From positions 20,756-84,755 of the IMG/VR virus record IMGVR_UViG_3300032236_001100: 64,000 nucleotides of DNA; one strand, given 5' to 3'. How positions within the stretch are numbered: the first letter of the stretch is position 1; each line of letters opens with the position of its first letter. Positions 1 through 64,000 of the stretch are shown piece after piece. The notes under the pieces are model-generated. The model ran no database searches. It saw only the letters and a list, made by a program, of their open reading frames with translations, and was not told the DNA's origin. Position numbers and translations under genes: made by a program. This stretch comes from a virus.

Positions 1-195
1 CACCAGTTTGGCAACCCAGTACGAATGGGCCAGCACCGTGAACGAGATCCTGCCATGCCCCAGGTAACGCGATGTGCGATTCAACGAGGTAACGATATCC
101 TCGATCTGGATCGTTTCAGGATCAGGATCGAACGGAAACACCGTCTGGCCGGTGGTCGTCTCGATGAAGGCATCTTCTGCACGGATGGGCTTCAC
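1..195 (-). CDS. HD-domain phosphohydrolase, partial (cut by window edge)
   Basis: Only the first 65 codons are present; the gene continues beyond the left edge. It starts at a GTG whose bases overlap the TGA stop of the ThyX gene (GTGA), which implies translational coupling. The visible peptide contains IEDIVTSLNRTSRYLGHGR followed by a serine/histidine stretch (LAHSYWVA). This resembles the N-terminal part of HD-superfamily 5'-nucleotidase/YfbR-like hydrolases, in which the GH and AHS histidines help bind the metal. Together with ThyX it would fit deoxynucleotide metabolism in the infected cell. The catalytic HD doublet lies outside the window, so the family call rests on the N-terminus only. 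Confidence 0.6.
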   Translation of the reverse strand, partial: MKPIRAEDAFIETTTGQTVFPFDPDPETIQIEDIVTSLNRTSRYLGHGRISFTVLAHSYWVAKLV

Positions 196-1169
196 TTGGA
201 TGTTCCCCCATCGGACTTGAGCGTGATACTCTTGGGCAGGATTCGCTGGAGTTTCTCAAGAAGCTCGTTCAATTCACGCCGGTTGTAGTATGACGTGTGG
301 CTGTACTCACCGACGACCAGGCTATCGCAGAATCCCTGAATGGCCTTAACGCCTTCATCTTGGATTGGAAAAGACATGCAAACGCACTCCAGCATGGACC
401 GGATCGCGTTGACTTCCATGCGAGACAGCGTCACACCATGCAGCACATAGTCTTCAAATGCACTATATGTCATCGGGAACAGCGGACGAACGAACGATTC
501 GTAGATCGCTTTTGCATACTGGGCGATCTCCAGCTGGGCAGACAGTCGCTTGCGTGTGAACCCAAGCAGGTTATGCAAATCAATCTTCCAGATGGCTGTT
601 GTGTACTGGCTCAGAGGCAGGTCTTTGCGTGCCTGCTCCCTGGCAACACCCAACCTCAATCTGGCCTGATAGACATTCTTGATGGAGTCGTGAAGCCGAA
701 ACTCCTGGTAGCTGAGATACTCCCCTGGCGTATCAAATCCCATATGCTCGACAGCATAGTCAATGTCTCCAGGCCATTCCGTCAAATATCCTTGACTACC
801 CTGCCTGTTTGACTTGGACTGCAAACGCCATTCGTTTGGATTGGTCTCAGCCATGTCGTCACAGGCTTCGCTGTAACGAGTGCTAATCTCGTTCACATTT
901 GCCGTTCTATGCCTGATCCACTGCCGCCACGCATCCATCGGGATGTGGATCTTGAATTTGAGTTCAGCCATCTCGAATGGACTGGTATGGCCGTGCCGCA
1001 TCATGTACCGCAACAGCGTCTCGTCGTTCGATACTGTCTTGGTGCCCTTGCCGTAGCTGACACGGGCAGCATCGCAGATGTCTGAATCCGAACCCATGAC
1101 ATCAATCAGCTGGACATAGCCCTTGTCCAGCACGGGCACCTTCTTGCCGATCAGTTCTTGCTTGTTCAA
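192..1169 (-). CDS. thyX: Flavin-dependent thymidylate synthase ThyX
   Basis: This 325-residue protein carries the ThyX signature RHRTANVNEISTRY at about residues 86-99 (family form RHRxxSxNExSxRY). The flanking segments are also typical: an N-terminal VLDKGYVQLIDVMG, AARVSYG, and HTSPFEMAELKF. ThyX makes dTMP from dUMP using FAD, NADPH and methylenetetrahydrofolate. The protein is longer than many bacterial ThyX (about 220-250 residues); the extra length includes residues 110-150 and a C-terminal extension. The start appears to be TTG; no upstream ATG is in frame. The next gene (HD hydrolase) overlaps its stop. Phage ThyX genes commonly raise the dTTP supply for replication. Confidence 0.93.
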   Translation of the reverse strand: MNKQELIGKKVPVLDKGYVQLIDVMGSDSDICDAARVSYGKGTKTVSNDETLLRYMMRHGHTSPFEMAELKFKIHIPMDAWRQWIRHRTANVNEISTRYSEACDDMAETNPNEWRLQSKSNRQGSQGYLTEWPGDIDYAVEHMGFDTPGEYLSYQEFRLHDSIKNVYQARLRLGVAREQARKDLPLSQYTTAIWKIDLHNLLGFTRKRLSAQLEIAQYAKAIYESFVRPLFPMTYSAFEDYVLHGVTLSRMEVNAIRSMLECVCMSFPIQDEGVKAIQGFCDSLVVGEYSHTSYYNRRELNELLEKLQRILPKSITLKSDGGTSK

Positions 1170-1237
1170 TGCGTCTTCTCGTTTGGTTGAGAGATGTTGC
1201 TGGTGTATTCTAGAAAGAAACCGAGGTTAGCCTCGTC

Positions 1238-1438
1238 CTATGATTGTCCTACCTTGTGTTCGCCTACCTTGCTGATGTTGCTTGCCAGTTCTTCCTGGCG
1301 GTTCCTAACGTCCGTCTCTTCTCCTCTGGCTACGGATCGCACCATCGTGATCACGTCTTCTTTTCGCAGATAGACAGCGTCACGCCAGACAATAAAACGA
1401 AAATCGGTCTTTTCTGGCTGTTCTTCCATGTCATTCAC
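1238..1438 (-). CDS. Small hypothetical protein (66 aa)
   Basis: I do not recognise this acidic 66-residue protein. It begins at a GTG that overlaps the stop of the preceding zinc-ribbon gene (GTGA), which supports it as a real gene in the same transcript. An internal ATG four codons later is the alternative start. The sequence has an N-terminal EEQPEKTDFRFIVWRDAVYLRKEDV segment with alternating hydrophobic residues, then a polar C-terminus. There is no signal peptide or membrane segment. The roughly 70-bp gap to ThyX contains no other gene. Confidence 0.55.
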   Translation of the reverse strand: MNDMEEQPEKTDFRFIVWRDAVYLRKEDVITMVRSVARGEETDVRNRQEELASNISKVGEHKVGQS

Positions 1439-1755
1439 GGTTGATCTCCAGTGACCGATTGGTTCCGCATGACAATAGCATTCTCGATAGCATGAACTAG
1501 GCTTATCGCCATGTCATCGCCTCTGCGTTTGTCTTTGGCTATTCTTACAGCATTGGGCGAGACCGCCATGAAATCCTGAATGATGGCGTTAGCCTGGTCG
1601 GCACACGCACCACATAGGGGCTCAACGCCATCGGCATAAGTCAGCAGGTGCAAACCAGAGCAATCGTAAAGCCACTCGTCACAACGTCCGCAGAACTTGA
1701 ACGTCTGGTGCTGCTCAAGATTAGCAAGCGGAACCATCTCAAACTTGAAAGCCAT
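1435..1755 (-). CDS. Small zinc-ribbon-like protein (106 aa)
   Basis: The protein has two CxxC pairs, CGRC near residue 22 and CGAC near residue 48, separated by about 25 residues. That spacing fits a treble-clef or zinc-ribbon fold binding one zinc ion. The C-terminal half is helical and carries no recognised motif. It starts at an ATG and its stop overlaps the start of the next gene. Zinc-ribbon proteins in early phage operons are often nucleic-acid binding or host-takeover factors, but no specific role can be assigned. Confidence 0.6.
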   Translation of the reverse strand: MAFKFEMVPLANLEQHQTFKFCGRCDEWLYDCSGLHLLTYADGVEPLCGACADQANAIIQDFMAVSPNAVRIAKDKRRGDDMAISLVHAIENAIVMRNQSVTGDQP

Positions 1756-1791
1756 CGTCTATCCTTTTGCGTGTATGGACGTGGGAAGTCC

Positions 1792-1816
1792 GTGCCCTGC
1801 TGGTCGCGCAGGGCAC
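1792..1816. repeat. Perfect 9-bp inverted repeat between two early genes
   Basis: GTGCCCTGC (1792-1800) and GCAGGGCAC (1808-1816) form a perfect stem with a 7-nt loop. It lies in the 85-bp gap between the genes at 1841-2332 and 1435-1755. No T-run follows on the minus strand, so it is not a standard rho-independent terminator. It could be a processing or attenuation hairpin in the leftward early transcript. Confidence 0.5.
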
Positions 1817-1840
1817 GCTGAATTTTGAGTTTGCTTACGA

Positions 1841-2332
1841 TCACAGAATCGCTGGCGTTTCGTACTTACAGGCTATCTGCCGTGGCTTGATCCAGATCCA
1901 GATTCGACGCTGGCCCAGCGACTCGACTGCTTCCTTGAACTGGTCCCACGGAACCCGGCTCTTGCCCTGGATCTCTTCGTACTTGATCCTGCCACCCCAC
2001 GGGGCCAAGGAGCGAGCAGCATCAAACACGGTCTGCTCGACCTTGCTGAGATCGCCTGGAATCCTCAGCACCGGCAGCTTCGGCGGGTTGAAGATGATCA
2101 CGCCGCAGGAAATCTTGCCACCATCCTCCATGTATCTTGGCAGATAGACACGGCTATCGTCGATGATCCCGACAGTCCTCATATAGTCCAGATGCATGTC
2201 GGCTACGTCAAACTTGACAGAAGCCCTGCTGGCCACGCCCCTGGTAGATGGGTAGTCGCTGGGCCTGGACTCGTACATGTACTTGAACGCCCGGTAAACC
2301 CGATACTGCTCGGCATCCAATGTGTACTTCAT
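1841..2332 (-). CDS. Hypothetical protein (163 aa), possible winged-helix
   Basis: This 163-residue basic protein is not recognised. Its N-terminal 70 residues (EQYRVYRAFKYMYESRP, then RGVASRASV and ADMHLDYMRTVGIID) follow the helix-turn-helix-wing spacing common in small transcription regulators. The C-terminal part, SLAPWGGRIKYEEI, is unassigned. The ATG start overlaps the stop of the sigma-like gene by 4 bp (ATGA), so the two are probably translated together. A DNA-binding role is inferred from spacing only. Confidence 0.6.
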   Translation of the reverse strand: MKYTLDAEQYRVYRAFKYMYESRPSDYPSTRGVASRASVKFDVADMHLDYMRTVGIIDDSRVYLPRYMEDGGKISCGVIIFNPPKLPVLRIPGDLSKVEQTVFDAARSLAPWGGRIKYEEIQGKSRVPWDQFKEAVESLGQRRIWIWIKPRQIACKYETPAIL

Positions 2333-2970
2333 GCTACACCCCTTTCACGACGGTCCATCGCAATCTTGAGAGCGTGCAGGCAACGAGAACAAACCTGATC
2401 CGCTCGCTGACGACTGAAGCCGAAGATCTGGGCGATCTCAGGTAAGCTGTGAATTGGCCGTCCCATCAGGCCCCATCGCATCTCAGCAATTTCCCGATCA
2501 CGGCCATCCAGCACAGCCAGGAGCGACTCCACTTCCTCCCTGCGCTTCTGAGACTGCTTATCTGTTTCAGTTTGTTGCGATGCGTAATAATCCATCGAAG
2601 TAAACTCACCCTCCTGGTGAACCGAGATCTCAACATCGGAACTCTCAGGGATATGAATGATCCCCTCAGCATAGTTATGCTTGATCTCGCCACGCACCTT
2701 CCAGTACACGTAGGTGCTGACCAATGTCTTGCGTGAGAAGTCGAAGTCACGCATCGCCTTCCACAAGCCTGTCTCGCCGTCCGTCAGCATGCAGTTCCGC
2801 ATGTACGGCCCCTCGTACCAGGCCGCATGCTTCTTGCAGATCGTCATCACCAGAGCGCGATTCAGCTGGACAAACTCCGTCACAGCTTCCTGGTCGCCCG
2901 TCTCCTGGTACTTCCTAATCAACTCGCGGTTTCGTTCTTCGCGAGTAACCTTTCTTACTCTCGTCGCCAT
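2329..2970 (-). CDS. Sigma-70-like RNA polymerase sigma factor
   Basis: This is a 213-residue protein starting at MATRVRKVTREER. A region-2-like core (FVQLNRALVMTICKKHAAWYEG, ETGLWKAMRDFDFSRKTLVSTYVYWKVRGEIKH) matches the LV..iA.kY and G.iGL..A...FD pattern that binds the core polymerase clamp and the -10 element. A region-4 helix-turn-helix follows near the C-terminus (REIAEMRWGLMGRPIHSLPEIAQIFGFSRQRADQV). It lacks region 1.1 and is small, like stress or phage-type sigma factors. It overlaps the preceding nuclease gene by about 56 bp. It probably redirects host polymerase to later phage promoters. Confidence 0.82.
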   Translation of the reverse strand: MATRVRKVTREERNRELIRKYQETGDQEAVTEFVQLNRALVMTICKKHAAWYEGPYMRNCMLTDGETGLWKAMRDFDFSRKTLVSTYVYWKVRGEIKHNYAEGIIHIPESSDVEISVHQEGEFTSMDYYASQQTETDKQSQKRREEVESLLAVLDGRDREIAEMRWGLMGRPIHSLPEIAQIFGFSRQRADQVCSRCLHALKIAMDRRERGVA

Positions 2971-3484
2971 CCTCGTGGTCCTCTCGGTGAATGTGCTTGA
3001 AGCCGTTGGGTACAGCCTCAAACCTCTTGATATCGAACGAAGGGTTCTTCTTTTTCTTGTTGCACCGGCGAGGGGTGGCAATCACCCAGGCGTGGCCTGA
3101 GTAAATCTCAGCCGCCCAGTACGTTTTGACAAGGCCAGGGCTTGATGGCCGCACCTTGCATTCGTGATACTCAACCTCGCCGTTCGGCAGAAACACAACA
3201 AAATCAGGCTTGTAGGCCACATTGAACTTGCGGGACAGCACAAGGACATGGGCCTCATATTGAAATGACTTGATCTCTCCTCTCTTCTTCCTGGCTTCCA
3301 AGATCAGCGCGTACCGCGAACTTTGCTCGTCCATTGACTGGTCGAACACAATCCTCGAAACGCCTGCCGGATCTTGTCCTGCGATCAACCGATCCGCTTC
3401 TTTGCGACTCAGACGAGATCGACCCAAGTTGGCCTCAAAGTCAACTGGACGTGTTCCTGAAGTCAGGAAACAGATCGTTGGCAA
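2915..3484 (-). CDS. Phage nuclease, DUF1064/TnsA-like fold
   Basis: This 189-residue protein has a core of EARKKRGEIKSFQYEAHV...YKPDFVVFLPNGEVEYHECKVR. The pattern of a glutamate on the first helix, then PDF, then ExK-type residues (here EYHECK) is the PD-(D/E)xK nuclease active site seen in TnsA and phage DUF1064 endonucleases. These act on branched or single-stranded recombination intermediates. The C-terminus is very basic (KKKKK, RRTKPR), which fits DNA binding. Neighbours include the helicase, clamp and annealing protein. Both ends overlap adjacent genes, typical of a tightly packed early operon. Confidence 0.72.
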   Translation of the reverse strand: MPTICFLTSGTRPVDFEANLGRSRLSRKEADRLIAGQDPAGVSRIVFDQSMDEQSSRYALILEARKKRGEIKSFQYEAHVLVLSRKFNVAYKPDFVVFLPNGEVEYHECKVRPSSPGLVKTYWAAEIYSGHAWVIATPRRCNKKKKNPSFDIKRFEAVPNGFKHIHREDHEDGDESKKGYSRRTKPRVD

Positions 3485-3719
3485 TCAAAGCCATTGCAGA
3501 ATGCGATAGTTCCTGAAACCCATCGTCCGCTTTGCCAGCAAAGCCGTGCATCGCGATCTTTGTTACCGATTGAATCTCATCGAACTCGAATCCTTGAGAC
3601 TGCAAGTCCTCGATCATGTCCGCAAAATCAAACCAGGCAATCGCTACTTGACGGCCAAAATGATCCCCAAACCTGAACCTGATATCGTCGAGCGTCAGTT
3701 TAGGTCGGGGTTGTGCCAT
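3441..3719 (-). CDS. Small hypothetical protein (92 aa)
   Basis: The likely start is the ATG at 3717-3719 (MAQPRPKLTLDDIRFRFGDHFG); an upstream in-frame start would run into the promoter region. The protein is acidic and helical with no recognised motif. It overlaps the nuclease gene by 44 bp. It is the first gene after the terminator and promoter at 3760-3860, so it probably heads a transcript that continues through the nuclease, sigma factor and ThyX. Confidence 0.6.
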   Translation of the reverse strand: MAQPRPKLTLDDIRFRFGDHFGRQVAIAWFDFADMIEDLQSQGFEFDEIQSVTKIAMHGFAGKADDGFQELSHSAMALIANDLFPDFRNTSS

Positions 3720-3761
3720 CGGTGGTGCTGCGAGGTGCAATTCCAACAGTCACGGTCAGGA

Positions 3762-3796
3762 TGGAAAGACGATAGCACAAGGTTGGTGATAAAGTC
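3762..3796 (-). promoter_or_regulatory. Predicted promoter for the 3719-to-1 leftward unit
   Basis: On the minus strand TTGACT and TATCGT are separated by 18 bp, giving 5/6 and 4/6 matches to the vegetative -35 and -10 boxes. The site lies about 45 bp upstream of the ATG at 3719 and just downstream of a repressor-type operator (3803-3818) and a terminator, so it probably restarts transcription after DnaN. Confidence 0.5.
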
Positions 3797-3802
3797 AACA
3801 GA

Positions 3803-3818
3803 AAGTTGACGGCAACAT
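3803..3818. promoter_or_regulatory. Repressor-type operator, copy A
   Basis: AAGTTGACGGCAACAT matches the palindromic consensus AAGTTRACGTYAACTT at most positions. It is placed just upstream of the -35 box of the promoter at 3762-3796. Related copies occur at 9730, 9995, 10887, 17852 and 59292. Confidence 0.55.
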
Positions 3819-3823
3819 AAATA

Positions 3824-3860
3824 AAAAAAGCGGACCTCCCCGCAAGGAAGTCCGCTTGTA
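3824..3860 (-). terminator. Rho-independent terminator downstream of dnaN
   Basis: Read on the minus strand, AAGCGGACTTCC pairs with GGAGGTCCGCTT across a short loop and is followed by TTTTTTATTT. It starts about 25 bp after the dnaN stop and should end the replication transcript. Confidence 0.85.
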
Positions 3861-3886
3861 GCGGCATCGACATTTCGAGCAAGCAA

Positions 3887-4999
3887 TTAGATGTCCCTGG
3901 TTAACGGGCAAACAACACCCAGAAAGCCATCGTCCGTGACCAGCTTGATGTGACCCTTTGGCCCTCGCAACTGGACTTCGATCTGCTTTCCTGGCATCGA
4001 ACCCAGAACATCACGCATGATGCAGGGATCAAACGTCACGGTGGTTGCTGTGTCAATCTGCCTGGAGACCAGATCCACTTCCACGACCGAATTCCCGGTC
4101 TCGCTCCGGTTGCCCACCATCACCGTCTCGTCTGCGTCCATGTCCACGCCCGATGAGTCATGGCTGGCCGTGACAGCCGAAGCATCCAGTGCTGCCTTGA
4201 AGGCGTCTGTTTCAACGATGAACGTGCCTACCGGCTGATCGTCAGGGATAGCGTCTTCCCAGCGCGGAAATCGTCCCTGAGTCAAGGCTGTGACCAGTTC
4301 CACATCGCCAAACCGAAAGGCCACTCGGTTGGGACTGGTGCCAATCGAGATCATGTCGGTTTCGCCCAGTCCAGCCGAGATTCGCTCGACAATCTTCAGC
4401 GTACTGGCTGGCACCATCACTGGGGCAAAAGTTGGAACCTCACCCTTGGCCAGCTTCAGCTTTTGCAGCGACAGCCGCCTGCCGTCCGTGCCAAGACAGG
4501 TCAGGATCTCGCCTTGGAAGATATGGGCAATGGCCGAGAGAGCATACGTTGTCGAACCCGGATCAGCGGCATAGCTTGTCCGCTTGATTGCCGCTCGATA
4601 CTCAGATGCGTTCACCCATGCCTGGCCTTCAACTTCACTCCAGGCATCAGGGAACGTGTGGGGATCTTCGGTAGCGAAGCTCCACTTAGCCTTGCCGCAT
4701 TGCACCTTGAGCTTGCCGTCTTCTGGCTCGTACTGGATCGTCACATCCGAGTCCGACTTGGTTGATTTGATCGCCGCAGCAAATCGCTCGTGAGGGATCA
4801 GCATCACGCCATCGTCGGCCTTGGCCGCGACTCGCTTCCTGATCAGGATCTCGTTGTTCGTGCCCACAAACTCCACCACTCCATCGGTCGCTCGCATAAA
4901 CACGCATTGAAGCGAGACCTTGGGCGAGTTTTTGTTGATGGCATGGCCAACCGCCATGAGTGCGTCTTCCAGACTCTTCCGACTGATCACGATCTTCAC
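3887..4999 (-). CDS. dnaN: DNA polymerase III beta subunit (sliding clamp)
   Basis: At 370 residues it has the usual length of a bacterial beta clamp. Typical segments are visible: the N-terminal MKIVISRKSLEDALMAVGHAI, the central LGTDGRRLSLQKL (family GTDg.RL), RFPRWEDAIP (family g.fPdy...iP), and the C-terminal hydrophobic PLTRDI ending, which corresponds to the partner-binding C-terminus (MPmrL in E. coli). Beta clamps encircle DNA and hold polymerases and repair proteins. A phage-encoded clamp is unusual because most phages use the host's. Its start overlaps the helicase stop by 4 bp, linking it to the helicase, primase-polymerase and Rad52 operon. Confidence 0.93.
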   Translation of the reverse strand: MKIVISRKSLEDALMAVGHAINKNSPKVSLQCVFMRATDGVVEFVGTNNEILIRKRVAAKADDGVMLIPHERFAAAIKSTKSDSDVTIQYEPEDGKLKVQCGKAKWSFATEDPHTFPDAWSEVEGQAWVNASEYRAAIKRTSYAADPGSTTYALSAIAHIFQGEILTCLGTDGRRLSLQKLKLAKGEVPTFAPVMVPASTLKIVERISAGLGETDMISIGTSPNRVAFRFGDVELVTALTQGRFPRWEDAIPDDQPVGTFIVETDAFKAALDASAVTASHDSSGVDMDADETVMVGNRSETGNSVVEVDLVSRQIDTATTVTFDPCIMRDVLGSMPGKQIEVQLRGPKGHIKLVTDDGFLGVVCPLTRDI

Positions 5000-6690
5000 T
5001 TGGATTTGAACTCCCTGAACTTGGCGAACCTGTCATTGGTTGCATGCCTTGCCTCTTCCCTGCTTAGACTCAACGCGCGTTCCTCACTCCATCCCTGACC
5101 CATGAGGAATTTCACCTGGCTATAGCTGGACCTCTTGCGGAAGTCCCTGTCGGCCCAGAACTCCACAGCCTTCAAAGCCTGGTCGGGCGTCAGGCTGCGT
5201 GTGTCATGGATGCCGTAGCTCTTGAGAACATTCTTGATGTTCTCACCCACTTCATTATGGGAATAATTGTGGACAGGCTGCTGAATGGGCGAGGCTAGGG
5301 CAACGCCCAACGGGTCCAGCTCACGCCGACGATACGATACGGCACGCTCCCTGGCGGCAATCTGAAGCCGCATGACCGTGTCGGCCTTCTTCTTTTCTCT
5401 GGCTTCCCTGGCACGTTCACGCCGCTCTTCGTCTTCCTTCTCACGCTCACGCTGTCTCTTCGCCATTTCCAGAATGGTTAGCGGATCAAAGTCCTGCCCC
5501 TTCATGCCTCTGGCGATCTCACGACCAATCTGGCACAGGCGAGGATCGGGCTCGTCCTCAAAGAACAGATCCAAGGTGGATACTGGTCCTTCGTCGTCGC
5601 ACTCCCAGGCGAAGCCGATGACCCACCCCACGGTTTTCCCGGTCTCCGGTGAAATGCGTGTGATCCGTCCAATCTGTTGCATGGCAAGGCCGTGCGACTT
5701 GGTTGGCCTACCCATGATCGCGCAGTCGCAGCTGGGGAAGTCTACGCCCACGTTCAACAACTGGCACGAGATAATCACGTCCAGTTCGTCCTCGTCGAAC
5801 TGCCGGGTGATTCCGTCTCTGTCCGGGTTCTCGCCATGCACGGCCCTGGCTCGTAGGCCCATCGCACTGTATGCCGACTCAAACGCATAAGCCGTTTTGA
5901 CATCGGGCGTGAAGTGGATCGCCTTGCGAACGCCCAGGCGTTTCATTTCCATCCTGGCACCGTTGGCCATCTTGTCCACGGAACCAGAGATCCGGTCTTC
6001 CAGTTCCTGCTGGCTGTAATCCTTGCCGTACTTCGTGATTGTCTTCTTGAGGCCACGCAGGTCGATACCCACGTTGCACTCCACCATCCGCACCGGCACG
6101 AGGTGGCCGTTACTGATCGCGCCCGGTCTCCCATCCGGGTAGTCCTTGAGCGGATAGTGGTAGGCAATACTCTCGAAGATGTCAGGCACCAGCGGCTTGC
6201 CATCCGCTCGATACGGGGTAGCCGACAAGCCCACCCAGTATTTGATGCCACTGAAGTAGCTCATGAGCATCTTGATCGTCGAGCCCTGAGCCGACTGGCA
6301 TTCGTCAATAATGCCATAGACAAACTCGTCTGGCCTCCAGAGCGAGAGCCTCTTGGGTGAGCCTAGTGTCTGCCTGGTGGCGATCACGCAGTCGTAGCCG
6401 CCCATCAGGGCCATCGAGTCCTTGGCTCGCCTGTCGCCCATCTCCACGGCTGTGGCGATGCCCCAGCGGTGGAACTTATCCTCGGTCTGCTCGACAAGGC
6501 GTCTCATGTCTGCAATAAACAAGCACTTGCCATTGTCCCTGATCTTATCGACCAACTTTGCAGCAGTCACCGTCTTCCCGGTGCCAGTCGCTGCGTGAAT
6601 GATGGTCTTGCTTCGGCCTTCCTGCCATTCCTTGAGAACGGCTTCAATCATCTCGGCTTGGACATCATCTCTTGTGGGGGTGGATCGCAT
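4996..6690 (-). CDS. SF2 DEAD/DEAH-box-type DNA helicase
   Basis: This protein of about 564 residues has a full SF2 motor: Walker A AATGTGKT near residue 35, motif Ia, motif II DECQ, motif III SATP, and motif VI QQIGRITR in the second RecA lobe, with IISCQLLNVGVDFP before it. This layout resembles phage UvsW/RadD-like helicases that unwind or remodel branched DNA. A charged, coiled-coil-prone region (REREKEDEERRERAREAREKKK) follows, then a C-terminal domain of unknown role. ATG is preferred over an upstream TTG. It lies between the clamp and the primase genes, supporting a replication or recombination role. Confidence 0.9.
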   Translation of the reverse strand: MRSTPTRDDVQAEMIEAVLKEWQEGRSKTIIHAATGTGKTVTAAKLVDKIRDNGKCLFIADMRRLVEQTEDKFHRWGIATAVEMGDRRAKDSMALMGGYDCVIATRQTLGSPKRLSLWRPDEFVYGIIDECQSAQGSTIKMLMSYFSGIKYWVGLSATPYRADGKPLVPDIFESIAYHYPLKDYPDGRPGAISNGHLVPVRMVECNVGIDLRGLKKTITKYGKDYSQQELEDRISGSVDKMANGARMEMKRLGVRKAIHFTPDVKTAYAFESAYSAMGLRARAVHGENPDRDGITRQFDEDELDVIISCQLLNVGVDFPSCDCAIMGRPTKSHGLAMQQIGRITRISPETGKTVGWVIGFAWECDDEGPVSTLDLFFEDEPDPRLCQIGREIARGMKGQDFDPLTILEMAKRQREREKEDEERRERAREAREKKKADTVMRLQIAARERAVSYRRRELDPLGVALASPIQQPVHNYSHNEVGENIKNVLKSYGIHDTRSLTPDQALKAVEFWADRDFRKRSSYSQVKFLMGQGWSEERALSLSREEARHATNDRFAKFREFKSK

Positions 6691-6699
6691 GGCAATCAA

Positions 6700-7680
6700 T
6701 CAAGCTCCTGGGATGGTATAGCCTCTTCCACGGCAGCTGGGGCAGTTGGTTTTCGTTCCCCGGATGTACCCGGTAGATCCACCTTCCTGCTGGTTGAAAC
6801 AGTCGATGCAGGCCAGCCAGCCGCTCTCTCGGTTGCCGCTCACGTTATTGCCGCCCCGTGGGTGGGGGATACGGTGAAACGTGAATAGCCGCGAGACAAA
6901 CGCGCCTAACGGGGCACCAATTGGACGAGTCCGATCAGCTTCGAGATAAGCCCGTCGAAGCTCTGGCATGTACGTGTCCATTGCACGCCGGTAAGCCAGA
7001 ACGTCGTGGTCAAACCCCACTCGGCATCGTGGCGTCAGTTTGTCACGCACTTTGAGCGTGGCCAGGAACGCCTGGTCGTCGGCTTCAGGGTCGTCAGGAT
7101 CGCCTTCGACCTGAGACTCGACCGGATCGGAAACCGATCCTTCGCCAGCGATTGCCGCTCGCTCGTCGTCACCGCCAGGAATCAGAACTTCAATCTCATC
7201 GGGCGCAACAATGATCGGCTCGTCTAGACTGTCTCCGCGCGAAAACTCCTGCTGTAACCCGTGGGCAGCTTTCTTGACGATAGCTGCGCTCGGTTGCTCG
7301 CCTCCAGCAAGTTCGACGGCCTTGTCCCATGCCTTGATCTTCTCTTCCTGTGGCAGAGAGACCAGAGGCCGGATCTGGGTCTCACTCGTGGGAGTGACGC
7401 TGTGCCCGGCCAGTTCCTCGACGGTCCTGCTCGCCTGGATCAGCCGGTAAGCATGAGCCTTGTGGAAGTTGAACCGATCCCGCATGTACTCCGCAAAGGA
7501 TGGATGCGACTCTCGATACAATCGACGCTCATTGATCTCACGAATCGCATCGCAGATCCTGAGCCACGACTCGAAGTTCCTATCGACCAGCGACTCCAGG
7601 CGTTGCAGATCATCTCGCTCCTTGTCGTCCAAGGGCAGTTCAGACATCAATTCGTTCACATCAACGTGGGACAGACTCAT
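6700..7680 (-). CDS. Putative DNA-binding protein with C-terminal zinc finger
   Basis: The N-terminal half (NFESWLRICDAIREINERRLYRESHPSFAEYMRDRFNFHKAHAYRLIQASR) is the pattern seen in many phage and plasmid proteins related to the ParB/KorB helix-turn-helix region. The middle is acidic and probably disordered. The C-terminus has two CxxC pairs (CIDC and CPSC) about 25 residues apart, likely one zinc finger. The gene overlaps the primase start by 4 bp, so it may be a replication or partition accessory factor. A near-copy of the 16-bp palindrome lies inside it at 7231-7246. Confidence 0.65.
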   Translation of the reverse strand: MSLSHVDVNELMSELPLDDKERDDLQRLESLVDRNFESWLRICDAIREINERRLYRESHPSFAEYMRDRFNFHKAHAYRLIQASRTVEELAGHSVTPTSETQIRPLVSLPQEEKIKAWDKAVELAGGEQPSAAIVKKAAHGLQQEFSRGDSLDEPIIVAPDEIEVLIPGGDDERAAIAGEGSVSDPVESQVEGDPDDPEADDQAFLATLKVRDKLTPRCRVGFDHDVLAYRRAMDTYMPELRRAYLEADRTRPIGAPLGAFVSRLFTFHRIPHPRGGNNVSGNRESGWLACIDCFNQQEGGSTGYIRGTKTNCPSCRGRGYTIPGA

Positions 7681-8627
7681 AAAGCAGACTCCTCGGGTGC
7701 GTTGTACTTACGGCCCAGGTCGTTCACGGCATCCTTCCAGCTCGCATAAACGCCCAGTGCCGCGCCAAGGTCGAACAGGCTTAACTTCTCGCCTCGGCCA
7801 AGATCAGAGTAATACCCGCTCGCCACACTGAACGATGCGCTCGGGTTGCGATCCTCAGTACGGATCGACTTGCACTTCACGAAGCTCGAAGCGTTCGGGC
7901 TATGTGTCACAACTCGCAGGCCCCACGCTTCAGCCAAAGCCAATTTATCGAGATCTGGGATCGACTGTATGACGGTACGGTGATTGTAAAATCCACCGCT
8001 CTGCACCTTCGGTCCTTCGTACTGCACAATCGGCTTGAATTCCGACTGGACAGGCGGAACCGAGAAGACCTTGTGTTGCAGCCAGATCGGCATTGCAGCC
8101 GCTTCAGCCTGGTCGTCAGGACCAACGATCCAGCGGTAAGGTATGATCTCGCCGTTCACTTCTTTTGTGCTTGGCGGTATCTTTGCCAACCGCCCGTCAC
8201 CCAGCAGTTCGATCAACTCATGCTTGGCTGTCTCGTCCTTCCAGATGATCCGGTACGGGGCATCCCACCACCACTGAAACCACCACTGCTGGCCACCGCG
8301 AGGCGTGGCAACCACCCAAGTTTTCAGGTTGGGCGTTCCCGCGAGGTCAAGCCAGCGATTCCAGATCTTGATGGCGGTTGGCCCATCGAGATCCAGAACG
8401 ATGTGCGAGGCGACTCTACCCATCGGGATCTGGATATTCGTCTGCCTCTCGCCGCAAGGGCCTTCCCTTGCAGCGAGGCTGGCAAACTTGCTGGCCGACT
8501 GGTCGTTATCCCTGTCTTCCTTGAACGGATAGCAGGGATGACCGTGGACAGGGCACGAGGCCAGAGGATTGAATCCCAAGGCTCGAAATCGGTTGGCGGC
8601 ATCAATCGCCGCTTGAGGCAGGTCCAT
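7677..8627 (-). CDS. Primase-polymerase-like protein with zinc-finger-like C-terminus
   Basis: The 316-residue protein has the bifunctional primase/polymerase (archaeo-eukaryotic primase type) N-terminal pattern: ALGFNPLASCPVHGHPCYPFKEDRD, the metal-binding HIVLDLDGP at about residues 75-83, and TWVVATPRGGQQWWFQ at about 103-118, which is equivalent to the TpsGGxHyyf strand. The histidine usual in that strand is Q here. The C-terminal 110 residues (VKCKSIRTEDRNPSASFSV, then LSLFDLGAALG) resemble a CHC2-type primase zinc domain without all its cysteines. It probably primes phage DNA synthesis with the adjacent helicase and clamp. Confidence 0.75.
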   Translation of the reverse strand: MDLPQAAIDAANRFRALGFNPLASCPVHGHPCYPFKEDRDNDQSASKFASLAAREGPCGERQTNIQIPMGRVASHIVLDLDGPTAIKIWNRWLDLAGTPNLKTWVVATPRGGQQWWFQWWWDAPYRIIWKDETAKHELIELLGDGRLAKIPPSTKEVNGEIIPYRWIVGPDDQAEAAAMPIWLQHKVFSVPPVQSEFKPIVQYEGPKVQSGGFYNHRTVIQSIPDLDKLALAEAWGLRVVTHSPNASSFVKCKSIRTEDRNPSASFSVASGYYSDLGRGEKLSLFDLGAALGVYASWKDAVNDLGRKYNAPEESAL

Positions 8628-8642
8628 TGCACTGCCCCCTGG

Positions 8643-9668
8643 TCAAAATGGGATCGTGCTTTCCTGGTGCAGAAGCTCTTCGGCCTTCTCGATGAAACGA
8701 GTCAGAAGTTCAGCGTTAGCTTCACGCTGGATATCGGGAATGCTCTGGCCAACCATCCTGCCGATCTCGTCCATCGTTTCCAGGCAGGCAGCGTTATCTA
8801 GAGGCTGGTTGCGAGTCTCGATGATTTTGGCCACGATCTTGCGAACACGGTCTCGCTGCGCCTTAATTGCGAAGTCGCCAGCCGCAGCAACGACCGGCGT
8901 GGAGATCACAGCAGGAGCAGGCTGCTCCGCAGGCGAAGAATTGCCGGTGAACTCATCCAGCTTTTGAACGCAGATGGCGACCATCTCTGCGGTCTGGCCT
9001 TCGTCCCACTCTGACCACTTCGGGGGGAAACCCAAGATCTTGCCCTGCGTACCCACATACTTGAGCAGGTCGCAACCGAACTTGGCGTCCATTTCCTTGG
9101 CCCAGTAAAACAATGCGCCGCCCTTGGCAGGCAGGCGACCATACTGAGCATGAGGCCCTGAATTGGATGGAGTTGGGCCAGCAGGTCGAGGTTGAGCCTG
9201 GGGCTGTGCCTGGTAGCCACCGTTGGACTGCTGCTGAGGCTGACGAGGTGGTTCCTGGTGAGATGCACCGGGCGCATCAGTTCCAGCTTCATAGTCCACC
9301 ACGCCAACATCATAGAGATGCCTGCCCATACCTGTGGCATGAGAAACCGCTCGCTTGAAAGCGTCGGTCACGCCACCTTTGAATTCGGCTACCTGGGTAT
9401 ACTGGCCCGCGCCACTCTTGGTGATGATGCTGCCATCATCCATCTTCATGCTGAACTTGCAGATCACGCCATTGTTGTGGACCTCGTAGTCAGTCCACCA
9501 ATTTTCAGGGCCAAGAACCAAATCCAGGCGATTCTCGTAGCACCTCGCATCGACGTATGCAGCATCACCTGCCCGTTGGCCCTTGCCGAACAAGGGCTTG
9601 TACTTGATCTGCTCTGCGGAAAATGGCTCGCTCAGTGCCTGAAACAGTTTTTCGTACTTTGTGGCCAT
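8643..9668 (-). CDS. Rad52/Rad22-family single-strand annealing protein
   Basis: The first ~140 residues follow the Rad52-family phage recombinase pattern: LSEPFSAEQIKYKP, AAYVDARCYENRLDLVLGPENWWTDYEV, a GxGQYTQVAEFKGGVTDAFKRAVSHATGMGRHLYDVG block. Family members form rings that anneal complementary single strands. A glutamine/proline-rich linker follows, and a second C-terminal region (about residues 195-341) may bind partners or SSB. The start is the ATG at 9668, preceded by AGGAG. An operator-like site lies in the upstream gap. It is the second gene of the leftward early unit. Confidence 0.88.
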   Translation of the reverse strand: MATKYEKLFQALSEPFSAEQIKYKPLFGKGQRAGDAAYVDARCYENRLDLVLGPENWWTDYEVHNNGVICKFSMKMDDGSIITKSGAGQYTQVAEFKGGVTDAFKRAVSHATGMGRHLYDVGVVDYEAGTDAPGASHQEPPRQPQQQSNGGYQAQPQAQPRPAGPTPSNSGPHAQYGRLPAKGGALFYWAKEMDAKFGCDLLKYVGTQGKILGFPPKWSEWDEGQTAEMVAICVQKLDEFTGNSSPAEQPAPAVISTPVVAAAGDFAIKAQRDRVRKIVAKIIETRNQPLDNAACLETMDEIGRMVGQSIPDIQREANAELLTRFIEKAEELLHQESTIPF

Positions 9669-9729
9669 GCTCGCTCCTGTTGTGTTTGAGCAACTCATTA
9701 TTCAAACGAACACTATTGCAACTATGAAA

Positions 9730-9745
9730 ACGATGGCGTTAACTT
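9730..9745. promoter_or_regulatory. Repressor-type operator, copy B
   Basis: ACGATGGCGTTAACTT matches AAGTTRACGTYAACTT at about 13 of 16 positions. It lies in the 75-bp gap between the HTH gene and the Rad52 start, touching the HTH stop codon. A weak -10-like AATAAT is nearby on the minus strand. Confidence 0.4.
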
Positions 9746-9974
9746 ACTGGTGAGTTGCCAGAGAGTTAACTGGCGATAGAGTTGAACTAGAGCGACTGGA
9801 AGGAGGTGCCAGCACGACTCTCAACTCTTCAATGGCGTCTTCCGCGAGGAACTTCACGGTTCCGTAGTCCTCGTGTGGAATCTGCCTGGAAAACACAAGA
9901 AGGCCGATCAGCCTTCGATCAACGCCAAGAACCTTGGCCACCTGACCAAAAGTCCGTTTCTGATTGTCTCCCAT
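9744..9974 (-). CDS. Small HTH protein, excisionase or Cro-like
   Basis: This 76-residue protein starts at the ATG at 9972-9974 (MGDNQKRTFGQ). TFGQVAKVLGVDRRLIGLLVFSRQIPHEDYGTVKFLAEDAIEEL is a MerR/excisionase-type helix-turn-helix plus wing, with a short polar tail. It is the first gene leftward from the divergent operator region, opposite the repressor. That position is typical of cro or xis. It could antagonise the repressor or direct integrase toward excision; the sequence does not decide between the two. Confidence 0.7.
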   Translation of the reverse strand: MGDNQKRTFGQVAKVLGVDRRLIGLLVFSRQIPHEDYGTVKFLAEDAIEELRVVLAPPSSRSSSTLSPVNSLATHQ

Positions 9975-10077
9975 GATATTGCCCCAGTGAGTGTCAGTTG
10001 CCGTTAACTTGACATCAACATTGTGGCAACGATTTGGCATCGTGTCAAGCTGACCCACAAACTGAGAGGAGAGTCCG
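9975..10077. promoter_or_regulatory. Divergent early/repressor control region
   Basis: This is the gap between the leftward HTH gene and the rightward repressor gene. A minus-strand promoter is visible: TTGACA, 17 bp, CACAAT, with +1 near 10015. The operator CAGTTGCCGTTAACTT (9995-10010) lies just past +1. A plus-strand TTGACA (10009-10014) faces the other way and forms a CTTGACA/TGTCAAG inverted repeat with the first, suggesting overlapping divergent promoters. The layout fits a classic lysogeny switch. Confidence 0.65.
9995..10010. promoter_or_regulatory. Repressor-type operator, copy C
   Basis: CAGTTGCCGTTAACTT lies between the divergent HTH gene and repressor gene. Binding here would block the leftward early promoter close to its start point. 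Confidence 0.6.
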
Positions 10078-10548
10078 ATGGCATTCGGTGAAGAAAACGA
10101 CTATATGACGGCTTATCGCAACCGAATCCGCGAGGTTGCTCGGGCCTATGTCGAAAACAAAAAAATGAAACAGGTAGACTTTGCGGATGTCACCGGCCTG
10201 GGCAAGGAACGGATCTCCGCGATCCTGGGCGACCGGCCAACCTTCACGATCTCGATCTACGTGCTTGAGCATCTGGCCAAGGGCATGGGGACGACCATTG
10301 ACTGGCTGATCAGTGGACGCTCAATCTACCCGCCACCGAAGACATCAGATAAGGGTGGCGACTTGACTGAACAAGAAGCGGAACTGATCCTTTTGGCCAA
10401 AGCTGTCTCCAGTAACGATCCCGAACCGTCACGGTTAATGACGGCTCGGAATCGAATCCTGGGATTGACAAGTCCGGTTCTCGGCCAGGTGGCTCTTCAG
10501 GAACCTGAGAAGACACGCAACGGAGGAACTGGGCGAAAATCGTCCTGA
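10078..10548 (+). CDS. Cro/CI-type HTH repressor
   Basis: This 156-residue protein has an HTH_3-like domain: RNRIREVARAYVENKKMKQVDFADVTGLGKERISAILGDRPTFTISIYVLEHLAKGMGTTIDWLISG. That is the classic phage repressor helix-turn-helix followed by a helical bundle. The C-terminal 70 residues have no LexA-type peptidase motif, so induction would not be by simple autocleavage. It is transcribed divergently from the early operon and lies beside the integrase region. It is the best candidate for the protein that reads the AAGTTRACGTYAACTT sites. The ATG is preceded by GAGAGGAGAG. Confidence 0.85.
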   Translation: MAFGEENDYMTAYRNRIREVARAYVENKKMKQVDFADVTGLGKERISAILGDRPTFTISIYVLEHLAKGMGTTIDWLISGRSIYPPPKTSDKGGDLTEQEAELILLAKAVSSNDPEPSRLMTARNRILGLTSPVLGQVALQEPEKTRNGGTGRKSS

Positions 10549-10739
10549 CGAGGAACAACCGTCACGTTACTGATGGCGTACTTGCCATCTTCGGTGATCT
10601 TCCAGTTATTCTGATCGCCGGGATCGAAGAGCCGGGCATCCGAGATCGTGAACTCCAGGCACGTCTCCGACGTGATTGGGATTCGGACTCGGTCCCGGCT
10701 TTCGTCTTTCTGTCCACACTGCACAAAGAAGGAGGGCAT
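10497..10739 (-). CDS. Small hypothetical protein (80 aa), convergent with the repressor
   Basis: The likely start is the ATG at 10737-10739 (MPSFFVQCGQKDESRDRVRIPITSETCLEF). The sequence looks beta-rich with a PITSETCLEFTISDARLF segment and no membrane segment. It is not recognised. It overlaps the last 52 bp of the convergent repressor gene, which could let the two genes affect each other by antisense transcription. No good promoter was found upstream. Moderate support only. Confidence 0.5.
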   Translation of the reverse strand: MPSFFVQCGQKDESRDRVRIPITSETCLEFTISDARLFDPGDQNNWKITEDGKYAISNVTVVPRQDDFRPVPPLRVFSGS

Positions 10740-11102
10740 CGCAATCGCCTCTCTCACACGCAAAAAGGTAAGGTTGAGCTTTCAGATTACCGATGTCGTT
10801 CTTAGTGTGCAATGGTATAGATGCGCGATTTATTTTTCTCACCGATAGCAAAAATGGTAAGGGGTGGTAAGGCTAAAATTGGCACAAAGTTGACGTTAAC
10901 ATTAATAGCAACTTACCACGTTAATACTGCCAATAAATAGGTGTACGCAAGAACAATGAAATCCACAATCACTGGTAAATAAATGACTTAGGGATAATTG
11001 TGCTTTTAGAAACTACGATGCGTAGAAAGTGTGTTTGACTCTATAAAATAGATGTTTATGATAATTCTAAAAGTGGTAGGTACCATTTTTAGGAGAACAT
11101 CA
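10740..11102. other. AT-rich region upstream of the integrase, possible attP
   Basis: This 363-bp stretch has no convincing gene. It is noticeably AT-rich and contains operator copy D (10887-10902), two close GGTAAGG repeats near 10858-10871 (a third at 10766), and several TTAATA-type runs. It directly precedes a tyrosine integrase, the usual site of attP with integrase arm sites. No core can be defined without the host junctions. The AGGAG ribosome binding site for the integrase lies at its end. Confidence 0.4.
10887..10902. promoter_or_regulatory. Repressor-type operator, copy D
   Basis: AAGTTGACGTTAACAT matches the AAGTTRACGTYAACTT palindrome at all but one position. It lies in the AT-rich gap between the small leftward gene and the integrase, about 200 bp before the integrase start. 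Confidence 0.6.
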
Positions 11103-12194
11103 ATGCCTCGGCTTACTAAAGGGAAAGTTCCCCTCTTACGGCAGCATTCGAGTGGCCAGTGGACCGTCAGGCTGTCAGGTTTCGACCATTACCTTGGGCA
11201 CGACAAGGAAGCCGCTCAGACGAAGTACGGCGAACTGATCGGCCAGTGGGAGTCACGGGGACGCAAGCCAGTCTTTGAGACCAAGACTGACGGCAAGACC
11301 GTGTCCGAGGTCGCTGACCTCTACCTGGAGCATTGCCGGTCCTATTACGTGAAGCGTGGCAAGGTCACGTCTCAGGTCAAGAACATTGAGCAGGCCCTGG
11401 CGGGAATGGTCGAACTGTACGGCAGTGCCCAGATCGACAGCTTTGGGCCACGCGACATGATTAACGTCATTAACCACTGGATCGAATCAGGAATCGTGCG
11501 CAGGTCAGTTAATGACAGGCATCGGATCATTGCCCAGTTCTTCCGCTGGTGCGGAGTCTGGGGCTACTTGCCGGTGGACGCATGGATGAGAGTCAAGGTC
11601 GTCGAGAGCCAGAAGGAGGGCCGCTCTAAGGCCCCCGACCTGCCGGAGCGCGAGCCGCCTCGGTTGGAGCATGTCCGTGCCGTCCAAGAGATCGTCTGCG
11701 ACCGGGTCTCGGACATGATCGAACTCCAGATGATCACCGGCATGCGGTCCTGTGAGATCTGTGCCATGCGACCGCTGGACATCGACATGTCGGGTGAAAT
11801 CTGGGTCTACACCGTCAGACCGGAATTCAACAAGACGACACACAAAAAAAAGAAACGGGTGGTGATGCTTGGCTCCAAATGCCAGGAGATACTGAAAAAG
11901 TACATCGCCATCCGCAAGCCCGACCAGGAGGTGTTTCGGACCCAGTACAATGGACCTTACACTCCACCGAATTATCGGGGCGTGATCCGGTTCTCGTGCA
12001 TCAAGCTCGGGATACCCATCTGGTTTCCCCACCTGCTGCGTCATCATGCCGCCACGGAGATTCGGGCCAAGTACGGCCTTGACGCTGCCAGGGCCATCCT
12101 GGGCCACTCAGACGTGTTCACCACCATGAACTATGCCAAGCCCAGCCCTGACGCTGAACTGACCAAGAGGGTGGTGAAAGACCGCGAAGGTTGA
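11103..12194 (+). CDS. int: Tyrosine recombinase (phage integrase)
   Basis: This 363-residue protein has the full catalytic set: R215 in MITGMRSCEI, a basic beta-hairpin KKKKR region, H310-xx-R313 in PHLLRHHAATEI, H335 in ILGHSD, and nucleophile Y344 in TTMNYAK. An arm-binding-like N-terminal segment and a SAM-like core-binding domain (about residues 60-165) precede it. It would integrate phage DNA at a host site through a 3'-phosphotyrosine intermediate. ATG at 11103 is preferred because AGGAG lies 9 bp upstream. A likely attP is in the AT-rich gap before it. Confidence 0.93.
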   Translation: MPRLTKGKVPLLRQHSSGQWTVRLSGFDHYLGHDKEAAQTKYGELIGQWESRGRKPVFETKTDGKTVSEVADLYLEHCRSYYVKRGKVTSQVKNIEQALAGMVELYGSAQIDSFGPRDMINVINHWIESGIVRRSVNDRHRIIAQFFRWCGVWGYLPVDAWMRVKVVESQKEGRSKAPDLPEREPPRLEHVRAVQEIVCDRVSDMIELQMITGMRSCEICAMRPLDIDMSGEIWVYTVRPEFNKTTHKKKKRVVMLGSKCQEILKKYIAIRKPDQEVFRTQYNGPYTPPNYRGVIRFSCIKLGIPIWFPHLLRHHAATEIRAKYGLDAARAILGHSDVFTTMNYAKPSPDAELTKRVVKDREG

Positions 12195-12219
12195 CGGTTC
12201 AGCCAGATGCTTCTATCAT
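12191..12219 (+). promoter_or_regulatory. Predicted promoter overlapping the integrase stop
   Basis: TTGACG (12191-12196), exactly 17 bp, TATCAT (12214-12219). The -35 box contains the integrase TGA. It would start a transcript near 12226 that ends at the strong terminator at 12307-12344. Confidence 0.6.
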
Positions 12220-12225
12220 TGATGT

Positions 12226-12344
12226 GAAGCGATTGCTCTTGATCGGAAGAGTCAATCGCACCGAAGCATGGCTCTCGCGTGCGTCGTCCTCTTGTGGGTT
12301 TGGGTCAATAAGAGCCATCTGGTGAAAACCGGGTGGCTCTTATT
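12226..12344 (+). ncRNA. Candidate small RNA of about 119 nt
   Basis: No gene is visible between the integrase stop and 12344, but the stretch has its own promoter and a terminator. The 5' part forms a hairpin: GCGATTG (12229-12235) with CAATCGC (12253-12259), extended by CTCTT/AAGAG with one bulged T and a GATCGG loop. A single-stranded middle follows, then the terminator stem. The size and layout match trans-acting or antisense small RNAs from lysogeny regions. Function is unknown; the integrase or repressor mRNA would be reasonable targets. Confidence 0.5.
12307..12344. terminator. Strong bidirectional terminator
   Basis: AATAAGAGCCA (12307-12317) pairs with TGGCTCTTATT (12334-12344), with U-rich ends on both strands. 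It ends the integrase and small-RNA transcripts and could also stop antisense reading from the right. Confidence 0.85.
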
Positions 12345-12370
12345 GTTTGATGGCCAGGCAATGCTAGAAT
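12343..12370 (+). promoter_or_regulatory. Predicted promoter for the 12413 gene
   Basis: TTGTTT (12343-12348), 16 bp, TAGAAT (12365-12370). The start point would fall inside the perfect palindrome at 12375-12390, which could then act as an operator. Confidence 0.4.
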
Positions 12371-12374
12371 CAAT

Positions 12375-12390
12375 GTCTCCGCGCGGAGAC
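12375..12390. repeat. 16-bp palindrome GTCTCCGCGCGGAGAC, copy 1
   Basis: Perfect palindrome 22 bp before the ATG at 12413, placed over the predicted transcription start. Identical copies are at 20025, 34931, 56137, 59676 and 60009. Confidence 0.9.
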
Positions 12391-12412
12391 TGATCCATAC
12401 TGGAGCCAAACC

Positions 12413-12913
12413 ATGTACTGCCGACCTTGGATTGACTTGAAGCACAAAAAGAATGGCTACTTCGTGATCCGCGAGGACAACAACGAAGGCGGCAAGAACG
12501 AGGTCATTGCCAAGTACGGACTGGACGAGTACCAGGCTGCACGCGAACGGGCAATTCATGAGACCGAGGAACACAAGAGCCAGTTGACAGAGACTCGCCG
12601 TGATGGCGAAGGCGAGGTCATCTATACCAGCTCGCACGTCAACCAGATGCTTCAGATTGGCAAAGATATCGCAGCCGATTTCTGTCAGCTGTTACTGGAC
12701 GAGAATCGGCTGCCGGTGAAGAAGTGGATTCCTGTGTTCGACGAGGCTTGGAAGGGCATTCCTGAATGCTACAGGCCACACTTGCATCTGCTCGGCCTGG
12801 AGGAAGGGACTCAGGACTGGCATCACATCGAGTACGGTGGTGCCGCTCATGCGATCACGATCTTGAGTCCGATCATGCGTAACCGGCGACCACAGGATTA
12901 TCGCGAGCAGTGA
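12413..12913 (+). CDS. Hypothetical protein (166 aa)
   Basis: Not recognised. The protein is soluble and acidic, rich in E and H, with a helical middle (SSHVNQMLQIGKDIAADFCQLLLDEN). The ATG at 12413 is the only reasonable start and follows a promoter and palindrome. It is the only rightward gene between the small RNA and the leftward genes starting at 13234, and it lies in the lysogeny region. It may be expressed from the prophage, but nothing in the sequence shows a function. Confidence 0.65.
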   Translation: MYCRPWIDLKHKKNGYFVIREDNNEGGKNEVIAKYGLDEYQAARERAIHETEEHKSQLTETRRDGEGEVIYTSSHVNQMLQIGKDIAADFCQLLLDENRLPVKKWIPVFDEAWKGIPECYRPHLHLLGLEEGTQDWHHIEYGGAAHAITILSPIMRNRRPQDYREQ

Positions 12914-12931
12914 CTGGTCGCTGACCGCCAG

Positions 12932-13234
12932 TCAAAACTCTTCTCTTGACTCGACCTTGCATCTTGGCTCAAGCGATAAGCTGACCTTGCGAACGCCAAC
13001 GATCTTGTCGCCCACCCACAAGGTGAAAGTCAGAGGCCACTCACGCAATAATGTGGTCGGGCGGCTTGACCTGTAGAAATCAGCAGCGATCTCTTCTGCT
13101 GCGTAGTCGATGCTCTGGGGATCGTTGATGTCGATGCCGCTCAGGCAAACATAGCGTCTTGCTGAGATGTTCCTATCCAGCTCCTTGACCCCGTAGATCA
13201 CAGGGCATGGAAGCATCTCCTTGGGTATATCCAC
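12932..13234 (-). CDS. Hypothetical protein (100 aa)
   Basis: Not recognised. It starts at a GTG 3 nt after the stop of the upstream gene, supporting membership of the leftward accessory operon. The middle (ISARRYVCLSGIDINDPQSIDYAAEEIAADFY) and end (WPLTFTLWVGDKIVGVRKVSL) look like alternating strand and helix in a small alpha/beta protein. It converges on the 12413 gene, with 18 bp between their stops. Confidence 0.6.
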   Translation of the reverse strand: MDIPKEMLPCPVIYGVKELDRNISARRYVCLSGIDINDPQSIDYAAEEIAADFYRSSRPTTLLREWPLTFTLWVGDKIVGVRKVSLSLEPRCKVESREEF

Positions 13235-13237
13235 GAG

Positions 13238-13759
13238 TCATTCCTTCTCTGGTTGTTCAGTCAGCCGGTCGTAAGCTGATTTCCACATGCGAACCCTGGC
13301 GACAGCCTCAAGCAGATCGGTCGTACCGAGAGCTTCTTCGATCTCCTGAGCGAACCGCACACGAGATGGCCGATGGTCAGCCATCTCATCAGTGGGTGCC
13401 ACTTCAATGCGTGGCTCTTGGCTTTGAATAAAAGGATCGTCAAACGAACGTCCTGAACCACCTTCAGGATGGTCCGTGTAGCACAGTACTTGTCTTGTTG
13501 CCTGATGCATGTCCCAGGCCACCCAGGCGTGAGAATGCATTTTGGTATGGCTGTTGTGTCCAGCTAACTCGGAGAACCTTCTACCAATCGCTCGCAACTC
13601 TTCATTCATCTGATGCTTAGCATCGCCCTTGATCTGAGTGTTGTCGATAGCATCTTCGAGAGCGATGGCGAACTGACCCATGTGCGAACGAGCCAACGTG
13701 TGCAAGGCCGCGCTGATCACGCCTAGCTGAGTTTTGTTGCAGATGATCTTGTAGTTCAC
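13238..13759 (-). CDS. Hypothetical protein (173 aa)
   Basis: Not recognised. A long helical N-terminal half (TQLGVISAALHTLARSHMGQFAIALEDAI) contains an H-rich middle (HNSHTKMHSHAWVAWDMH). The GTG start at 13759 lies 9 bp from the stop of the membrane gene upstream. The C-terminal part contains EEALGTTDLLEAVARVRMW. There is no signal peptide. The gene is in the accessory operon. Confidence 0.6.
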   Translation of the reverse strand: MNYKIICNKTQLGVISAALHTLARSHMGQFAIALEDAIDNTQIKGDAKHQMNEELRAIGRRFSELAGHNSHTKMHSHAWVAWDMHQATRQVLCYTDHPEGGSGRSFDDPFIQSQEPRIEVAPTDEMADHRPSRVRFAQEIEEALGTTDLLEAVARVRMWKSAYDRLTEQPEKE

Positions 13760-13768
13760 GTTTATGCC

Positions 13769-13981
13769 TTATAGCCAGGGGCCATTATGATGCACCACAG
13801 GATCTCGCCCGTAATGGTCTTCCAAGCCTGGTTCATAGTCGTAATGCGTGGGCTTGCCCATCTCACTGGCACTACGAGCAAGCAACCAGCCAAGGCCGAT
13901 CAAGCCCAAGCCAGAGACTAACGCAAGCAAAGCTGTTAACGCCGAGATCTGAGTATCGCTCAATCCAATGTAGCCTGGCAT
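13769..13981 (-). CDS. Small single-pass membrane protein (70 aa)
   Basis: One clear hydrophobic helix (ISALTALLALVSGLGLIGLGWLLA, about residues 12-35) is followed by a charged tail ending in YGRDPVVHHNGPWL. Size and shape are compatible with a holin-like or superinfection-exclusion protein, but a single membrane segment is not diagnostic. Its start overlaps the previous gene's stop by about 20 bp, so it is likely co-translated. Confidence 0.65.
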   Translation of the reverse strand: MPGYIGLSDTQISALTALLALVSGLGLIGLGWLLARSASEMGKPTHYDYEPGLEDHYGRDPVVHHNGPWL

Positions 13982-14268
13982 GCTGTCTCCTTGTTAATGG
14001 CTTCGCTCAACTTGGACACTACGCTTGCTGGTAGTCTGGGGCCTTCAAATTTGATGATGTGCTGCACCGCTTCTTGAAGCTGATTGAGTTCAGCGCGGAG
14101 TCGCGTAACCTCTTCATGCCGGTCAATGGCGGCATCGGCCACTTTGGAGCGACCTGCGTCGATAGAAACAATGCCTTGCAGCAAGCTAAGAAAGCTCTCG
14201 CGGTCTAAAGAAAAGTTCGTGCCTTTTGGTGTTTCTTGAACTGTTGCAATCGTGTCTTGGAGATTCAC
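13960..14268 (-). CDS. Coiled-coil hypothetical protein (102 aa)
   Basis: The sequence has a heptad-rich stretch, EEVTRLRAELNQLQEAVQHI, at about residues 50-70. It starts at a GTG. No other motif is recognised. It overlaps the small membrane protein gene by 22 bp, so the two may act together. Confidence 0.6.
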   Translation of the reverse strand: MNLQDTIATVQETPKGTNFSLDRESFLSLLQGIVSIDAGRSKVADAAIDRHEEVTRLRAELNQLQEAVQHIIKFEGPRLPASVVSKLSEAINKETACQATLD

Positions 14269-14324
14269 TCTCTCGCTCCTTGCGGGGGCGGTTGCAGTCC
14301 CGCCCGTCCGAGGTTTTAGTTAAC

Positions 14325-14834
14325 TCAGGCTGTCGGCTGATGAGGGTTAATACTCACCGACACGTTGCTGCCACTGCCAGAGATGCCCAGGTAGCCCGTG
14401 CCGTTAATGGAAGCAAATTCGTTTGTCCCGCCCGTTGTGTTGTAATGCCATCCTGAAGATTCTGTCCATTCAGGCGCATAAGCCGCTTTACCAAAAATCC
14501 ATCCGGCGTCGGTCTGGATCGAAAACGTCGCACTCTTGCCGGTGACGTTCAAGTAAATGGTGGAGTCGGGATGCGAGGCACCAAACACAGTGACTGTGCC
14601 CTTCGCCGTGATCAGGGTGGAGTCGCCGTCCACAAATGACGTGCCAGACATCGAGCCTTTGACGATGTCGCCGGTCCCCCAAAACTTTGTCCACTGATGT
14701 GGAGGAGTCTGGACAGCACTATGATGCACATGAGCAGCAACCGGCTTGTGATGGGCCACCGGACCATGTCCCAGTGCGCTCAAGCTGACGATTGAATCAA
14801 GACTCTCGACTGCGGGAGAAAAAGAACGTCGCAT
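14325..14834 (-). CDS. Secreted protein with planctomycete extracellular motif
   Basis: This 169-residue protein starts with MRRSFSPAVESLDSIVSLSA. That matches the short N-terminal motif found on many planctomycete surface proteins (Planc_extracel type: RR.F.P..E.Ld.R.lLs). The rest is a His-rich linker (HHKPVAAHVHHS) followed by a beta-rich domain with TGT/SGS repeats. The motif suggests export by the host's own sorting route. It is the strongest clue that the host is a planctomycete. The function could be cell-surface modification or superinfection control; neither is shown by the sequence. Confidence 0.7.
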   Translation of the reverse strand: MRRSFSPAVESLDSIVSLSALGHGPVAHHKPVAAHVHHSAVQTPPHQWTKFWGTGDIVKGSMSGTSFVDGDSTLITAKGTVTVFGASHPDSTIYLNVTGKSATFSIQTDAGWIFGKAAYAPEWTESSGWHYNTTGGTNEFASINGTGYLGISGSGSNVSVSINPHQPTA

Positions 14835-14931
14835 TGGTAAATTCCTCTCGATAGGGTGATTGGTCAGAATCATCAGATTTGCATGGATGCAGGCGGCTTC
14901 GTCTGCCGCCGCATTAAAGATCAGCTAGCGA

Positions 14932-15204
14932 TCACTCAGCATCGTCTGCGTCATACGCAAACAGATCGTCAGTGATTGCCACGGAAGCATCAGGCCGAAC
15001 GATAGCGGACACATCAGCGAAGTTGATGAGGCCGCTCTTCGTTTCAAGCCACTTGCAGACTTGACCGTCTTCAGCTGACACGATGATCGAGCCCTGCTCG
15101 TCAACGCGAAGTTCCTCGGCAATCGTAACTCCAGATTGCATGATAAACAGGAACTTTTCCAGCTTGTACTCGGTCTCAGTCTTCTTCTCTTCGTCTTGTG
15201 CCAT
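14932..15204 (-). CDS. Hypothetical protein (90 aa)
   Basis: Not recognised. A short acidic protein with a beta-rich middle (LFIMQSGVTIAEELRVDEQGSIIVSAEDGQVCKWLETKSGL). The ATG start follows AGGAGG with good spacing, one of the clearer ribosome binding sites here. It is directly downstream of the Gp157-like gene. Confidence 0.65.
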   Translation of the reverse strand: MAQDEEKKTETEYKLEKFLFIMQSGVTIAEELRVDEQGSIIVSAEDGQVCKWLETKSGLINFADVSAIVRPDASVAITDDLFAYDADDAE

Positions 15205-15237
15205 TTAGCACCTCCTGCACTGATATAGCGAGGATTC

Positions 15238-15732
15238 TCAGCGGATGATTAGTGAACGCGATCTCACTACTTCAAAACGCTGGTCAGTCAGGATGTTGTT
15301 CTTCCACGACTGATAAGCCGCATCGCCATCCAACTCGATCTTGGTGCGACGATACTCGGATGGGATGTCTTCGACGACTCCCGTCCATTTGATGGACGGC
15401 CTGCTGGCCTGCTGGATGCGAGCCGAAAACCGAGGCGTCTTGATGCGGTCCAATTCCATCGCCTGGAGGCTTTTTGACATGTACGCCTTGAGACTGGCAG
15501 CGCGATTTTCAGCCACCTTCTTCCTGGCCTGAAGACGTTTGATTTCGGTCGCGAACGATTCGGCCTCCGACTCGGCTTCGCGTACCAGGCAGCACATCGA
15601 GTCGATCTTCGTCTCCAGGTTCTCTTGCAAGCCGTCAAACGACTGCTCAACTTCCGGCGAGAGTTCGCCATCGGATTCTTCGATCTGTTGCATCAGAATA
15701 CGGTACGCATTGGGGATTTCGTACAGTTTCAC
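15238..15732 (-). CDS. Siphovirus Gp157-family protein
   Basis: The 164-residue protein matches Gp157 (Pfam Siphovirus_Gp157): VKLYEIPNAYRILMQQIEES, an acidic GELSPEVEQSF segment, a long helical coiled coil with EIKRLQARKKVAENRAASLKAYM, and the conserved TPRFSARIQ beta strand. Gp157 proteins occur beside phage recombination genes and are thought to assist recombination or resist host abortive systems. The start is a GTG overlapping the stop of the tiny membrane gene upstream (GTGA). Confidence 0.82.
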   Translation of the reverse strand: MKLYEIPNAYRILMQQIEESDGELSPEVEQSFDGLQENLETKIDSMCCLVREAESEAESFATEIKRLQARKKVAENRAASLKAYMSKSLQAMELDRIKTPRFSARIQQASRPSIKWTGVVEDIPSEYRRTKIELDGDAAYQSWKNNILTDQRFEVVRSRSLIIR

Positions 15733-15827
15733 GGGTTGCCCTCTTCGATCCAGTGGACTAGGTAAAAGAACAGAAACATCAAGCCGACTAAACCAGCGGC
15801 TAATCCGACATTCACAAGTACGCCCAT
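15729..15827 (-). CDS. Tiny single-pass membrane protein (32 aa)
   Basis: The sequence is MGVLVNVGLAAGLVGLMFLF followed by FYLVHWIEEGNP. A single hydrophobic helix fills most of it. Its ATG overlaps the upstream stop (ATGA) and its TGA overlaps the GTG of the Gp157 gene. This double coupling strongly suggests it is really translated. Too short for standard gene callers. The role is unknown; a membrane-anchored regulator or toxin-like peptide is possible. Confidence 0.6.
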   Translation of the reverse strand: MGVLVNVGLAAGLVGLMFLFFYLVHWIEEGNP

Positions 15828-16348
15828 CAGGGAACACCTGCTAAACCACGCACTTGCGATGGGTCTTGCTTCTTCTTGGCCAAAGAAGTCTTTCTGATCA
15901 GAACGTCACCCTTGCGGATAGCATCCCAGGCTTGCCAACCCTCACCGCACACGAGAACAACAGGATCGGCCTTCTCTTCGTTCTCGGTACGCCCATCCTT
16001 GATTTCCACCATGTGGCCAGATTTGGTCAGGCCCCAGTTCGGGCGATTGATACGCTCAACAACCAATGCTTTGGGTTGCTTGCGAGTTGCCACATAACCT
16101 GGATCATGAGGCTTATCTTGCAGCTCCATCCAAGCCTGGGTGAACGCATACTCCAAGTCCTTGAGTCGGTCAGGCTGGGCCTCGAAGATGTCCCAGGCTC
16201 GGTCATTGAATCGCAGCCAGGAAGCCTCCAGGCCGTTCATGAGCAACGCCCGGCCCCACTCAGCCCAGGGCGCATCGCACGGACCTTCCATCGCCTCGAT
16301 GGTGGACTCAATGACATCGTCGTCCAAGAGATCGAATGGATCAGGCAC
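15827..16348 (-). CDS. Hypothetical protein (173 aa)
   Basis: Not recognised. It starts at a GTG (VPDPFDLLDDDVIESTIEAMEG) overlapping the stop of the previous gene by 8 bp. The sequence is acidic with tryptophan-rich helices (WAEWGRALLMNGLEASWLRF) and a basic C-terminus (IRKTSLAKKKQD). It is part of the leftward accessory operon starting at 17842. Confidence 0.6.
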   Translation of the reverse strand: MPDPFDLLDDDVIESTIEAMEGPCDAPWAEWGRALLMNGLEASWLRFNDRAWDIFEAQPDRLKDLEYAFTQAWMELQDKPHDPGYVATRKQPKALVVERINRPNWGLTKSGHMVEIKDGRTENEEKADPVVLVCGEGWQAWDAIRKGDVLIRKTSLAKKKQDPSQVRGLAGVP

Positions 16349-17021
16349 TTTCGATCTCCCCTGGCTTGAGTTCACCTTTACTCCAGGGAACCATGATCCC
16401 GAAGTGGTTGTCGGACGAACCAATTTCGATCCACCCGGACATCACGGCTGATTCGTTCCAGAGCGACTCACGACAAATGATCCGCAGACATGTATCAGCC
16501 TGCTGAACGCATAACGCTTGACCCACAAGAGCCTGGTCAACCAGGAACACCTTGTCCGCAAACCTGGGATGCGTGAAGTAGACGATGTCCTGTTCCAGAA
16601 CCGTCTTCTGCTGACTGGCCTTCTGGAGTTCGCTGGACTCTTCGGCGTTATCGAAGAAGTCACGAGGCAGCAGGATGCAATCGGCGTTACCAAATGACTT
16701 ACGCCCCAGCATGTCCTCCACGATATCCCAGAAGCTCCAGGTCGCATCAGGACGAGCATGACCAAGGTACGAGTCCAGGTCGCACAAGCACTTGTTCTCG
16801 AAGAGATAGTGCAGCGAAATGATGGACTTGATGTGACCGGGCATGAGCGATTCAAAGGTAACGGGATCGTCGGCAGGCTCCCCTTCGGGATTGGGCCATG
16901 CAACCACCTCTTGCTGCGTGGTCTCAGGCGACTTGTCAGGCGAGTCCTCACGGTGGCATCGAGCCACCAGTGGGAACCTGTTCGCCGTCATCGTGATGGC
17001 AAGCTCGGACACGTTTTTCAT
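16341..17021 (-). CDS. Hypothetical protein (226 aa)
   Basis: Not recognised. The protein is cysteine-containing (CHRED, CLCDLD, CILL, CVQQ, CLRIICRE) without a regular metal motif. The ATG overlaps the SLOG-family gene's stop by 3 bp (ATGA). There is no signal peptide or membrane segment. Its size and conserved-looking WSFWDIVEDMLGRKSFGNADC suggest a folded enzyme-sized domain. Confidence 0.6.
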   Translation of the reverse strand: MKNVSELAITMTANRFPLVARCHREDSPDKSPETTQQEVVAWPNPEGEPADDPVTFESLMPGHIKSIISLHYLFENKCLCDLDSYLGHARPDATWSFWDIVEDMLGRKSFGNADCILLPRDFFDNAEESSELQKASQQKTVLEQDIVYFTHPRFADKVFLVDQALVGQALCVQQADTCLRIICRESLWNESAVMSGWIEIGSSDNHFGIMVPWSKGELKPGEIESA

Positions 17022-17842
17022 TGGTCTAACCACCGTATTGCTTGAATTGCCCTGAACTTGTCAATAACACCCCAGTAGCGTAAAAATGGTCGCAATGGCC
17101 ACTCGAGAACCTCGCTTCTGGAAACACGGTCCCTGATACTCTTCCTGCTGTGCGTGCTACCGAATGCTCCCATCTTTTTCAGCAGTAGAAACTCATCGAG
17201 ATCCACGGTTGAAAACACTTGGCAAAGGTGAGTTTGCTTGTTTGGGATGCCTGGTATTTTCAGGTCCGGCGCGCCGTCAAACTGGCTGCACCAACAGTTC
17301 TTTCTGGAGTGGCGAGGTGATCCGATGTCAAAGTATTCATAGCGACTCGTGAAACCAAGTCTTCTGAGCAGGTGAACGACAAGACGCCTTGTGAATTCAA
17401 TGTGCGTCCGAGCCATGTTTCCGGTCGCACAAACATTCAGCACCTCGATCTGATGCTTGTTGATCCACTCGGCAATCTTTGCAGACTTGTCCGAGATCGG
17501 CCTTTCTATTGGGCACAAGTAAGAAAGTCTTCGGTAGTCATGAACATACGTGCGAACCACCAAAGCACCAGACGCATGCATCGGCCCAATCCACAGTGTT
17601 GCGTCCGAATCTCTCACTGTTCGTCGAGTGACTTCTTTCTTTGCAGACCAAGAAGCATCCTTGTGTGTTTCAATCTCTTTGACTCCGTAGGGCACCAGCC
17701 ATGTGTCGTGCCATTCTCCTTGACGGAAAAACGGCAGGCACCAGCCTCCTGTCTCTAGGCCGTACCGCCTGGCGGCAATCAGAGCCTCTTGGCAAGCACC
17801 AGGCTTGCAGTTCGTGACAATCTTTGTGAGTGTGGTAGTCAT
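17018..17842 (-). CDS. Circularly permuted YpsA/SLOG-family nucleotide-binding protein
   Basis: The first ~150 residues follow the cpYpsA SLOG family (often annotated as putative molybdenum carrier): KIVTNCKPGACQEALIAARRYGLETGGWC, RTVRDSDATLWIGP, GALVVRTYVHDYRR, then IAEWINKHQIEVLNVCATGN. SLOG domains bind nucleotides or nucleotide-derived signals. The glycine-rich SGGQTGVDR loop of typical members is replaced by TNCKPGACQE, so binding may differ. The C-terminal ~120 residues (ARTHIEFTRRLVVHLLRRLGF onward) are unassigned. It heads the accessory operon behind an operator. Confidence 0.72.
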   Translation of the reverse strand: MTTTLTKIVTNCKPGACQEALIAARRYGLETGGWCLPFFRQGEWHDTWLVPYGVKEIETHKDASWSAKKEVTRRTVRDSDATLWIGPMHASGALVVRTYVHDYRRLSYLCPIERPISDKSAKIAEWINKHQIEVLNVCATGNMARTHIEFTRRLVVHLLRRLGFTSRYEYFDIGSPRHSRKNCWCSQFDGAPDLKIPGIPNKQTHLCQVFSTVDLDEFLLLKKMGAFGSTHSRKSIRDRVSRSEVLEWPLRPFLRYWGVIDKFRAIQAIRWLDQ

Positions 17843-17851
17843 GTTGCAATA

Positions 17852-17867
17852 AAGTTAACGTCAACTT
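17852..17867. promoter_or_regulatory. Repressor-type operator, copy E (best match)
   Basis: AAGTTAACGTCAACTT matches AAGTTRACGTYAACTT at every position and is the most symmetrical copy. It lies between the leftward SLOG gene (starts 17842) and the rightward pentapeptide gene, touching the -35 of the rightward promoter. Confidence 0.65.
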
Positions 17868-17894
17868 GCCTGATCCGTCAAGCCTCGTTATATT
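17866..17894 (+). promoter_or_regulatory. Predicted promoter for the rightward cluster
   Basis: TTGCCT (17866-17871), exactly 17 bp, TATATT (17889-17894). Start point near 17901, about 30 bp before the ATG at 17932. The -35 overlaps operator copy E, so a repressor bound there should block it. Confidence 0.62.
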
Positions 17895-17931
17895 CATTGG
17901 GCGAAAATTTTTCTCTGGTGCCAAAATCCCA

Positions 17932-18735
17932 ATGCCATACACAATTCGGAACCGCATGGGCGGCGAGATCTGCACGATTGCAGAAGCCGATACCGTTCGG
18001 CAGGCCGTGGAGATCGCATCTCTCCGCGAGATCAGCCTGTCCTACGCCAATCTGCATGGAGCCACGCTCTGCGCTCTGGACGCACCCAACGTGGACCTGT
18101 GCCACGCCGACCTGACCGGGTGCAACCTGAGTTACTCCAACCTGAGAGACGCCAAGCTCTTATTCGCAGACTTCGGTGGATCGACCCTGAAGTCCGCAAA
18201 CCTGTTTGGCGCAAATGCCATCTACGCCAATTTTCATGAGTGCAACCTCACAGGGTCCAACATGAAGCACATGGATCTGACGGGAGCCAACCTGTCAGAC
18301 GCTGACCTTACGAGCTGCAATCTGTTCAAGGCCGATCTTGATGGTGCCGTGGTCAGTAGGGCAACGGGACTTGATACAGCAGAAGGAGCATCGCTCGCAT
18401 TAGCCAAGCAGCGAATTGTTCCAGATACAGGTCCGTTCCGTGGCTACAAGGCGTTCCGCGATGGCGTGGTCGCTCTCGTGGTGATCCAAAAGACTGTCAA
18501 CAGGACAAATGGCCCGAATCGCTGGTGCCGCGCGGAATCAGTCACAGTTATCAGAATCTACAACGGCGACAACGCCGTCACGCTCAAGCAAGGCAGAATC
18601 TATGGCGTAACGGGCGTCATAAGGGCCGATGGATTTGACAGCTCGCCCACGGACGAAGGTCAGGGAATCTCGTTCTTCATGACACGCGAAGAGGCCGAGG
18701 CGTTCGACTGGTCCCCAGAGGATGACAACTCATGA
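17932..18735 (+). CDS. Pentapeptide-repeat protein with C-terminal DUF5758-like domain
   Basis: Residues about 25-140 contain many tandem A(N/D)L.. pentapeptides (LSYANLHGATLCALDAPNVD and onward), which fold as a right-handed quadrilateral helix. Residues about 160-267 (GPFRGYKAFRDGVVALVVIQKTV, CRAESVTVIRIY, GQGISFFMTREEAEAFD) match a domain common in phage proteins with such repeats (DUF5758 type). Some pentapeptide proteins mimic DNA and inhibit gyrase. ATG at 17932 is preferred to an in-frame TTG at 17866, which lies within the promoter. It heads the rightward cluster. Confidence 0.78.
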   Translation: MPYTIRNRMGGEICTIAEADTVRQAVEIASLREISLSYANLHGATLCALDAPNVDLCHADLTGCNLSYSNLRDAKLLFADFGGSTLKSANLFGANAIYANFHECNLTGSNMKHMDLTGANLSDADLTSCNLFKADLDGAVVSRATGLDTAEGASLALAKQRIVPDTGPFRGYKAFRDGVVALVVIQKTVNRTNGPNRWCRAESVTVIRIYNGDNAVTLKQGRIYGVTGVIRADGFDSSPTDEGQGISFFMTREEAEAFDWSPEDDNS

Positions 18736-19241
18736 AGCTGATCGTAGGAATTGACCCTGGTATCTCAGGGGGTGTTGCCATCATGGATACTGAAGGCAAT
18801 GCCAAGTCGTGGTATCCCATGCCCGTGACCAATGGCAAGAAGAACACGATTGACCCGGTGGGCCTGAGCGGCCTGCTCATGTACAAAGACGATGTCTTGA
18901 TTGCCGACATCATTAAGCTGTGCGTGATCGAGGATGTTCATGCCATGCCCAAGCAGGGCGTCTCATCCATGTTTTCGTTTGGCAGGTCACTGGGCATCAT
19001 CCAGGGGGTGGTCGCTACGCTGGGCATTCCCTACCAGTTTGTCACGCCCCAGAAGTGGAAGAAAACCGTACTGGACGGGTTCCCCAACAAAGACAAGAAC
19101 GATGCTGCCACGTTCTGTAACCGGCGATGGCCCTATGCTGACTTCCGTGCTTCCACGCGAAGCAAGAAGCCACACGAAGGCATTGTCGAAGCCATGTGCA
19201 TGGCCGAATACGGCAGGAGGGTGCTATGCCCGAACGTGTGA
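18732..19241 (+). CDS. RuvC-like Holliday junction resolvase
   Basis: This 169-residue protein has the RNase H-fold acidic set of the phage/poxvirus RuvC branch: MKLIVGIDPGISGGVA (first Asp), CVIEDVHAMPKQG (Glu), SMFSFGRSLGIIQG, PQKWKK, KDKNDAATF, and HEGIVEAMCMAEYG near the C-terminus. It should cut four-way junctions produced during recombination with the Rad52-type protein. The start overlaps the previous stop by 4 bp. Confidence 0.9.
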   Translation: MKLIVGIDPGISGGVAIMDTEGNAKSWYPMPVTNGKKNTIDPVGLSGLLMYKDDVLIADIIKLCVIEDVHAMPKQGVSSMFSFGRSLGIIQGVVATLGIPYQFVTPQKWKKTVLDGFPNKDKNDAATFCNRRWPYADFRASTRSKKPHEGIVEAMCMAEYGRRVLCPNV

Positions 19242-19480
19242 GCGCGAGAGCCATCTACGACCTGTTGATCGAACACAAGCGACCAGGCGATGGTTTGCCC
19301 GATCCACTTGATGCCACGCTTCTGGCGAACGCCAAGCGTCTTTATGACGCTGTCGTCAAGTTCGAGAAAGTGGCAGGCAAGTACAGGGATAGCTCGGAAG
19401 TTCTGGATAACCTTGACTGCTGGGGCGAAGTGACAGAAGCAATCGAGAGGATCGACGGGAGTATCTATGACAACAATTGA
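19226..19480 (+). CDS. Small helical hypothetical protein (84 aa)
   Basis: Starts at the ATG at 19226, overlapping the resolvase end by 16 bp (AGGAGG lies just upstream). It is a short alpha-helical protein (VSARAIYDLLIEHKRPGDGLPDP, LLANAKRLYDAVVKFEKVAGKYR). No recognised family. Overlap at both ends supports expression with its neighbours. Confidence 0.6.
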   Translation: MPERVSARAIYDLLIEHKRPGDGLPDPLDATLLANAKRLYDAVVKFEKVAGKYRDSSEVLDNLDCWGEVTEAIERIDGSIYDNN

Positions 19481-19967
19481 CGACAAAGCCTGGATAGCAG
19501 AGTGCGAGGAGCAGAACTACAAGCTGGCGTTGATCGAAGTCGAGATGGCTCTTTCATCATTGATCAATGCTTGGGGTAGCCGCAAACCGATCAAGCCCCA
19601 TCTGGATCAGGGCAAGTATGCCCTCAAAGAGCTTCAACGATTGCGGATCGACGGATACTACTCAATTGTTTGCCGTGAGGCACCAAGCAAACTGGAGCCT
19701 GCCAGGGAAGCAATCAGTGAGCAGATCTCGCTCACGGCAACCGAGAAGAAGGAAGACAATCACTCGGTCCTACATTACGATCTGGAAAATTCCACCGTAA
19801 CGATCAGCACGGAGGAACACGAATACCTGCCAAGATTGCTGGCTGTCTACGTGCCGCCATTCCATCCACCCAGTGACGGTGGATTGATCAAGGTGGTTGC
19901 CCACCTTTACAGCGTCGTCAACGGAATGGCGTTCTACTCGCTTGAAATCGACCGCAGCGATTCTTGA
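19467..19967 (+). CDS. Hypothetical protein (166 aa)
   Basis: Not recognised. The N-terminal half is helical (QNYKLALIEVEMALSSLINAWG); the C-terminal half looks beta-rich (LHYDLENSTVTISTEEHEYLPRLLAVYVPPFHPP). It is the last gene of the rightward cluster and is followed within 10 bp by a terminator. Confidence 0.6.
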   Translation: MTTIDDKAWIAECEEQNYKLALIEVEMALSSLINAWGSRKPIKPHLDQGKYALKELQRLRIDGYYSIVCREAPSKLEPAREAISEQISLTATEKKEDNHSVLHYDLENSTVTISTEEHEYLPRLLAVYVPPFHPPSDGGLIKVVAHLYSVVNGMAFYSLEIDRSDS

Positions 19968-19973
19968 TCCCAC

Positions 19974-20016
19974 GAAAAAACCCGCCTGACCATTTGGCCG
20001 GGCGGGTTCTATTTTA
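19974..20016. terminator. Terminator at end of rightward cluster
   Basis: AACCCGCC (19979-19986) pairs with GGCGGGTT (20001-20008) and is followed by CTATTTTAT. An A-run precedes it, so it may also stop leftward transcription. Confidence 0.8.
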
Positions 20017-20024
20017 TGTTGGTT

Positions 20025-20040
20025 GTCTCCGCGCGGAGAC
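20025..20040. repeat. 16-bp palindrome GTCTCCGCGCGGAGAC, copy 2
   Basis: Perfect copy between the terminator and the leftward sigma-factor gene; its last base is part of the sigma stop codon. Confidence 0.9.
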
Positions 20041-20711
20041 TAATCTTCGAGGATCGCCTTGAGTTCGTCTTTGGCCAGATGATAGAGAACCCTGGCCCAG
20101 CTGCCCGTCACGCCAAACTCGGCTCCAATGTCCGAGAACAGCATCGGGTTGCCATCGTCCCAACCGTGCCGCATCTTGATGATCTCGCGGCTCACGATGG
20201 GTAGCATGTCAAGCATATCGGTCAGATATTCGCGTTCATCCAGATTGTCGATCTGGTGGAAGTCGCCATCGTCCTGCAATCCTTCGCAATGCTCCACCCA
20301 TGTCTCAATCTGGCTCACATCCGTGGCACCCACAGCTTCCAGAGCAAACGCAGCGATCCTCTGGTCATGATACGTGTCTGACTTCACATCGCCAGGCAGT
20401 GGCACAATCAGCATGCCTCGCAGCTTGCGGATCATCCTGCGCAGGATCGACCGCTTGGCATACACATAGAATATCGTGCCTGATGCCAGGTCAAAGTGAC
20501 GTGATGCCAGCAAGAGAGCAATCGAGCCTTCCTGAACCATGTCAGGGGCCAGCGATTGCCGCCTGGGTTTCGACCAGCCGTGCATCACCTGTTTCGCGCA
20601 ATGCTTGATCAGAGGGATATTGATACGAATAAGTTCGTCTGTCGCCTCAGTATCGCCCTGCTGGACGAGAGTGACGAGACGCCGGTTAATGACATCATCT
20701 ATTTCACACAC
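20040..20711 (-). CDS. Sigma-70-like RNA polymerase sigma factor (second)
   Basis: This 223-residue protein has a region-2-like segment (ELIRINIPLIKHCAKQVMHGW, APDMVQEGSIALLLASRHFDLASGTIFYVYAKRSILRRMIRKL) and a region-4 helix-turn-helix (LPIVSREIIKMRHGWDDGNPMLFSDIGAEFGVTGSWARVLYHLAKDEL). The regions are joined by an acidic linker of about 70 residues with no region 3. It differs from the sigma factor at 2329-2970. Its place at the edge of the late block suggests it switches on virion genes. The start overlaps the glycosyltransferase stop by 8 bp. Confidence 0.82.
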   Translation of the reverse strand: MCEIDDVINRRLVTLVQQGDTEATDELIRINIPLIKHCAKQVMHGWSKPRRQSLAPDMVQEGSIALLLASRHFDLASGTIFYVYAKRSILRRMIRKLRGMLIVPLPGDVKSDTYHDQRIAAFALEAVGATDVSQIETWVEHCEGLQDDGDFHQIDNLDEREYLTDMLDMLPIVSREIIKMRHGWDDGNPMLFSDIGAEFGVTGSWARVLYHLAKDELKAILED

Positions 20712-21894
20712 TGGCTTTTCCTGGCTTTAAGTTGAGATCCTTGAGGATTCCTGTGGCTTCGAGTGCTGCAATCAGTTTGTCCCCGGTGTTTGACCATGAG
20801 AAACGTCTAGCCTGCTCTGCCGACTTTGGTGCCATCTCTGCAATCAGTTCTCGGTTGCGATGGGAAAACTGAAACTTGTTGACCATGTCCTCGTAAACCG
20901 GGACCATCCAGTCGCCTTTTGCCTCGTAAGTATCACGAGCGGTATCCCAGTCGTAATCCACAGGCACGCATGTACCGGGCGCATAATAGTCAGCCATTGC
21001 CGTACCAAGGCAGGTGATCGGCGGTCGGCCTAACGCCATGAACTGGTGAATGTGCAGGCCCCAGCCCTCGCCACGCGAGCAGAACGCTCCTACGGTCGCC
21101 TGACGGCACCAGTCCACTAGCTCCTCGGTAGACATCGTGTGATCGTAGATCTTGATCCGGCGATCTCGTGGGAGCCTGGATAAGTACGTCGCACAGTCGG
21201 TGAAGCACTTGATACGGAACTCGACTGGCTCATCGCCTTTGGGGAACGCCTCGCAGAACGCCCTGGCCATGTCCACCGTATTCTTGCGGATGCCGCCATG
21301 CGAGTGCCGTGCTGCCGTGGCAAAGATCGTCGGGCCGTCTACCGGAGGTGGTCCCAGGTATTGCCATTCGGTGGGATCAATTCCCAAAGGCACCACATAG
21401 ATCGGCTTCGTCACGCCTTGTTGCTGGAAGCAGTGCCTGTTGAACGTGCAAGGCACAATCACAGACTCAGACTGATTGAACACGCCCACGGCATGATCAG
21501 CCATGTGGGTAGACTCCCACATGGTGAAGAAGATCGACTTCTTGGTTTCACGTAGGGGCGTGGACGGCACCGATAGCAGCAGTTCCCAGCGGTCCACCGG
21601 CAGCGAGACCAGCCGATCCCTGATGAACGGCTGGACTGGAGCAAACTCCTCGACCACTGAAATCGGATCATACGCGACCGGAATTCCTCGGGCTTCCAGC
21701 TCCATTCCCAGCCGCTCGGCCAGCTGGCCGTATCCCCCGTGAGCGTAGAGATGGCAGCGGATTACAATGCGCTGGTTCGGCGTCTGATAGCGAGAAACCA
21801 CGCCACCGACCGGCACCGGGTTATCTCGCCGGTCAGCACACTGGTTCAGGCTTTGCAGCCAGGCGATCCGATTGGGACTGGTATTCTGGGACAT
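20704..21894 (-). CDS. GT4-type glycosyltransferase
   Basis: This 396-residue protein shows the GT-B fold pattern of family 4: HLYAHGGYGQLAERLGMELEARG (acceptor side), KKSIFFTMWESTHMAD, VIVPCTFNRHCFQQQGVTKPIYVVPLGIDP, and the nucleotide-sugar site SRGEGWGLHIHQFMALGRPPI with the ExxxxxxxE-type spacing. It probably transfers a sugar to a virion protein, DNA or host envelope. It has its own promoter-like block upstream (21934-21958) and sits beside tail genes. Confidence 0.85.
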   Translation of the reverse strand: MSQNTSPNRIAWLQSLNQCADRRDNPVPVGGVVSRYQTPNQRIVIRCHLYAHGGYGQLAERLGMELEARGIPVAYDPISVVEEFAPVQPFIRDRLVSLPVDRWELLLSVPSTPLRETKKSIFFTMWESTHMADHAVGVFNQSESVIVPCTFNRHCFQQQGVTKPIYVVPLGIDPTEWQYLGPPPVDGPTIFATAARHSHGGIRKNTVDMARAFCEAFPKGDEPVEFRIKCFTDCATYLSRLPRDRRIKIYDHTMSTEELVDWCRQATVGAFCSRGEGWGLHIHQFMALGRPPITCLGTAMADYYAPGTCVPVDYDWDTARDTYEAKGDWMVPVYEDMVNKFQFSHRNRELIAEMAPKSAEQARRFSWSNTGDKLIAALEATGILKDLNLKPGKASV

Positions 21895-21933
21895 GCAATC
21901 AACCTACGAAAACACCGAAAAGAATCCACCGTA

Positions 21934-21958
21934 TTATTATAGCCAGAAAGTACACATG
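21934..21958 (-). promoter_or_regulatory. Late-type promoter candidate, copy 1
   Basis: On the minus strand: CATGTGTAC, TTTCTGGC, TATAAT, AA. The same block with the same 13-bp spacing from CATG to TATAAT occurs at 28528-28552. The -10 is perfect but no TTGACA exists, so a non-vegetative sigma factor is likely. Confidence 0.55.
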
Positions 21959-21977
21959 TATATCTAGTGATGCGAAG

Positions 21978-22535
21978 TCAATCCACGATGGGCAGGTCTG
22001 GGCAAACGTGGCAGTCGTGCCTGTAGACGATCACATGGTCTTTCTTGACGCACCGGGCAGCACCGCAGCATAGTTCCAGCCGCTTGGGGCAAGTCCGTAT
22101 TCGCCTGCCGATGGCATCGCCCATGCCCAGCACCGGCACCGGCGGTTCGATGATGCTTTCCACGGAAGGACACAGGACCGGCCTGCAAGCCATCCTGGCG
22201 ATCTCGTGAGCCAGGTCGATGTTTGACTCAACGTACAGCGGCAAGCCGCTCAGACGGTAAGCCTCGGCCTTCCAGCGAGCCATCTGCTCGAAGCCTGGGT
22301 ATTCGTCGGTGGGCCGCATGACCAGGCGGTAGACCACGAGTTCGTGTTTGGCGAACCAGTCCAGGGTGAGGTCGCGGTAGGAATCGCTTCGGCCCGTGAT
22401 CACCAACTGGATCGGGTGCGTGGGCACGTACAGGGGCCGGGCATTCGCCGGATCGAAGATCCCGCCAGTCGGGTCCTCGCAAAGAATGCCGTCGAGGTCG
22501 AAAGCGGCCTGTGCTGTGTCGTGCGCAAAGATCAT
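21978..22535 (-). CDS. HAD-superfamily hydrolase with C-terminal cysteine cluster
   Basis: HAD motif I is FDLDGILCED (nucleophile and acid/base Asp), motif II is LVITGRSD, and a basic K appears in MARWKAEAYRLSG. Motif III/IV-like YVESNIDLAHEIARM follows; the D of motif IV is kept. The C-terminus has many Cys and His (CPKRLELCCGAARCVKKDH, RHDCHVCP), probably a zinc-binding module. HAD proteins near glycosyltransferases often dephosphorylate sugar or nucleotide intermediates. The substrate is unknown. It overlaps the tail gene start by 4 bp. Confidence 0.7.
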   Translation of the reverse strand: MIFAHDTAQAAFDLDGILCEDPTGGIFDPANARPLYVPTHPIQLVITGRSDSYRDLTLDWFAKHELVVYRLVMRPTDEYPGFEQMARWKAEAYRLSGLPLYVESNIDLAHEIARMACRPVLCPSVESIIEPPVPVLGMGDAIGRRIRTCPKRLELCCGAARCVKKDHVIVYRHDCHVCPDLPIVD

Positions 22536-25177
22536 TTGTAGAAGATCGTGTAGGTAACATCGTCGAAGCTGACGTAGGTATCGCTTGTGTCACCGCCAGC
22601 CGCTACGCCATTCAGGATCAGCTTGATGTTGGAGTTGGATGCCTGCATCCCGGTAGGGACCAGGGTGTTCGAGCAAACCACCTGTCGCCAGGTATTGGGA
22701 AAGGCTGGCTGGATCTGCTCGGACATCCGCATGGTGCCCACAGTATTACCATTGCTGTCGGCAAGAACGTGCGGTCCATAGGTACTGGAAACGACACCGC
22801 CCCGTCCGTTTTCTTTGAGGTTCAAGCCAATCGACTGGACTTGGGCACCAGCAGGCACCCCCAGGCTCTGCCATGTGCCTGAGTAAACGAACGAGAATGG
22901 AACATCGGCAGCATGCGTACTGCTGGCAAACCCAGACAGGCACCCGTTGGTGGCTCCATGCGAGCTATCCCAAATCGTGCCGATCGTACCATCGTAAGTG
23001 GGGTAGCCAGTCCAACCTTCGCTGTTGGACGTGAAAGTAAATTGCTTTTGCTTGATCGAGTAGTCACTTCGCTTGCCATGCGAAATCGAGACTGAGGTGA
23101 TACCGAGTATGGTCGATGCATCACCAGTGACAGCATAAGTATCGGTTTCGGTGGTCGAATTGTAAGTAGGAGAGGAAAGACCTACTTGTATTTTAGTGTT
23201 ATATCCACTGGCTGTCTGTCTTCCCAATATCGTTCCGCTGGGTAATGTGTTGCCATTAAGAGAGGCACACTGCGGATGATTTCCGATCATCCAGTAAAAT
23301 AAGTCCAGATGAGGTCCATAGTAACCTCCTGCATTCTTTGTTGAAGAACTAAAATTGTCGTAATAGTAGACAGGATAACCCTGGACAATCTCAAATCTGT
23401 CTTTTTCGACATTGTATGATGCACAATCCTGAAGAATAGTGCTTGTAAATAAACACCTCTCTGGAATCAATTCGGGCGGACCAGCTAGACCATAGTTACT
23501 GTTGCCAACCGCATGCATCGAAGCCAGGGAAGCCTTGTTTGATTGATTGTTGTCCGAAATTGAAACGGGGTCCATCAGGATCGGCAGCGTGTTCAATGTA
23601 GTCGTATCAAAGTTAGATGCCGTAATAGTAACACCAGAGACTCCAAGATCACTGGCAAGCGAGCCTGTAAATAAAAACTCATACGACTGTCCATAGCCAG
23701 TGCTTACATACGATGAAGCTGACTCCGTGACGATATCCTGGTCGCGTCCTGCGTAACTTCCCGTGTAATATCCGTTAAACTTATAGGCTGCAATCGTCAA
23801 CGTAGGTCGGTAGTTGTAATAGTCCATATTAAAGTAATACCAGTACACAATATTTGTCTGCGTGGAGTTCGTCTTGTATCCAGACGCAACAGTAAAATAA
23901 AGAGTCGTATGCGTTGCCTGCGTGTAAGCTAGATCGCTGTGCTTATGCAAAAGCGAGCCATCGGAAGGATAACCAACACTTGTGTCTTTGGTTAAACTAG
24001 GATCAAACGAAACGCAAGCGTTTACAAGATTATTGCCTATATTACTGTCAGAAATCTGAACGTAATTTCCAGGCCCATAAGCAAACTCATCAAGAGAAAC
24101 TGAGTACTTATAATAGTTGGAAAAATTATCCTGGCACCCAACGTCTTCCAGTGTCACATAGCTCAACCCAGTGACTGCCGGTAGGCCCGTGGCAGAAAAA
24201 TCGAATTTAACTTGAATTGGATTATTGGTCGCGGATGAGGTGGCCACATATTCTTTGAGGCCAGTGCCTGTCTCTGTCCCATAGGCAACAGGTCGCTCAA
24301 CCGAACTTCGCACTATGGTCGATACCGTCGCGGTCAATGTCGTGGATTCAATGTTGCTCTGGGTTGTTCCTGCCGTCCTGCTCATTCGCCACGAAATAGC
24401 ATATGTACCACTTACGGTTGCAGTTCCTGAGTACACTGTACCAGTGCGTAGCGACCATCCAGCCCCGGAGTAGTCTAACTGAGTCGCACCGCCATTGTTA
24501 TCCGAGACTTTAAGGGATCGCAACGCTCGTGGCCGAGAACGATACACTAGAGATGAGGCCAAAGGATAGCTGCTAAGATAAAATTGACTTGGCGTGTTCA
24601 CTGCCGAAAGTGGACTCAGTGTACCAGAAAAGTAAATCCGATAGGTCAGAGAAGACAAATAGTCATTAAAGACTGAGGTTTTGTCGCTCAGGATTTGAGC
24701 GTAATAGCCAGGAACCACAACAACACTGCTTGTCTGACTCGGGTCAATCACCCAGAAGCCATCGGCATTGCGTTTGAAATGATAGGACGCACCTGTAGAG
24801 ATATCGGCAGGATATCCATCACGGTCGATCCAGATGGGGTAAGGCACCTTGAATCCAACGTACCCACTGCGATCCGTTCTGCCGACAAACCGTGGGTGTT
24901 CACTTTCGTAGAAATTGATGCCCGATGGAATGCTAGTCACAGGCTGGAAACCAATACCAATAGCCACGTATTGATTTTCTAACGGCAAGCCGTTGCAACC
25001 AAACAGACGGATCAGGAAGTTGATGCTCTTGCCTTTGCCGTTCTGTTGGCCATTGGATGTCATCATGACATCCTGCGCGAACTGGCCAACCTTGTCAGCC
25101 AGACTGTTTGTGGATCGGGCAAGACGATCAGACCTCTGTTCCAGAAATCGCAAGCGTGCTTCGATCTCACTAATCAT
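22532..25177 (-). CDS. Large tail/fibre-type structural protein (881 aa)
   Basis: Position among tail genes, length, and the beta-rich Ser/Thr/Gly/Tyr composition indicate a virion adhesion or fibre protein. The N-terminus (MISEIEARLRFLEQRSDRLAR) is a short coiled coil resembling the 49-residue protein encoded next to it. The middle (residues about 180-650) has unusual low-complexity SYYY/TSY stretches and lower GC content. No enzymatic motif is recognised. It probably meets the host surface. It is the last of the tail genes, downstream of the hub protein. Confidence 0.72.
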   Translation of the reverse strand: MISEIEARLRFLEQRSDRLARSTNSLADKVGQFAQDVMMTSNGQQNGKGKSINFLIRLFGCNGLPLENQYVAIGIGFQPVTSIPSGINFYESEHPRFVGRTDRSGYVGFKVPYPIWIDRDGYPADISTGASYHFKRNADGFWVIDPSQTSSVVVVPGYYAQILSDKTSVFNDYLSSLTYRIYFSGTLSPLSAVNTPSQFYLSSYPLASSLVYRSRPRALRSLKVSDNNGGATQLDYSGAGWSLRTGTVYSGTATVSGTYAISWRMSRTAGTTQSNIESTTLTATVSTIVRSSVERPVAYGTETGTGLKEYVATSSATNNPIQVKFDFSATGLPAVTGLSYVTLEDVGCQDNFSNYYKYSVSLDEFAYGPGNYVQISDSNIGNNLVNACVSFDPSLTKDTSVGYPSDGSLLHKHSDLAYTQATHTTLYFTVASGYKTNSTQTNIVYWYYFNMDYYNYRPTLTIAAYKFNGYYTGSYAGRDQDIVTESASSYVSTGYGQSYEFLFTGSLASDLGVSGVTITASNFDTTTLNTLPILMDPVSISDNNQSNKASLASMHAVGNSNYGLAGPPELIPERCLFTSTILQDCASYNVEKDRFEIVQGYPVYYYDNFSSSTKNAGGYYGPHLDLFYWMIGNHPQCASLNGNTLPSGTILGRQTASGYNTKIQVGLSSPTYNSTTETDTYAVTGDASTILGITSVSISHGKRSDYSIKQKQFTFTSNSEGWTGYPTYDGTIGTIWDSSHGATNGCLSGFASSTHAADVPFSFVYSGTWQSLGVPAGAQVQSIGLNLKENGRGGVVSSTYGPHVLADSNGNTVGTMRMSEQIQPAFPNTWRQVVCSNTLVPTGMQASNSNIKLILNGVAAGGDTSDTYVSFDDVTYTIFYK

Positions 25178-25323
25178 GATGCGCTGCTCTGCTGGACCGA
25201 AGTTGTCATCTGAAGTTGTGTATTGGCATTCTCGTACTGCTCCGTGATCCTGCGGAGCAATGCTTCCAGGCGAGCCACTTTCTTTTCAAGGAACCGAAGA
25301 CGAGCTTCAATGTCGCCAACCAT
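25174..25323 (-). CDS. Small coiled-coil protein (49 aa)
   Basis: The peptide begins MVGDIEARLRFLEKKVARLE and continues as heptads (ALLRRITEQYENANTQLQ) before a Ser/Gln tail. Its TGA overlaps the ATG of the fibre gene (ATGA), so translation is likely coupled. The IEARLRFLE segment is identical to one in the N-terminus of that fibre protein. It is probably a trimerisation or oligomerisation partner. Too short for standard gene callers. Confidence 0.6.
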   Translation of the reverse strand: MVGDIEARLRFLEKKVARLEALLRRITEQYENANTQLQMTTSVQQSSAS

Positions 25324-25333
25324 AATTATATCC

Positions 25334-28300
25334 TCAGTCGTCAATCAGGTTTGGGAACGCCCGCGAAACCCCTTGGGGCATGTCAGGGCCATCAAGCACA
25401 TAGTCTGGCTTGAGTGTCTTGTCGAAATATTTCTTGGGCTTCTTGGGAAGAGTGGAGTCCACAGGCTTCTGTGCTTCCTGTTCGTTCCTTGACAAAGGAC
25501 GTGGACCGGAAAGCACTCCTTCCAAGATAGATGTATCCTGGGGCGGTCCTTGTTCATTACCTGCAATCATCTTGCGTGCCGCCTTACGTCCCTTGTCGTT
25601 CCACTCACCGTCATCTGGCGACTCTTTTCTGGATCGCATCTTTTCAGCATAGCTTCGCTGGTCGTAAGGATCTCCTGTTGGAGAATCCGAGACGCGATTG
25701 GATGGTTCGGCTTGCTCATTCGACTTTCGGACTTGCAACTGCTGGGCATAGCTTCGCTGATCACGAGGGCCAACAAAGTTCGAGCTATCCTGAGACTTGC
25801 CGCCCGTTGGATACAGGGTTGGTTCCTGCGAAGCCTTTTTGTCAATCATTTTCTGGGCGTAGCTGCGTGTATCCTTGGGGCCAATAAAGTCCTTACCAGC
25901 CGGTGCCCCTTCGGGATTGGCGGCTTTCTGCCTTTGGGCCACAAAAGACTCTGCGGCGTTTGGACGTTTGGGTCCACCCTCAATCGGAGCTGGAGGTCCG
26001 ACAAACTGCGGGATAGACGGTGCCTTCAATGGAGGCGTTACCGCATATTCGCCATTAGGACCTTTGCCAATCCTTGGTGGACCTACGAATTCGCTACTAC
26101 CCTGTGGCTGGGACTGCGCTGCCTGCTGGGGATTTGCGGATGGCTGCCCCTGATTGCCACCAAGGCTTGCCAGGCCATTGACGGCTGTGCCTAGACCTGG
26201 GATTGCAGAAGCAGGGTTCGCAGCCTGAGCCTCGCCCAATCCAGCCAAGCCCTGAAGTGCCGTCCCTAGACCAGGGATAGCAGCAGCAGGATTAGCGGCT
26301 TCCAAAGGCTGGCCACGCTGCTGACCCCTCATGGGCAGGCCAGCAGCATCATTGGAAAAGATATCGTTGAGTATCCCGTTCTGTTCGGCTGTTGGGCCAT
26401 CAAACCCATTAGGCATCCCAAACCCGAAGCCTAGCCCGCCCGATGGGCCACCAAAATTCATTCCTTCCACGCCAAGCCCTTCAAACTCGCCGTCCATGCC
26501 GAGAGTTGATCCATAACCGTTGTTGGAAGAAAGGGCCTGCTCAATACTGGTGGCCGTGAGCCCAGCCTGGACAGCAGCAAACGCCGGGTGGACGTAGTAA
26601 CTTGTTCCTGTGGCTGGTTGCTTGACGTTATTAAAATCCATGATCGTCGTGAAGTTGTCGCTGTTTGGCGAGCTATTCCAAACGATTCGTGTAACGCGAA
26701 CTGGGCAATTGATTGCCGTCAGGCCAAGATCCTGCGATGCTCCCGCAAATTCATTGACCGAAAAGTTCAAGCCAAGCCTCGGCTGAATAGCCGGGGTATA
26801 AAGGCCCATGTATGTCACGGAGCCATTATACTTCACGTCTTTGTAGCACTCTTGCAGCATCTGGCAAACGGCCTGATACTGACTTGCCTGGCGTGGGTCA
26901 ACCCAGTTATCGTCATTAAATGTCAGCGTGCGAGCAATCCCGGTCGCCGTGTAGAACGTGCCAGAATAATTCTGTGTCCCAGACGTGTCAGCCGGGTACG
27001 AGGCCGTGAGCGAGCCCAGGCTATATGGCACCACCACACGCACGTCATACGGAGGCGTGACGTTCGATCCACCCTTGTTGAGATTGTCTTGTGTGTTGAA
27101 TGGCTTGACGGTCGGCTCGCGGAACCTGATGATGCCGTTGACCTTGTCTACTTCAAACAAGGCGGGTCCGCATGCCGTGTTGTATTCCGAGTAGCCGCCA
27201 GTTGAACCGTTCGTCCAAAAGATCAGCGATGCAGGATATTTGATCAGCTGCATCGTGGTCGCCACAGCCCACGGGATTGGCTGGGGAAACGAGTTCATCA
27301 GGTGCGAGGCTACGTAGCTGTTCGCAATCGAGTATTCCCGCCACACGTTGGCTGATGTGCCCTGCGTACCCACGATCTTGTAGCGATTGTAGCTGGAGCC
27401 GACGATTGGAATATCGCCGTTCCATGAGACCAATGCGCTACCACCTTTGCTTAATGCATTATTAGCATTCAGCCTGCGCGATTCAGCAAACGTGATTGAT
27501 CCCGATCCGCTTCCGCTGGAGTATTGCAGGTAGATCCAGGCTTTATTGGCGTTCCACTGATTGGCCGTCCATGATTCCTGGGTATTGTCAGACGTGCAAA
27601 CGCAATCGACTGTAGACAGGCTGGAAACCGAACCTACCGAGACCATGCCAGCCGGGTTGGCAAACTGGTCCCAGTTCCAGTTGTTCTGCTGGGTGGTTGT
27701 CCAGGTTGGGACCAAAGTCCCTTCCTTGACTGACAGGATTGCCGCCTCGGCCTTGGAGTATCCACGGTACTCCACGCGACCGTAACAATCAGAACTGTCT
27801 GGCTTGCACGTAAACTGAGCCGGGTCAATCGGGTCCACGCCAAACGCCAGCGTGGTTACACCATAGTTAAACGCATTCTCGAACCGCAGGTAATTCCGGC
27901 CCGTAGTCGTGTCATATTGCACGCGAATGCAGTATCGGCATTGCCACGAGCCCAGAACGCCCTGTAAAGCATCCAGTAAACGTGGCCCACCAATATTGAT
28001 GACATCGGGCGGCACGATGGTCATGGCATCCAGGTCGGCCTGGATGTATCCATAGATACCGGCAGCGTTCAGCTTCGACATGTGATTGTCAAGAACAATC
28101 TTGAACATCTGTCCAACTTGCAGGCCGGAAAACGATGGGTTGTAGTTTGGGTCGTCTGATCGCAAGTTAAACGTATAGTCTGGCGTATCATAACTGCTAA
28201 TCACAGGTATAAGGTTGGCCCAGTATTTCAGGCCCATCGCCGTGTAACTTATCGTCCACTGAACATCTTCTGAGTAGTCATAGCTGATATCGACAATCTT

Positions 28301-28507
28301 TCCAACAAAACATGGATTAGATGCCGAGTCCAGTTTGATGGTGACAGGCATACCAAAGGCATACGAACCAGGAGGGCAGATATGCGTCTCGCTGAACGTA
28401 AACGTATCGTTTTCATCGGTCGTGTATTCAAGCATGTTCGGCAGGAACGTGCTGTCGCCTGCCGAAAGATTGACTTGCTGGTTGTTGATGAAAATCGAAA
28501 ATCGCAT
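25334..28507 (-). CDS. Tail-tip/baseplate hub-like protein (1057 aa)
   Basis: It follows the tape measure gene, where the distal tail and hub proteins lie in siphoviruses. The first ~600 residues are beta-rich; segments such as FSETHICPPGSYAFGMPVTIKLD and CFVGKIVDISYDYSEDVQWTISYTAMGLKYW resemble phage hub N-domains. The C-terminal third is disordered and repetitive: AANPASAIPGLGTAV-type units, F(V/I)GP units and three copies of a (D/Q)xRSYAxxM/L motif (residues about 910, 945, 975). No lysozyme motif is visible. It has its own promoter-like block. Confidence 0.72.
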   Translation of the reverse strand: MRFSIFINNQQVNLSAGDSTFLPNMLEYTTDENDTFTFSETHICPPGSYAFGMPVTIKLDSASNPCFVGKIVDISYDYSEDVQWTISYTAMGLKYWANLIPVISSYDTPDYTFNLRSDDPNYNPSFSGLQVGQMFKIVLDNHMSKLNAAGIYGYIQADLDAMTIVPPDVINIGGPRLLDALQGVLGSWQCRYCIRVQYDTTTGRNYLRFENAFNYGVTTLAFGVDPIDPAQFTCKPDSSDCYGRVEYRGYSKAEAAILSVKEGTLVPTWTTTQQNNWNWDQFANPAGMVSVGSVSSLSTVDCVCTSDNTQESWTANQWNANKAWIYLQYSSGSGSGSITFAESRRLNANNALSKGGSALVSWNGDIPIVGSSYNRYKIVGTQGTSANVWREYSIANSYVASHLMNSFPQPIPWAVATTMQLIKYPASLIFWTNGSTGGYSEYNTACGPALFEVDKVNGIIRFREPTVKPFNTQDNLNKGGSNVTPPYDVRVVVPYSLGSLTASYPADTSGTQNYSGTFYTATGIARTLTFNDDNWVDPRQASQYQAVCQMLQECYKDVKYNGSVTYMGLYTPAIQPRLGLNFSVNEFAGASQDLGLTAINCPVRVTRIVWNSSPNSDNFTTIMDFNNVKQPATGTSYYVHPAFAAVQAGLTATSIEQALSSNNGYGSTLGMDGEFEGLGVEGMNFGGPSGGLGFGFGMPNGFDGPTAEQNGILNDIFSNDAAGLPMRGQQRGQPLEAANPAAAIPGLGTALQGLAGLGEAQAANPASAIPGLGTAVNGLASLGGNQGQPSANPQQAAQSQPQGSSEFVGPPRIGKGPNGEYAVTPPLKAPSIPQFVGPPAPIEGGPKRPNAAESFVAQRQKAANPEGAPAGKDFIGPKDTRSYAQKMIDKKASQEPTLYPTGGKSQDSSNFVGPRDQRSYAQQLQVRKSNEQAEPSNRVSDSPTGDPYDQRSYAEKMRSRKESPDDGEWNDKGRKAARKMIAGNEQGPPQDTSILEGVLSGPRPLSRNEQEAQKPVDSTLPKKPKKYFDKTLKPDYVLDGPDMPQGVSRAFPNLIDD

Positions 28508-28527
28508 GGTTTTCCTTTGGTATCAGT

Positions 28528-28552
28528 TTATTATAGCAAGAATATACGCATG
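28528..28552 (-). promoter_or_regulatory. Late-type promoter candidate, copy 2
   Basis: On the minus strand: CATGCGTAT, ATTCTTGC, TATAAT, AA, matching the block at 21934-21958 in sequence and in spacing. It lies between the tape measure stop and the hub gene start, so it would boost the tail-tip genes. Confidence 0.55.
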
Positions 28553-28559
28553 CGAAACA

Positions 28560-31500
28560 TCATTGATTTGTGGCGTTCATGCTGCGTTGCTGCATGATCG
28601 AGTTTCTTGCCATTCGGGCAGCTTCTTCCTGCTCTTTCTTGAGTTTTTGGGCTTGTATTGCACGCGCATTTCCGGCGCGAACAATGTTCTTCATGGTCGA
28701 TGTTGATCTTGATATCGCGCCCATCCACTGGTCAGCAGCATTGCCATCCGCGCCTTTGGCGGCGGCACCCATGAAGTTCTGCTGGATCGACCTTTGAAGC
28801 ATGCGTCTCGCAAGCTCTGTAGCTTGATCCTCCGTGTAGCCAGCCTGCATCACGCGACCCGCTACCCCATTGCCCATCTGCCCCATGATCTCATCGGCAC
28901 CCATCCCTTGGGCTCTCATTCCTGCAACGTAGGCATTTAATTCTGGCCCAAAGTGCTGCATCAGCTGGCCGGTATGATGCTCGAACTGAGCATTTGCCTG
29001 GTTGTACGCCTTCTGCTGCTTTGCGGTCAATTTCTTTTGAACGCCTTCAGCTTTACGCTCTTGAGCGACCGCTTCTCTAACCAGCGGCTGCTTGTTGTAC
29101 GCTTCGTTCAATGCGCCCTGAACGTCGCCGCCACGGCCAGAGACAGAATCATTGGCATTCTTGATGCTCTCTTTAGCCACCCTGGAAGCAAGCTCGGCTA
29201 TTTCTTTTTCGTCCGTTTTCCCAAGACCTTCCTTGAGGTGCTTGGTGATGATCGGAACTAAATACTCCTCAAGCTGCTTTTCATTGGCACCTTCGCTCAT
29301 GGCCTTGAGCGTATTGACATCCAGACCGCGACGACCCATTGAGCTTTCGATTTGCTTGGCTTCAGCTTTTAGCTTGTTTTCTTTTTTGGTTTTGTCGCTT
29401 TCGGCTTCTTCTTTTGCCTTATCTGCCTTTTTATCAATTCGCTGCTTGGCATTCCCAGAGACTTGGTCCGTCTCAATTTGAAGCACCGCTTCGGGCACAA
29501 CCCTGTCAATCACGTCTTGCTTGATATCGTCGCTAATAGACTTGACGGAATTGACGATTGCCGCGATCTTTTCTTTGGCGGCTTCTTCGATCTTTTTGCG
29601 AGCCGTGTCCATACCGGCTTCGTCCAGGTCTCCCTTCCCTACGGCCATCTCTAGTTCTTCGGCCTTCTCATCCATTGCCTTTCTGACTTCTCTGTTCACG
29701 TTGCTCACGGCGCGGTCGATGCGGCGTTCTCTTTCTTTCATGGGTGCATTGGCCACCCTTTCGGCTTCAGCCTTGGCATCAGACTTCCGCTCGGCGACAA
29801 CCTTCTTGAAATCGTCTAGGGCTTCCAGTGGTTCCTTGGCACCGTCAGCCACTTTCCTGGCTTCCTCCTGATCGGCCTTGTCGAACTTTCCAATAGCCTC
29901 TTTGACCTTTTCCTCTTCCTCGAACGCAAAATCATCGCCCGAATAGCGGTTCTTTTTGGCGTTCTCCGAGGTGATCTCGCCTGCAAATCCGCTCAACTTG
30001 GCAACGTCAACCCCAGTAGCCTCCAGTGGTTTACGATTTCGTTCCAGGGCTTTCGTGAATGTCTTCTCTGACCCCGGAACGGCAGCCAGGTAGTCAGACA
30101 TGATTTTTGTGCCACGCTTTGACTGTTCTTCATTTATGCGATTAACTTCGCCTTGGGCTCTTTCTAGCGCAATAGCAATCCCAGCGGCTTCTTCAAGCGT
30201 TGCGCTCTCAAGTGACTTTTCGTGTCGCTTCACGTCTTTCATTGCCTGCGACCGCTGGCTTTTCTCCTTATCTGTAAGAAGCGATTCGTCCTGTGTTAAA
30301 ACGCGCTTGATATTTTCTGCGCCAGTAATTTGAACGTCTTCGCCATTTGGACCCTTGACAGTCTGGGCTCCTCCATTAGATGCCAGCAGCTTCTTGGCTG
30401 ACTCCTCTGCCTGCATCTCGTCTACAGTTTTTTCTTCGAGTGCTGCTTTCAGTAGCTTTTGTCGGTCTTCGAGGTCATTAAGCTGAACCTCAAGCTCATT
30501 TAGCTGACGCTTGTCTACATGAAAAACATAATTCATGGCGTTGAGAACCTTGATCTTGGTTTCAACGCTTTCAATCTGTCCTTCGAGCGTAGTGAGATCG
30601 ACTTTCTTGAAGAATTTGGAGATCTGCGGTCCCCACATGGTCAAGGCCATGAACGCCGATGAAACCAAGCCGATGCCAGCGGCCCACTTCATGGCCTCTT
30701 CGTGATTGGCACCCCCAGCTTTGGCAAACTCTTCCGTCATACCCGGAAGGTTGTTCATGATCGCCAGGATGCCGTAGTTCAAGTCCTGTGCGGCCTGCGA
30801 AGAATAATAAATCGCTCGCGATAAGTGCTGAGAACGGGTCGAGGCTTCCTCCATGCCCTGCCCTGTCTTTATCAGACTATCGGCAAGTTCCTTGACGCCA
30901 GCACCAGACCTGCTAGATAGTTCAATTAAGCCCTGCTCTGTTTTTCCTAGATTGATATTAGCAGCAGACTGGCTTTTGGTCGCCGCCTCAAGGTTCGCTA
31001 GGTTTGCCGCAGAAGGCAGCTTGTTATATCTGTCTTGTGCTTCGATCAGTTCGCTTTGGGTTTTAGCTGCCTGCTTTTGAGCGTTCAAATAATCACGAAC
31101 CGTATCGGCAACCTCTTTGAACGTCACGCCAGAGGCAGAAAGTGCGGTTGCTAGATTCTTTTCAAGTGCGATGACTTTCTTATCGCTATCGGCAACATCA
31201 TCAACAAACTTGTCCCGCATGTCCGCGAGTGATTTTAGCTTATTGACATCTGCTGCGGCACCTTTGGCTGACTCTTGTGTAATTGCCCGAAGTGTATCGA
31301 CGAGCTTCTTTTCTTTTTCGACACGATCTTCTTTTGCTGCTGTAAGTTCCGACTCTGCTCTCGCGACATTTCCGGCTGAAGCGGCTACTGCGGATTCGTT
31401 TTGTTGTCGTAGCCTGGACTGTTCTTCCAAAGATTCCTTGGCAAGCTCCAAGCCTTTCTTTTCAGCCTCTTCTTTTGTTTTTAGCCTTGCCTTTTCAGCA

Positions 31501-33320
31501 GCTTCCTCTTCACGAATTGCTTCTGAGCCAATCTGGGAAGCGGTCTTGACTTTGGTGGCCGTGTCGAGAGCAGACTTTGCCTGTGCGTCATCTGTAGCAA
31601 TCGCGTTCTTTTCGAGTTTCTCTCGCTCTTCGGCTATCGAGTTATACTTTTCGACAGCTGTACCCAGTGCGCCAACAGCCAATGCGCGGTCATGAGCAGT
31701 TGCTGCCGTGTTGTGCTTGTCGTCTTCCTCAATAGCTTTTGCGGCGTCCAGGTACGCTCTTTTGACATCCTGTTCTGCTGCTGCCAGGTCGTGCGAATTT
31801 TTAATAACGTCGCGCACATTGACCGCAGCATTTGCCATCGCGTCATTATTGTTTGTGGTGGCCTTCGTGTCGGCAATTACGGCAGCTGCATGCCTTGCTT
31901 TCGCCTCGGTCAATATTGGCTCAAGCTGGATCTTCTTTTCGATGTCTTGGAGCGACACCATGCTCAGGCTGTTATATGCTTTTTCTACTGCCGCAAGATG
32001 CAATGTCGATTCGGTTAGCTCCTTACGTGCAGAATCTAATTCTTTGGATGTGGCAGAAACGTCGCCACGGCTTGCCGAAGAAGCCATATTGGCATCATGA
32101 GCATCAGACTTGTTTTTAGCTAAGTCGGAGTCAATAGATTTTTTTGCCTCGTCCGCAAGGATGCGACTTGCTTCAGCCGACTTCTTCAATTCTTCCTTGC
32201 GGTCCAGATCGCGCTGGATTATCGCATTGCGAAACGCTTCAATCCTGCGCTCGTTTGATTCTTTTTCTTTCTTCTCTTCTTCATTTCGGATCTTTTCTTG
32301 CTCTTCGGCGGCACGCTTGGATTCAGCCGTAAGGATGCGGTTTGCTTCTGCTTCATTCTTGGCATCTTCCTTGCGGTCTAGATCGCGTTGGATTATCGCG
32401 TTCCTGAACGCTTCACGCTTACGCTTGAGCGATTCCTTTTCCTGCTTCTCTTGATCCTTGCGTATCTTTTCTTGTTCTTCGGCTGCACGCTTCTCCTCAT
32501 CCGCGAGGATGCGGTTTGCTTCTGCTGCCCTCTTTAGTTCTTCTTTGCGATCCAGGTCGCGTTGGATTATTGCATTCCTGAACGCTTCCGCTCTGCGTTT
32601 AAGCGAGTCCTTCTCCTTCCTCTCCTCTTCCCTGCGTGCCTTTTCCTCTTCCTTGTGTATCTTTTCCTGTTCGTCTGCTGCACGCTTCGCTTCAGCCGCA
32701 AGGATGCGATTTGCTTCGGCCTCATTCTTTGCGTCTTCTTTGCGTTGAAGGTCTCTCTGTATTATCGCGTTGCGAAATGCTTCTGCCCTGCGTTTAAGCG
32801 ATTCCTTTTCCTGCTTCTCTTGGTCCTTACGAATCTTTTCTTGATCGGCGGCTGCACGTTTCTCCTCAGCCGCAAGGACTCGATTCGCTTCAGCCGCATT
32901 CTTGGCGTCTTCTTTCCGTTGAAGATCACGTTGGATTATTGCATTCTTGAATGCTTCTGCTCTGCGTTTAAGAGAGTCTCTCTCTTTCTTCTCCTCATCC
33001 TTGCGTATCTTTTCCTGCTCATCAGCGGCACGCTTCGCCTCCTCCGCAAGGATGCGATTTGCTTCGGCTCGCTCCTTCTCTGATTTGGCAATAGCCTTAT
33101 TGCTCGTTTCAACAATCTTGGCGTATTTGGATACGTCGCCTGATAATTCTTGGACCTTTTCGATCCAATCGTCAATATTTAACGCATTGTTCCTGAATTG
33201 ATCTGTAGCTTTGTTTAGCTCCAGTACAAAGTTCTCGATCTTTTCTTTTGCAGCATCGACAATGCTTCCACCCTGAGCCTGGATGTCAAGAACGATCTGC
33301 TGATTAAACTGGTTGCTCAT
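28560..33320 (-). CDS. Tape measure protein (1586 aa)
   Basis: The length, long alpha-helical composition, place between tail-tube genes and hub, and one hydrophobic patch (AAGIGLVSSAFMALTMWGPQISKFF, about residues 890-915) mark the tail length-determining protein. Residues about 80-400 form six near-identical tandem repeats of about 47-58 residues built on EANRILA...KRAA.EQEKIRK...KRRAEAFRNAIIQRDL.RKE. At about 0.15 nm per residue the tail would be near 240 nm. The rest is charged coiled coil. It overlaps the upstream gene by 4 bp. Confidence 0.9.
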   Translation of the reverse strand: MSNQFNQQIVLDIQAQGGSIVDAAKEKIENFVLELNKATDQFRNNALNIDDWIEKVQELSGDVSKYAKIVETSNKAIAKSEKERAEANRILAEEAKRAADEQEKIRKDEEKKERDSLKRRAEAFKNAIIQRDLQRKEDAKNAAEANRVLAAEEKRAAADQEKIRKDQEKQEKESLKRRAEAFRNAIIQRDLQRKEDAKNEAEANRILAAEAKRAADEQEKIHKEEEKARREEERKEKDSLKRRAEAFRNAIIQRDLDRKEELKRAAEANRILADEEKRAAEEQEKIRKDQEKQEKESLKRKREAFRNAIIQRDLDRKEDAKNEAEANRILTAESKRAAEEQEKIRNEEEKKEKESNERRIEAFRNAIIQRDLDRKEELKKSAEASRILADEAKKSIDSDLAKNKSDAHDANMASSASRGDVSATSKELDSARKELTESTLHLAAVEKAYNSLSMVSLQDIEKKIQLEPILTEAKARHAAAVIADTKATTNNNDAMANAAVNVRDVIKNSHDLAAAEQDVKRAYLDAAKAIEEDDKHNTAATAHDRALAVGALGTAVEKYNSIAEEREKLEKNAIATDDAQAKSALDTATKVKTASQIGSEAIREEEAAEKARLKTKEEAEKKGLELAKESLEEQSRLRQQNESAVAASAGNVARAESELTAAKEDRVEKEKKLVDTLRAITQESAKGAAADVNKLKSLADMRDKFVDDVADSDKKVIALEKNLATALSASGVTFKEVADTVRDYLNAQKQAAKTQSELIEAQDRYNKLPSAANLANLEAATKSQSAANINLGKTEQGLIELSSRSGAGVKELADSLIKTGQGMEEASTRSQHLSRAIYYSSQAAQDLNYGILAIMNNLPGMTEEFAKAGGANHEEAMKWAAGIGLVSSAFMALTMWGPQISKFFKKVDLTTLEGQIESVETKIKVLNAMNYVFHVDKRQLNELEVQLNDLEDRQKLLKAALEEKTVDEMQAEESAKKLLASNGGAQTVKGPNGEDVQITGAENIKRVLTQDESLLTDKEKSQRSQAMKDVKRHEKSLESATLEEAAGIAIALERAQGEVNRINEEQSKRGTKIMSDYLAAVPGSEKTFTKALERNRKPLEATGVDVAKLSGFAGEITSENAKKNRYSGDDFAFEEEEKVKEAIGKFDKADQEEARKVADGAKEPLEALDDFKKVVAERKSDAKAEAERVANAPMKERERRIDRAVSNVNREVRKAMDEKAEELEMAVGKGDLDEAGMDTARKKIEEAAKEKIAAIVNSVKSISDDIKQDVIDRVVPEAVLQIETDQVSGNAKQRIDKKADKAKEEAESDKTKKENKLKAEAKQIESSMGRRGLDVNTLKAMSEGANEKQLEEYLVPIITKHLKEGLGKTDEKEIAELASRVAKESIKNANDSVSGRGGDVQGALNEAYNKQPLVREAVAQERKAEGVQKKLTAKQQKAYNQANAQFEHHTGQLMQHFGPELNAYVAGMRAQGMGADEIMGQMGNGVAGRVMQAGYTEDQATELARRMLQRSIQQNFMGAAAKGADGNAADQWMGAISRSTSTMKNIVRAGNARAIQAQKLKKEQEEAARMARNSIMQQRSMNATNQ
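32123..33083 (-). repeat. Tandem repeat array inside the tape measure gene
   Basis: Six imperfect in-frame units of about 141-174 bp encode the repeating EANRIL...AFRNAIIQRDL block. Each unit keeps NAIIQRDL nearly unchanged. Units differ in the short charged insert (for example KEEEKARREEERKEK in one), consistent with unequal recombination followed by drift. Confidence 0.85.
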
Positions 33321-33898
33321 ATTCCCAACATCCCCTCAAAGAACCCTGCTGGCTCGCCACCACCCCTGACGCCCACAACTGCGTCAACACCGAACATTCT
33401 TACGACTTCTTCTTCGACAGCCTTTTCGATCTCTTCCACCCACTCAGCGTGCATGCCCACCACGTCACGAATCGGTCGCTCGGCACCGCTCTTGAAGCGA
33501 ACACCATTCCGTGAATTACAGACCGTGCGATGCGTGACCAGCCAGGGCTCGGTTGTAGGCCAGGAAAGGATAACCTGAGCGGAATCTGGACCTGTCATCC
33601 CGGCTGTCACCGAAGCATCCGCAATGAGGCGAGAACCCTCTCGGTCTGGAATCAGCGGTGGGCCGTCTCCTTTGCCTGCACGCCTACGTCTCTTGACTGT
33701 TGACTCAACGATTGGCTCAAGCTCTTTCCCGTACTTGTCAATCTTGGTCAGTCTGGCTTTTCTGTTTTCCTCAAACATCACGGTCACGAGACGTTCCAGA
33801 AGTGGCGTCATGTCGGGATCTTTCCATGCCGCCAGGATATGCAAGATCGGAGACAGCGGAGTCGCTGCTTCGTCATAATGCAAGCTGACACTGAACAT
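33317..33898 (-). CDS. Tail completion or morphogenesis-like protein (193 aa)
   Basis: The protein lies between the major tail protein and tape measure, where tail assembly chaperones or completion proteins occur. The segment NRKARLTKIDKYGKELEPIVESTVKRRRRAGKGDGPPLIPDREGSRLI resembles the A.L...G...APL...T...R...G...PL...G.L pattern of phage virion morphogenesis proteins. The C-terminus is amphipathic, glycine-rich (VVGVRGGGEPAGFFEGM). An ATG three codons inside a GTG-started frame is preferred. The function is by context. Confidence 0.6.
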   Translation of the reverse strand: MFSVSLHYDEAATPLSPILHILAAWKDPDMTPLLERLVTVMFEENRKARLTKIDKYGKELEPIVESTVKRRRRAGKGDGPPLIPDREGSRLIADASVTAGMTGPDSAQVILSWPTTEPWLVTHRTVCNSRNGVRFKSGAERPIRDVVGMHAEWVEEIEKAVEEEVVRMFGVDAVVGVRGGGEPAGFFEGMLGI

Positions 33899-33914
33899 GG
33901 AAGTCACCCTGAAC

Positions 33915-33966
33915 TAAAAGAAAACGGGGGAGTCCGGGGCCTGGCCAACGCTCCCAAACTCCCCCG
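33915..33966 (-). terminator. Terminator after the major tail protein
   Basis: On the minus strand CGGGGGAGT pairs with ACTCCCCCG and is followed by TTTTCTTTT. Partial read-through would set the high ratio of tail-tube to tape measure protein. Confidence 0.82.
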
Positions 33967-33992
33967 CGAATATAGACGGCAGTAGAGATTTA

Positions 33993-34910
33993 TCAGACCA
34001 CGGTAACAGCCAGATCCGTGGCAGAAGTCGGGTCAAGGTAGCTGGTGAACGACAGGGTTTCGTACTGGTCGGTTTCCCAGCCGCGATCCACGCTGTAGCT
34101 GTCCAGGTAGTCAGCCGACTGAAGGTTGAACTGCAAGCTGTTGGAGCCGTTCACATACTTCAGCAAGCAGTTCGCCTGAGCGGTCTGATTGACGAATGCC
34201 TGGCGATAGGTGGTATTTTCCTTGGAAAGCACCACGCTCCAGTTCACATTGCGTCCCACGAGGTTGGCACGATTGATCCACTGGCTTTCCAAGAAAGGCA
34301 TGTGGAGCGTGTTGTCAACCGTGATCGAGATGCTCTTGTAACCACTGATCACCGTACCACCGATGGTGATCTGGCCACTGGAGTGATAGTGCGTGTACGG
34401 AATCGTGGCTGGAAAGTCGGTCCCAGGATTGGGAGCCGCCAGCGAGCCAGGAGGCGTATCTTCCTTCTGGGCGATCAGACTGAAGTTACCCATGAGCATG
34501 TCGGACGAGTCATCCGACGTGAACGTGGCCTGATCGACCCGGACCCCGTTGAACCGACGAATTTCAAACCCGTCGAACATGTCCACGGTGTACGAAGGCA
34601 GCTGGTAGCGACCGTTGACCAGCTGAGGAGTACAGGCGAAATTCACCAACGAACCGGCCAGACTGGGCCAGATCGGGATCTTGAGCGAACCGGCCACGCT
34701 CTTGCGGACGATAAACTTCCGCAACTTGCGCTGGAGCGAATTGCATCCTGCGGTGCTGATAGTGAATGGGTTAGGCGTGGTGGTCATATCCATCGCGCCA
34801 GCTTCCATGAAGATGGTATAGAAGCCAGACACGCCAGTAGGGTAAGTACCCCAGTAGTTCTGGTTTTCAAGATACCACTTCGCATATACGCAACTGCCTG
34901 CTACGGCCAT
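33993..34910 (-). CDS. Major tail tube protein (305 aa)
   Basis: Size, context and a strong terminator directly after it mark the abundant tail tube subunit. The sequence is beta-rich (SGQITIGGTVISGYKSISITVDNTL, VGRNVNWSVVLSKENTTYRQAFVNQT), matching the tube protein pattern of the GpV/phage-tail-2 type. The paired strands followed by an RNFSxxL-type element are visible. The upstream palindrome (34931-34946) and AAAGGAG ribosome binding site are close to its ATG. Confidence 0.75.
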   Translation of the reverse strand: MAVAGSCVYAKWYLENQNYWGTYPTGVSGFYTIFMEAGAMDMTTTPNPFTISTAGCNSLQRKLRKFIVRKSVAGSLKIPIWPSLAGSLVNFACTPQLVNGRYQLPSYTVDMFDGFEIRRFNGVRVDQATFTSDDSSDMLMGNFSLIAQKEDTPPGSLAAPNPGTDFPATIPYTHYHSSGQITIGGTVISGYKSISITVDNTLHMPFLESQWINRANLVGRNVNWSVVLSKENTTYRQAFVNQTAQANCLLKYVNGSNSLQFNLQSADYLDSYSVDRGWETDQYETLSFTSYLDPTSATDLAVTVV

Positions 34911-34930
34911 CGGGCGTCTCCTTTAAAAGT

Positions 34931-34946
34931 GTCTCCGCGCGGAGAC
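34931..34946. repeat. 16-bp palindrome GTCTCCGCGCGGAGAC, copy 3
   Basis: Perfect copy in the 42-bp gap before the major tail protein gene. On the minus strand it is preceded by TTCAAT, similar to the TCAAT flank of copy 1. Confidence 0.9.
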
Positions 34947-34952
34947 ATTGAA

Positions 34953-35444
34953 TTAAGCTGCGTTGACCTGGATCTTCATGCTGTAAGTCGCTACTGACCG
35001 GATCGCATAAAGACCCTGCCCGACAGCGACGATATCGTTGGTCCCACCTTTGAACTCGGAACTCTGCACGATGTTGTTCTGGGGGTCCATGCGATCGCGC
35101 ACACTATCAGAACCATAACGTGCTGCGGGCTTCAGGGCATGCCGTACCGCATGAAATAGGCGTAACATGTCAGTTTCGTCGAGTCCTGCCGTGAATAACT
35201 CCAGGTTAATTGTCCATATACCGCGATGCATGTGTTCGGTCCATTGACCCATCGGATAGGGTCCGCACCGCACGCGAATGACCGGCATCAGGGCAGGATC
35301 GGGGATCTGCTGGACGACCGGCGTATACTCGGCACCATCAGCCAACGTCCAGACCTTGACGTTCGCAGCCTGAAGGTTGGGATCTGACCGCAGGATTGCA
35401 ACCAGGCCCAGGAACGGCACCTCTTCAGGTGCCTTTTCGAGCAT
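34953..35444 (-). CDS. Putative tail terminator/minor tail protein (163 aa)
   Basis: It lies between a connector-type gene and the major tail protein, the usual tail terminator place. The middle (MPVIRVRCGPYPMGQWTEHMHRGIWTINLELFTAGLDETDMLRLFHAVRHAL) resembles the beta-alpha core of tail terminator proteins. ATG at 35444 is preferred because it directly follows the upstream stop. Assignment is by position and fold pattern. Confidence 0.6.
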   Translation of the reverse strand: MLEKAPEEVPFLGLVAILRSDPNLQAANVKVWTLADGAEYTPVVQQIPDPALMPVIRVRCGPYPMGQWTEHMHRGIWTINLELFTAGLDETDMLRLFHAVRHALKPAARYGSDSVRDRMDPQNNIVQSSEFKGGTNDIVAVGQGLYAIRSVATYSMKIQVNAA

Positions 35445-35446
35445 GT

Positions 35447-36067
35447 TCAGGGTTGCCAAGGTTCACGCTCCGATAATCCAGCGTTGGCGTAGTAGGTGTA
35501 AGCGAACTGGCCGGTCAGCCACCGCTGCCTGGTCGGGTTCTTGCGGCTCCCCATGTCGTTCCGTTCCAGCCGGATCGTCCAGGGATAAACAAAGCCGCCA
35601 TAGCGTCGGTTGGTAGGATTGGTCAGGACGTTGATCGCTGACCCTTCGAGCTTGTCCAGTTCCTCGACCGAATTCTCGGGATCGCCCATGATCACTTCGA
35701 GGACCAGCGAGTACCGAACCGTCCTGGTAGCCACCTGCTGCGATCCGTCCTGCTGGTGAGCCGCCGGTAAAGGCACGATCATGGCCACGGAATATCCATC
35801 CATTGTGGACCGCGACAGTTCAGGCTTGGAGACCAGCAGCACCTCGTCGAACTTGCCAGTATTCTGGAGCAACTGAATAATGCCGAACCCCAGATTCGTC
35901 CCGTAGAAGGCATCGCGATCCGAATGTGCCCACTTCAGGTATCCAGGCTGACTACCTGTGAACCAGTAAGACTTCAAACCCCAGGCCATGTGTTGGCGCA
36001 CCGGGTCAGGGGCCGGCTGGCGACCATAAGTCCAATACCGATACGCCGAACTCACGCCGAGTGCCAT
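35447..36067 (-). CDS. Tail-associated protein (206 aa), paralogue of the 39107 gene
   Basis: The segment DRDAFYGTNLGFGIIQLLQNTGKFDEVLLVSKPE closely matches DADAFYGTDYGLGLTQLLDKTSAFDSIAVGRKAD in the gene at 39107-39637. Both also share RYGGFVYPWTIRL/EYGGFCLPWLSRL and the LTGQFAYTY/LSGQFGYRV endings. The two genes are therefore paralogues, each next to a member of a second paralogous pair. The protein is probably a neck or tail connector component; no catalytic motif is seen. Confidence 0.65.
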   Translation of the reverse strand: MALGVSSAYRYWTYGRQPAPDPVRQHMAWGLKSYWFTGSQPGYLKWAHSDRDAFYGTNLGFGIIQLLQNTGKFDEVLLVSKPELSRSTMDGYSVAMIVPLPAAHQQDGSQQVATRTVRYSLVLEVIMGDPENSVEELDKLEGSAINVLTNPTNRRYGGFVYPWTIRLERNDMGSRKNPTRQRWLTGQFAYTYYANAGLSEREPWQP

Positions 36068-36078
36068 GCGACCTCCAA

Positions 36079-36621
36079 TCAGGGCTGGTCAATCAGACCC
36101 ACGATGGTGAACGAGTCGCCGGAAGTCGGCGTGGCTGGCCAGGGGCGAGCAAACGTGAAGGTGCGCGTCACACCCACGTAAGACGTGATACGTCGAGCCA
36201 CTCCAGCCAGGGTGCCACTGGTGAACACAAGGCACATGCCGGTGTAAAACTGATCGACTGCCTGAAGTCCAGTATTGGCACCGAAGCTGAACGTCGTGAT
36301 CGAGGTGGGAGCCACGCTGCCGGTGATCGGGCTGATCGGATCGGACGTGTAATACCAGCCACCCTCAACAGTCACGCCCGACGTGGTGGAACTGGCGTAC
36401 CAGTGCAGGATGTTGGCATTGGTTTCAGCCTGGGAAAGCGGGAACACGTAGAAGCCGCCACCGACCTCGGTGGGATGCACCGCGCTGGTCGCCACAGGCG
36501 TGGCCGCATCCTTCGACAGGTATCCCGTGATGTTGGCCGCATCACCAGTCTTGGCCGTTCCCGTCGAATCGGTCGCATAAACCGAAACCACCTGACCGGC
36601 CACGTTCTTGTAAAAAGGCAT
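36079..36621 (-). CDS. Virion protein (180 aa), paralogue of the 39634 C-terminus
   Basis: The C-terminal 60 residues (FYTGMCLVFTSGTLAGVARRITSYVGVTRTFTFARPWPATPTSGDSFTIVGLI) match the last 60 residues of the 736-residue protein at 39634-41844. The N-terminal 80 residues form a beta-rich domain (VVSVYATDSTGTAKTGDAANITGYL). This looks like a short virion decoration or adaptor protein. It pairs with the 35447 gene in a duplicated module. Confidence 0.6.
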   Translation of the reverse strand: MPFYKNVAGQVVSVYATDSTGTAKTGDAANITGYLSKDAATPVATSAVHPTEVGGGFYVFPLSQAETNANILHWYASSTTSGVTVEGGWYYTSDPISPITGSVAPTSITTFSFGANTGLQAVDQFYTGMCLVFTSGTLAGVARRITSYVGVTRTFTFARPWPATPTSGDSFTIVGLIDQP

Positions 36622-36641
36622 CTCTGACTACTCCGATCAGG

Positions 36642-39092
36642 TTAACCGAAAAATCGATTCTTGTTACGTGAAACGTTACGACGGCCCCCTTGCCTGCCTT
36701 GTGGTGCTGGCCGGTTGTCTGCGGCACCGTAGTGAGCCGTGCGAGCCGTTCCGATAGCAGGCACCGAGGCCAGCGTAGGTGTGTAGGCAGCAGCGAATGC
36801 CTGATAGCACTTGCTGGCATCGCTCCAGACGCCCCAGGAGCCTGCCTGACGAGCCCTGAGAGCCGAGTCGAGCGAACTTAGGCTTGAGCCCAGGCTGTTG
36901 TCCTGAGCCCAGCCAGCGAGCTTGTACGTGCCGCGACTGAATGCCGGTGTACTTGCCAGGGCAATGCCATTGGTATCACGGCCCTTGGCCTGCCATGCTG
37001 CAAAGCTCTTGGTCGAAACGTCAGGCCAGTAAAATGCCGAGTTCTGGGTGCTGATCTGGTAGGCGTTGTAGTTGACCTGAGCCTGGGTTGTCACATCGAA
37101 CGAGCCGGAACTGAGTCGTGCCGAACGAAGCGGCGTGCCCTGGTAGTCCACACCCGTCCCTGGTCGGTTTACCACCAAATTGTGATCAATCAGGGCTTTC
37201 TGGTTCGGCAGCTTGTTGCCCAAACTGTAAGAGCCAGCATCAACTGCCGTGTTGTGCCGGATTGCGATCCAGTTGTGGGCATAAGCACTGGTGCTGTCCC
37301 AATGAACCCAGTTAACGCCATCGTAGTTTGTGATCGCTACGCGCTTTTCGTTTACACCGGAATTGCCTACGAAGATATTGTACGAAATCCTGGCTTCCGG
37401 CTTGTCGCTATCAGCCGCATCAAGCACCGAACTGTAAACACCTGCATCTTGAAACACGCACTTCTTGAGTGAGACCGTGCTGCCACCACTGAAGTGCGAG
37501 GCATTTCCTGCGAATATCGAGTACCAGCAACCACCCCCGCCTCGCTGCTGGATACCACTCAAGCAACCATCGAACACCCAGCACCCATCCACGATCAAGT
37601 CATGAGACATCGTGGAAATGTAGCCATTGTGATTGTAGAAGTCGTTATTGCTGGGATCGGTCAAGTCTTTCCAGCCATTGTGGCTAAACAGCGTGTCTTT
37701 GAACGTCCAGTTGCCACAGTGCGCGATGAAAATGCCCGACACATGCTTCGAGCCAGGAGCAGCACTGGCCAGGGCCGTATGAATGATCGACTTGTGTATC
37801 ATGCAGCCAATTGAGGCGATAAACTGGGCCGAACCATAGCCAGCCACAAGACAAATGTTCTGGAACAAGCAATCGCTGATGATCACATAGTCTTGAGTCT
37901 TATTTGTGACCCATGTATCACCGTTGGCGATCAGGCTCGTGTCGCGCACGAACGCCAGTCCGCGAAAATACTGGTAAGGCCACGTTCCATAGGTGGCTCG
38001 GCCACCGTTGGTCGTGTCTCCCTGGCCAAACCAGAACCAACCGTTGGTGTTCATGCCAGGATCAGACGAGTCCTGAAGCACGGGACGAGTACCAGGGTCA
38101 GCACCGTAGGCTGGGTTCCAGTAGCTCTCGAACAGAGTCGGCGTGGTCAAGCCCGTGCCCCAGTGCGCCGTGACCCATTGGTCGGCAGGCCATGTATCGC
38201 CCCTCAGCCAGCAGAACCGTACATTCTTCTGACTGGAACTGACCTGCGAATCAGCGTAGTTCTTGGTTTTATAAGGCTTGGCCAGTGTGCCAGCATCACT
38301 GCTGTCTGTACCATGACTGTATGAGATATACACCGTCTTGGAGAACGTGAACGATTCGACGGCCAGGAACCCGCTCGCGTTGACGACCGACTGGTTATCT
38401 GCCGTGGTTGAGACTGCTGCCGTGCCGTTGCCCAGGCCATCGACGATCAGGTTGGCCGGTGCCGAAATCGTGACCGCAGACCCGCATGGCAGGGGCGAAC
38501 TTGTCCGTACATTCACCTTGAGGCAGACCGACTGCGGTGCCCAGGTCGACCCGCTGCCATTGAAGCTGGTCAGAGTGTAGCTTGTCGCGCCCGTGCTGGA
38601 GTAAGTACCAACGAGGTGAAAGTTCGTGTATACCGGGCTTTGCGTGGCCGCATAGATTCGCAGAGTTTGACCGGCCTGCAAGGCTTTGCGCCAACCAAAC
38701 GTCACGGAACCCGATGCTGGGACCACCACTCCCGACTCATTGGAGTACGAGTAGATTGGTGGCGAGGTATAGATCTCATTGCCACTGGCATCGGCAATCG
38801 TCACCAGAAATACATAGCTGCCAGCCGAGATGCTGCCGCCCGTGGTGGGAGGCAACACCCAGGCAAGCGGCATGTTGTAGTCTTCGCATCGAACTCCCAT
38901 GATCTCGGCGGCAACGCCATTGACCTGAATCGTCAATCCTGCGTCGATTCCAGGGATCTCGTCGAAGAAACCACAGTCGGTGGATCGCACCAATGCCGAC
39001 TGGCCGACCGCAACTCCAGCCTCGAACTGAAGGCGAACATTTTGCCCGTCGCCAAGGACGGTGGCCGATGTCAGCTGGAATTGCCGTGGCAT
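36642..39092 (-). CDS. Tailspike-like protein with parallel beta-helix (816 aa)
   Basis: After a ~230-residue N-terminal part with a fibronectin-III-like stretch (GSYVFLVTIADASGNEIYTSPPIY...LRIYAATQSPVYTNFHLVGTY), the middle ~420 residues contain repeated N/G/S-rich strands (VIISDCLFQNI, WTFKDTLFSHNGW, LIVDGCWVFDG, VSLKKCVFQDA, ISYNIFVGNSG) typical of a right-handed beta-helix. Such spikes often bind or cut surface polysaccharide. No catalytic pair could be identified. ATG at 39092 has weak ribosome binding. Confidence 0.72.
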   Translation of the reverse strand: MPRQFQLTSATVLGDGQNVRLQFEAGVAVGQSALVRSTDCGFFDEIPGIDAGLTIQVNGVAAEIMGVRCEDYNMPLAWVLPPTTGGSISAGSYVFLVTIADASGNEIYTSPPIYSYSNESGVVVPASGSVTFGWRKALQAGQTLRIYAATQSPVYTNFHLVGTYSSTGATSYTLTSFNGSGSTWAPQSVCLKVNVRTSSPLPCGSAVTISAPANLIVDGLGNGTAAVSTTADNQSVVNASGFLAVESFTFSKTVYISYSHGTDSSDAGTLAKPYKTKNYADSQVSSSQKNVRFCWLRGDTWPADQWVTAHWGTGLTTPTLFESYWNPAYGADPGTRPVLQDSSDPGMNTNGWFWFGQGDTTNGGRATYGTWPYQYFRGLAFVRDTSLIANGDTWVTNKTQDYVIISDCLFQNICLVAGYGSAQFIASIGCMIHKSIIHTALASAAPGSKHVSGIFIAHCGNWTFKDTLFSHNGWKDLTDPSNNDFYNHNGYISTMSHDLIVDGCWVFDGCLSGIQQRGGGGCWYSIFAGNASHFSGGSTVSLKKCVFQDAGVYSSVLDAADSDKPEARISYNIFVGNSGVNEKRVAITNYDGVNWVHWDSTSAYAHNWIAIRHNTAVDAGSYSLGNKLPNQKALIDHNLVVNRPGTGVDYQGTPLRSARLSSGSFDVTTQAQVNYNAYQISTQNSAFYWPDVSTKSFAAWQAKGRDTNGIALASTPAFSRGTYKLAGWAQDNSLGSSLSSLDSALRARQAGSWGVWSDASKCYQAFAAAYTPTLASVPAIGTARTAHYGAADNRPAPQGRQGGRRNVSRNKNRFFG

Positions 39093-39106
39093 ATGTGTTT
39101 CCCTTG

Positions 39107-39637
39107 TCAAACAGTCTGGAACGTGTCGTCGGACATGGTGCTTGGAACCCGATATCCAAACTGTCCAGAAAGTTGACGCCGCTTATCGGGCACGTTGTAC
39201 GATTGATTTGCAGATCGGCTTAACCGCGAAAGCCAGGGCAAGCAAAAGCCACCATACTCCCGGCTGTCTTTACTCATAATCGCATTTAAAGCAATGGATT
39301 CGAGTTGATCTAGAAGATTATAGGCAGTTTCCTGCCATGTTTCATGGACCTCGAAAATCAGCGAGTAGGGAACGATCCTGATTCGGGTGCCTGGAGTGCC
39401 GTCATTCTCGAACCGCACCCCTTGAACCTCGAAGATTGCCGCCACGCGATGCTCGGACGACAGCCAGTTTTCATCGGCCTTGCGACCAACCGCAATCGAG
39501 TCGAATGCGCTGGTTTTGTCAAGCAACTGCGTCAGGCCAAGGCCATAGTCGGTCCCGTAGAATGCATCAGCATCACGGAACGGGCCACGCATGGACCGTG
39601 CGAGGTTCCAGTAGTTTGGGTTTGAGGGACGAATCAT
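39107..39637 (-). CDS. Tail-associated protein (176 aa), paralogue of the 35447 gene
   Basis: Shares the DAFYGT(D/N)xGxGxxQLL block, the (R/E)YGGFxxPW block and LSGQFGYRV ending with the protein at 35447-36067 but is shorter at the N-terminus. Its start overlaps the 39634 stop (ATGA). No enzymatic motif. The best guess is a second copy of a connector or spike-anchor. Confidence 0.62.
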   Translation of the reverse strand: MIRPSNPNYWNLARSMRGPFRDADAFYGTDYGLGLTQLLDKTSAFDSIAVGRKADENWLSSEHRVAAIFEVQGVRFENDGTPGTRIRIVPYSLIFEVHETWQETAYNLLDQLESIALNAIMSKDSREYGGFCLPWLSRLSRSANQSYNVPDKRRQLSGQFGYRVPSTMSDDTFQTV

Positions 39638-41844
39638 TCAATGCGTCCCATGATGATGAACGTGTCAGAAAGACTGGGAATGGTAGGCCATGCCGTGGCA
39701 AAGGTCAGCACCTTGGTAACGCCATCGTAGCCCGAGATCCGGCGAGCCATTCCCGAAAGAGCCCCACTGGTGAACAGCAGGACCGAACCCACGTAAAATC
39801 CACCCTGGCTGGAGAGGTACGAGTCGCCCGTGAACGAGGTGGTGCTGATCGAGCCGGATGCCACCGAAGACGATAGGTACGTCGAAACTTCGGTCGAGAG
39901 CAGGTGAAACACCGGCATGCAACCCGTGATCGAGAACGAAAGCCCAACAAGGTCGGCGTTCATGACGGCAGCAGGAACTTGGGACCAGACCCAGGTTTGC
40001 CCGGTGGCATCGTAAGTTGCTGATCCACTGACCGAACCGGATACACCGTTCGCGTAATAGGTGGCCGAGACAGTACCCGAAGTCACTTCTTGGCCGGTGG
40101 CGATGCTTACGAATCGGCCAATCGGCAGGTTACTCAGATTGGCATTGCGTGGAACCACCGGATTTGCTCCCAAGATGCGAGGGCGTGCCTCAGTGACGTA
40201 AAGGAAGTATTTGGATACCTGCCAGATCGTGGGCTGGCCGACCTGAAGCGAAGAAGCAACCCCTGCCGAAATCGTGATGGTGGACGTTAGATTGGCAGTT
40301 CCAACCACAAGGCTTGAGCCAATTCCTGCTGAAAGCGAAACAGCCGCCGATACCGCAGGAGTTCCTGTCCTGAGCGTCGATGCAATCCCTACCGACTGGA
40401 GCAGCGATGCCAGCGTGATCGGTTGCCCAACCGCCGATGTCGCGGCAATCCCAGCTGACACCTGAACAGTCGAAGTTCTGACCGGGCTCCCGACAACGGC
40501 AGTCGATGCGATTCCAGACTGAACTGTTACTGAAGCCGTTGCCGATACGGTGCCAACCTGACCAGTGCTTGGGATTCCAGCTGAAGCCAACAACGAAGGG
40601 ATCACGCTGGGCTGAATCGCACCAATCGAGAGGAATCCCTGCGAAACTCCTAATCCTGTTCCCGGCTGCACGGCCCCAATCGACACGAAGCCAACCGAAG
40701 GCACTCTGGCTGCGACCGGCGATCCTGCGACCAGAACTGAAGAAATGCCGCTTGAAGAAGAAACCTGAGTCCCAATGACCGGGTTTCCAACATTTAAACT
40801 GGACGCGCTTCCAATTTGGGAAACAACAGTTGTGTTAGACGTTACGCCGCCAGAAACAAGCGAAGAAGCGATTCCCGACGAAGCGAAAATGGGCGTGTCA
40901 GTCTTTGGTGATCCAACGACTAATAGAGAAGCTATTCCGCTTGATGTTACGGCCAGACCACTGATCGTTGCCTGTCCAACAATTAATGATGATTGTCCAC
41001 CTATTGAAGACGAAACATTCGGAATGGTTGTTGTAGAACCAACAACGCTTTGCGATGACACGCCAACGAAAGAGTTTTGTGTTAATGGTACAGATGGCTG
41101 CACAGCACCAATGCTGACATATCCCAGGCTTATGCCAGAAGATGTGCCGGGCTGAACTGCACCGATAGACAAATAGCTTGGCTTAGGAGGAACTAATATT
41201 GGATACCATATAGCGGACACTCTGAATCCGCTATATGCCGTTGCAGGCGAAACAGACCATGCTACGTTAAGAGTTGATCCCGTAGCGAAGGTGCCATAAG
41301 CTAGGCCGATCCCTGTGCTTTTTCCAGATACAAACGTGGAGGAAGCCAGCGAATAGCCAGTGGTATTGGTTGATAGCGATGTTGGCCCGACAAGATTCCC
41401 ACCATAGTCAGTACCCCACATTCCATCAAGCAAAACTGCCAAGCATTTGTCGGATGATGTGGGAATGCCAATCCCAAAACTATCAGTAAAATTTTGCGAT
41501 GCGTCAGTTTTGAGCCCTGTACTTACCTGATAGAACGCACCAACGCCCGAAAATCCAACCGCAGCTATTGAGGGATACCCCGAAGCTGTGGAGCTTATTG
41601 TTGTTGCTGTGAACGTGTGGCCGGAACCTACCGTAGGATTTGCGCAAGAATAAAGATAAGCTCCGTTAGACGAATTTCCTACAAGGGAATAAGTGTTGCC
41701 AAAACTATCGGTAATAGAAACGGCAGCAGCTGTGGAAACACCCAGTACCAAAAACGTCGCGCCGGTAGTATTAACTGCCGACGTTGTGACGCTCTTGCTA
41801 TTGTTGCTGCTGGCCGAAACGCTAAATACCGAAGCTATTGCCAC
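39634..41844 (-). CDS. Repetitive virion protein (736 aa) with beta-type repeats
   Basis: The N-terminal ~200 residues are Ser/Thr-rich beta sequence. Residues about 250-560 are about a dozen 21-residue repeats around SSGIAS.LVVGSP.....V. The C-terminal ~60 residues match the small protein at 36079. Four (Y/F)xSIGA(V/I)QP units occur among the repeats. The start is a GTG after the beta-helix gene's stop. Fibre shaft with variable repeat number is the most likely role. No catalytic motif is seen. Confidence 0.68.
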   Translation of the reverse strand: MAIASVFSVSASSNNSKSVTTSAVNTTGATFLVLGVSTAAAVSITDSFGNTYSLVGNSSNGAYLYSCANPTVGSGHTFTATTISSTASGYPSIAAVGFSGVGAFYQVSTGLKTDASQNFTDSFGIGIPTSSDKCLAVLLDGMWGTDYGGNLVGPTSLSTNTTGYSLASSTFVSGKSTGIGLAYGTFATGSTLNVAWSVSPATAYSGFRVSAIWYPILVPPKPSYLSIGAVQPGTSSGISLGYVSIGAVQPSVPLTQNSFVGVSSQSVVGSTTTIPNVSSSIGGQSSLIVGQATISGLAVTSSGIASLLVVGSPKTDTPIFASSGIASSLVSGGVTSNTTVVSQIGSASSLNVGNPVIGTQVSSSSGISSVLVAGSPVAARVPSVGFVSIGAVQPGTGLGVSQGFLSIGAIQPSVIPSLLASAGIPSTGQVGTVSATASVTVQSGIASTAVVGSPVRTSTVQVSAGIAATSAVGQPITLASLLQSVGIASTLRTGTPAVSAAVSLSAGIGSSLVVGTANLTSTITISAGVASSLQVGQPTIWQVSKYFLYVTEARPRILGANPVVPRNANLSNLPIGRFVSIATGQEVTSGTVSATYYANGVSGSVSGSATYDATGQTWVWSQVPAAVMNADLVGLSFSITGCMPVFHLLSTEVSTYLSSSVASGSISTTSFTGDSYLSSQGGFYVGSVLLFTSGALSGMARRISGYDGVTKVLTFATAWPTIPSLSDTFIIMGRIE
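40165..41082 (-). repeat. Tandem 63-bp repeats inside the 39634 gene
   Basis: In-frame units of about 21 codons encode the repeating GIAS..VVG.P motif. They are diverged at the DNA level but keep reading frame and spacing, so the array can expand or contract without a frameshift. Confidence 0.75.
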
Positions 41845-41846
41845 AC

Positions 41847-43184
41847 TTACACCTCAAGTTGGCCGGGGAATCCGGCCTGGCGGGAAGCCGCACCAGAAAC
41901 CAACGTGTAATCGTGACTTGCGCCAGGGCTAACAAACGGGGAACTGCTTTCGAGAGTCAATCCTCGCTGCGTGGACTCAAACACGCTGCTGACGTTGCCT
42001 GATGTGTTGCTATAGAAAGCGTTGTTATGCAACGCCAATTGCCAGGAATTGGTCATTGCATTGTTAATTCCGTAGCTTGTACAATTGGAAAAGATATTGT
42101 TGGCCACAAACTGATAGGATGAATTGTTTCCGGTTGTGATCCCAGTGCCGCAGTTATAAAACGTGTTATTGATAACGACAATGTTTGATGAGCCGCCAGA
42201 GTACAAGGCAAGACCAACTGTGCAACTATCAAATAGATTGAAAGCTACAAAATAATTTGTGAGAAGTGTGAGAGCAGGATTGCCACCACGAAACACATTT
42301 CCAATATACATTCCAAAGCTATTGGCTGCTCCATTACTTGCTGGGGCGAAAAGGCATCCAGTTGCGTGGACGAACCCGTAGATGCACGTCCCTCCAGTGA
42401 AACGACATCTATGAACGCGAAGAAACGTAGTGGGAGAAATGCCGGTAGTGTTAGTGGGGTTTGTGAACTCTAGATTTTCAAACCAGCTATAAGCACCTGA
42501 AGTAATATTGTTGCCGCTGGTGGTGGAAAATGTGATCTGAGGGCGTGTTGCTCCTGAAGGTGCCGCCGTAGCTCCGGCAGGTGCCGTGAGCGTGCCGTTG
42601 ATATTGGCGCACTCGTCAATATCGCCAATCGTGCTGTAATAACCACGATACCAGATCGGCTTTGCCGTTAATGCTGTGGGCAATGTGACGGCGGCAGCAT
42701 AGGCGTATGTACCAGCCTTGATGTTGACTCGCAAACCGTTATAGGTTGCTGACGTCATCGCGCCCGACAAGCTAGGCACAGTGCCGTTCATGCACCCGTT
42801 GGTTCCGGTGATACCGAATCCAGCCCATGCACCGCCCACACGACACAATACCGCACCGGCACCACCGCCGCTGGTCAGGCCCGTGGCAAGACCTAGTCCG
42901 GTCGTGCTGTAGCCTGTTCCGCTGGCATACAGCACGGTGATTGTCGTGTTATCGTTGGTTGCAACTTGACCGACAAATCGAGCGATGGTGTCGGCACTGT
43001 TATACAACGAGACCCACGCACCCACGGCCACGCCCGTGAACGCGCCACTGGCTCCGGTGAACGTGATCGTGCCGGTTGAGACTGTGCAAGTGACCGAAGG
43101 AATCGGCGTAGGATTTGATCCATTGTCCGTTCCCGCGTTCAGGTTGCTGCCAGTCGTCTGAATATACAGGTCAAGGAGAGCCAT
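41847..43184 (-). CDS. Second beta-helix virion protein (445 aa)
   Basis: After an N-terminal ~120 residues with a beta barrel-like segment (VTCTVSTGTITFTGASGAFTGVAVGAWVSL), the rest has repeated short strands with Asn ladders (FVAFNLFDSCTV, VVINNTFYNCGTG, QFVANNIFSNCTSY, LALHNNAFYSNTSG), typical of pectin-lyase-like right-handed beta-helices. Enzymatic residues are not evident. It lies upstream of the repeat protein in the same operon, possibly forming a two-part adhesion complex. Confidence 0.68.
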   Translation of the reverse strand: MALLDLYIQTTGSNLNAGTDNGSNPTPIPSVTCTVSTGTITFTGASGAFTGVAVGAWVSLYNSADTIARFVGQVATNDNTTITVLYASGTGYSTTGLGLATGLTSGGGAGAVLCRVGGAWAGFGITGTNGCMNGTVPSLSGAMTSATYNGLRVNIKAGTYAYAAAVTLPTALTAKPIWYRGYYSTIGDIDECANINGTLTAPAGATAAPSGATRPQITFSTTSGNNITSGAYSWFENLEFTNPTNTTGISPTTFLRVHRCRFTGGTCIYGFVHATGCLFAPASNGAANSFGMYIGNVFRGGNPALTLLTNYFVAFNLFDSCTVGLALYSGGSSNIVVINNTFYNCGTGITTGNNSSYQFVANNIFSNCTSYGINNAMTNSWQLALHNNAFYSNTSGNVSSVFESTQRGLTLESSSPFVSPGASHDYTLVSGAASRQAGFPGQLEV

Positions 43185-43193
43185 GTATCAACC

Positions 43194-43508
43194 TCAGCGA
43201 GTGAGACCGTTGACTTGAATTGCCATTGCCTGCTGCACTGCCGTGGTTGTATCCAGTGCCGTATGAGCCTTCTGGCATTCGGCCAGGAACGCTACAAGCT
43301 GACCCACGGTGATTGGCGGGCGACCATCGGTTGAACTACCGTCGTCAATCACCAGGGACTGATCAGCCGCCTGAAGGACCGTCAGAAGGCCCTGGGCCTG
43401 CACGGTTGCAATCACCGTGGCAACATCTACTGACAAACGAGTGACATCGTCGGCCAGGGGACGAACCACTTGATTGCAAAATCGAACAATCTGAGGATTG
43501 GAGAACAT
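43194..43508 (-). CDS. Small hypothetical virion-region protein (104 aa)
   Basis: The likely start is MFSNPQIVRF at 43508; a longer frame upstream is probably not translated. The helical protein (VVRPLADDVTRLSVDVATVIATVQAQGLLTVLQAADQSLV) has no recognised family. It is located between a structural gene and the beta-helix gene and is probably a virion assembly or connector component. Confidence 0.58.
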   Translation of the reverse strand: MFSNPQIVRFCNQVVRPLADDVTRLSVDVATVIATVQAQGLLTVLQAADQSLVIDDGSSTDGRPPITVGQLVAFLAECQKAHTALDTTTAVQQAMAIQVNGLTR

Positions 43509-43546
43509 GACCTGCGGTTCCTCTTCGTAGGGAAGGTATTTCTTGA

Positions 43547-43957
43547 TTAGAGCGTGAACCAGCCGTAAGTACCGTCTGGTGCAACCGTAATGGAACCACC
43601 GTTTGGTGTCACAGGTGTGAGCGTGCCGGTGTCGTACCATGCAATCAGGGGAGACGTAGAGGCTGTGCCGGTGTCCTTGTAAATCACATAGCCCAACGTG
43701 TTACCTGCGCTCGACACAGCAGAAAATGTAGCCGAAGCCGATGTGAACAGTCCGTTTGTTTCGGTTGGCGAGGTCAGCTGGGCTGGCGTGCCAACACTTC
43801 CGCTATTGATCGACGACCAGTACTGGTTGGCCGAGTTGTAGGCCACGGCACCCGTGCCCGTGACCTTGACCAGAGCGATCTTGATCGTGTCGGAACCAAG
43901 ATTAATCCCGCCAGTCAGGAAAGCCTGCTTGGCCAGTGGATAAACTGCGTTTGCCAT
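43547..43957 (-). CDS. Phage structural protein of a common short family (136 aa)
   Basis: The pattern MANAVYPLAKQAFLTGGINLGSDTIKIALVKV, FTSASATFSAVSSAGNTLGYVIYKDTG, LIAWYDTGTLTPVTPNGGSITV is widespread in tailed-phage structural regions (often annotated as hypothetical near fibre genes). It is thought to be a virion decoration or fibre attachment protein. The ATG start is followed by the conserved N-terminus, so the start is secure. Confidence 0.7.
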   Translation of the reverse strand: MANAVYPLAKQAFLTGGINLGSDTIKIALVKVTGTGAVAYNSANQYWSSINSGSVGTPAQLTSPTETNGLFTSASATFSAVSSAGNTLGYVIYKDTGTASTSPLIAWYDTGTLTPVTPNGGSITVAPDGTYGWFTL

Positions 43958-43974
43958 CGTGATCTACCCCTAAG

Positions 43975-45273
43975 TTAACTGGCCCGTGCGACCAGTGATG
44001 CTTCGAGTCCATATTTCTTGTGATAAACCAGAGCTTCTGCTGCCCGTGTGCCGCCCACGTAACCCTTGCGATGATGCCAAGCATCCGTGCCGCTCAGGCT
44101 CATCAGGATTCGCACCACAACACCGTTATACGTGTCTACGTTGGTCGTCACCGTGCGGCGGCTTTTATGCAAGTGTCCCAGGTGCCACTCGCGACACGTC
44201 GCATCTGCAAAGTCCTGGGGCCGTTCTGTGGCCATGATGATTGGCAGATCAACATGTCTCTCTTCGTTGCCGTGCGTGTAGCCGATCAGGTTTGAGCCGT
44301 ATTTCACATATTTGCGCGAGGTTGGCTCGAAATCGACCGTCACGTTGCTGGCATTGCGGAACCAGGCATTGAGCGTGCGGATCAGGTGAAAGCTTGCGAT
44401 CCGATCATGATTGCCGGGAACATAGAGTAGCTTGACATCGGCCACTTTCTGAAACAACTCGACCACCTCGATCATCGCCTCTTCGCCTGCCACGATGATC
44501 TTCGTAAATCGGCTGTCCACATCCTGGGGCGTGCCTGCCGTAGTCGTGTTATCCGGCTTATCGACATGAAAGAAATCCTGGCCGACCGCGATTACCACCT
44601 GTTCCAGCGGGTACACCGTACCCATCGACACAAATTTGCGAGCCGCTTCTACCAGGGCTTTACGAGCATGGTCGATGTTATAGCTTGATCCGGTCTCCGG
44701 TGCCCAAGCCAGCTTGCCAAAATGCACGTCATATGGATCGAACACCAGCATGTGGTCGCGTGCTTTGGTGCGAATCGACGGGGCCGGATACTTGGGGGCA
44801 TGCTTCTGAATGCGCTCGAACAGAATGCTGGATGCGTCGATGTAGGGCTTGGGCAGGATACGCCTGAGCGTCAGGCTAACCTTCCACATCTGCTTGGTGA
44901 TCGGTTGCTCTGGCTTACGCTGACCCTTGTCATCAAATCCGACATGCAGTTTCAGTGGTACGTTCCAACCACCACACTTCCATTCCACCACACACCAGAC
45001 TGAGGTATCGACCTTGCCGTATGCGATTGCGTCTTCCAGAGTGCGGATTTGCCGGTCGCTCAAGTATGAGACTTCGCAGGAGTCACCTTTTTCGACAACG
45101 CCCAGGCTGTCCACCTTCTGGCATTTCTCGTCGAACTGTCCTGCCTCCTTGCAGACATCAATAATCGTTTGCCGATGACAACCAACCATCCTTGCGGCAT
45201 GCGTCTTGTTGCCGTTGCACTGGGCAACGGCCTTCAAGATCTCAGCTTTTTGCTGGTCGGTCAAAGGGCTCAT
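43975..45273 (-). CDS. HTH–calcineurin-like metallophosphoesterase fusion (432 aa)
   Basis: The N-terminal ~45 residues form an HTH of the Fis/resolvase kind (AVAQCNGNKTHAARMVGCHRQTIIDVCKEAG). From about residue 170 the phosphoesterase motifs appear in order: DPYDVHFGK (D-x-H), VGQDFFHVD, VPGNHDRI (GNHD), YTHG and HLGHLH. These bind two metals in a calcineurin-like fold. Such fusions occur in phage genomes near structural genes, but substrates are not established. It is transcribed with the virion operon. Confidence 0.78.
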   Translation of the reverse strand: MSPLTDQQKAEILKAVAQCNGNKTHAARMVGCHRQTIIDVCKEAGQFDEKCQKVDSLGVVEKGDSCEVSYLSDRQIRTLEDAIAYGKVDTSVWCVVEWKCGGWNVPLKLHVGFDDKGQRKPEQPITKQMWKVSLTLRRILPKPYIDASSILFERIQKHAPKYPAPSIRTKARDHMLVFDPYDVHFGKLAWAPETGSSYNIDHARKALVEAARKFVSMGTVYPLEQVVIAVGQDFFHVDKPDNTTTAGTPQDVDSRFTKIIVAGEEAMIEVVELFQKVADVKLLYVPGNHDRIASFHLIRTLNAWFRNASNVTVDFEPTSRKYVKYGSNLIGYTHGNEERHVDLPIIMATERPQDFADATCREWHLGHLHKSRRTVTTNVDTYNGVVVRILMSLSGTDAWHHRKGYVGGTRAAEALVYHKKYGLEASLVARAS

Positions 45274-45281
45274 GATGCCTC

Positions 45282-45590
45282 TCAGGAGTCGGCAGCGATC
45301 CGGCGAATGGCACGATACGCTTCGATCAGGGCAAGGTTGCGAGCCGAGGTCACATCCTCGTCATTGATGGATGCGACCGGGTCATCCGACTTGATCGGAC
45401 TGTCTTCGCCTACAAACTCAGGCGGCATGGGAGCATACTGAGACACAAAGTCAGCCAGAAGCTCCAGGCGATCATTTTGCTGGCCGTATGGCACTCGACG
45501 ATAAAACGGCACCGAGGGCTTCTTGGTCCCGGTAGATGGTTCATTCTTCTTGGGAGGCTTGGGATTGCCCCGACTCTTTGCTGGCGACAT
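45282..45590 (-). CDS. Small hypothetical protein (102 aa)
   Basis: Starts at MSPAKSRGNPKPPKKN, preferred to an upstream in-frame start because that upstream part is unrelated to the rest. The protein has a basic, proline-rich N-terminus and an acidic middle (EFVGEDSPIKSDDPVASINDEDV). It lies between the phosphoesterase and a tiny Lys-rich gene. No function is recognised; a nucleic-acid-binding virion component is possible. Confidence 0.55.
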   Translation of the reverse strand: MSPAKSRGNPKPPKKNEPSTGTKKPSVPFYRRVPYGQQNDRLELLADFVSQYAPMPPEFVGEDSPIKSDDPVASINDEDVTSARNLALIEAYRAIRRIAADS

Positions 45591-45631
45591 CTCGAAACTC
45601 CAAGGGAATGAACCATCACCGAAACACAAAC

Positions 45632-45739
45632 TTAGCAGCCCTTCTTGGGCATCTTCACCGAACCGTTCGAGGACTTCGGTGCCGACTTGGGCGACTTGCC
45701 ACCCTTGGACGATCCATTGCTGCTCTTGGGTGCGGCCAT
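45632..45739 (-). CDS. Tiny Lys/Ser-rich protein (35 aa)
   Basis: The peptide is MAAPKSSNGSSKGGKSPKSA followed by PKSSNGSVKMPKKGC: nine lysines, no acidic residue, and two KSSNGS repeats. It has an excellent AAGGAG ribosome binding site and a perfect TATAAT box about 30 bp upstream, unusual for such a short frame. A histone-tail-like DNA-condensing or packaging peptide is plausible but unproven. Too short for standard gene callers. Confidence 0.5.
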   Translation of the reverse strand: MAAPKSSNGSSKGGKSPKSAPKSSNGSVKMPKKGC

Positions 45740-45772
45740 TGCGATTCTCCTTGTTGACATATAAACCAAATG

Positions 45773-45778
45773 ATTATA
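45773..45778 (-). promoter_or_regulatory. -10-like TATAAT box upstream of the tiny Lys-rich gene
   Basis: Perfect TATAAT on the minus strand with TTCACG about 16 bp upstream as a weak -35. It would read the tiny Lys-rich gene and the gene at 45590. Confidence 0.4.
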
Positions 45779-45790
45779 GGAAGATTACGG

Positions 45791-46480
45791 TCAGCGTGAA
45801 AGCCGACCGGCGAAACGAGGCGTTGGCGGCTCGTCGGTTCCAGTTGGACCCCACCGCAGCTCAAATGTGCGGGATGTCTCGTCGCTCAGTTCGCCGTATC
45901 GCTTGCTCTTGAACAGCCACAGGTCGTTGCCATCGGCCTGCTTGCTCATATCAAGGTAGCGATAGTAAAGCACTTTCTCGACACACAGTTTGCGCAGCTG
46001 GCGAGGGTCCATCAACTGGCCTGGTTGGTGGAATGGCAGGTTAAGCGTCATGCCGTAAGTCTGCATCAGTTCATAGCTGATCTCTTCGATGATCGGATCA
46101 AGCGTCTTGATCACGAACTGGATGCCCGACAGGGCTCCCGGTGGGCAAGGGGGTTTTCCCACGCCAGTCGTGCGACCAATCGCCCTGAGCGTCAGCGAAT
46201 TGCCACTCACGCTGTCCACGGCATAGATGTCGCCATTGCTGCCAAAGATGTTAGCTGGCTTCATGAGCCAGATCACATGGCCAGAGACCACGCCCAGGCT
46301 GGCGAAGTTGTTGCTGGCACTGGTGATCACCCAGGGCGACGAATCAGCCATGTACCCATCGTTGCCACTCGCCAGCTTATAACTGTCGGGAGCCACGCGC
46401 GTGAAATCATCCATCACTCGAAGAGCGATATGCTCATCAAGGCAGAATGGCGTGACGGTGAGTGGCGACTGAGTAGTCAC
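45791..46480 (-). CDS. Head-tail connector-like protein (229 aa)
   Basis: The gene starts at GTG. Its place two genes after the capsid protein fits a connector or adaptor. The middle (GVVSGHVIWLMKPANIFGSNGDIYAVDSVSGNSLTLRAIG) is a beta-rich domain like that found in capsid-associated proteins; a helical part with DPIIEEISYELMQTYGMTLNL and DPRQLRKLCVEKVLYYRYLDMSKQ follows, resembling gp6-like adaptors. Assignment is tentative. Confidence 0.58.
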   Translation of the reverse strand: MTTQSPLTVTPFCLDEHIALRVMDDFTRVAPDSYKLASGNDGYMADSSPWVITSASNNFASLGVVSGHVIWLMKPANIFGSNGDIYAVDSVSGNSLTLRAIGRTTGVGKPPCPPGALSGIQFVIKTLDPIIEEISYELMQTYGMTLNLPFHQPGQLMDPRQLRKLCVEKVLYYRYLDMSKQADGNDLWLFKSKRYGELSDETSRTFELRWGPTGTDEPPTPRFAGRLSR

Positions 46481-46483
46481 GGG

Positions 46484-46873
46484 TTATGCCTTCTTGGGTT
46501 GTGCCTGAGCAAGTGCCGGTGCTGGAGCCGGTTGCGGCTTGGGCTGCTCGTCGATCTGACTCAAGATCAGTTTCACCCAGTCACGAATGTTCGATTCAGC
46601 CAGCTTGAACGCATCGGCTGTTGCCAAAGCCGTCTTCAGTTCCGACTGAGCCACGAAGCAGGTCTCGGGCGACATGCGACTGGTCGTGTCGATCTCGGCA
46701 TTGATGCGATTCAGTAGTGTTGCCAGATTGGAGCGAACATTCTTGAGAACACCGATGTGAATCAAGATCTGAACGGCTTCAGGGCTGATCCCCTGCGGCA
46801 GCGGACCAACAAAAAAAGCGTCCCAGGAAGGTGATTCAAGGGGACGCTCAAACGAGCGAGTGGGATTGATCAT
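46484..46873 (-). CDS. Hypothetical head-region protein (129 aa)
   Basis: Located between the capsid gene and a connector-like gene. Helical, with a disordered alanine/proline tail (PKPQPAPAPALAQAQPKKA). The start ATG has no clear ribosome binding site and lies after the capsid terminator, so expression depends on read-through. No family recognised; possibly a head completion or DNA-end-binding protein. Confidence 0.55.
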   Translation of the reverse strand: MINPTRSFERPLESPSWDAFFVGPLPQGISPEAVQILIHIGVLKNVRSNLATLLNRINAEIDTTSRMSPETCFVAQSELKTALATADAFKLAESNIRDWVKLILSQIDEQPKPQPAPAPALAQAQPKKA

Positions 46874-46889
46874 CGTGGTCCCGGTCTAG

Positions 46890-46932
46890 AGAAAACCCCC
46901 GCAGAAGACAAGTATGATTTCTTCTGCGGGGG
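46890..46932 (-). terminator. Terminator after the major capsid gene
   Basis: CCCCCGCAGAAGA pairs with TCTTCTGCGGGGG and is followed on the minus strand by TTTTCT. It lies about 20 bp past the capsid stop and should make capsid mRNA the most abundant product. Confidence 0.85.
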
Positions 46933-46952
46933 TAGGATAAACCTGTTAGTTA

Positions 46953-48089
46953 TCAGGCGAAGCTGGAGATACCTTCACGCCAGGCGTGCCACTTGGGGTG
47001 GCCGATTTCGACGGCAATGTCGGCAATCCAATCACCTTCGTAGGCATCGCCACGACGACCACGAGGAACCCAGGTTTCCTGTCGGAGATACCGGAGCTTC
47101 ACGTCGCTGGAGGTCAGAGCGATGGCAGTACCAGCCTTCAGCTGGTAGCTGGGCAGCATCAAGACCGGGGCACCCAGGAAGGGCACGGCGATCTGATTGA
47201 ACGCGATACCGAGGACAGGAGTGTAGCTCGTGTCCATCGTTACGGGGTAGCCCCAGGTCGCTACGCCAGTCATAAAATCGCTGGAAACGATGAGTAAGTC
47301 AGGGTTTCCACCGCCAGCGAACGCCTTGTTCAGCGTGTCACTGATGAACGACAGCTTGGTGTAGCTGGAAGCTGCACTCGTGGTGACGTTGCCGCTGTCG
47401 ATCAGGGTTTTGATGCCCTTCATCTTGGCGCGGTCGCCAGGGTTCTGTGGCTTCTGGCCACCTGCGTAATAGCAGGCATACTCCATGTCACGGAGCATTT
47501 CGACAGCCTTGGTGCGCTGCTCGAAGGTCAGGATGTCAGGAACACCCTGGGGCAGACGGACAGAGGTCTGGGCGTTAGCCTTACCGCTGATCTGTACAGG
47601 GAACTGGAAGGTTTGCACGTACTGTTCGATAGACGTGCGGATCGAGCGAGTCGAGTCCTGGTTGACTTCAGCACCCGTTCGGCTGTTGTACATCAGGGTG
47701 ACAGCAGTGGTGTTCGTGTGAGTCGCAGCCGTGCTGGACTCAGCACCACGCACCACGGTCACGCTGGTGCCGTTGCTGTTGATTGCGGTGACTTCCAGCT
47801 TTTCGCTGTCCACCAGGATCACGTCGCCCACCAGCAACCGAGTGTTGTCACTCAGGGTCACGGTGGTGCCAGTCGTGTCAGAAACAGCAGCACCGAGGGT
47901 GATGCCAGTTCGCTGACGAACGTCATAGGTGATCATCTGGAAAGTTTCGCCCTCAGCCTGGAGGCGAGGAAGGCGATTCACCAGCGGGGCTTCCTGAATG
48001 AAGATTTCACGCAGGAAGGGGTGCAGGACGGTCTGGGTTTCTACGCCAAACCCGACAGGTCCAAATAGGCCCTGATAGTTACTTGGCAC
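46953..48089 (-). CDS. Major capsid protein, HK97-like fold (SU10-type)
   Basis: This 378-residue protein lies between scaffold and terminator. It resembles the SU10/HK97-type capsid family: an N-terminal arm, a beta-rich inserted domain (VTLSDNTRLLVGDVILVDSEKLEVTAINSNGTSVTVVRG), the E-loop/spine-helix region with VEMLRDMEYACYYAG, then KMKGIKTLID and a P-domain ending with RYLRQETWVPRGRRGDAYEGDWIADIAVEIGHPKWHAW. The start is GTG after AGGAGAAA. Scaffold and portal follow upstream in the standard order. Confidence 0.88.
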   Translation of the reverse strand: MPSNYQGLFGPVGFGVETQTVLHPFLREIFIQEAPLVNRLPRLQAEGETFQMITYDVRQRTGITLGAAVSDTTGTTVTLSDNTRLLVGDVILVDSEKLEVTAINSNGTSVTVVRGAESSTAATHTNTTAVTLMYNSRTGAEVNQDSTRSIRTSIEQYVQTFQFPVQISGKANAQTSVRLPQGVPDILTFEQRTKAVEMLRDMEYACYYAGGQKPQNPGDRAKMKGIKTLIDSGNVTTSAASSYTKLSFISDTLNKAFAGGGNPDLLIVSSDFMTGVATWGYPVTMDTSYTPVLGIAFNQIAVPFLGAPVLMLPSYQLKAGTAIALTSSDVKLRYLRQETWVPRGRRGDAYEGDWIADIAVEIGHPKWHAWREGISSFA

Positions 48090-48145
48090 GAGAATTTCTC
48101 CTATTCAAACTCGAAACATACTGCCGGGTTGGCAGGAAACGTGAA

Positions 48146-48961
48146 TTAGTTACGCTGCTTCATTCCAAGGCCAAAGCCGATGGCAGCGTCTTTGCTGTTC
48201 ATCGCCTCTTTATATGCCTTGAAGATGGACTCGATGGGATCGTCGGACGAAGCTGAAGCCTGGTTAGCAGGCTCACGACCAGCCCCGTTATTGGAAACGC
48301 CTGCGCCACCTCGGGTGGCTGGTTTCAGGAAGTGTTCAAACTCATCGGTCGCGAGAATCTGGGGGATCACGTCACTGGCCGACTTGCCGTCCGCTCGGTT
48401 CTTGACGATCACGTTGCCACTGTCTTCACGGGTCACATCGAACCGTTCGTCCAGCAGTCGTCGCACCTGAGCCGCAGCCGCAGCCGAGACAAACTCTTTG
48501 CCCTCCAGGGCACGACCGATGACGTTCTCTTTCTTTTCGGCCAGGTAGATCTGTTCGATCTTCTCGGCGCGGGCAGCTTCAGCCTGCCATTTGGCAGTGG
48601 CCTCTTCCTGGGCCTTTCGCATCAGTTCTTCGGCACGCTGGCTGGCAGCTGCCTGCTCTTCCTTGAACTGCTTGAACTGCTCTTCGATGGCCTTGGCCGC
48701 GCCGTCTTTGACCGCGATTTGTTCCAGGGCTGCCTTGCGTTCCTTCTCAAGTGCCTTTGCTTGCTCGGCCTCGAATTTCGCCAGCTTCTCCTGAAGAACC
48801 TTGTTCTCCTGGGCAATCTTGGCGACCTGGATCGGGTCGAACTCGGCCTTGAGCGTCTGAGTGACAGTTTCGGCGGCAGGGGCCGCTACGGGAGCGGCTT
48901 TTGCCTGGACTTGTTCGTTGCCGGTTTCAGCCACAGCAGACTTCGCATCAGAAGGATTCAA
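48146..48961 (-). CDS. Capsid scaffolding protein (271 aa)
   Basis: The acidic, alanine/glutamate-rich coiled coil (KLAKFEAEQAKALEKERKAALEQIAVKDGAAKAIEEQFKQF...) is typical of scaffolds that direct capsid assembly and then leave. The C-terminal part (SDDPIESIFKAYKEAMNSKDAAIGFGLGMKQRN) is basic and should bind the capsid. A TTG start is inferred because GAGGTG lies just upstream. It sits between portal and capsid genes as usual. Confidence 0.82.
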   Translation of the reverse strand: MNPSDAKSAVAETGNEQVQAKAAPVAAPAAETVTQTLKAEFDPIQVAKIAQENKVLQEKLAKFEAEQAKALEKERKAALEQIAVKDGAAKAIEEQFKQFKEEQAAASQRAEELMRKAQEEATAKWQAEAARAEKIEQIYLAEKKENVIGRALEGKEFVSAAAAAQVRRLLDERFDVTREDSGNVIVKNRADGKSASDVIPQILATDEFEHFLKPATRGGAGVSNNGAGREPANQASASSDDPIESIFKAYKEAMNSKDAAIGFGLGMKQRN

Positions 48962-49049
48962 GTATGCACCTCATACGAAAGTAACCATAACGGCTGATAG
49001 GTAATGCGGCAACAAACCGCATTCCAGGCCGTTAAAACAGACCAAACGA

Positions 49050-50837
49050 TTAAAGCGTAGGCCCATCGGGCGGGTTGATTACGTCTTCGATATCAAGGCT
49101 ACGACTGGGGATTTGTGCGGCAGGCGCGCTCGGTGCCAGCAGGCTGTCAGTGCCACCCTTGTCTGCAATGCCGCCCCCACCAGGGCCGATAATGCCTGGC
49201 GAGCCTGGTGGCAGCACAATCGTGGGCATGACCGTGTGCTTGTATTCCACCCACTGGTCGATCTCGTTGCAGAAGTCTTCGTATTCTGCGTCGGTGCGAC
49301 CGGGCAGTGACAATCGCACAATCGTCTTGAGATATTCTGATTCGATGCTGGGCAGCGTACCGGCACCCATCGCCACCTGCTGCAATCGACTCATGACTTG
49401 CGTCACTTCATCAGCGGTTTGCAAGTCGAACTTGCGAGGGTACGTGACGCTGACCGTGTCTTCGTCCATGTCGCCGTGCGGCTGGATCTCGCCATTGCTC
49501 ATCACCCAGAGCGCATACTGGGCAATCAGTCGTTCTGCCGAGTTCAAGACAGCGGCCAGGCTGGAGAGCAGGTCGTTGCCTTCACGGAAGTCAAAAGCCA
49601 TCGCAGCTGCCGAGACAGCCTTGTTTGACGAGCCTGAGAGAGCCGCCTCGCGGTCGGCTTCACGCAAATTTGCCTCAATGGTCTTCTGAATGAACTCCAT
49701 GCCATCCTTCGGAAAGTTCACCGTACTCCAGTGAATGGCATTGGTGCCGTCCTTGTTACTCCAGATCGGCAGGATGCGTTCAGGCCCAACCGGGATCGTG
49801 TTGTCGCCTGCAAGGTACTTCTCTGGTCCCTGGAGCATGGGGAACGCCTGGGTTGTGTTGCCCAGGATCTGTTCCGAGGACAGGTTGTAGACTTCACGCT
49901 GGCGTTCTGCGATAGACTCGTAACGCGACTGGCCGACGTTCTTACAGCGTGGCTTCTTGCGGTCGAAGATCCGCACAATCGGTGGCCTGCCATACGAGTA
50001 GGTGCCACTGTCAAGCTCGATACCTTCGTCCGAGTACAATGTCCAGCCATCTTGACGCCAGTGCCGGTAGTTCCAGCGGAACTGCAACCGGACAAAGCTC
50101 TGCTGGATGGTCGAATCTTCATCGACCAGTTCTCGAACCAGCACTTCGCTGTATTGCCGGTTGGGAAACAGCTTCCACCACAGCACATTCTCGGGCAGGT
50201 AGTAGTTCACCACGCACTTATCAAGACCATATTGCCGCTCATCGGCCTTGGTCATGATCTGCACGTCTGGCGGTGCCTGGGGATGGTCAAACACGAGGTC
50301 CATCTGGCCAAGAACCAGGAACATGGGTGCAAACTCGTTCTGCATCCAGTGGTCGATGTTGGTGCCGCAGCCATCGACGTTCTTCCACCATTCGACGACT
50401 TGATCTGGACCCGTTCGCCCAACTTCCTGAGCGTAGATTCGACTCAGGTGCTTCTCGATAGACCTCTGCACCAGTGGTGGCACCGGCGTGCGTTCCCGTC
50501 GCAGCTCGAACGGATCGACTGCCGGTGCATCATCACGAGGATCGGGATATTCTCGCGGGTGACGAATCAGGTTGTACCGGCGTAGCTGAATCCGATAGAC
50601 GTTGGCAATAGTGCGCTCGGGGCGTGCAGCCGCCGCACCAGGCACAACACGCTGGTAGCTGAACTCATAAGGAAACTCACCATACGTGGCAAACCGATAG
50701 CGGTTGCCGCCTTCGAGCGAGTCCAGCAAAAAGTTCCAGCGATCCACATGCTCCAGGTATTCACGCGACCGTCTCTGGATGATCTCCAGGTTTCGATCGA
50801 GAACCGTATTGGCATGTGTCGGTGTATTCACTGGCAT
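49050..50837 (-). CDS. Portal protein (595 aa)
   Basis: It follows the terminase directly and precedes the scaffold. Sequence features fit a portal: an RNRYRFATYGEFPYEFSYQRVV N-terminal region, a long wing domain, the stem region KDGMEFIQKTIEANLREADREAALSGSSNKAVSAAAM, and a Gly/Pro-rich C-terminus. Twelve copies should form the dodecameric DNA entry ring and bind TerL. Length is at the upper end of normal. The ATG is adjacent to the TerL stop (TAAATG). Confidence 0.85.
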   Translation of the reverse strand: MPVNTPTHANTVLDRNLEIIQRRSREYLEHVDRWNFLLDSLEGGNRYRFATYGEFPYEFSYQRVVPGAAAARPERTIANVYRIQLRRYNLIRHPREYPDPRDDAPAVDPFELRRERTPVPPLVQRSIEKHLSRIYAQEVGRTGPDQVVEWWKNVDGCGTNIDHWMQNEFAPMFLVLGQMDLVFDHPQAPPDVQIMTKADERQYGLDKCVVNYYLPENVLWWKLFPNRQYSEVLVRELVDEDSTIQQSFVRLQFRWNYRHWRQDGWTLYSDEGIELDSGTYSYGRPPIVRIFDRKKPRCKNVGQSRYESIAERQREVYNLSSEQILGNTTQAFPMLQGPEKYLAGDNTIPVGPERILPIWSNKDGTNAIHWSTVNFPKDGMEFIQKTIEANLREADREAALSGSSNKAVSAAAMAFDFREGNDLLSSLAAVLNSAERLIAQYALWVMSNGEIQPHGDMDEDTVSVTYPRKFDLQTADEVTQVMSRLQQVAMGAGTLPSIESEYLKTIVRLSLPGRTDAEYEDFCNEIDQWVEYKHTVMPTIVLPPGSPGIIGPGGGGIADKGGTDSLLAPSAPAAQIPSRSLDIEDVINPPDGPTL

Positions 50838-53800
50838 TTAGAAAAGCCCCTTGAAACTTGTTCGCCGGAATTCCAGTTCCACTTTTTCTTCGTCGGGTTG
50901 AATCATCAGGTCGGTCAGGGCAAACACCATCGCGTCCATCCGGTTAGGCGACGGTCCACCTGGCTCGAAGTCGCACATCTCGGATTCGAGCTTGGGCAGT
51001 TCGCCAACGATATGGATCTTGCCCTGCTCGGCCAGCGCACCAATTGGCTCGGCTCGCACATATTTCGACCGGCTGGCATGCACCCGCTTCTGCACGATAT
51101 TCGGGTTTACAGCCAGCAGCACGTCTCGCACCATGTCGCCGCCATGATTCGATTCCCAGACCACACTATTGGCCTGATGCCGACCATACGCTTCAGCTAC
51201 TGCCCTGCCCCACGCATCAGGGGAGCCCGATGTCGAGTGATCGCCCAGGATATAGCCGTGGCCATCGGTCCCCAGGCCAGCTACCACAATTCCTGCCTCA
51301 TCACCCTTGCCAGCCTCGGTCGGCATGCCATGCACAAACTTGGCCATGTCGCCAATCTTGCCTGCCGGGTCCACGCCAACCACGACCTTCTTGATATCCA
51401 CGCCATAAGGAACCGCTCGCACACGCAGAGCATCCAGTTGCTCCTGATTCCAGAGTGCGTTTTGGTTCTGGAGCAGCACCTCGGCATGCAACTCCTGACG
51501 ACCGATGCGTGTTCCCTCATATTTGGAGACAACGCTCTCGAAGAACTTCTCTGGCAGATTGTGCCGATTGGCATACGTGGAGGCACGCGACATCACCGTG
51601 AACTTGTCGGCAATAATCGCTCTAAGCGTGGGCGTGGGCTGAGGCGTTGTCGATACTACGATCTGGGGATTAACACCAAGACGCATGCCCAGCAAAAGAT
51701 TATCCCACACCGCAGCTTGGGCCTTTGACCATTTGCAGTTGTGGGTCAGGATGCCGTTTGCAAAATACTCGTGTTCGCCTTCGACCTCGATGTTATAGAC
51801 CGGGCTTCTTTCGGGAAGCCTCTCCACGCTCACGCTTCTCGGCCCAACGCTGCCTTCACGGCAGGAGGTCAGGCTTTTCAGTGTGCTGCCCGGCTTCACA
51901 TTCGCTAGTGGAACCCATCCTTCACCCTCAACCCACACAGGATGCCCAGCAGTACCGACAATGGAACTCCCATCGTCTGCTATCAGGCGATACACAACGG
52001 CTGAATCTGTTGTTTTCCATGCCGCAACGACTGGTCGATAACCAGCACGAGTCAGCACCATGTCGCCAGGAATGACCTGAGAGATTGGCTTATCAGAATT
52101 AACGCAAGTGATTACAGTGTCAGGAGTTAGACACAGTTCGTCGCACCAAGCAAAGTGATGCTGCGGTCCGCGCAGCTGGTCGGGCTGTTCGCCTGAGTAG
52201 ATGTATGCGACCGATCCGTTGGGCCAAACGACCTCGGCTTTCGACGGGATATAGACCGGCGTGAACCAAGGTGGCGATACCGCCAGCAGACCCGACGCAC
52301 CCTCAATTTGCACACGCCGAACTTCGCTGACCGTCTCATTGACCAGAGCAATGCGTATCTGTTCGCCACGGGCAGCGTGTGACTCAACCTGATAGCGAAT
52401 CCACTCGGCAGCAGATCGGGTGTTGTGCGTTGGGATCATCGCCTTGCCAGCCAGGTACATCCTGTTGGGCGAATCTACCGAGATGCATCGCATGAGCTTC
52501 GGCTGGATACGACGAATGCCGACAATCATCCGCTGACGGATCTCCAGGGTGCGTTCCGTGAGATCCTTGAATACCCTGGCTTTACGAGGCAGCGAGAATG
52601 GGTTGAGTAGCGATGGACTCCATGTCACGCGATACTTCGGGCCGTAGTCTTTGCCATTCAGCGTTGCTCGGCCAACGCTCAGGACAGGCTTATCGCCAAG
52701 CGTGCAGACAAGTTCCTTGACGAACTCTGCCAGATGCTCATGCTTGGTGCAGAATTCCACGGTCAGACGACCGGGATCAAAGTATCCATCGCCATCACAT
52801 AGGCCACGCAGTAGTTCAAGACGCTGCTGCACGCTTGCCCTGAGATACCTGCGATCAATATGAAAGTCTCTGGCACCTAAGCTTGTCAGCAGGTCAGAAA
52901 TGCCATAAATGCGTATCCTGGTCTGGCCAGCCGCAACATTCCGTTCGCATGATTCAAACCTGTAACCGTCTTTGGCTAGGCACGACTCGACATGCTTGTC
53001 GTCGAACTCACCGTTCCAGCTGCCTGCCGTTACGTCGTGGTCTCGCTTGCTGCCATTGGCAACGTAGTAGCCCAAAGTCCAAGGCTTGACCGGCAATTCA
53101 ATCTCAGGTAGCTGGAGCGGCCTCGTGCATGGGATCGAGTGGTTGTTGTCCTGACGTTTGCCAGTAAATTGCGTGTCAACAATATCCTGCGTAACCTTGA
53201 CGGTTGGGCCTTTGGAGTTCTTGCGAACCTTGGCTTCGCCTGCCCTATAGCCACCAGCATTTCGGTGCTTGGCATAGGCCGTTCGGCAAACGCCTACCGT
53301 TGTTGATGCGGCTCGCTCAGACATGCCCGAAGCAATCAGTGACGCCATCCGCTCAATTTTGTCTCGGCTTACCCTCATGCCGTTGCCAAGCACCTGCTTG
53401 GAACGCCATTTGACCCAGTCTTCCGGGAAGTCCGAGGAATCCTCGTATTGTGATCGCAGGTAGGCTTTGCGGTCGGCATGGGTCCATGTCACCCACTGGT
53501 GATCGCTGCATGCTTCAATCGTGCTGCCATCCGAAAACTCAAGCTCGTAGGCGACTTCAGGAACCTCAAACGGTGAAATGCTTGTGACTTTGCAAGGCTT
53601 GCCTTGCTCGTCGAACACCTCGTCGCCAACACGCAGCTCGCCCATCGTTGACCAGCCGGTTGGCGTGGCAATCGGCGTTTCGACCGAAAGCAGCTTACCT
53701 GCCGAACGACCTGCCATGAGCAACCAAGCCAGCCACTCGCCAACAGGTGGTCGTTGATGGTCAAGGGCGCGTGGATGCTTCTTGCATGTCTTGGTTTCTG

Positions 53801-53933
53801 GGTTGTACTCACTGCACATGCAGGGTTTACCGTACCAGTCATAGACTGGACCCAGCTTCTTGATCGTCTCTCGCCTGCGAAGTTCGAGTTCAGCGAGAGC
53901 GCGTTGCTTATGCGTGAGTGTGTCGTCAGACAT
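50838..53933 (-). CDS. Large terminase subunit TerL interrupted by two inteins (1031 aa)
   Basis: Without the inteins the protein is about 475 residues, a normal TerL. Walker A is AGRSAGK (residues 74-80) completed by T505 after the first intein; Walker B is HFAWCDEL (593-600), with D598-E599, and CKW continues at 733 after the second. The C-terminal nuclease domain includes VVVGVDPAGK and NRMDAMVFAL. TerL cuts concatemers and drives DNA into the head. Both splits sit in ATPase motifs, so splicing must finish before packaging. Portal lies downstream, a putative TerS-like gene upstream. Confidence 0.92.
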   Translation of the reverse strand: MSDDTLTHKQRALAELELRRRETIKKLGPVYDWYGKPCMCSEYNPETKTCKKHPRALDHQRPPVGEWLAWLLMAGRSAGKLLSVETPIATPTGWSTMGELRVGDEVFDEQGKPCKVTSISPFEVPEVAYELEFSDGSTIEACSDHQWVTWTHADRKAYLRSQYEDSSDFPEDWVKWRSKQVLGNGMRVSRDKIERMASLIASGMSERAASTTVGVCRTAYAKHRNAGGYRAGEAKVRKNSKGPTVKVTQDIVDTQFTGKRQDNNHSIPCTRPLQLPEIELPVKPWTLGYYVANGSKRDHDVTAGSWNGEFDDKHVESCLAKDGYRFESCERNVAAGQTRIRIYGISDLLTSLGARDFHIDRRYLRASVQQRLELLRGLCDGDGYFDPGRLTVEFCTKHEHLAEFVKELVCTLGDKPVLSVGRATLNGKDYGPKYRVTWSPSLLNPFSLPRKARVFKDLTERTLEIRQRMIVGIRRIQPKLMRCISVDSPNRMYLAGKAMIPTHNTRSAAEWIRYQVESHAARGEQIRIALVNETVSEVRRVQIEGASGLLAVSPPWFTPVYIPSKAEVVWPNGSVAYIYSGEQPDQLRGPQHHFAWCDELCLTPDTVITCVNSDKPISQVIPGDMVLTRAGYRPVVAAWKTTDSAVVYRLIADDGSSIVGTAGHPVWVEGEGWVPLANVKPGSTLKSLTSCREGSVGPRSVSVERLPERSPVYNIEVEGEHEYFANGILTHNCKWSKAQAAVWDNLLLGMRLGVNPQIVVSTTPQPTPTLRAIIADKFTVMSRASTYANRHNLPEKFFESVVSKYEGTRIGRQELHAEVLLQNQNALWNQEQLDALRVRAVPYGVDIKKVVVGVDPAGKIGDMAKFVHGMPTEAGKGDEAGIVVAGLGTDGHGYILGDHSTSGSPDAWGRAVAEAYGRHQANSVVWESNHGGDMVRDVLLAVNPNIVQKRVHASRSKYVRAEPIGALAEQGKIHIVGELPKLESEMCDFEPGGPSPNRMDAMVFALTDLMIQPDEEKVELEFRRTSFKGLF
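51738..52133 (-). mobile_element. Mini-intein (132 aa) in TerL Walker B
   Basis: The first residue is C601 (CLTPDTVITCVNSDKPISQVIPGDMVLT, block A), block B is GSSIVGTAGHPVWV, block F is PVYNIEVEGEHEYFA and block G is ILTHN; the next extein residue is C733. These are the standard class 1 residues (C1, TxxH, HN, +1 C). There is no endonuclease insertion. At 132 residues it is near the minimal size known for splicing, so it relies on the host population or recombination for spread. Confidence 0.9.
52422..53693 (-). mobile_element. Class 3-type intein (424 aa) with LAGLIDADG domain in TerL Walker A
   Basis: It begins at L81 directly after GK of Walker A (no Cys/Ser at position 1) and ends at N504 before T505. 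The class 3 WCT residues are visible: intein W67 (block B:12, in SDHQWVTW with H65), C403 (block F:4, MRCISVDSPN) and T422 (block G:5, PTHN). Two LAGLIDADG-like motifs occur: LGYYVANGS (N in place of D) and LLRGLCDGDGY. A helix-turn-helix lies between splicing and endonuclease parts (residues about 108-150). Confidence 0.88.
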
Positions 53934-53942
53934 TAAACTATG

Positions 53943-54443
53943 TTATTTGCGACGAATAGAAATATGCTGAATGAACTCAGTGTGGTAATCATCGCCCAAA
54001 GAAGACTTTTGCCCCATGCTGCGAAACGATCTCTTTGTGTCGATGGGAACAAAACGCGATGCAATAGATGCGTCTACGTCGCCTGGGTAATCGTATTTAT
54101 GGACTGCTATTCGCTTGGAATTGGTTTCAACAAGGTTGATCACTGCCTTGTTGAACTTTTCGTCACCCATATACTTGCCACTGTCTTTGAGTGCTTTCTT
54201 GATGTCCCTGATCTGGAAAATGCCATTTCGATTTTGATTCAGTTCTGTTCTCTCTCTTTTTGACCTGAGAAACCTGATCGCCCGAAGCACTTCATTGGCA
54301 TCGGATCGGTCTATGTTGCGGTCAGGCTGGCGTGGAGTCTTTGGCTTGGATGTGGCATTAGGATGATCGGCTGGCTTGTTTGGACGCTGGTTTGCCCTGT
54401 TGCGATTCGCAGTCGACTTGTTTCCCGATCCTCCAGATCCCAT
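53943..54443 (-). CDS. Possible small terminase or DNA-binding protein (166 aa)
   Basis: It lies immediately upstream of TerL, the usual TerS place. The N-terminal 50 residues are basic and disordered (NRNRANQRPNKPADHPNATSKPKTPRQ). The middle is a helical DNA-binding-like segment (ANEVLRAIRFLRSKRERTELNQNRNGIFQIRDIKKALKDSG) with a winged-helix look. The start codon overlaps the DUF4417 stop (TAATG). A TerS call is by context only. Confidence 0.55.
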   Translation of the reverse strand: MGSGGSGNKSTANRNRANQRPNKPADHPNATSKPKTPRQPDRNIDRSDANEVLRAIRFLRSKRERTELNQNRNGIFQIRDIKKALKDSGKYMGDEKFNKAVINLVETNSKRIAVHKYDYPGDVDASIASRFVPIDTKRSFRSMGQKSSLGDDYHTEFIQHISIRRK

Positions 54444-55129
54444 TACTGTGGACTCCACGGCAGTTCGGGCCAGTCGGCAGTGCTGTAACGCTCAATCATT
54501 TCCAGTCGCTTGGTCTCAAACATCTCGTCGCGGTTTCGCCAGCTAGTTCGAGCTTTGCTCCAGTACCAGCCGTTCGACTCGCTATAGGTCTTGATCTCGC
54601 GGCCACCACCAAACACCAGAAACATGTCAGGAGTGCGACCACAGCGTTGGAGGGCGATCTTGTAGGATCGGTCCAGATCAGCCGTGGTTGTATCGGCGTG
54701 GCAGCGTGTGGCGTAGGAAGGCCAGCCTTGCGGAACGCCCCAGAGGCCGACTCCTGTCTCCAGAAGCCAGCGCGAGACATTCAGGTCCACCACGAGCTTC
54801 ACGCCCTTGGATGCCCACCATCTGGCGATCTTGCGCTTGCGATAGATGCACCAGAGAGCCTCGATCCTCGGCTGTTCGTCCCAGGTCGAGAAGTTTGGCT
54901 CGACCGTCACGGCGATCTCGTGATGGATCAGCTTCTCGGGATGCTTCTGGATGGCCGAGAAGATGAAGTCCCAGGCGTAGAAGTGTGTCGCTCGGCCTGG
55001 GTAAACGGCACCCGTCTTGTTCTCGCCCCATTTGATCCACGGCAGGATCACGTCACTGGGCTTTGCCGCTGACGCGATGTCAAGGGTGGGAAAGTCCCAA
55101 TGATCGGCTGTGGCGAGCATGTCTTGCAT
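54443..55129 (-). CDS. DUF4417-family protein (228 aa)
   Basis: The sequence carries DUF4417 features: KGVKLVVDLNVSRW, TVEPNFSTWDEQPRIEALWCIYRKRKIARWWA, and a C-terminal FGGGREIKTYSE-type segment. DUF4417 proteins occur in phages and plasmids next to DNA-metabolism or structural genes; their biochemical role is unknown. ATG at 55129 is preferred; extending upstream would read through the tRNA-like element. Located between tRNA-like element and the putative TerS. Confidence 0.72.
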   Translation of the reverse strand: MQDMLATADHWDFPTLDIASAAKPSDVILPWIKWGENKTGAVYPGRATHFYAWDFIFSAIQKHPEKLIHHEIAVTVEPNFSTWDEQPRIEALWCIYRKRKIARWWASKGVKLVVDLNVSRWLLETGVGLWGVPQGWPSYATRCHADTTTADLDRSYKIALQRCGRTPDMFLVFGGGREIKTYSESNGWYWSKARTSWRNRDEMFETKRLEMIERYSTADWPELPWSPQ

Positions 55130-55132
55130 AAA

Positions 55133-55227
55133 AAGCAGTGGCGGGACTCGAACCCGCATGAACCCAACCTAGTCGATTGTCACCGGCCAGGACGTGTCGC
55201 CGTTGTCACATTACGGGCCACACTGCT
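55133..55227 (-). tRNA. tRNA-like element (95 nt), non-canonical middle
   Basis: A complete 7-bp acceptor stem (5' AGCAGTG at 55227-55221 with CACTGCT at 55140-55134) and a perfect T-arm (GCGGG TTCGAGT CCCGC at 55157-55141) are present on the minus strand. The middle is 95-nt class II length. A 3-bp D-stem-like pair (GCC/GGC) exists, and a CAATC/GGTTG hairpin follows, but no good anticodon stem with U33 could be found and the D-loop lacks GG. It may be an unusual class II tRNA or a decayed one. Confidence 0.42.
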
Positions 55228-55305
55228 GAGAACCCCTCAAAGTGTGCGTAGTCAGGACAACCAGAGGCATGAGGGGTGTTGAGCGTCCATGCTCCGAGGT
55301 GTGTA

Positions 55306-55803
55306 TCAGGCCGATGCGGAATCGGTTGCCACTGGCGACTTACGCTTTCGCACGTAAGTCATGACATATCCATCCTGATCGGGATCTTGAAAGTAATTGC
55401 GGATCACCTGAATGGCCTGAAACCCGGTCGCTCGAAAGAACAGCTGGGCGTGCAGATTGCTTTCAGGGACCGTGAGCAGCAGTTTGCGTCTGTTGCCAAA
55501 CGCCTTGAGCCTGGCTGTCATCCAGTTCATCAGGCAACGGCCAATCCCCAGGCGTTGGTATCGCGGGTCCACGGCAATATTGTCGATGCGTGGGTGCGTC
55601 TTGTGGATCGAGTAGAACATGTGGGCGACCACATGCCCTTCCAGTTCTGCGACAACGCCATGCCTGTCTGCGGCTCGCATCGCCTCATAGATAAACGACT
55701 CACTCCACGGATCGTGGAAGCAAGCGTTCTCGATCTCAAGCACCGATGGAACGTCCCTGGTTTCCATCCATCGGATCGTGATCTCGTTTTGAGGGATGCC
55801 CAT
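55306..55803 (-). CDS. RimI-like GNAT N-acetyltransferase (165 aa)
   Basis: GNAT motifs are clear: IRWMETRDVPSVLEIENACFHDPWSESF at the N-terminus, VVAELEGHVVAHMFYS, motif A VDPRYQRLGIGRCLMNWM (the QxxGxG acetyl-CoA loop), then SNLHAQLFFRATGFQAI and a C-terminal Y. This matches RimI-type N-terminal acetyltransferases. The phage copy may acetylate a host or virion protein. ATG at 55803 follows the upstream stop by 4 bp and is preferred to an ATG inside the previous gene. Confidence 0.87.
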   Translation of the reverse strand: MGIPQNEITIRWMETRDVPSVLEIENACFHDPWSESFIYEAMRAADRHGVVAELEGHVVAHMFYSIHKTHPRIDNIAVDPRYQRLGIGRCLMNWMTARLKAFGNRRKLLLTVPESNLHAQLFFRATGFQAIQVIRNYFQDPDQDGYVMTYVRKRKSPVATDSASA

Positions 55804-55807
55804 CAGG

Positions 55808-56122
55808 TCAGTTTCCTGGGGTGATAACCGAAGGCGCATCGGGCAGAACCGACACGAGCTTGTCGATGCTCTCTTGGAGCTTGTCCAACTCGTCCTGAGT
55901 GGGTGCTTCGGCCAGCTGGGCCTTCAGGGCAGCGATGTCGCCTTGCAGGCCAGCAATGTGGGCGATCAGCTTCTCTTGGACGATGGCAAGTTGAGCAATC
56001 TTGTCGGGCAGCTTGGACACGGGGATCTCCTGTTGTGTGACTGATGCCAGGAAAACGGCAGTAAGAAAAAAAATAGCGAAGATTGAAATAAGGGTGACGA
56101 TAACGCTCACTGCATTTCTCAT
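55808..56122 (-). CDS. Membrane-anchored coiled-coil protein (104 aa)
   Basis: One N-terminal membrane helix (VSVIVTLISIFAIFFLTAVFLASV) is followed by a coiled coil (KLIAHIAGLQGDIAALKAQLAEAPTQDELDKLQESIDKLVSVL). This is the shape of an i-spanin/Rz-like or other membrane-tethered protein. The start lies 15 bp beyond the palindrome copy at 56137. No paired lipoprotein was found, so spanin is only one option. Confidence 0.58.
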   Translation of the reverse strand: MRNAVSVIVTLISIFAIFFLTAVFLASVTQQEIPVSKLPDKIAQLAIVQEKLIAHIAGLQGDIAALKAQLAEAPTQDELDKLQESIDKLVSVLPDAPSVITPGN

Positions 56123-56136
56123 GTCTGGACTCAGGA

Positions 56137-56152
56137 GTCTCCGCGCGGAGAC
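56137..56152. repeat. 16-bp palindrome GTCTCCGCGCGGAGAC, copy 4
   Basis: Perfect copy in the 31-bp gap between the bacterioferritin-like gene and the membrane/coiled-coil gene, immediately before the latter's start. Confidence 0.9.
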
Positions 56153-56153
56153 A

Positions 56154-56618
56154 TCAGACGAGGTTGGCCAGGTAGTTCTGGAGGCTGATATCTTTGATGA
56201 TCTTCTGGATTGCCGTGATTTCGCGCACGGAGTCTTCGCTGCCACGCAGGTTCTTGGCAAACAGCTTGGCCGTCAGTTCGTCACCGGCATCACGGCTGGT
56301 CGTAACAGCCTCACGCTCGAACTCCGCAGCAGTAGACTCAAGACCAAGGTTCGCTTCCAAGATCCCTGGATAGTCATCACGAGGCCATTCGGGCGCATCA
56401 TGCTCATAATCGGGCGCAGTATCGTAGAATTCCAGGCGAGCCATGAGGCGAGACAAATGGACCCGCTCTTCTTCTACGTCAGCCGCAGCACGCTCGGCCA
56501 GCTTGGAGTAACCCAGCCGCTCAAAATGCTCTTTCTGGCCGGTGTATGTCTCGATGGCCAGCAAATGCATGCCGACCGAACCTTGCAACGCCTCGATAAC
56601 CTTCTTGTCGGCTTTCAC
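56154..56618 (-). CDS. Bacterioferritin-like protein with altered ferroxidase site
   Basis: The 154-residue sequence aligns along the whole length of Bfr (start MKADKKVIEALQGSVG..., end NYLANLV). Some ligands are kept (Y25, E51, H54), but E. coli-equivalent E18 is H, M52 (heme ligand) is R, and helix-D E127 and H130 are S. The ferroxidase centre should therefore be weakened or absent. It may form a cage or bind iron passively. A phage-encoded ferritin is unusual. It sits between a glycosyltransferase and the palindrome/membrane gene. Confidence 0.82.
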   Translation of the reverse strand: MKADKKVIEALQGSVGMHLLAIETYTGQKEHFERLGYSKLAERAAADVEEERVHLSRLMARLEFYDTAPDYEHDAPEWPRDDYPGILEANLGLESTAAEFEREAVTTSRDAGDELTAKLFAKNLRGSEDSVREITAIQKIIKDISLQNYLANLV

Positions 56619-56634
56619 TTGTGCTGTGCCCTTC

Positions 56635-57300
56635 TTAACTGGCGAGATCCGGCCTTGCGACCGATGTCATGTGGCTGTTGATCCACGATTGCTGCGTTTG
56701 CATGCCTGCGTAATGAAGCACGAAGCAATCCTTCGTCCAGTGCTTCTCAGGATACTCGCCAATGTATGCGTTGAGTGTTTTGCAGTCGCTACGCAGTCCG
56801 ATATGGCTTTGGATCTCAGCGTTGCGTTCCCAGATGCGAATCAAAGCCATATTTTCCCACCACGGGTGATTCACGAGGTCGCGTTGCACGTCGGCTTCCG
56901 TGAACCACCTGTGAACAATACTCGACCGACTACGAACGAGCATCTGGCCACTGTTCTTGTTGCCTGCGGAGTCGATCCACCAGGCTCCATGCACGCCAGG
57001 ATCGCAAAACACGTCCGAAACAATGCTAGAAAGCGAGATTTCAGGGTTAGTGATGATTGAATCAGCGTCAGAAAGCCACAGGAAGTCGAACTCAGGAAGG
57101 TCGAGATGTGCCAGCCAGAACCCAATCTTTGACCAGGCGACTGGCCGAGTGGGGTCATGGAACCCAGATCCACCGACGATATGAGAATGGCCCCATCGGT
57201 ATGCGTACTGATCCTTGGAACGCATGCCGGGGGCCATCAGTCGCGTGTAATCCTTGCCGATACTCAGCGTCAGGATGGCAATCCGTGGCGAGTTGCTCAC
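56635..57300 (-). CDS. GT34-like glycosyltransferase (221 aa)
   Basis: The GT-A pattern typical of GMA12/MNN10 transferases is visible: AILTLSIGKDYTRLMAPGMRSKDQYAYRWGH, VAWSKIGFWLAHL, FDFLWLSDADSIITN (the DxD motif), and NSGQMLVRSRSS. The start is a GTG overlapping the upstream stop (GTGA). It should use a nucleotide-sugar donor to modify a surface or virion molecule. A second glycosyltransferase is at 20704-21894. Confidence 0.75.
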   Translation of the reverse strand: MSNSPRIAILTLSIGKDYTRLMAPGMRSKDQYAYRWGHSHIVGGSGFHDPTRPVAWSKIGFWLAHLDLPEFDFLWLSDADSIITNPEISLSSIVSDVFCDPGVHGAWWIDSAGNKNSGQMLVRSRSSIVHRWFTEADVQRDLVNHPWWENMALIRIWERNAEIQSHIGLRSDCKTLNAYIGEYPEKHWTKDCFVLHYAGMQTQQSWINSHMTSVARPDLAS

Positions 57301-57794
57301 TTCGGTTTGGTCTTCTTGTTGTCTTTGGTTGTTGGCACCTGCACACACTGAATTTCAGCATTGTGCGGACAGACTTCCGGCTTGCCCAGCTTGGAGACCA
57401 TGTCCACCAACTGCTGGTCCTTGAGCTTCACAGCATCGCTCAAAGATGTAATCTGCTCCTTCAGGCTCTCTCGCTCGGCTTCTGCTCTTGCCCTAGCTTC
57501 AGAGGCAGCGGAAGTCGCCGTGTCGAGCTTGCCGTGCAGAGATAGCACCTGTTCGGCCACATACTCGCGTTGGGCAGCTTCGTCCTTGAGTCGTTCATCA
57601 CGATCCTGCTGGACCTTTTTCTGGCGAAGAGCCAAAAGCGTGGTCCCTACAGAAATAATACCGAGATTCAATACCGTGATCGTTTCGCCCAGTGTAGACG
57701 GCAGATACGATGCAAATAATTGCGATGTTGCTGCGCTGGCATACATGGCATAGCCATAACTGCCAAGCGATGAATGCTCAACGTGCAGAGACAT
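57297..57794 (-). CDS. Membrane-anchored coiled-coil protein (165 aa)
   Basis: A hydrophobic segment (TITVLNLGIISVGTTLLAL) is followed by a long charged coiled coil (QQDRDERLKDEAAQREYVAEQVLSLHGKLDTATSAASEARARAEAERESLKEQ). The C-terminus has two cysteines (CPHNAEIQC) then a basic tail. The shape fits a holin-associated or host-envelope protein of the lysis or exclusion kind. No enzymatic motif. The operon continues to the GT34-like gene. Confidence 0.58.
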   Translation of the reverse strand: MSLHVEHSSLGSYGYAMYASAATSQLFASYLPSTLGETITVLNLGIISVGTTLLALRQKKVQQDRDERLKDEAAQREYVAEQVLSLHGKLDTATSAASEARARAEAERESLKEQITSLSDAVKLKDQQLVDMVSKLGKPEVCPHNAEIQCVQVPTTKDNKKTKPK

Positions 57795-57946
57795 GAGTCC
57801 ATCTCCATTTCATTCGGGCAAATGGCCCGAAAATATGATTTCCATATAAGATGGCTGCGTCACCGTTGACGCCTTTTTACTCAAATCGTCGCAAGTTGCC
57901 ACTGCGAGGCGAGTTAAAAAATGTGGATTTTCGCGCCGAGGTCGAT

Positions 57947-58630
57947 TTAGCTCACGGCCTGATCAGAAACGAGTGGGCAAGGGACTTCGTAGGGGCTATA
58001 CCGCGAGCCATCGCTGTTGAACAGGTTGCCATCGTCGTCCGAGTGCAGGATCTTCACGTCTGAGCCTGACTGAGACGGATTTGGACCGAGGTTGAGGGCA
58101 ATGGCGCGGATCTTGTCGGCCAGCCGACTGTTCATGGCGGCATCCAGACCATCGGCAATCAGTATTAGCTCGGAGACCGGGTCTAAGGCCACTTGCTTGA
58201 GAATGCCCTTGGTTTCGCTCGCAATCAATTGCAAGGACAAAGGCGTGTCTTCTTCGGCTTCTAGTACGCGAGGGCCACCAGGGAGCCCCAGAGACGGCAC
58301 AGACCCATTCTGAATTCGCTTGAACGCTTCGTCCCACCCGTTGCGAATGTCGGCAATAATGTGTTCGTACCAGTAGAGCAGATCCCACCGCTTCTCGGGA
58401 TCAAGTGTAGCGATGAAAGCCTGAATCCGGCTGATCACCCAGGCTTTCATCGCTTCCGGCGTTTCGCCGTACAGTGATCCCTGGCGCGTGAGCTTGAGGT
58501 ACTCATCGGCGGCACGCCAGAATGCCTCGACGTAGCCACAGTCCGATCCCAGGCCGTCCAGCATGCCTTCGTCGATCTGGACCTTGAATGTTGCCTGGCC
58601 CTGCCAAGAACCCATAAATTGGACAATCAT
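57947..58630 (-). CDS. Hypothetical protein (227 aa)
   Basis: Not recognised. The helical N-terminal two-thirds (GYVEAFWRAADEYLKLTRQGSLYG, VISRIQAFIATLDPEKRWDLLYWYEHIIADIRNGWDEAF) end in an acidic C-terminal tail with HSDDDGNLFNSDGSRYSPYE. Its ATG is directly downstream (in transcription) of the structured RNA. It might be expressed together with the RNA. Confidence 0.58.
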   Translation of the reverse strand: MIVQFMGSWQGQATFKVQIDEGMLDGLGSDCGYVEAFWRAADEYLKLTRQGSLYGETPEAMKAWVISRIQAFIATLDPEKRWDLLYWYEHIIADIRNGWDEAFKRIQNGSVPSLGLPGGPRVLEAEEDTPLSLQLIASETKGILKQVALDPVSELILIADGLDAAMNSRLADKIRAIALNLGPNPSQSGSDVKILHSDDDGNLFNSDGSRYSPYEVPCPLVSDQAVS

Positions 58631-58639
58631 ATCCGCTTG

Positions 58640-59268
58640 TCTCTGGTGCTATGTATTACAATTGTAAGACATGGTTATTTTCTCTGCGCAGACCCGTCCC
58701 ATTATGGGTCATGTATCTTATCTCTGCCTTTACTTCTTGTATTGCTGGGTCTGTCTGGTACTTGCTGTACTTGACTGGCCCTGTGTTGTGCTTGTCTCGC
58801 TTCTCAACACCTGCTGAAGCAATAACAGGTCAACACACAATACAAGATCCAAGACTGAGATCAGTTCCACGAGGCGTCTGTAACAGCTCGAACCTGCAAA
58901 CTCGTCACTACTGCCAGGAGAACCACTTGCGTGGCCATGACCCCCAGGTCGTCAGGGGAACGACGTAGCCTGGAATTTTGAAAAGATGGCATTCGCGACG
59001 TTCGGGTACTGCGTGCCGGGTAACATCGCAGCTGGATCTATCCAGGCACTTGCCTGGTCAACCCTAGTTCCCCCGCAGTATGGCGGGGTCAGGTAAACAG
59101 TAACCAGCATGGCTGGGGAAGCGAACACGGCTAAAGCAAACCCGTGCCACAGAGGCCACCCCTGAAGGGTGTTGAAGACGTGTGGCTTTTACGGCTACGG
59201 CTTTTCACCACGACCGATCACTGTTTTCGCTGGAAAGACAATCCGGTGAAGGCGAACTGCACCTCCAC
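58640..59268 (-). ncRNA. Large structured RNA candidate (about 630 nt)
   Basis: No convincing gene; an overlapping 105-residue plus-strand frame (58651-58968) is probably noise. Perfect or nearly perfect stems fill the region: nested CTTGTATTG/CAATACAAG (58736/58838) and TGTGTTG/CAACACA (58782/58831) with ACCTG/CAGGT inside; CCAC/GTGG (58923), CCAGG/CCTGG (58944/58969) with GTCGT/ACGAC inside; CCAGGC/GCCTGG (59042), CCCCGC/GCGGGG (59071), CACGG/CCGTG (59126), CACCC/GGGTG (59157). A GCAA tetraloop and A·C extensions (G·U on the minus strand) favour minus-strand transcription. Confidence 0.62.
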
Positions 59269-59275
59269 CATAGTA

Positions 59276-59304
59276 ATAATAACTTGAAATTAAGTTGGCG
59301 GCAA
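59276..59304 (-). promoter_or_regulatory. Predicted promoter for the structured RNA
   Basis: On the minus strand TTGCCG (59304-59299), 17 bp, TATTAT (59281-59276). Start point near 59268. The -35 lies inside operator copy F (59292-59307). Confidence 0.6.
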
Positions 59305-59307
59305 GTC
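59292..59307. promoter_or_regulatory. Repressor-type operator, copy F
   Basis: AAGTTGGCGGCAAGTC is close to copy A (AAGTTGACGGCAACAT). It covers the -35 of the predicted RNA promoter, placing the RNA in the same regulon as the lysogeny region. Confidence 0.5.
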
Positions 59308-59320
59308 AATGCGGCTATTT

Positions 59321-59872
59321 TTACCACCAGCGGGTCCATTGGTACTTGCCAGGAACGATTTCATCGGCAAAACAGACCGTGCATTCGCCCACAACCCAGG
59401 CCAGACGGCCCGACTTCAGCTCGAACTTGACCGGCTTACCCTTGCCCTGGTCGCCTTGCAGCCGATACTTCCAGTATCCGGTCGCATCAGGAAGGCTATC
59501 AGACCATGATTCGACCACAAATTGCCGCTTTGGCCGAAAAAACGCCTTGTTTTTGGCTTTTTTCCTGTTTTTCTTCTGCGAACGGGTCTTTTTTCGGTGA
59601 CTGAGCGTGACTTCCACCACGCCGACCGGCTTTCCCGTGTCGCTCCAGTCCGGTTCGCACTCCCACGGGGCATCAGTCTCCGCGCGGAGACTGTTTTGAG
59701 CCTGCCCTGACTCAATCGCCCAGGAAAAATACATCTGTTTGCCGGTGGTAGGCCGGTTCTTCCATGCGTCCAGCACCAGCTTGGCCTCGGCGGCAAGCTG
59801 GGCACGCCGGTCAAAGGCCCTGCGGATGGCATTGGAAGCCAGGGAGATCGGGTTGGCGGCAAGCTCGCCCAT
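59321..59872 (-). CDS. Hypothetical protein (183 aa) containing a palindrome copy
   Basis: Starts at MGELAANPISLASNAIRRAFDRRAQ. The protein is basic in the middle (SHRKKTRSQKKNRKKAKNKAFFRPKR) and ends in a beta-rich part (GKGKPVKFELKSGRLAWVVGECTVCF). The 16-bp palindrome lies in frame and encodes SLRAET at about residue 60, presumably an inserted or tolerated segment. Function is unknown; the basic stretch suggests nucleic-acid binding. Confidence 0.55.
   Translation of the reverse strand: MGELAANPISLASNAIRRAFDRRAQLAAEAKLVLDAWKNRPTTGKQMYFSWAIESGQAQNSLRAETDAPWECEPDWSDTGKPVGVVEVTLSHRKKTRSQKKNRKKAKNKAFFRPKRQFVVESWSDSLPDATGYWKYRLQGDQGKGKPVKFELKSGRLAWVVGECTVCFADEIVPGKYQWTRWW
59676..59691. repeat. 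16-bp palindrome GTCTCCGCGCGGAGAC, copy 5 (inside a gene)
   Basis: Perfect copy inside the 59321-59872 coding sequence, the only one of the six in a gene. It keeps the reading frame. Confidence 0.88.
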
Positions 59873-59940
59873 TGCAAGCCTCGAAACGCATGTTGCTAAT
59901 GAATGTACATCAACATCATAGCAACAAAAAACGAGGATGC

Positions 59941-59981
59941 AAAAGGATTCGCTGCACATTCCTGCGCATTGCTGCGAATCC
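59941..59981 (-). terminator. Possible terminator of the 60029–63965 operon
   Basis: GGATTCGC (59945-59952) pairs with GCGAATCC (59974-59981); on the minus strand it is followed by TTTTGC. The loop is long (21 nt), so efficiency is uncertain. Confidence 0.45.
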
Positions 59982-60008
59982 CTGCGTCTGGATGCGTCTG
60001 ATCTACGT

Positions 60009-60024
60009 GTCTCCGCGCGGAGAC
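60009..60024. repeat. 16-bp palindrome GTCTCCGCGCGGAGAC, copy 6
   Basis: Perfect copy 5 bp downstream of the stop of the 60029-60259 gene. Together with copy 5 it brackets a 330-bp interval. Confidence 0.9.
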
Positions 60025-60028
60025 TGTT

Positions 60029-60259
60029 TCAGTCTCGCTCTCCGATCTCGGCCAGGAACTTCTTGGCTTTCTCCAGGTTGTTGCCGTACAGGAAGCCTTC
60101 GTCCAGTAGTGATCCCACAAACTTGACCAGCCTGCGGTGGCTCCAGAGCGTTGCCGCCATAACCTCGGCATGATCCTGGTTGTCGGTGGACTTGATCGCA
60201 TGACAAAGCTGCGAGTCGATCAGGTGCAAAACGTCGGCTGGAGGCTTATTGATTTTCAT
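60029..60259 (-). CDS. Small hypothetical protein (76 aa)
   Basis: Helical 76-residue protein (VLHLIDSQLCHAIKSTDNQDHAEVMAATLWSHRRLVKFVGSLL) not recognised. Its start overlaps the upstream gene's stop (ATGA), marking it as the last gene of the right-hand operon. Confidence 0.58.
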   Translation of the reverse strand: MKINKPPADVLHLIDSQLCHAIKSTDNQDHAEVMAATLWSHRRLVKFVGSLLDEGFLYGNNLEKAKKFLAEIGERD

Positions 60260-60684
60260 GCTTTCGATCTTTCGATGCGATGAATGTCACGAACTCTAAA
60301 AGAAATTACCCTTTTGAATGATGGAGCAAATAAGGCGACGACATGCACTACTTCCGTCCTGTACTCATATGAGTGTATTGAGCAATCCATGTTTGTGTAG
60401 AGCCTTTTGCTTCCATACTCATTCCCCGAAATGATGACCTGATCTCCAATCTTGAGCTTCATTCCCAGGATTGTCAGGTGGTACGACATGTTCTCAACCT
60501 GATCTCTGCCCACGGTCATTCGCATCGGCACAACGTCCCAAGAGCGTGCCTGGGCGACCTCCTTGGTCACGCCCAGCACTTCCAACTGGTGCTGCCAGCA
60601 CTTCTCCTCGGTGGACCTGGCTGTCGCCAAGACCGGCTTGCCGTCAAAGACGCAAACGTAGCCGTATAGGCTTGCACTGCTCAT
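60256..60684 (-). CDS. Hypothetical protein (142 aa)
   Basis: Starts at the ATG at 60684, with AAGGAC just upstream; an in-frame TTG five codons earlier is the alternative. The beta-rich sequence (SLYGYVCVFDGKPVLATARSTEEKCWQHQLEVLGV, MKLKIGDQVIISGNEYGSKRLYTN) has no recognised family. It follows the RNA ligase gene. Confidence 0.58.
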   Translation of the reverse strand: MSSASLYGYVCVFDGKPVLATARSTEEKCWQHQLEVLGVTKEVAQARSWDVVPMRMTVGRDQVENMSYHLTILGMKLKIGDQVIISGNEYGSKRLYTNMDCSIHSYEYRTEVVHVVALFAPSFKRVISFRVRDIHRIERSKA

Positions 60685-60695
60685 GGATTGTCCTT

Positions 60696-61796
60696 TCAAT
60701 GGAACTCGGTTCCGTTTTTGCGTTCGAGGTAATCCACCGACACGGACTTGAGCAGCACTCGCCCATAGTTCGGCAGGTTTTTGCTATGCCGATCCTTGAT
60801 GGGCCGAATCACAACGCCTTTCCTGCCCTTGAACGCACCGGCTTTAGATGGATCGCACAAAAGCGTCTGGCCATCCGTCAGTTCTTGGACCTTGGCCATT
60901 GAAAATGGGCCTCGGTACAGGAATGGGGCCGTTTCCACGTCGAACATCTCGCAAACACCGTAGCGTTCATCGTGGTCGATGTACTTGTGGTCAATGCTGA
61001 TATCGAACACTCGAACAGCCTGGCCGGTCAAACCATACTGCATGTCCTGAATGCCAGCACCGTACAGTTCACCAAATACAATGACGTTCCGCTTGTCGCC
61101 ACACAGGTGGTCAAGCAGGTTCTTGATCTCAGGGGTCAAGCCCTGCCAGAACTTGCTGCGGACCCCATTGTTGTCAATCTCCTTGCGTCTCTGGGTCCGT
61201 GATCCGCAGACGTAGGCGTACTCAGCCTCCCCTGTCTCCGGGTTGGACATTAGGATCTTGCCAACCCGAATGTTTGAACCGTGGATCTTTTCTTCGATGA
61301 CAACCTCTTCGCCATCCTCAAGGATGCCAGGGAAATTGCCAATGTTCTCGATGTCGGTGTAAGCATGGAATGCAGCAATAGGCGTTGCGACATCGCCGTC
61401 CACGCATCGCATGGGTGGTTCGTACTTGGTGACTCCATAATGATCAATCACCGACATGCCGACCGGCCACGTAGGATCTTCTGGAGCGGCAATAAATCCG
61501 AAGCTACGCTCACCACGGAACCGTGCCGCCTTGATACGCATGCGACGAAGGAACAATATCTTGCCAACCGAGTCTTTAGTCACGGGTGCAAGGTACTTAG
61601 TGACCCCAAACTTATCGGCCAGGGTCTCTGAGATCACGCTATCAGGAGGGAAGAACACGCATTTGTCGCCCTCCTTGAACTGGCCAATCTTGGAGACCAC
61701 CCACCAGTTCTTGACACGGACCATTTCGACTTTATCCGCATTCGGATGCGGCTTGCGTTCTGCCACCTCGCACACATCGACAATCAGCGTTGACAT
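60696..61796 (-). CDS. RNA ligase, DRB0094/Rnl5-type
   Basis: Nucleotidyltransferase motifs are clear: motif I EEKIHGSNIRVG with lysine nucleophile (KxHG), motif III VFGELYG, motif IV KGVVIRP and motif V LLKSVS. The ~150-residue N-terminal extension (KVEMVRVKNWWVVSKIGQFKEGDKCVFFPPDSVI) is an OB-like domain of the Deinococcus DRB0094 family. It seals nicked RNA with ATP and could repair host tRNA cut by defence nucleases. A metallophosphoesterase is encoded just upstream. Confidence 0.87.
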   Translation of the reverse strand: MSTLIVDVCEVAERKPHPNADKVEMVRVKNWWVVSKIGQFKEGDKCVFFPPDSVISETLADKFGVTKYLAPVTKDSVGKILFLRRMRIKAARFRGERSFGFIAAPEDPTWPVGMSVIDHYGVTKYEPPMRCVDGDVATPIAAFHAYTDIENIGNFPGILEDGEEVVIEEKIHGSNIRVGKILMSNPETGEAEYAYVCGSRTQRRKEIDNNGVRSKFWQGLTPEIKNLLDHLCGDKRNVIVFGELYGAGIQDMQYGLTGQAVRVFDISIDHKYIDHDERYGVCEMFDVETAPFLYRGPFSMAKVQELTDGQTLLCDPSKAGAFKGRKGVVIRPIKDRHSKNLPNYGRVLLKSVSVDYLERKNGTEFH

Positions 61797-61855
61797 TCAA
61801 TCTTCCTTCTTGCTGTTCTGCTGCGAGAATTGATTCGTACTACCTGCCTGATGAA

Positions 61856-61865
61856 TTATTATAGC
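61856..61865 (-). promoter_or_regulatory. GCTATAATAA promoter -10 block
   Basis: A GCTATAATAA block identical to the -10 parts of the promoters at 21934 and 28528, but without the CATG element. It lies about 60 bp upstream of the RNA ligase start. Confidence 0.4.
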
Positions 61866-62371
61866 TTGACTTGATTGCCCAGGATCTTCTGAAGGTTGAC
61901 CGGCCTGTATCTGGCTTCTTCGATGGACAGCTTGTGATGCGTTTGTGGCGACCACCAGGGAGCTTCGTTGTGGATTTTGTCCGTGTGGTGCCAGTGACCG
62001 TGGATGTTAAGCGTGATCCCCGTAGGCAGGACTTCCACCGGCTTGTGCGTGAACAGCGTCGAGCCAATGGTCAACGCATCGCACACGAAGTCGAATCCAG
62101 CTCGGGTGTACCAGCCGCGAGTCTTGCGGTCATGATTTCCTAAAACCAGCACCTTCTTGCCTGGTAGCGAACGGAGGATTTCCGGCAGCATCTCGTGATA
62201 CTTGAAGATGAGGTCTCCCAGGTTGATCACTGTGTCCTTGTCGGCAACCGATGCCCGGTAGTTCGCAAAGATGATGTCCATGTGATTGCTGGGACGATCG
62301 CACCAGTCGATGATCTTGTCGTGGTACAAATGCCAGTCGGTAGTTACCCAGTCGATCCTTGGTCTAGGCAT
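61859..62371 (-). CDS. Calcineurin-like metallophosphoesterase (170 aa)
   Basis: Metal-binding motifs appear in order: TDWHLYHDKIIDWCDRP (DxH), INLGDLI (GD), LVLGNHDRK (GNHD), LFTHKP (H) and NIHGHWH (GHxH). This short phage family is widespread with unclear substrates, possibly nucleotides or RNA ends. Next to the RNA ligase it could form an end-processing and sealing pair. The start overlaps its neighbour's stop. Confidence 0.85.
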   Translation of the reverse strand: MPRPRIDWVTTDWHLYHDKIIDWCDRPSNHMDIIFANYRASVADKDTVINLGDLIFKYHEMLPEILRSLPGKKVLVLGNHDRKTRGWYTRAGFDFVCDALTIGSTLFTHKPVEVLPTGITLNIHGHWHHTDKIHNEAPWWSPQTHHKLSIEEARYRPVNLQKILGNQVKL

Positions 62372-62717
62372 GAGATTGTTGCTCTCTTATCTGGCGTTTC
62401 AGTTCGTCGATCTGCCTGACAGCCTCAAAAAGCCCTGTAGGCCGACCTTGTGCCTTGTAGCAGGCATAACAGCCCTGCACTTCCTTGTAGTCGGCATCAA
62501 GGACAGGCCAGAGAAACAATTTATCGTGTTCCTCGCCACACAAAGCGCATGGCACGGGAGCCGTTTGCTTCTTGCTGATCTTGGGCGGCTTGGGCATGCT
62601 ATCACGCAGCCGCTGGCACTCGGCCCGAGACAGCCTGAGTTCCTCATGGAGTCCCTCGATATACTCGATCATATCTATACGACTAGCGACGCGGACGGAG
62701 CCGGGAATCTCACTCAT
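62364..62717 (-). CDS. Small zinc-binding protein (117 aa)
   Basis: Starts at MSEIPGSV. A coiled coil (IDMIEYIEGLHEELRLSRAECQRLRDSM) is followed by a zinc-ribbon with CALC and CYAC pairs about 25 residues apart. It overlaps the following start of the phosphoesterase by 8 bp. No specific function; possibly a nucleic-acid-binding adapter. Confidence 0.6.
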   Translation of the reverse strand: MSEIPGSVRVASRIDMIEYIEGLHEELRLSRAECQRLRDSMPKPPKISKKQTAPVPCALCGEEHDKLFLWPVLDADYKEVQGCYACYKAQGRPTGLFEAVRQIDELKRQIREQQSHA

Positions 62718-63015
62718 GAGATGACTCCTTGATTCCTGCTGTTTCGACATACAGCAACGCAAGGCGTTCTGCGCTCTCGCACAACAGTTTGGCAATTTCG
62801 CTGGCTTGCATGCTGCCGTAGCTGATTCCCGACTCTGGCTTGTCGCCCAGGATGGTTCGCAGTTTACGCTGCGTCACCACCATGACTTCGGCAGCCTCAA
62901 GATTGTCTTCCGCTTGCTCGGAGAACCACTTTTCGGCTGAATTGACCAGATCTACATCTGGTGCTGTCTTGTCCAATGCATGCCGTCGAAGTTTGTCGAA
63001 TGGCGTGCTGCTCAT
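62710..63015 (-). CDS. Hypothetical protein (101 aa)
   Basis: Not recognised. It has a mixed helical sequence (AEDNLEAAEVMVVTQRKLRTILGDKPESGISYGSM; SEIAKLLCESAERLALLYV). Its ATG overlaps the upstream stop (ATGA), and it overlaps the next gene by 8 bp, supporting real translation in the right-end early operon. Confidence 0.58.
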   Translation of the reverse strand: MSSTPFDKLRRHALDKTAPDVDLVNSAEKWFSEQAEDNLEAAEVMVVTQRKLRTILGDKPESGISYGSMQASEIAKLLCESAERLALLYVETAGIKESSHE

Positions 63016-63380
63016 TTTTCCTGCTCCTTGTTGGGTTCGATCTCTGGGAAAAGCAATCTATCTGCGGCCCGTATTGCTTCAGCAGTCGCAAAGAGTGGAG
63101 GTCTTCTTACTGACATGTCTGTAATCTTTTGCCACAATTCACCCCACGCTTTCCCTCGCTCGCACTTGGCATCCCATTCTTCTTTGGTTGCGTATAGCTT
63201 GCCAGGCGATAAGTACTGCCCCCCATCGACTTCAAAAGTAACCTTGTCTGCCCTGAGCCCGTTATGTAGCTTGAGCCACTTGCGACCAACCGCAATAATT
63301 GTGACCATGCAAGACGATCTATATTTCTTGCTGCTGGCAAACCATAACTCCTGGCCAACTTTGTATTCCTGGTCGATCAT
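63012..63380 (-). CDS. Hypothetical protein (122 aa)
   Basis: Not recognised. An N-terminal beta-rich half resembles a small SH3-like or KOW-like barrel (YKVGQELWFASSKKYRSSCMVTIIAVGRKWLKLHNG). The C-terminal part is helical and charged. It starts at an ATG 2 bp after the upstream stop. Confidence 0.58.
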   Translation of the reverse strand: MIDQEYKVGQELWFASSKKYRSSCMVTIIAVGRKWLKLHNGLRADKVTFEVDGGQYLSPGKLYATKEEWDAKCERGKAWGELWQKITDMSVRRPPLFATAEAIRAADRLLFPEIEPNKEQEK

Positions 63381-63382
63381 TG

Positions 63383-63643
63383 CTATCGACTCCTTTCTTG
63401 CTTGCGAGTTTCTCTCTCGTAGTTACGAATAATATTGTTGACGCGAACAACGTACTCGCTCATCGACTCAGACTCCGCATTCCGAGTAGCGATCTGCGAC
63501 AATGCTTCCTTGGCCCTGGCGTAATCGGTTGCCAATAGCTTCAGGACATCAATCGCCTGATCGCACTCTTTGTCTTGTATGAACGGATTATAGTGTTCAT
63601 CTACGAAATCGCCCAAGACTTCGATTGCTTTCTCAGGACTCAT
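63383..63643 (-). CDS. Hypothetical protein (86 aa)
   Basis: The likely start is MSPEKAIEVL at 63643, overlapping the upstream gene by 11 bp; a longer upstream frame appears to be a shadow. The protein is helical and charged (DQAIDVLKLLATDYARAKEALSQIATRN) with no recognised domain. Confidence 0.55.
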   Translation of the reverse strand: MSPEKAIEVLGDFVDEHYNPFIQDKECDQAIDVLKLLATDYARAKEALSQIATRNAESESMSEYVVRVNNIIRNYERETRKQERSR

Positions 63644-63965
63644 TGGGCTTTTTCCTTTCGAGGCCAGCAATATGCTCTGCGGCTTTCCTGACAGCCTCGT
63701 TCTCATCTTTGCAAGAGATCCACTTCTCGTGCCTGGATTCGTCAGTACCCAGGTATGCTCGCCAAGTCCCATCAGGAAGTTGTTCGTAGTTTCCCCATTC
63801 GGACAAGTATGATTTTGCGCAGTCGCGATACAGGTCGCATTCAGCCTTGAGCCGTTGCACCTCAAGCGTTAAGAACCTGTATTTATTTTGGAGTTCAGCA
63901 CGGCTCATCATCACGTCAGATTCCAGCAATGCGTGCAACACTTCCACGTCTTGTTCTTCGTTCAC
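63633..63965 (-). CDS. Hypothetical protein (110 aa)
   Basis: The GTG-started protein has an N-terminal coiled coil (ELQNKYRFLTLEVQRLKAECDLYRDC), then a Trp-containing beta segment (YEQLPDGTWRAYLGTDESRHEKWISCKDENEAV). Not recognised. It is the first visible gene of the right-end operon; the upstream part of the operon lies outside the window. Confidence 0.55.
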   Translation of the reverse strand: MNEEQDVEVLHALLESDVMMSRAELQNKYRFLTLEVQRLKAECDLYRDCAKSYLSEWGNYEQLPDGTWRAYLGTDESRHEKWISCKDENEAVRKAAEHIAGLERKKPNES

Positions 63966-64000
63966 GATTCTTGCTCCTTGTGGGGCGTTCGTCCCGCCCC

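Follow-up and report, generated by a model that had tools for sequence, protein, structure and literature searches.

Intein insertions in the large terminase subunit (TerL) of phages have been described between the Lys and Thr of Walker A (K^T) and at Walker B (Kelley 2016, PMC5050341). Here, we analyse a TerL precursor with putative inteins at both ATP motifs. The gene is in a stretch of DNA of 64,000 nucleotides, which we refer to as the window, that is part of an 84,755-base IMG/VR virus record classed as linear. Intein 1 of this TerL resembles the mycobacteriophage TerL1-a inteins in being inserted between the invariant Lys and Thr of Walker A, and class 3 inteins such as intein 1 are also present in mycobacteriophage TerLs (PMC5050341); however, the window TerL has a class 1 mini-intein at Walker B in addition. 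The TerL1-e inteins of mycobacteriophages are also at Walker B and group with class 3 (PMC5050341), while intein 2 of the window TerL is a class 1 intein. Thus, intein 2 does not belong with TerL1-e, i.e. class 3 Walker B inteins related to DnaB-b, and has only the region of insertion in common with them.

Three further systems are close to this locus. The DnaB protein of M. smegmatis (PMC6195587), similarly to the window TerL, is an ATPase whose P-loop is interrupted by a class 3 intein, with a class 1 intein at another site of the ATPase domain. However, DnaB is a helicase, its class 3 intein DnaBi1 is a mini-intein while its class 1 intein DnaBi2 has the nuclease, which is the reverse of the situation here, and the site of its second intein is a DNA-binding loop and not Walker B. 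The TerL of cyanophage Mic1 (PMC7156551) also has two inteins, a large one with a nuclease domain and a small one. By contrast to intein 1, the Mic1 intein starts with Cys (PMC7156551) and gave no full match to the class 3 profile, and the small Mic1 intein interrupts the nuclease domain at DH^C, while intein 2 is at Walker B. Finally, the class 3 DnaB inteins of M. chimaera and M. smegmatis (6rix, 6bs8; PMC7664689) match intein 1 in His65, Trp67, the block F Cys and the THN motif, but have no nuclease, while intein 1 has a LAGLIDADG domain and an extra three-helix insert.

The frame of the TerL precursor gene (53933..50838, minus strand) is open throughout its 1031 codons and encodes terminase ATPase, terminase nuclease, intein splicing and LAGLIDADG domains, with the Pfam terminase N and C domains flanking and interleaving with the intein and LAGLIDADG domains (Table 1). 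Computed removal of residues 81-504 and 601-732 gives a normal TerL of 475 aa. Using this joined TerL in TBLASTN, we found 103 phage records in which a single place covers at least 80% of it; among the matches listed, it aligns as one uninterrupted piece with up to 46% identity. Because the terminase domains interleave with intein and LAGLIDADG domains, and because the joined TerL is uninterrupted in relatives, the inserts are more than chance. The positions of the inserts and the uninterrupted relatives also agree with the proposal in a first-pass annotation of this DNA that neither ATPase motif is contiguous before splicing. Elsewhere in the window, an integrase gene at 11052..12194 suggests a temperate phage. 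Five very large ORFs downstream of the head genes (28560..33320, 25334..28507, 22532..25177, 36642..39110 and 39634..41844) have no PHROG match at E 0.001.

Table 1. Features of the TerL locus, in window coordinates
Feature	Coordinates	Strand	Basis or remark
TerL precursor gene, two in-frame inteins	50838..53933	minus	1031 aa; terminase_6N, terminase_6C and intein domains
N-extein, residues 1-80, ending with the Walker A stretch GRSAGK (53694..53711)	53694..53933	minus	Empty site GRSSGKT in L002
Intein 1, class 3, 424 aa, LAGLIDADG nuclease domain	52422..53693	minus	Kinship to 6rix/6riy/6bs8, alignment, model
Intein 1 W67 (block B position 12; W of WCT)	53493..53495	minus	25/25 in alignment, 78/78 in census
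Intein 1 extra three-helix insert, residues 105-145	53259..53381	minus	Among 25 relatives, common only to L077
LAGLIDADG motif 1 (TLGYYVANG), usual catalytic Asp replaced by Asn (N213)	53052..53078	minus	
LAGLIDADG motif 2 (LLRGLCDGDG), acidic D302 retained	52785..52814	minus	
Intein 1 C403 (block F position 4; WCT nucleophile)	52485..52487	minus	Aligned to the catalytic Cys of 6rix; 25/25
Intein 1 T422-H423-N424 (T of WCT, then C-terminal junction HN; +1 is T)	52422..52430	minus	
Middle extein, residues 505-600, from the Walker A T to the Walker B stretch CDEL (52134..52145)	52134..52421	minus	
Intein 2, class 1 mini-intein, 132 aa, without nuclease	51738..52133	minus	
Site in intein 2 with about 600 extra bases, including an out-of-frame HNH, in L002	51852..51857	minus	6 nt in the window
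C-extein, residues 733-1031 and stop, beginning with the +1 Cys; nuclease domain inside	50838..51737	minus	
Portal protein gene, directly downstream of TerL	49050..50837	minus	phrog_145, E 3e-35

Intein 1 comprises precursor residues 81-504 with the junctions GRSAGK^LLSVETPI...IPTHN^TRSAAEW. Its boundary is set by the empty site in the sister contig L002 (IMGVR_UViG_3300032242_002717), in which Walker A is uninterrupted (GRSSGKTRASAEW), in agreement with the first-pass annotation, which had placed a 424-aa intein there, between the GK and the T. An intein counts as class 3 if it lacks the N-terminal nucleophile and has Trp at B:12, Cys at F:4 and Thr at G:5 (PMC3196547). Position 1 of intein 1 is Leu, and A, L, M, Q or G is found there in aligned relatives. 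The nearest solved structures are the class 3 DnaB inteins 6rix, 6riy and 6bs8 (E 1.3e-23 for M. chimaera 6rix and 9.6e-21 for M. smegmatis 6bs8), and W67, C403 and T422 align residue by residue with the WCT residues of 6rix. In a 25-sequence alignment, H65, W67, C403, T422, H423 and N424 are invariant. A profile scan of viral contigs identified at least 582 relatives of intein 1, 80 of which were kept; 78 of the kept sequences had clear ends, and by simple motif checks the W is present in 78/78, the C in 77/78 and the T in 78/78. The predicted model (mean pLDDT 90) has the HINT splicing fold, matches PI-SceI-type inteins over the full length (E 1e-16 for PI-SceI) and superimposes on the class 3 DnaB inteins with 0.9 Å over 69 columns. 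In a quick tree, intein 1 groups among the class 3 P-loop inteins of phage TerLs. It has no close relative. Thus, the suggestion that intein 1 is a class 3 intein, based on the lack of Cys/Ser at position 1 and on W67, C403 and T422, is supported by structures, alignment and census, and the alignment to class 3 families that had been proposed as a check agrees with it. Separately, block B of intein 1 has a Cys at position 62 (C62; 53508..53510), a position that is Asp or Gly in other class 3 inteins and Cys in 12/25 aligned sequences; C62 is a candidate redox disulphide partner for C403.

The LAGLIDADG domain of intein 1 has a catalytic acid in one of its two motifs, i.e. D302 is present while N213 replaces the Asp of motif 1. 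Among the 25 sequences, the catalytic position of motif 1 is D in 13 and N in 12, and the Gly preceding it is replaced by Ala in intein 1 only. Because 12/25 sequences have this Asn, N213 may be the mark of a subfamily rather than of decay, and an initial verdict of a dead nuclease was softened for the same reason; whether the domain cleaves DNA is uncertain. The extra three-helix insert appears to be helix-turn-helix-like in the predicted model. We also noted a P-loop class 3 intein in contig L050 (frame from 3299) in which both LAGLIDADG motifs are degraded while the WCT residues are intact.

Intein 2 comprises precursor residues 601-732 with the junctions FAWCDEL^CLTPDT...ILTHN^CKWSK. The 132-aa Walker B intein of the first-pass annotation is, therefore, present and begins at C601 as stated, but its site is CDEL^C, which is one residue past the DE and not directly after it. 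The proposed class 1 assignment, which was made on C1, HN and a +1 C, holds: intein 2 has Cys1, the block B residues T61-A-G-H64, H131-N132 and the +1 Cys, and it is related to the gp41-1 intein in sequence as well as in fold. Specifically, gp41-1 is the nearest solved structure (E 2.7e-8 by sequence), and the predicted HINT fold of intein 2 (pLDDT 95) matches it with a TM of 0.85. Because intein 2 has only 132 aa, there is no room for a nuclease. In comparison with the copy in the sister contig, dN/dS is 0.11, indicating purifying selection and consistent with a retained splicing function; such constraint is expected if TerL depends on the splicing of intein 2.

The sister phage L002 has a different set of inteins in TerL. 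The spliced L002 TerL and the window TerL are identical at 405/477 columns (85% for the exteins); however, in L002 Walker A has no intein, while Walker B has two class 1 inteins. These are intein X (334 aa), at HHYAW^C...RN^CDEL, and a longer form of intein 2 (331 aa), at CDEL^C...HN^CKWSK. The two are at 5520-6521 and 6534-7526 of the contig, and the extein between them is four residues, the CDEL of Walker B. The middles of both inteins are formed by HNH_3 genes with Cys-rich finger-like motifs in another frame; the nested genes are complete (5597-6475 and 6746-7468) and score 72 and 55 bits out of frame. We initially considered the low-complexity middles a possible new domain, but this is ruled out since they are the out-of-frame reading of an HNH gene. 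Among seven viral-contig matches to tandem inteins of the form N/CDEL/CL...T, only that of L002 is real, and the others are an unrelated protein.

Hidden HNH genes, recognised by sequence pattern and not by Pfam score, are also present in TerL inteins of Tetrasphaera phage TJE1, Acinetobacter phage Highwayman and contigs L048, L078, L103 and L105. The TerLs of Tetrasphaera, Highwayman and similar phages do not represent the same insertion site, because their class 1 intein is in the nuclease domain. The frame offset of the HNH is identical in 7/8 elements. Given the HNH proteins and the codon usage of the window phage, the chance of the intein frame being open is 4e-5 to 0.17 per element; therefore, the open intein frame over the nested HNH gene is very likely being kept. 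Similar nested HNH genes were observed in L052 and L055. We claim no priority for out-of-frame HNH genes inside inteins. An HNH gene out of frame within a non-splicing insert of phage methylases (ShiLan) was described in 2025 (PMC11855218), and this insert is open in the host frame as are the L002 inteins; however, ShiLan has no detectable splicing domain, while the L002 elements are class 1 inteins.

The comparison of the two copies of intein 2 points to their recent history. Between the window and L002, dS is 0.42 for intein 2 and approximately 3.7 for the exteins, a saturated value of which only the contrast is meaningful. Similarly, at positions with the same amino acid, codons are identical at 85/116 positions in intein 2 vs 163/386 in the exteins (p = 4e-9). 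Because dS of intein 2 is low while the surrounding gene is saturated, intein 2 was probably exchanged recently between the lineages, long after they split. The exteins adjoining the site also show somewhat higher conservation, which weakly suggests co-conversion, and the low divergence of intein 2 could be due in part to local constraint. A search of the rest of the virus record of the window for HNH_3 genes gave no match. With two copies to compare, the HNH gene may have been lost from the window intein 2 rather than gained in L002, and homing probably moved intein 2 between lineages.

A class 1 profile scan of class 3 loci showed that at least four other contigs (L082, L107, L078 and L099) encode a TerL-like protein combining a class 3 intein at Walker A with a class 1 intein near Walker B. 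L082 has the sites and classes of the window TerL, i.e. its class 3 intein interrupts GK^S, and a class 1 mini-intein of 146 aa is inserted at DEI^CKW. In L107, a class 3 intein at GK^T is accompanied by a 133-aa class 1 intein at W^CDE. L078 also has a class 3 intein at GK^T, and its Walker B intein is of class 1, contains an out-of-frame HNH and has a first residue that is ambiguous by one Cys. The TerL-like protein of L099 (frame from 429) apparently has three inteins, one of class 3 at the P-loop and two of class 1, near Walker B and in the nuclease domain. In L103/L104 and L105, the partner of the class 3 intein at Walker A is of class 1 and lies in the nuclease domain. No second intein was present in the ten class 3 proteins of isolate phages that we examined. 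Judged from these sequences, the double-intein TerL arrangement is real but not unique. Other proteins with more than one candidate intein came up as well: a 641-aa MuF-type-head-like protein in L046/L047 (frame from 3200) with two small class 1 inteins, a 1898-aa portal-like ORF in L017 (frame from 6103) that has two LAGLIDADG-looking inteins and adjoins an uninterrupted TerL, and a 1304-aa ORF in L097 (frame from 2788) with a class 3 profile match of ~1088 residues, which perhaps represents two class 3 inteins or a long insert.

Based on these data, we suggest that the window encodes a single TerL precursor that would require two splices and that carries two separately acquired selfish inteins, a reading to which we assign a probability of about 0.87. 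In this model, C403 of intein 1 would attack the bond between Lys80 of Walker A and Leu1 of the intein, the N-extein would then shift to the +1 Thr, and cyclisation of Asn424 would restore GKT. Intein 2 would splice via Cys1 and the +1 Cys to give FAWCDEL-CKWSK. Before both splices, Walker A and Walker B are split, and the precursor would not hydrolyse ATP. The two inteins would have been acquired separately as selfish homing elements, intein 1 keeping a possibly impaired LAGLIDADG domain and intein 2 stemming, by recent exchange, from an element that had the out-of-frame nested HNH as its nuclease, absent in this copy. The boundaries, the classes, the predicted fold, the empty sites, the recent exchange and the nested HNH genes in L002 are all read from sequence; that both inteins splice, and that the unspliced precursor is inactive, is what we infer from these features. 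Patchy presence, the difference between the sisters and the recent exchange of intein 2 all argue for selfish behaviour.

Several other explanations would account for parts of these observations. Because the window represents a single metagenomic virus record, the insertions might be assembly or sequencing artefacts. However, both are in frame over 556 codons, are at known intein sites and have high-confidence predicted folds, and the same pair recurs at the same sites in the independent contig L082; we reject an assembly artefact on this recurrence of the two-site architecture, and regard an artefact of either kind as extremely unlikely. Slightly less far-fetched, but still very improbable, is that the boundary of intein 1 was misplaced and that it belongs to class 1 or class 2, or that it no longer splices. 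Its position 1 is Leu and its splicing is deduced from sequence, which leaves some room for this idea, but the WCT residues occupy the positions that define class 3 and are invariant among relatives, the boundary is fixed by the empty site in L002, and the THN and the +1 Thr are intact. We reject class 1 and class 2 on the WCT positions together with the kinship of intein 1.

A different possibility is that the intein pair forms a regulated gate in which splicing responds to a condition, e.g. redox via the class 3 Cys. Such a gate has precedents, since oxidative stress makes splicing of the class 3 DnaBi1 intein of M. smegmatis conditional (PMC6195587) and such control was proposed for the two-intein TerL of Mic1 (PMC7156551), and the block B Cys62 of intein 1, with its counterparts in 12/25 sequences, would fit with it. 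However, a switch that benefits the phage should be conserved, while the intein set differs between the sisters and is missing in relatives, whose TerLs are uninterrupted. Moreover, mycobacteriophage TerL inteins spliced readily in a reporter (PMC5050341). When we looked for conserved presence of the pair across the phage lineage, as expected for a conditional pair, the inteins were absent or different in relatives. The IMG/VR part of this absence is biased for Walker B because the search pattern QHHFAWCD favours TerLs uninterrupted at that site, but the search of phage records with the 475-aa TerL is free of this bias. Thus, the idea in the first-pass annotation of a sharp control point on packaging is not borne out, because the inteins are missing in nearly all relatives and the sets differ between sisters, and we consider a regulated gate unlikely. 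By contrast, selfish homing explains the pattern without further assumption.

We also think it reasonably probable, although with clearly less confidence than in the double-splicing precursor itself, that inteins use Walker B in this TerL lineage as a stacked landing site. L002 would have the pair with nested HNH genes, in which CDEL is an extein of its own that is joined by two splices, while the window would keep one exchanged, HNH-stripped copy together with the class 3 intein at Walker A. The four-residue extein of L002 raises the question of how little extein two neighbouring splicing units need between them and whether their order is obligatory. With inteins of class 3 and class 1 each occupying an ATP motif, the window TerL would make it possible to compare the rates and the order of splicing within one protein, and also the activity of half-spliced motors. 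Together, the window and L002 offer a snapshot of intein turnover, in which one site is unoccupied, two inteins are stacked, and the same element occurs in full, with its hidden nuclease, and as a nuclease-free copy.
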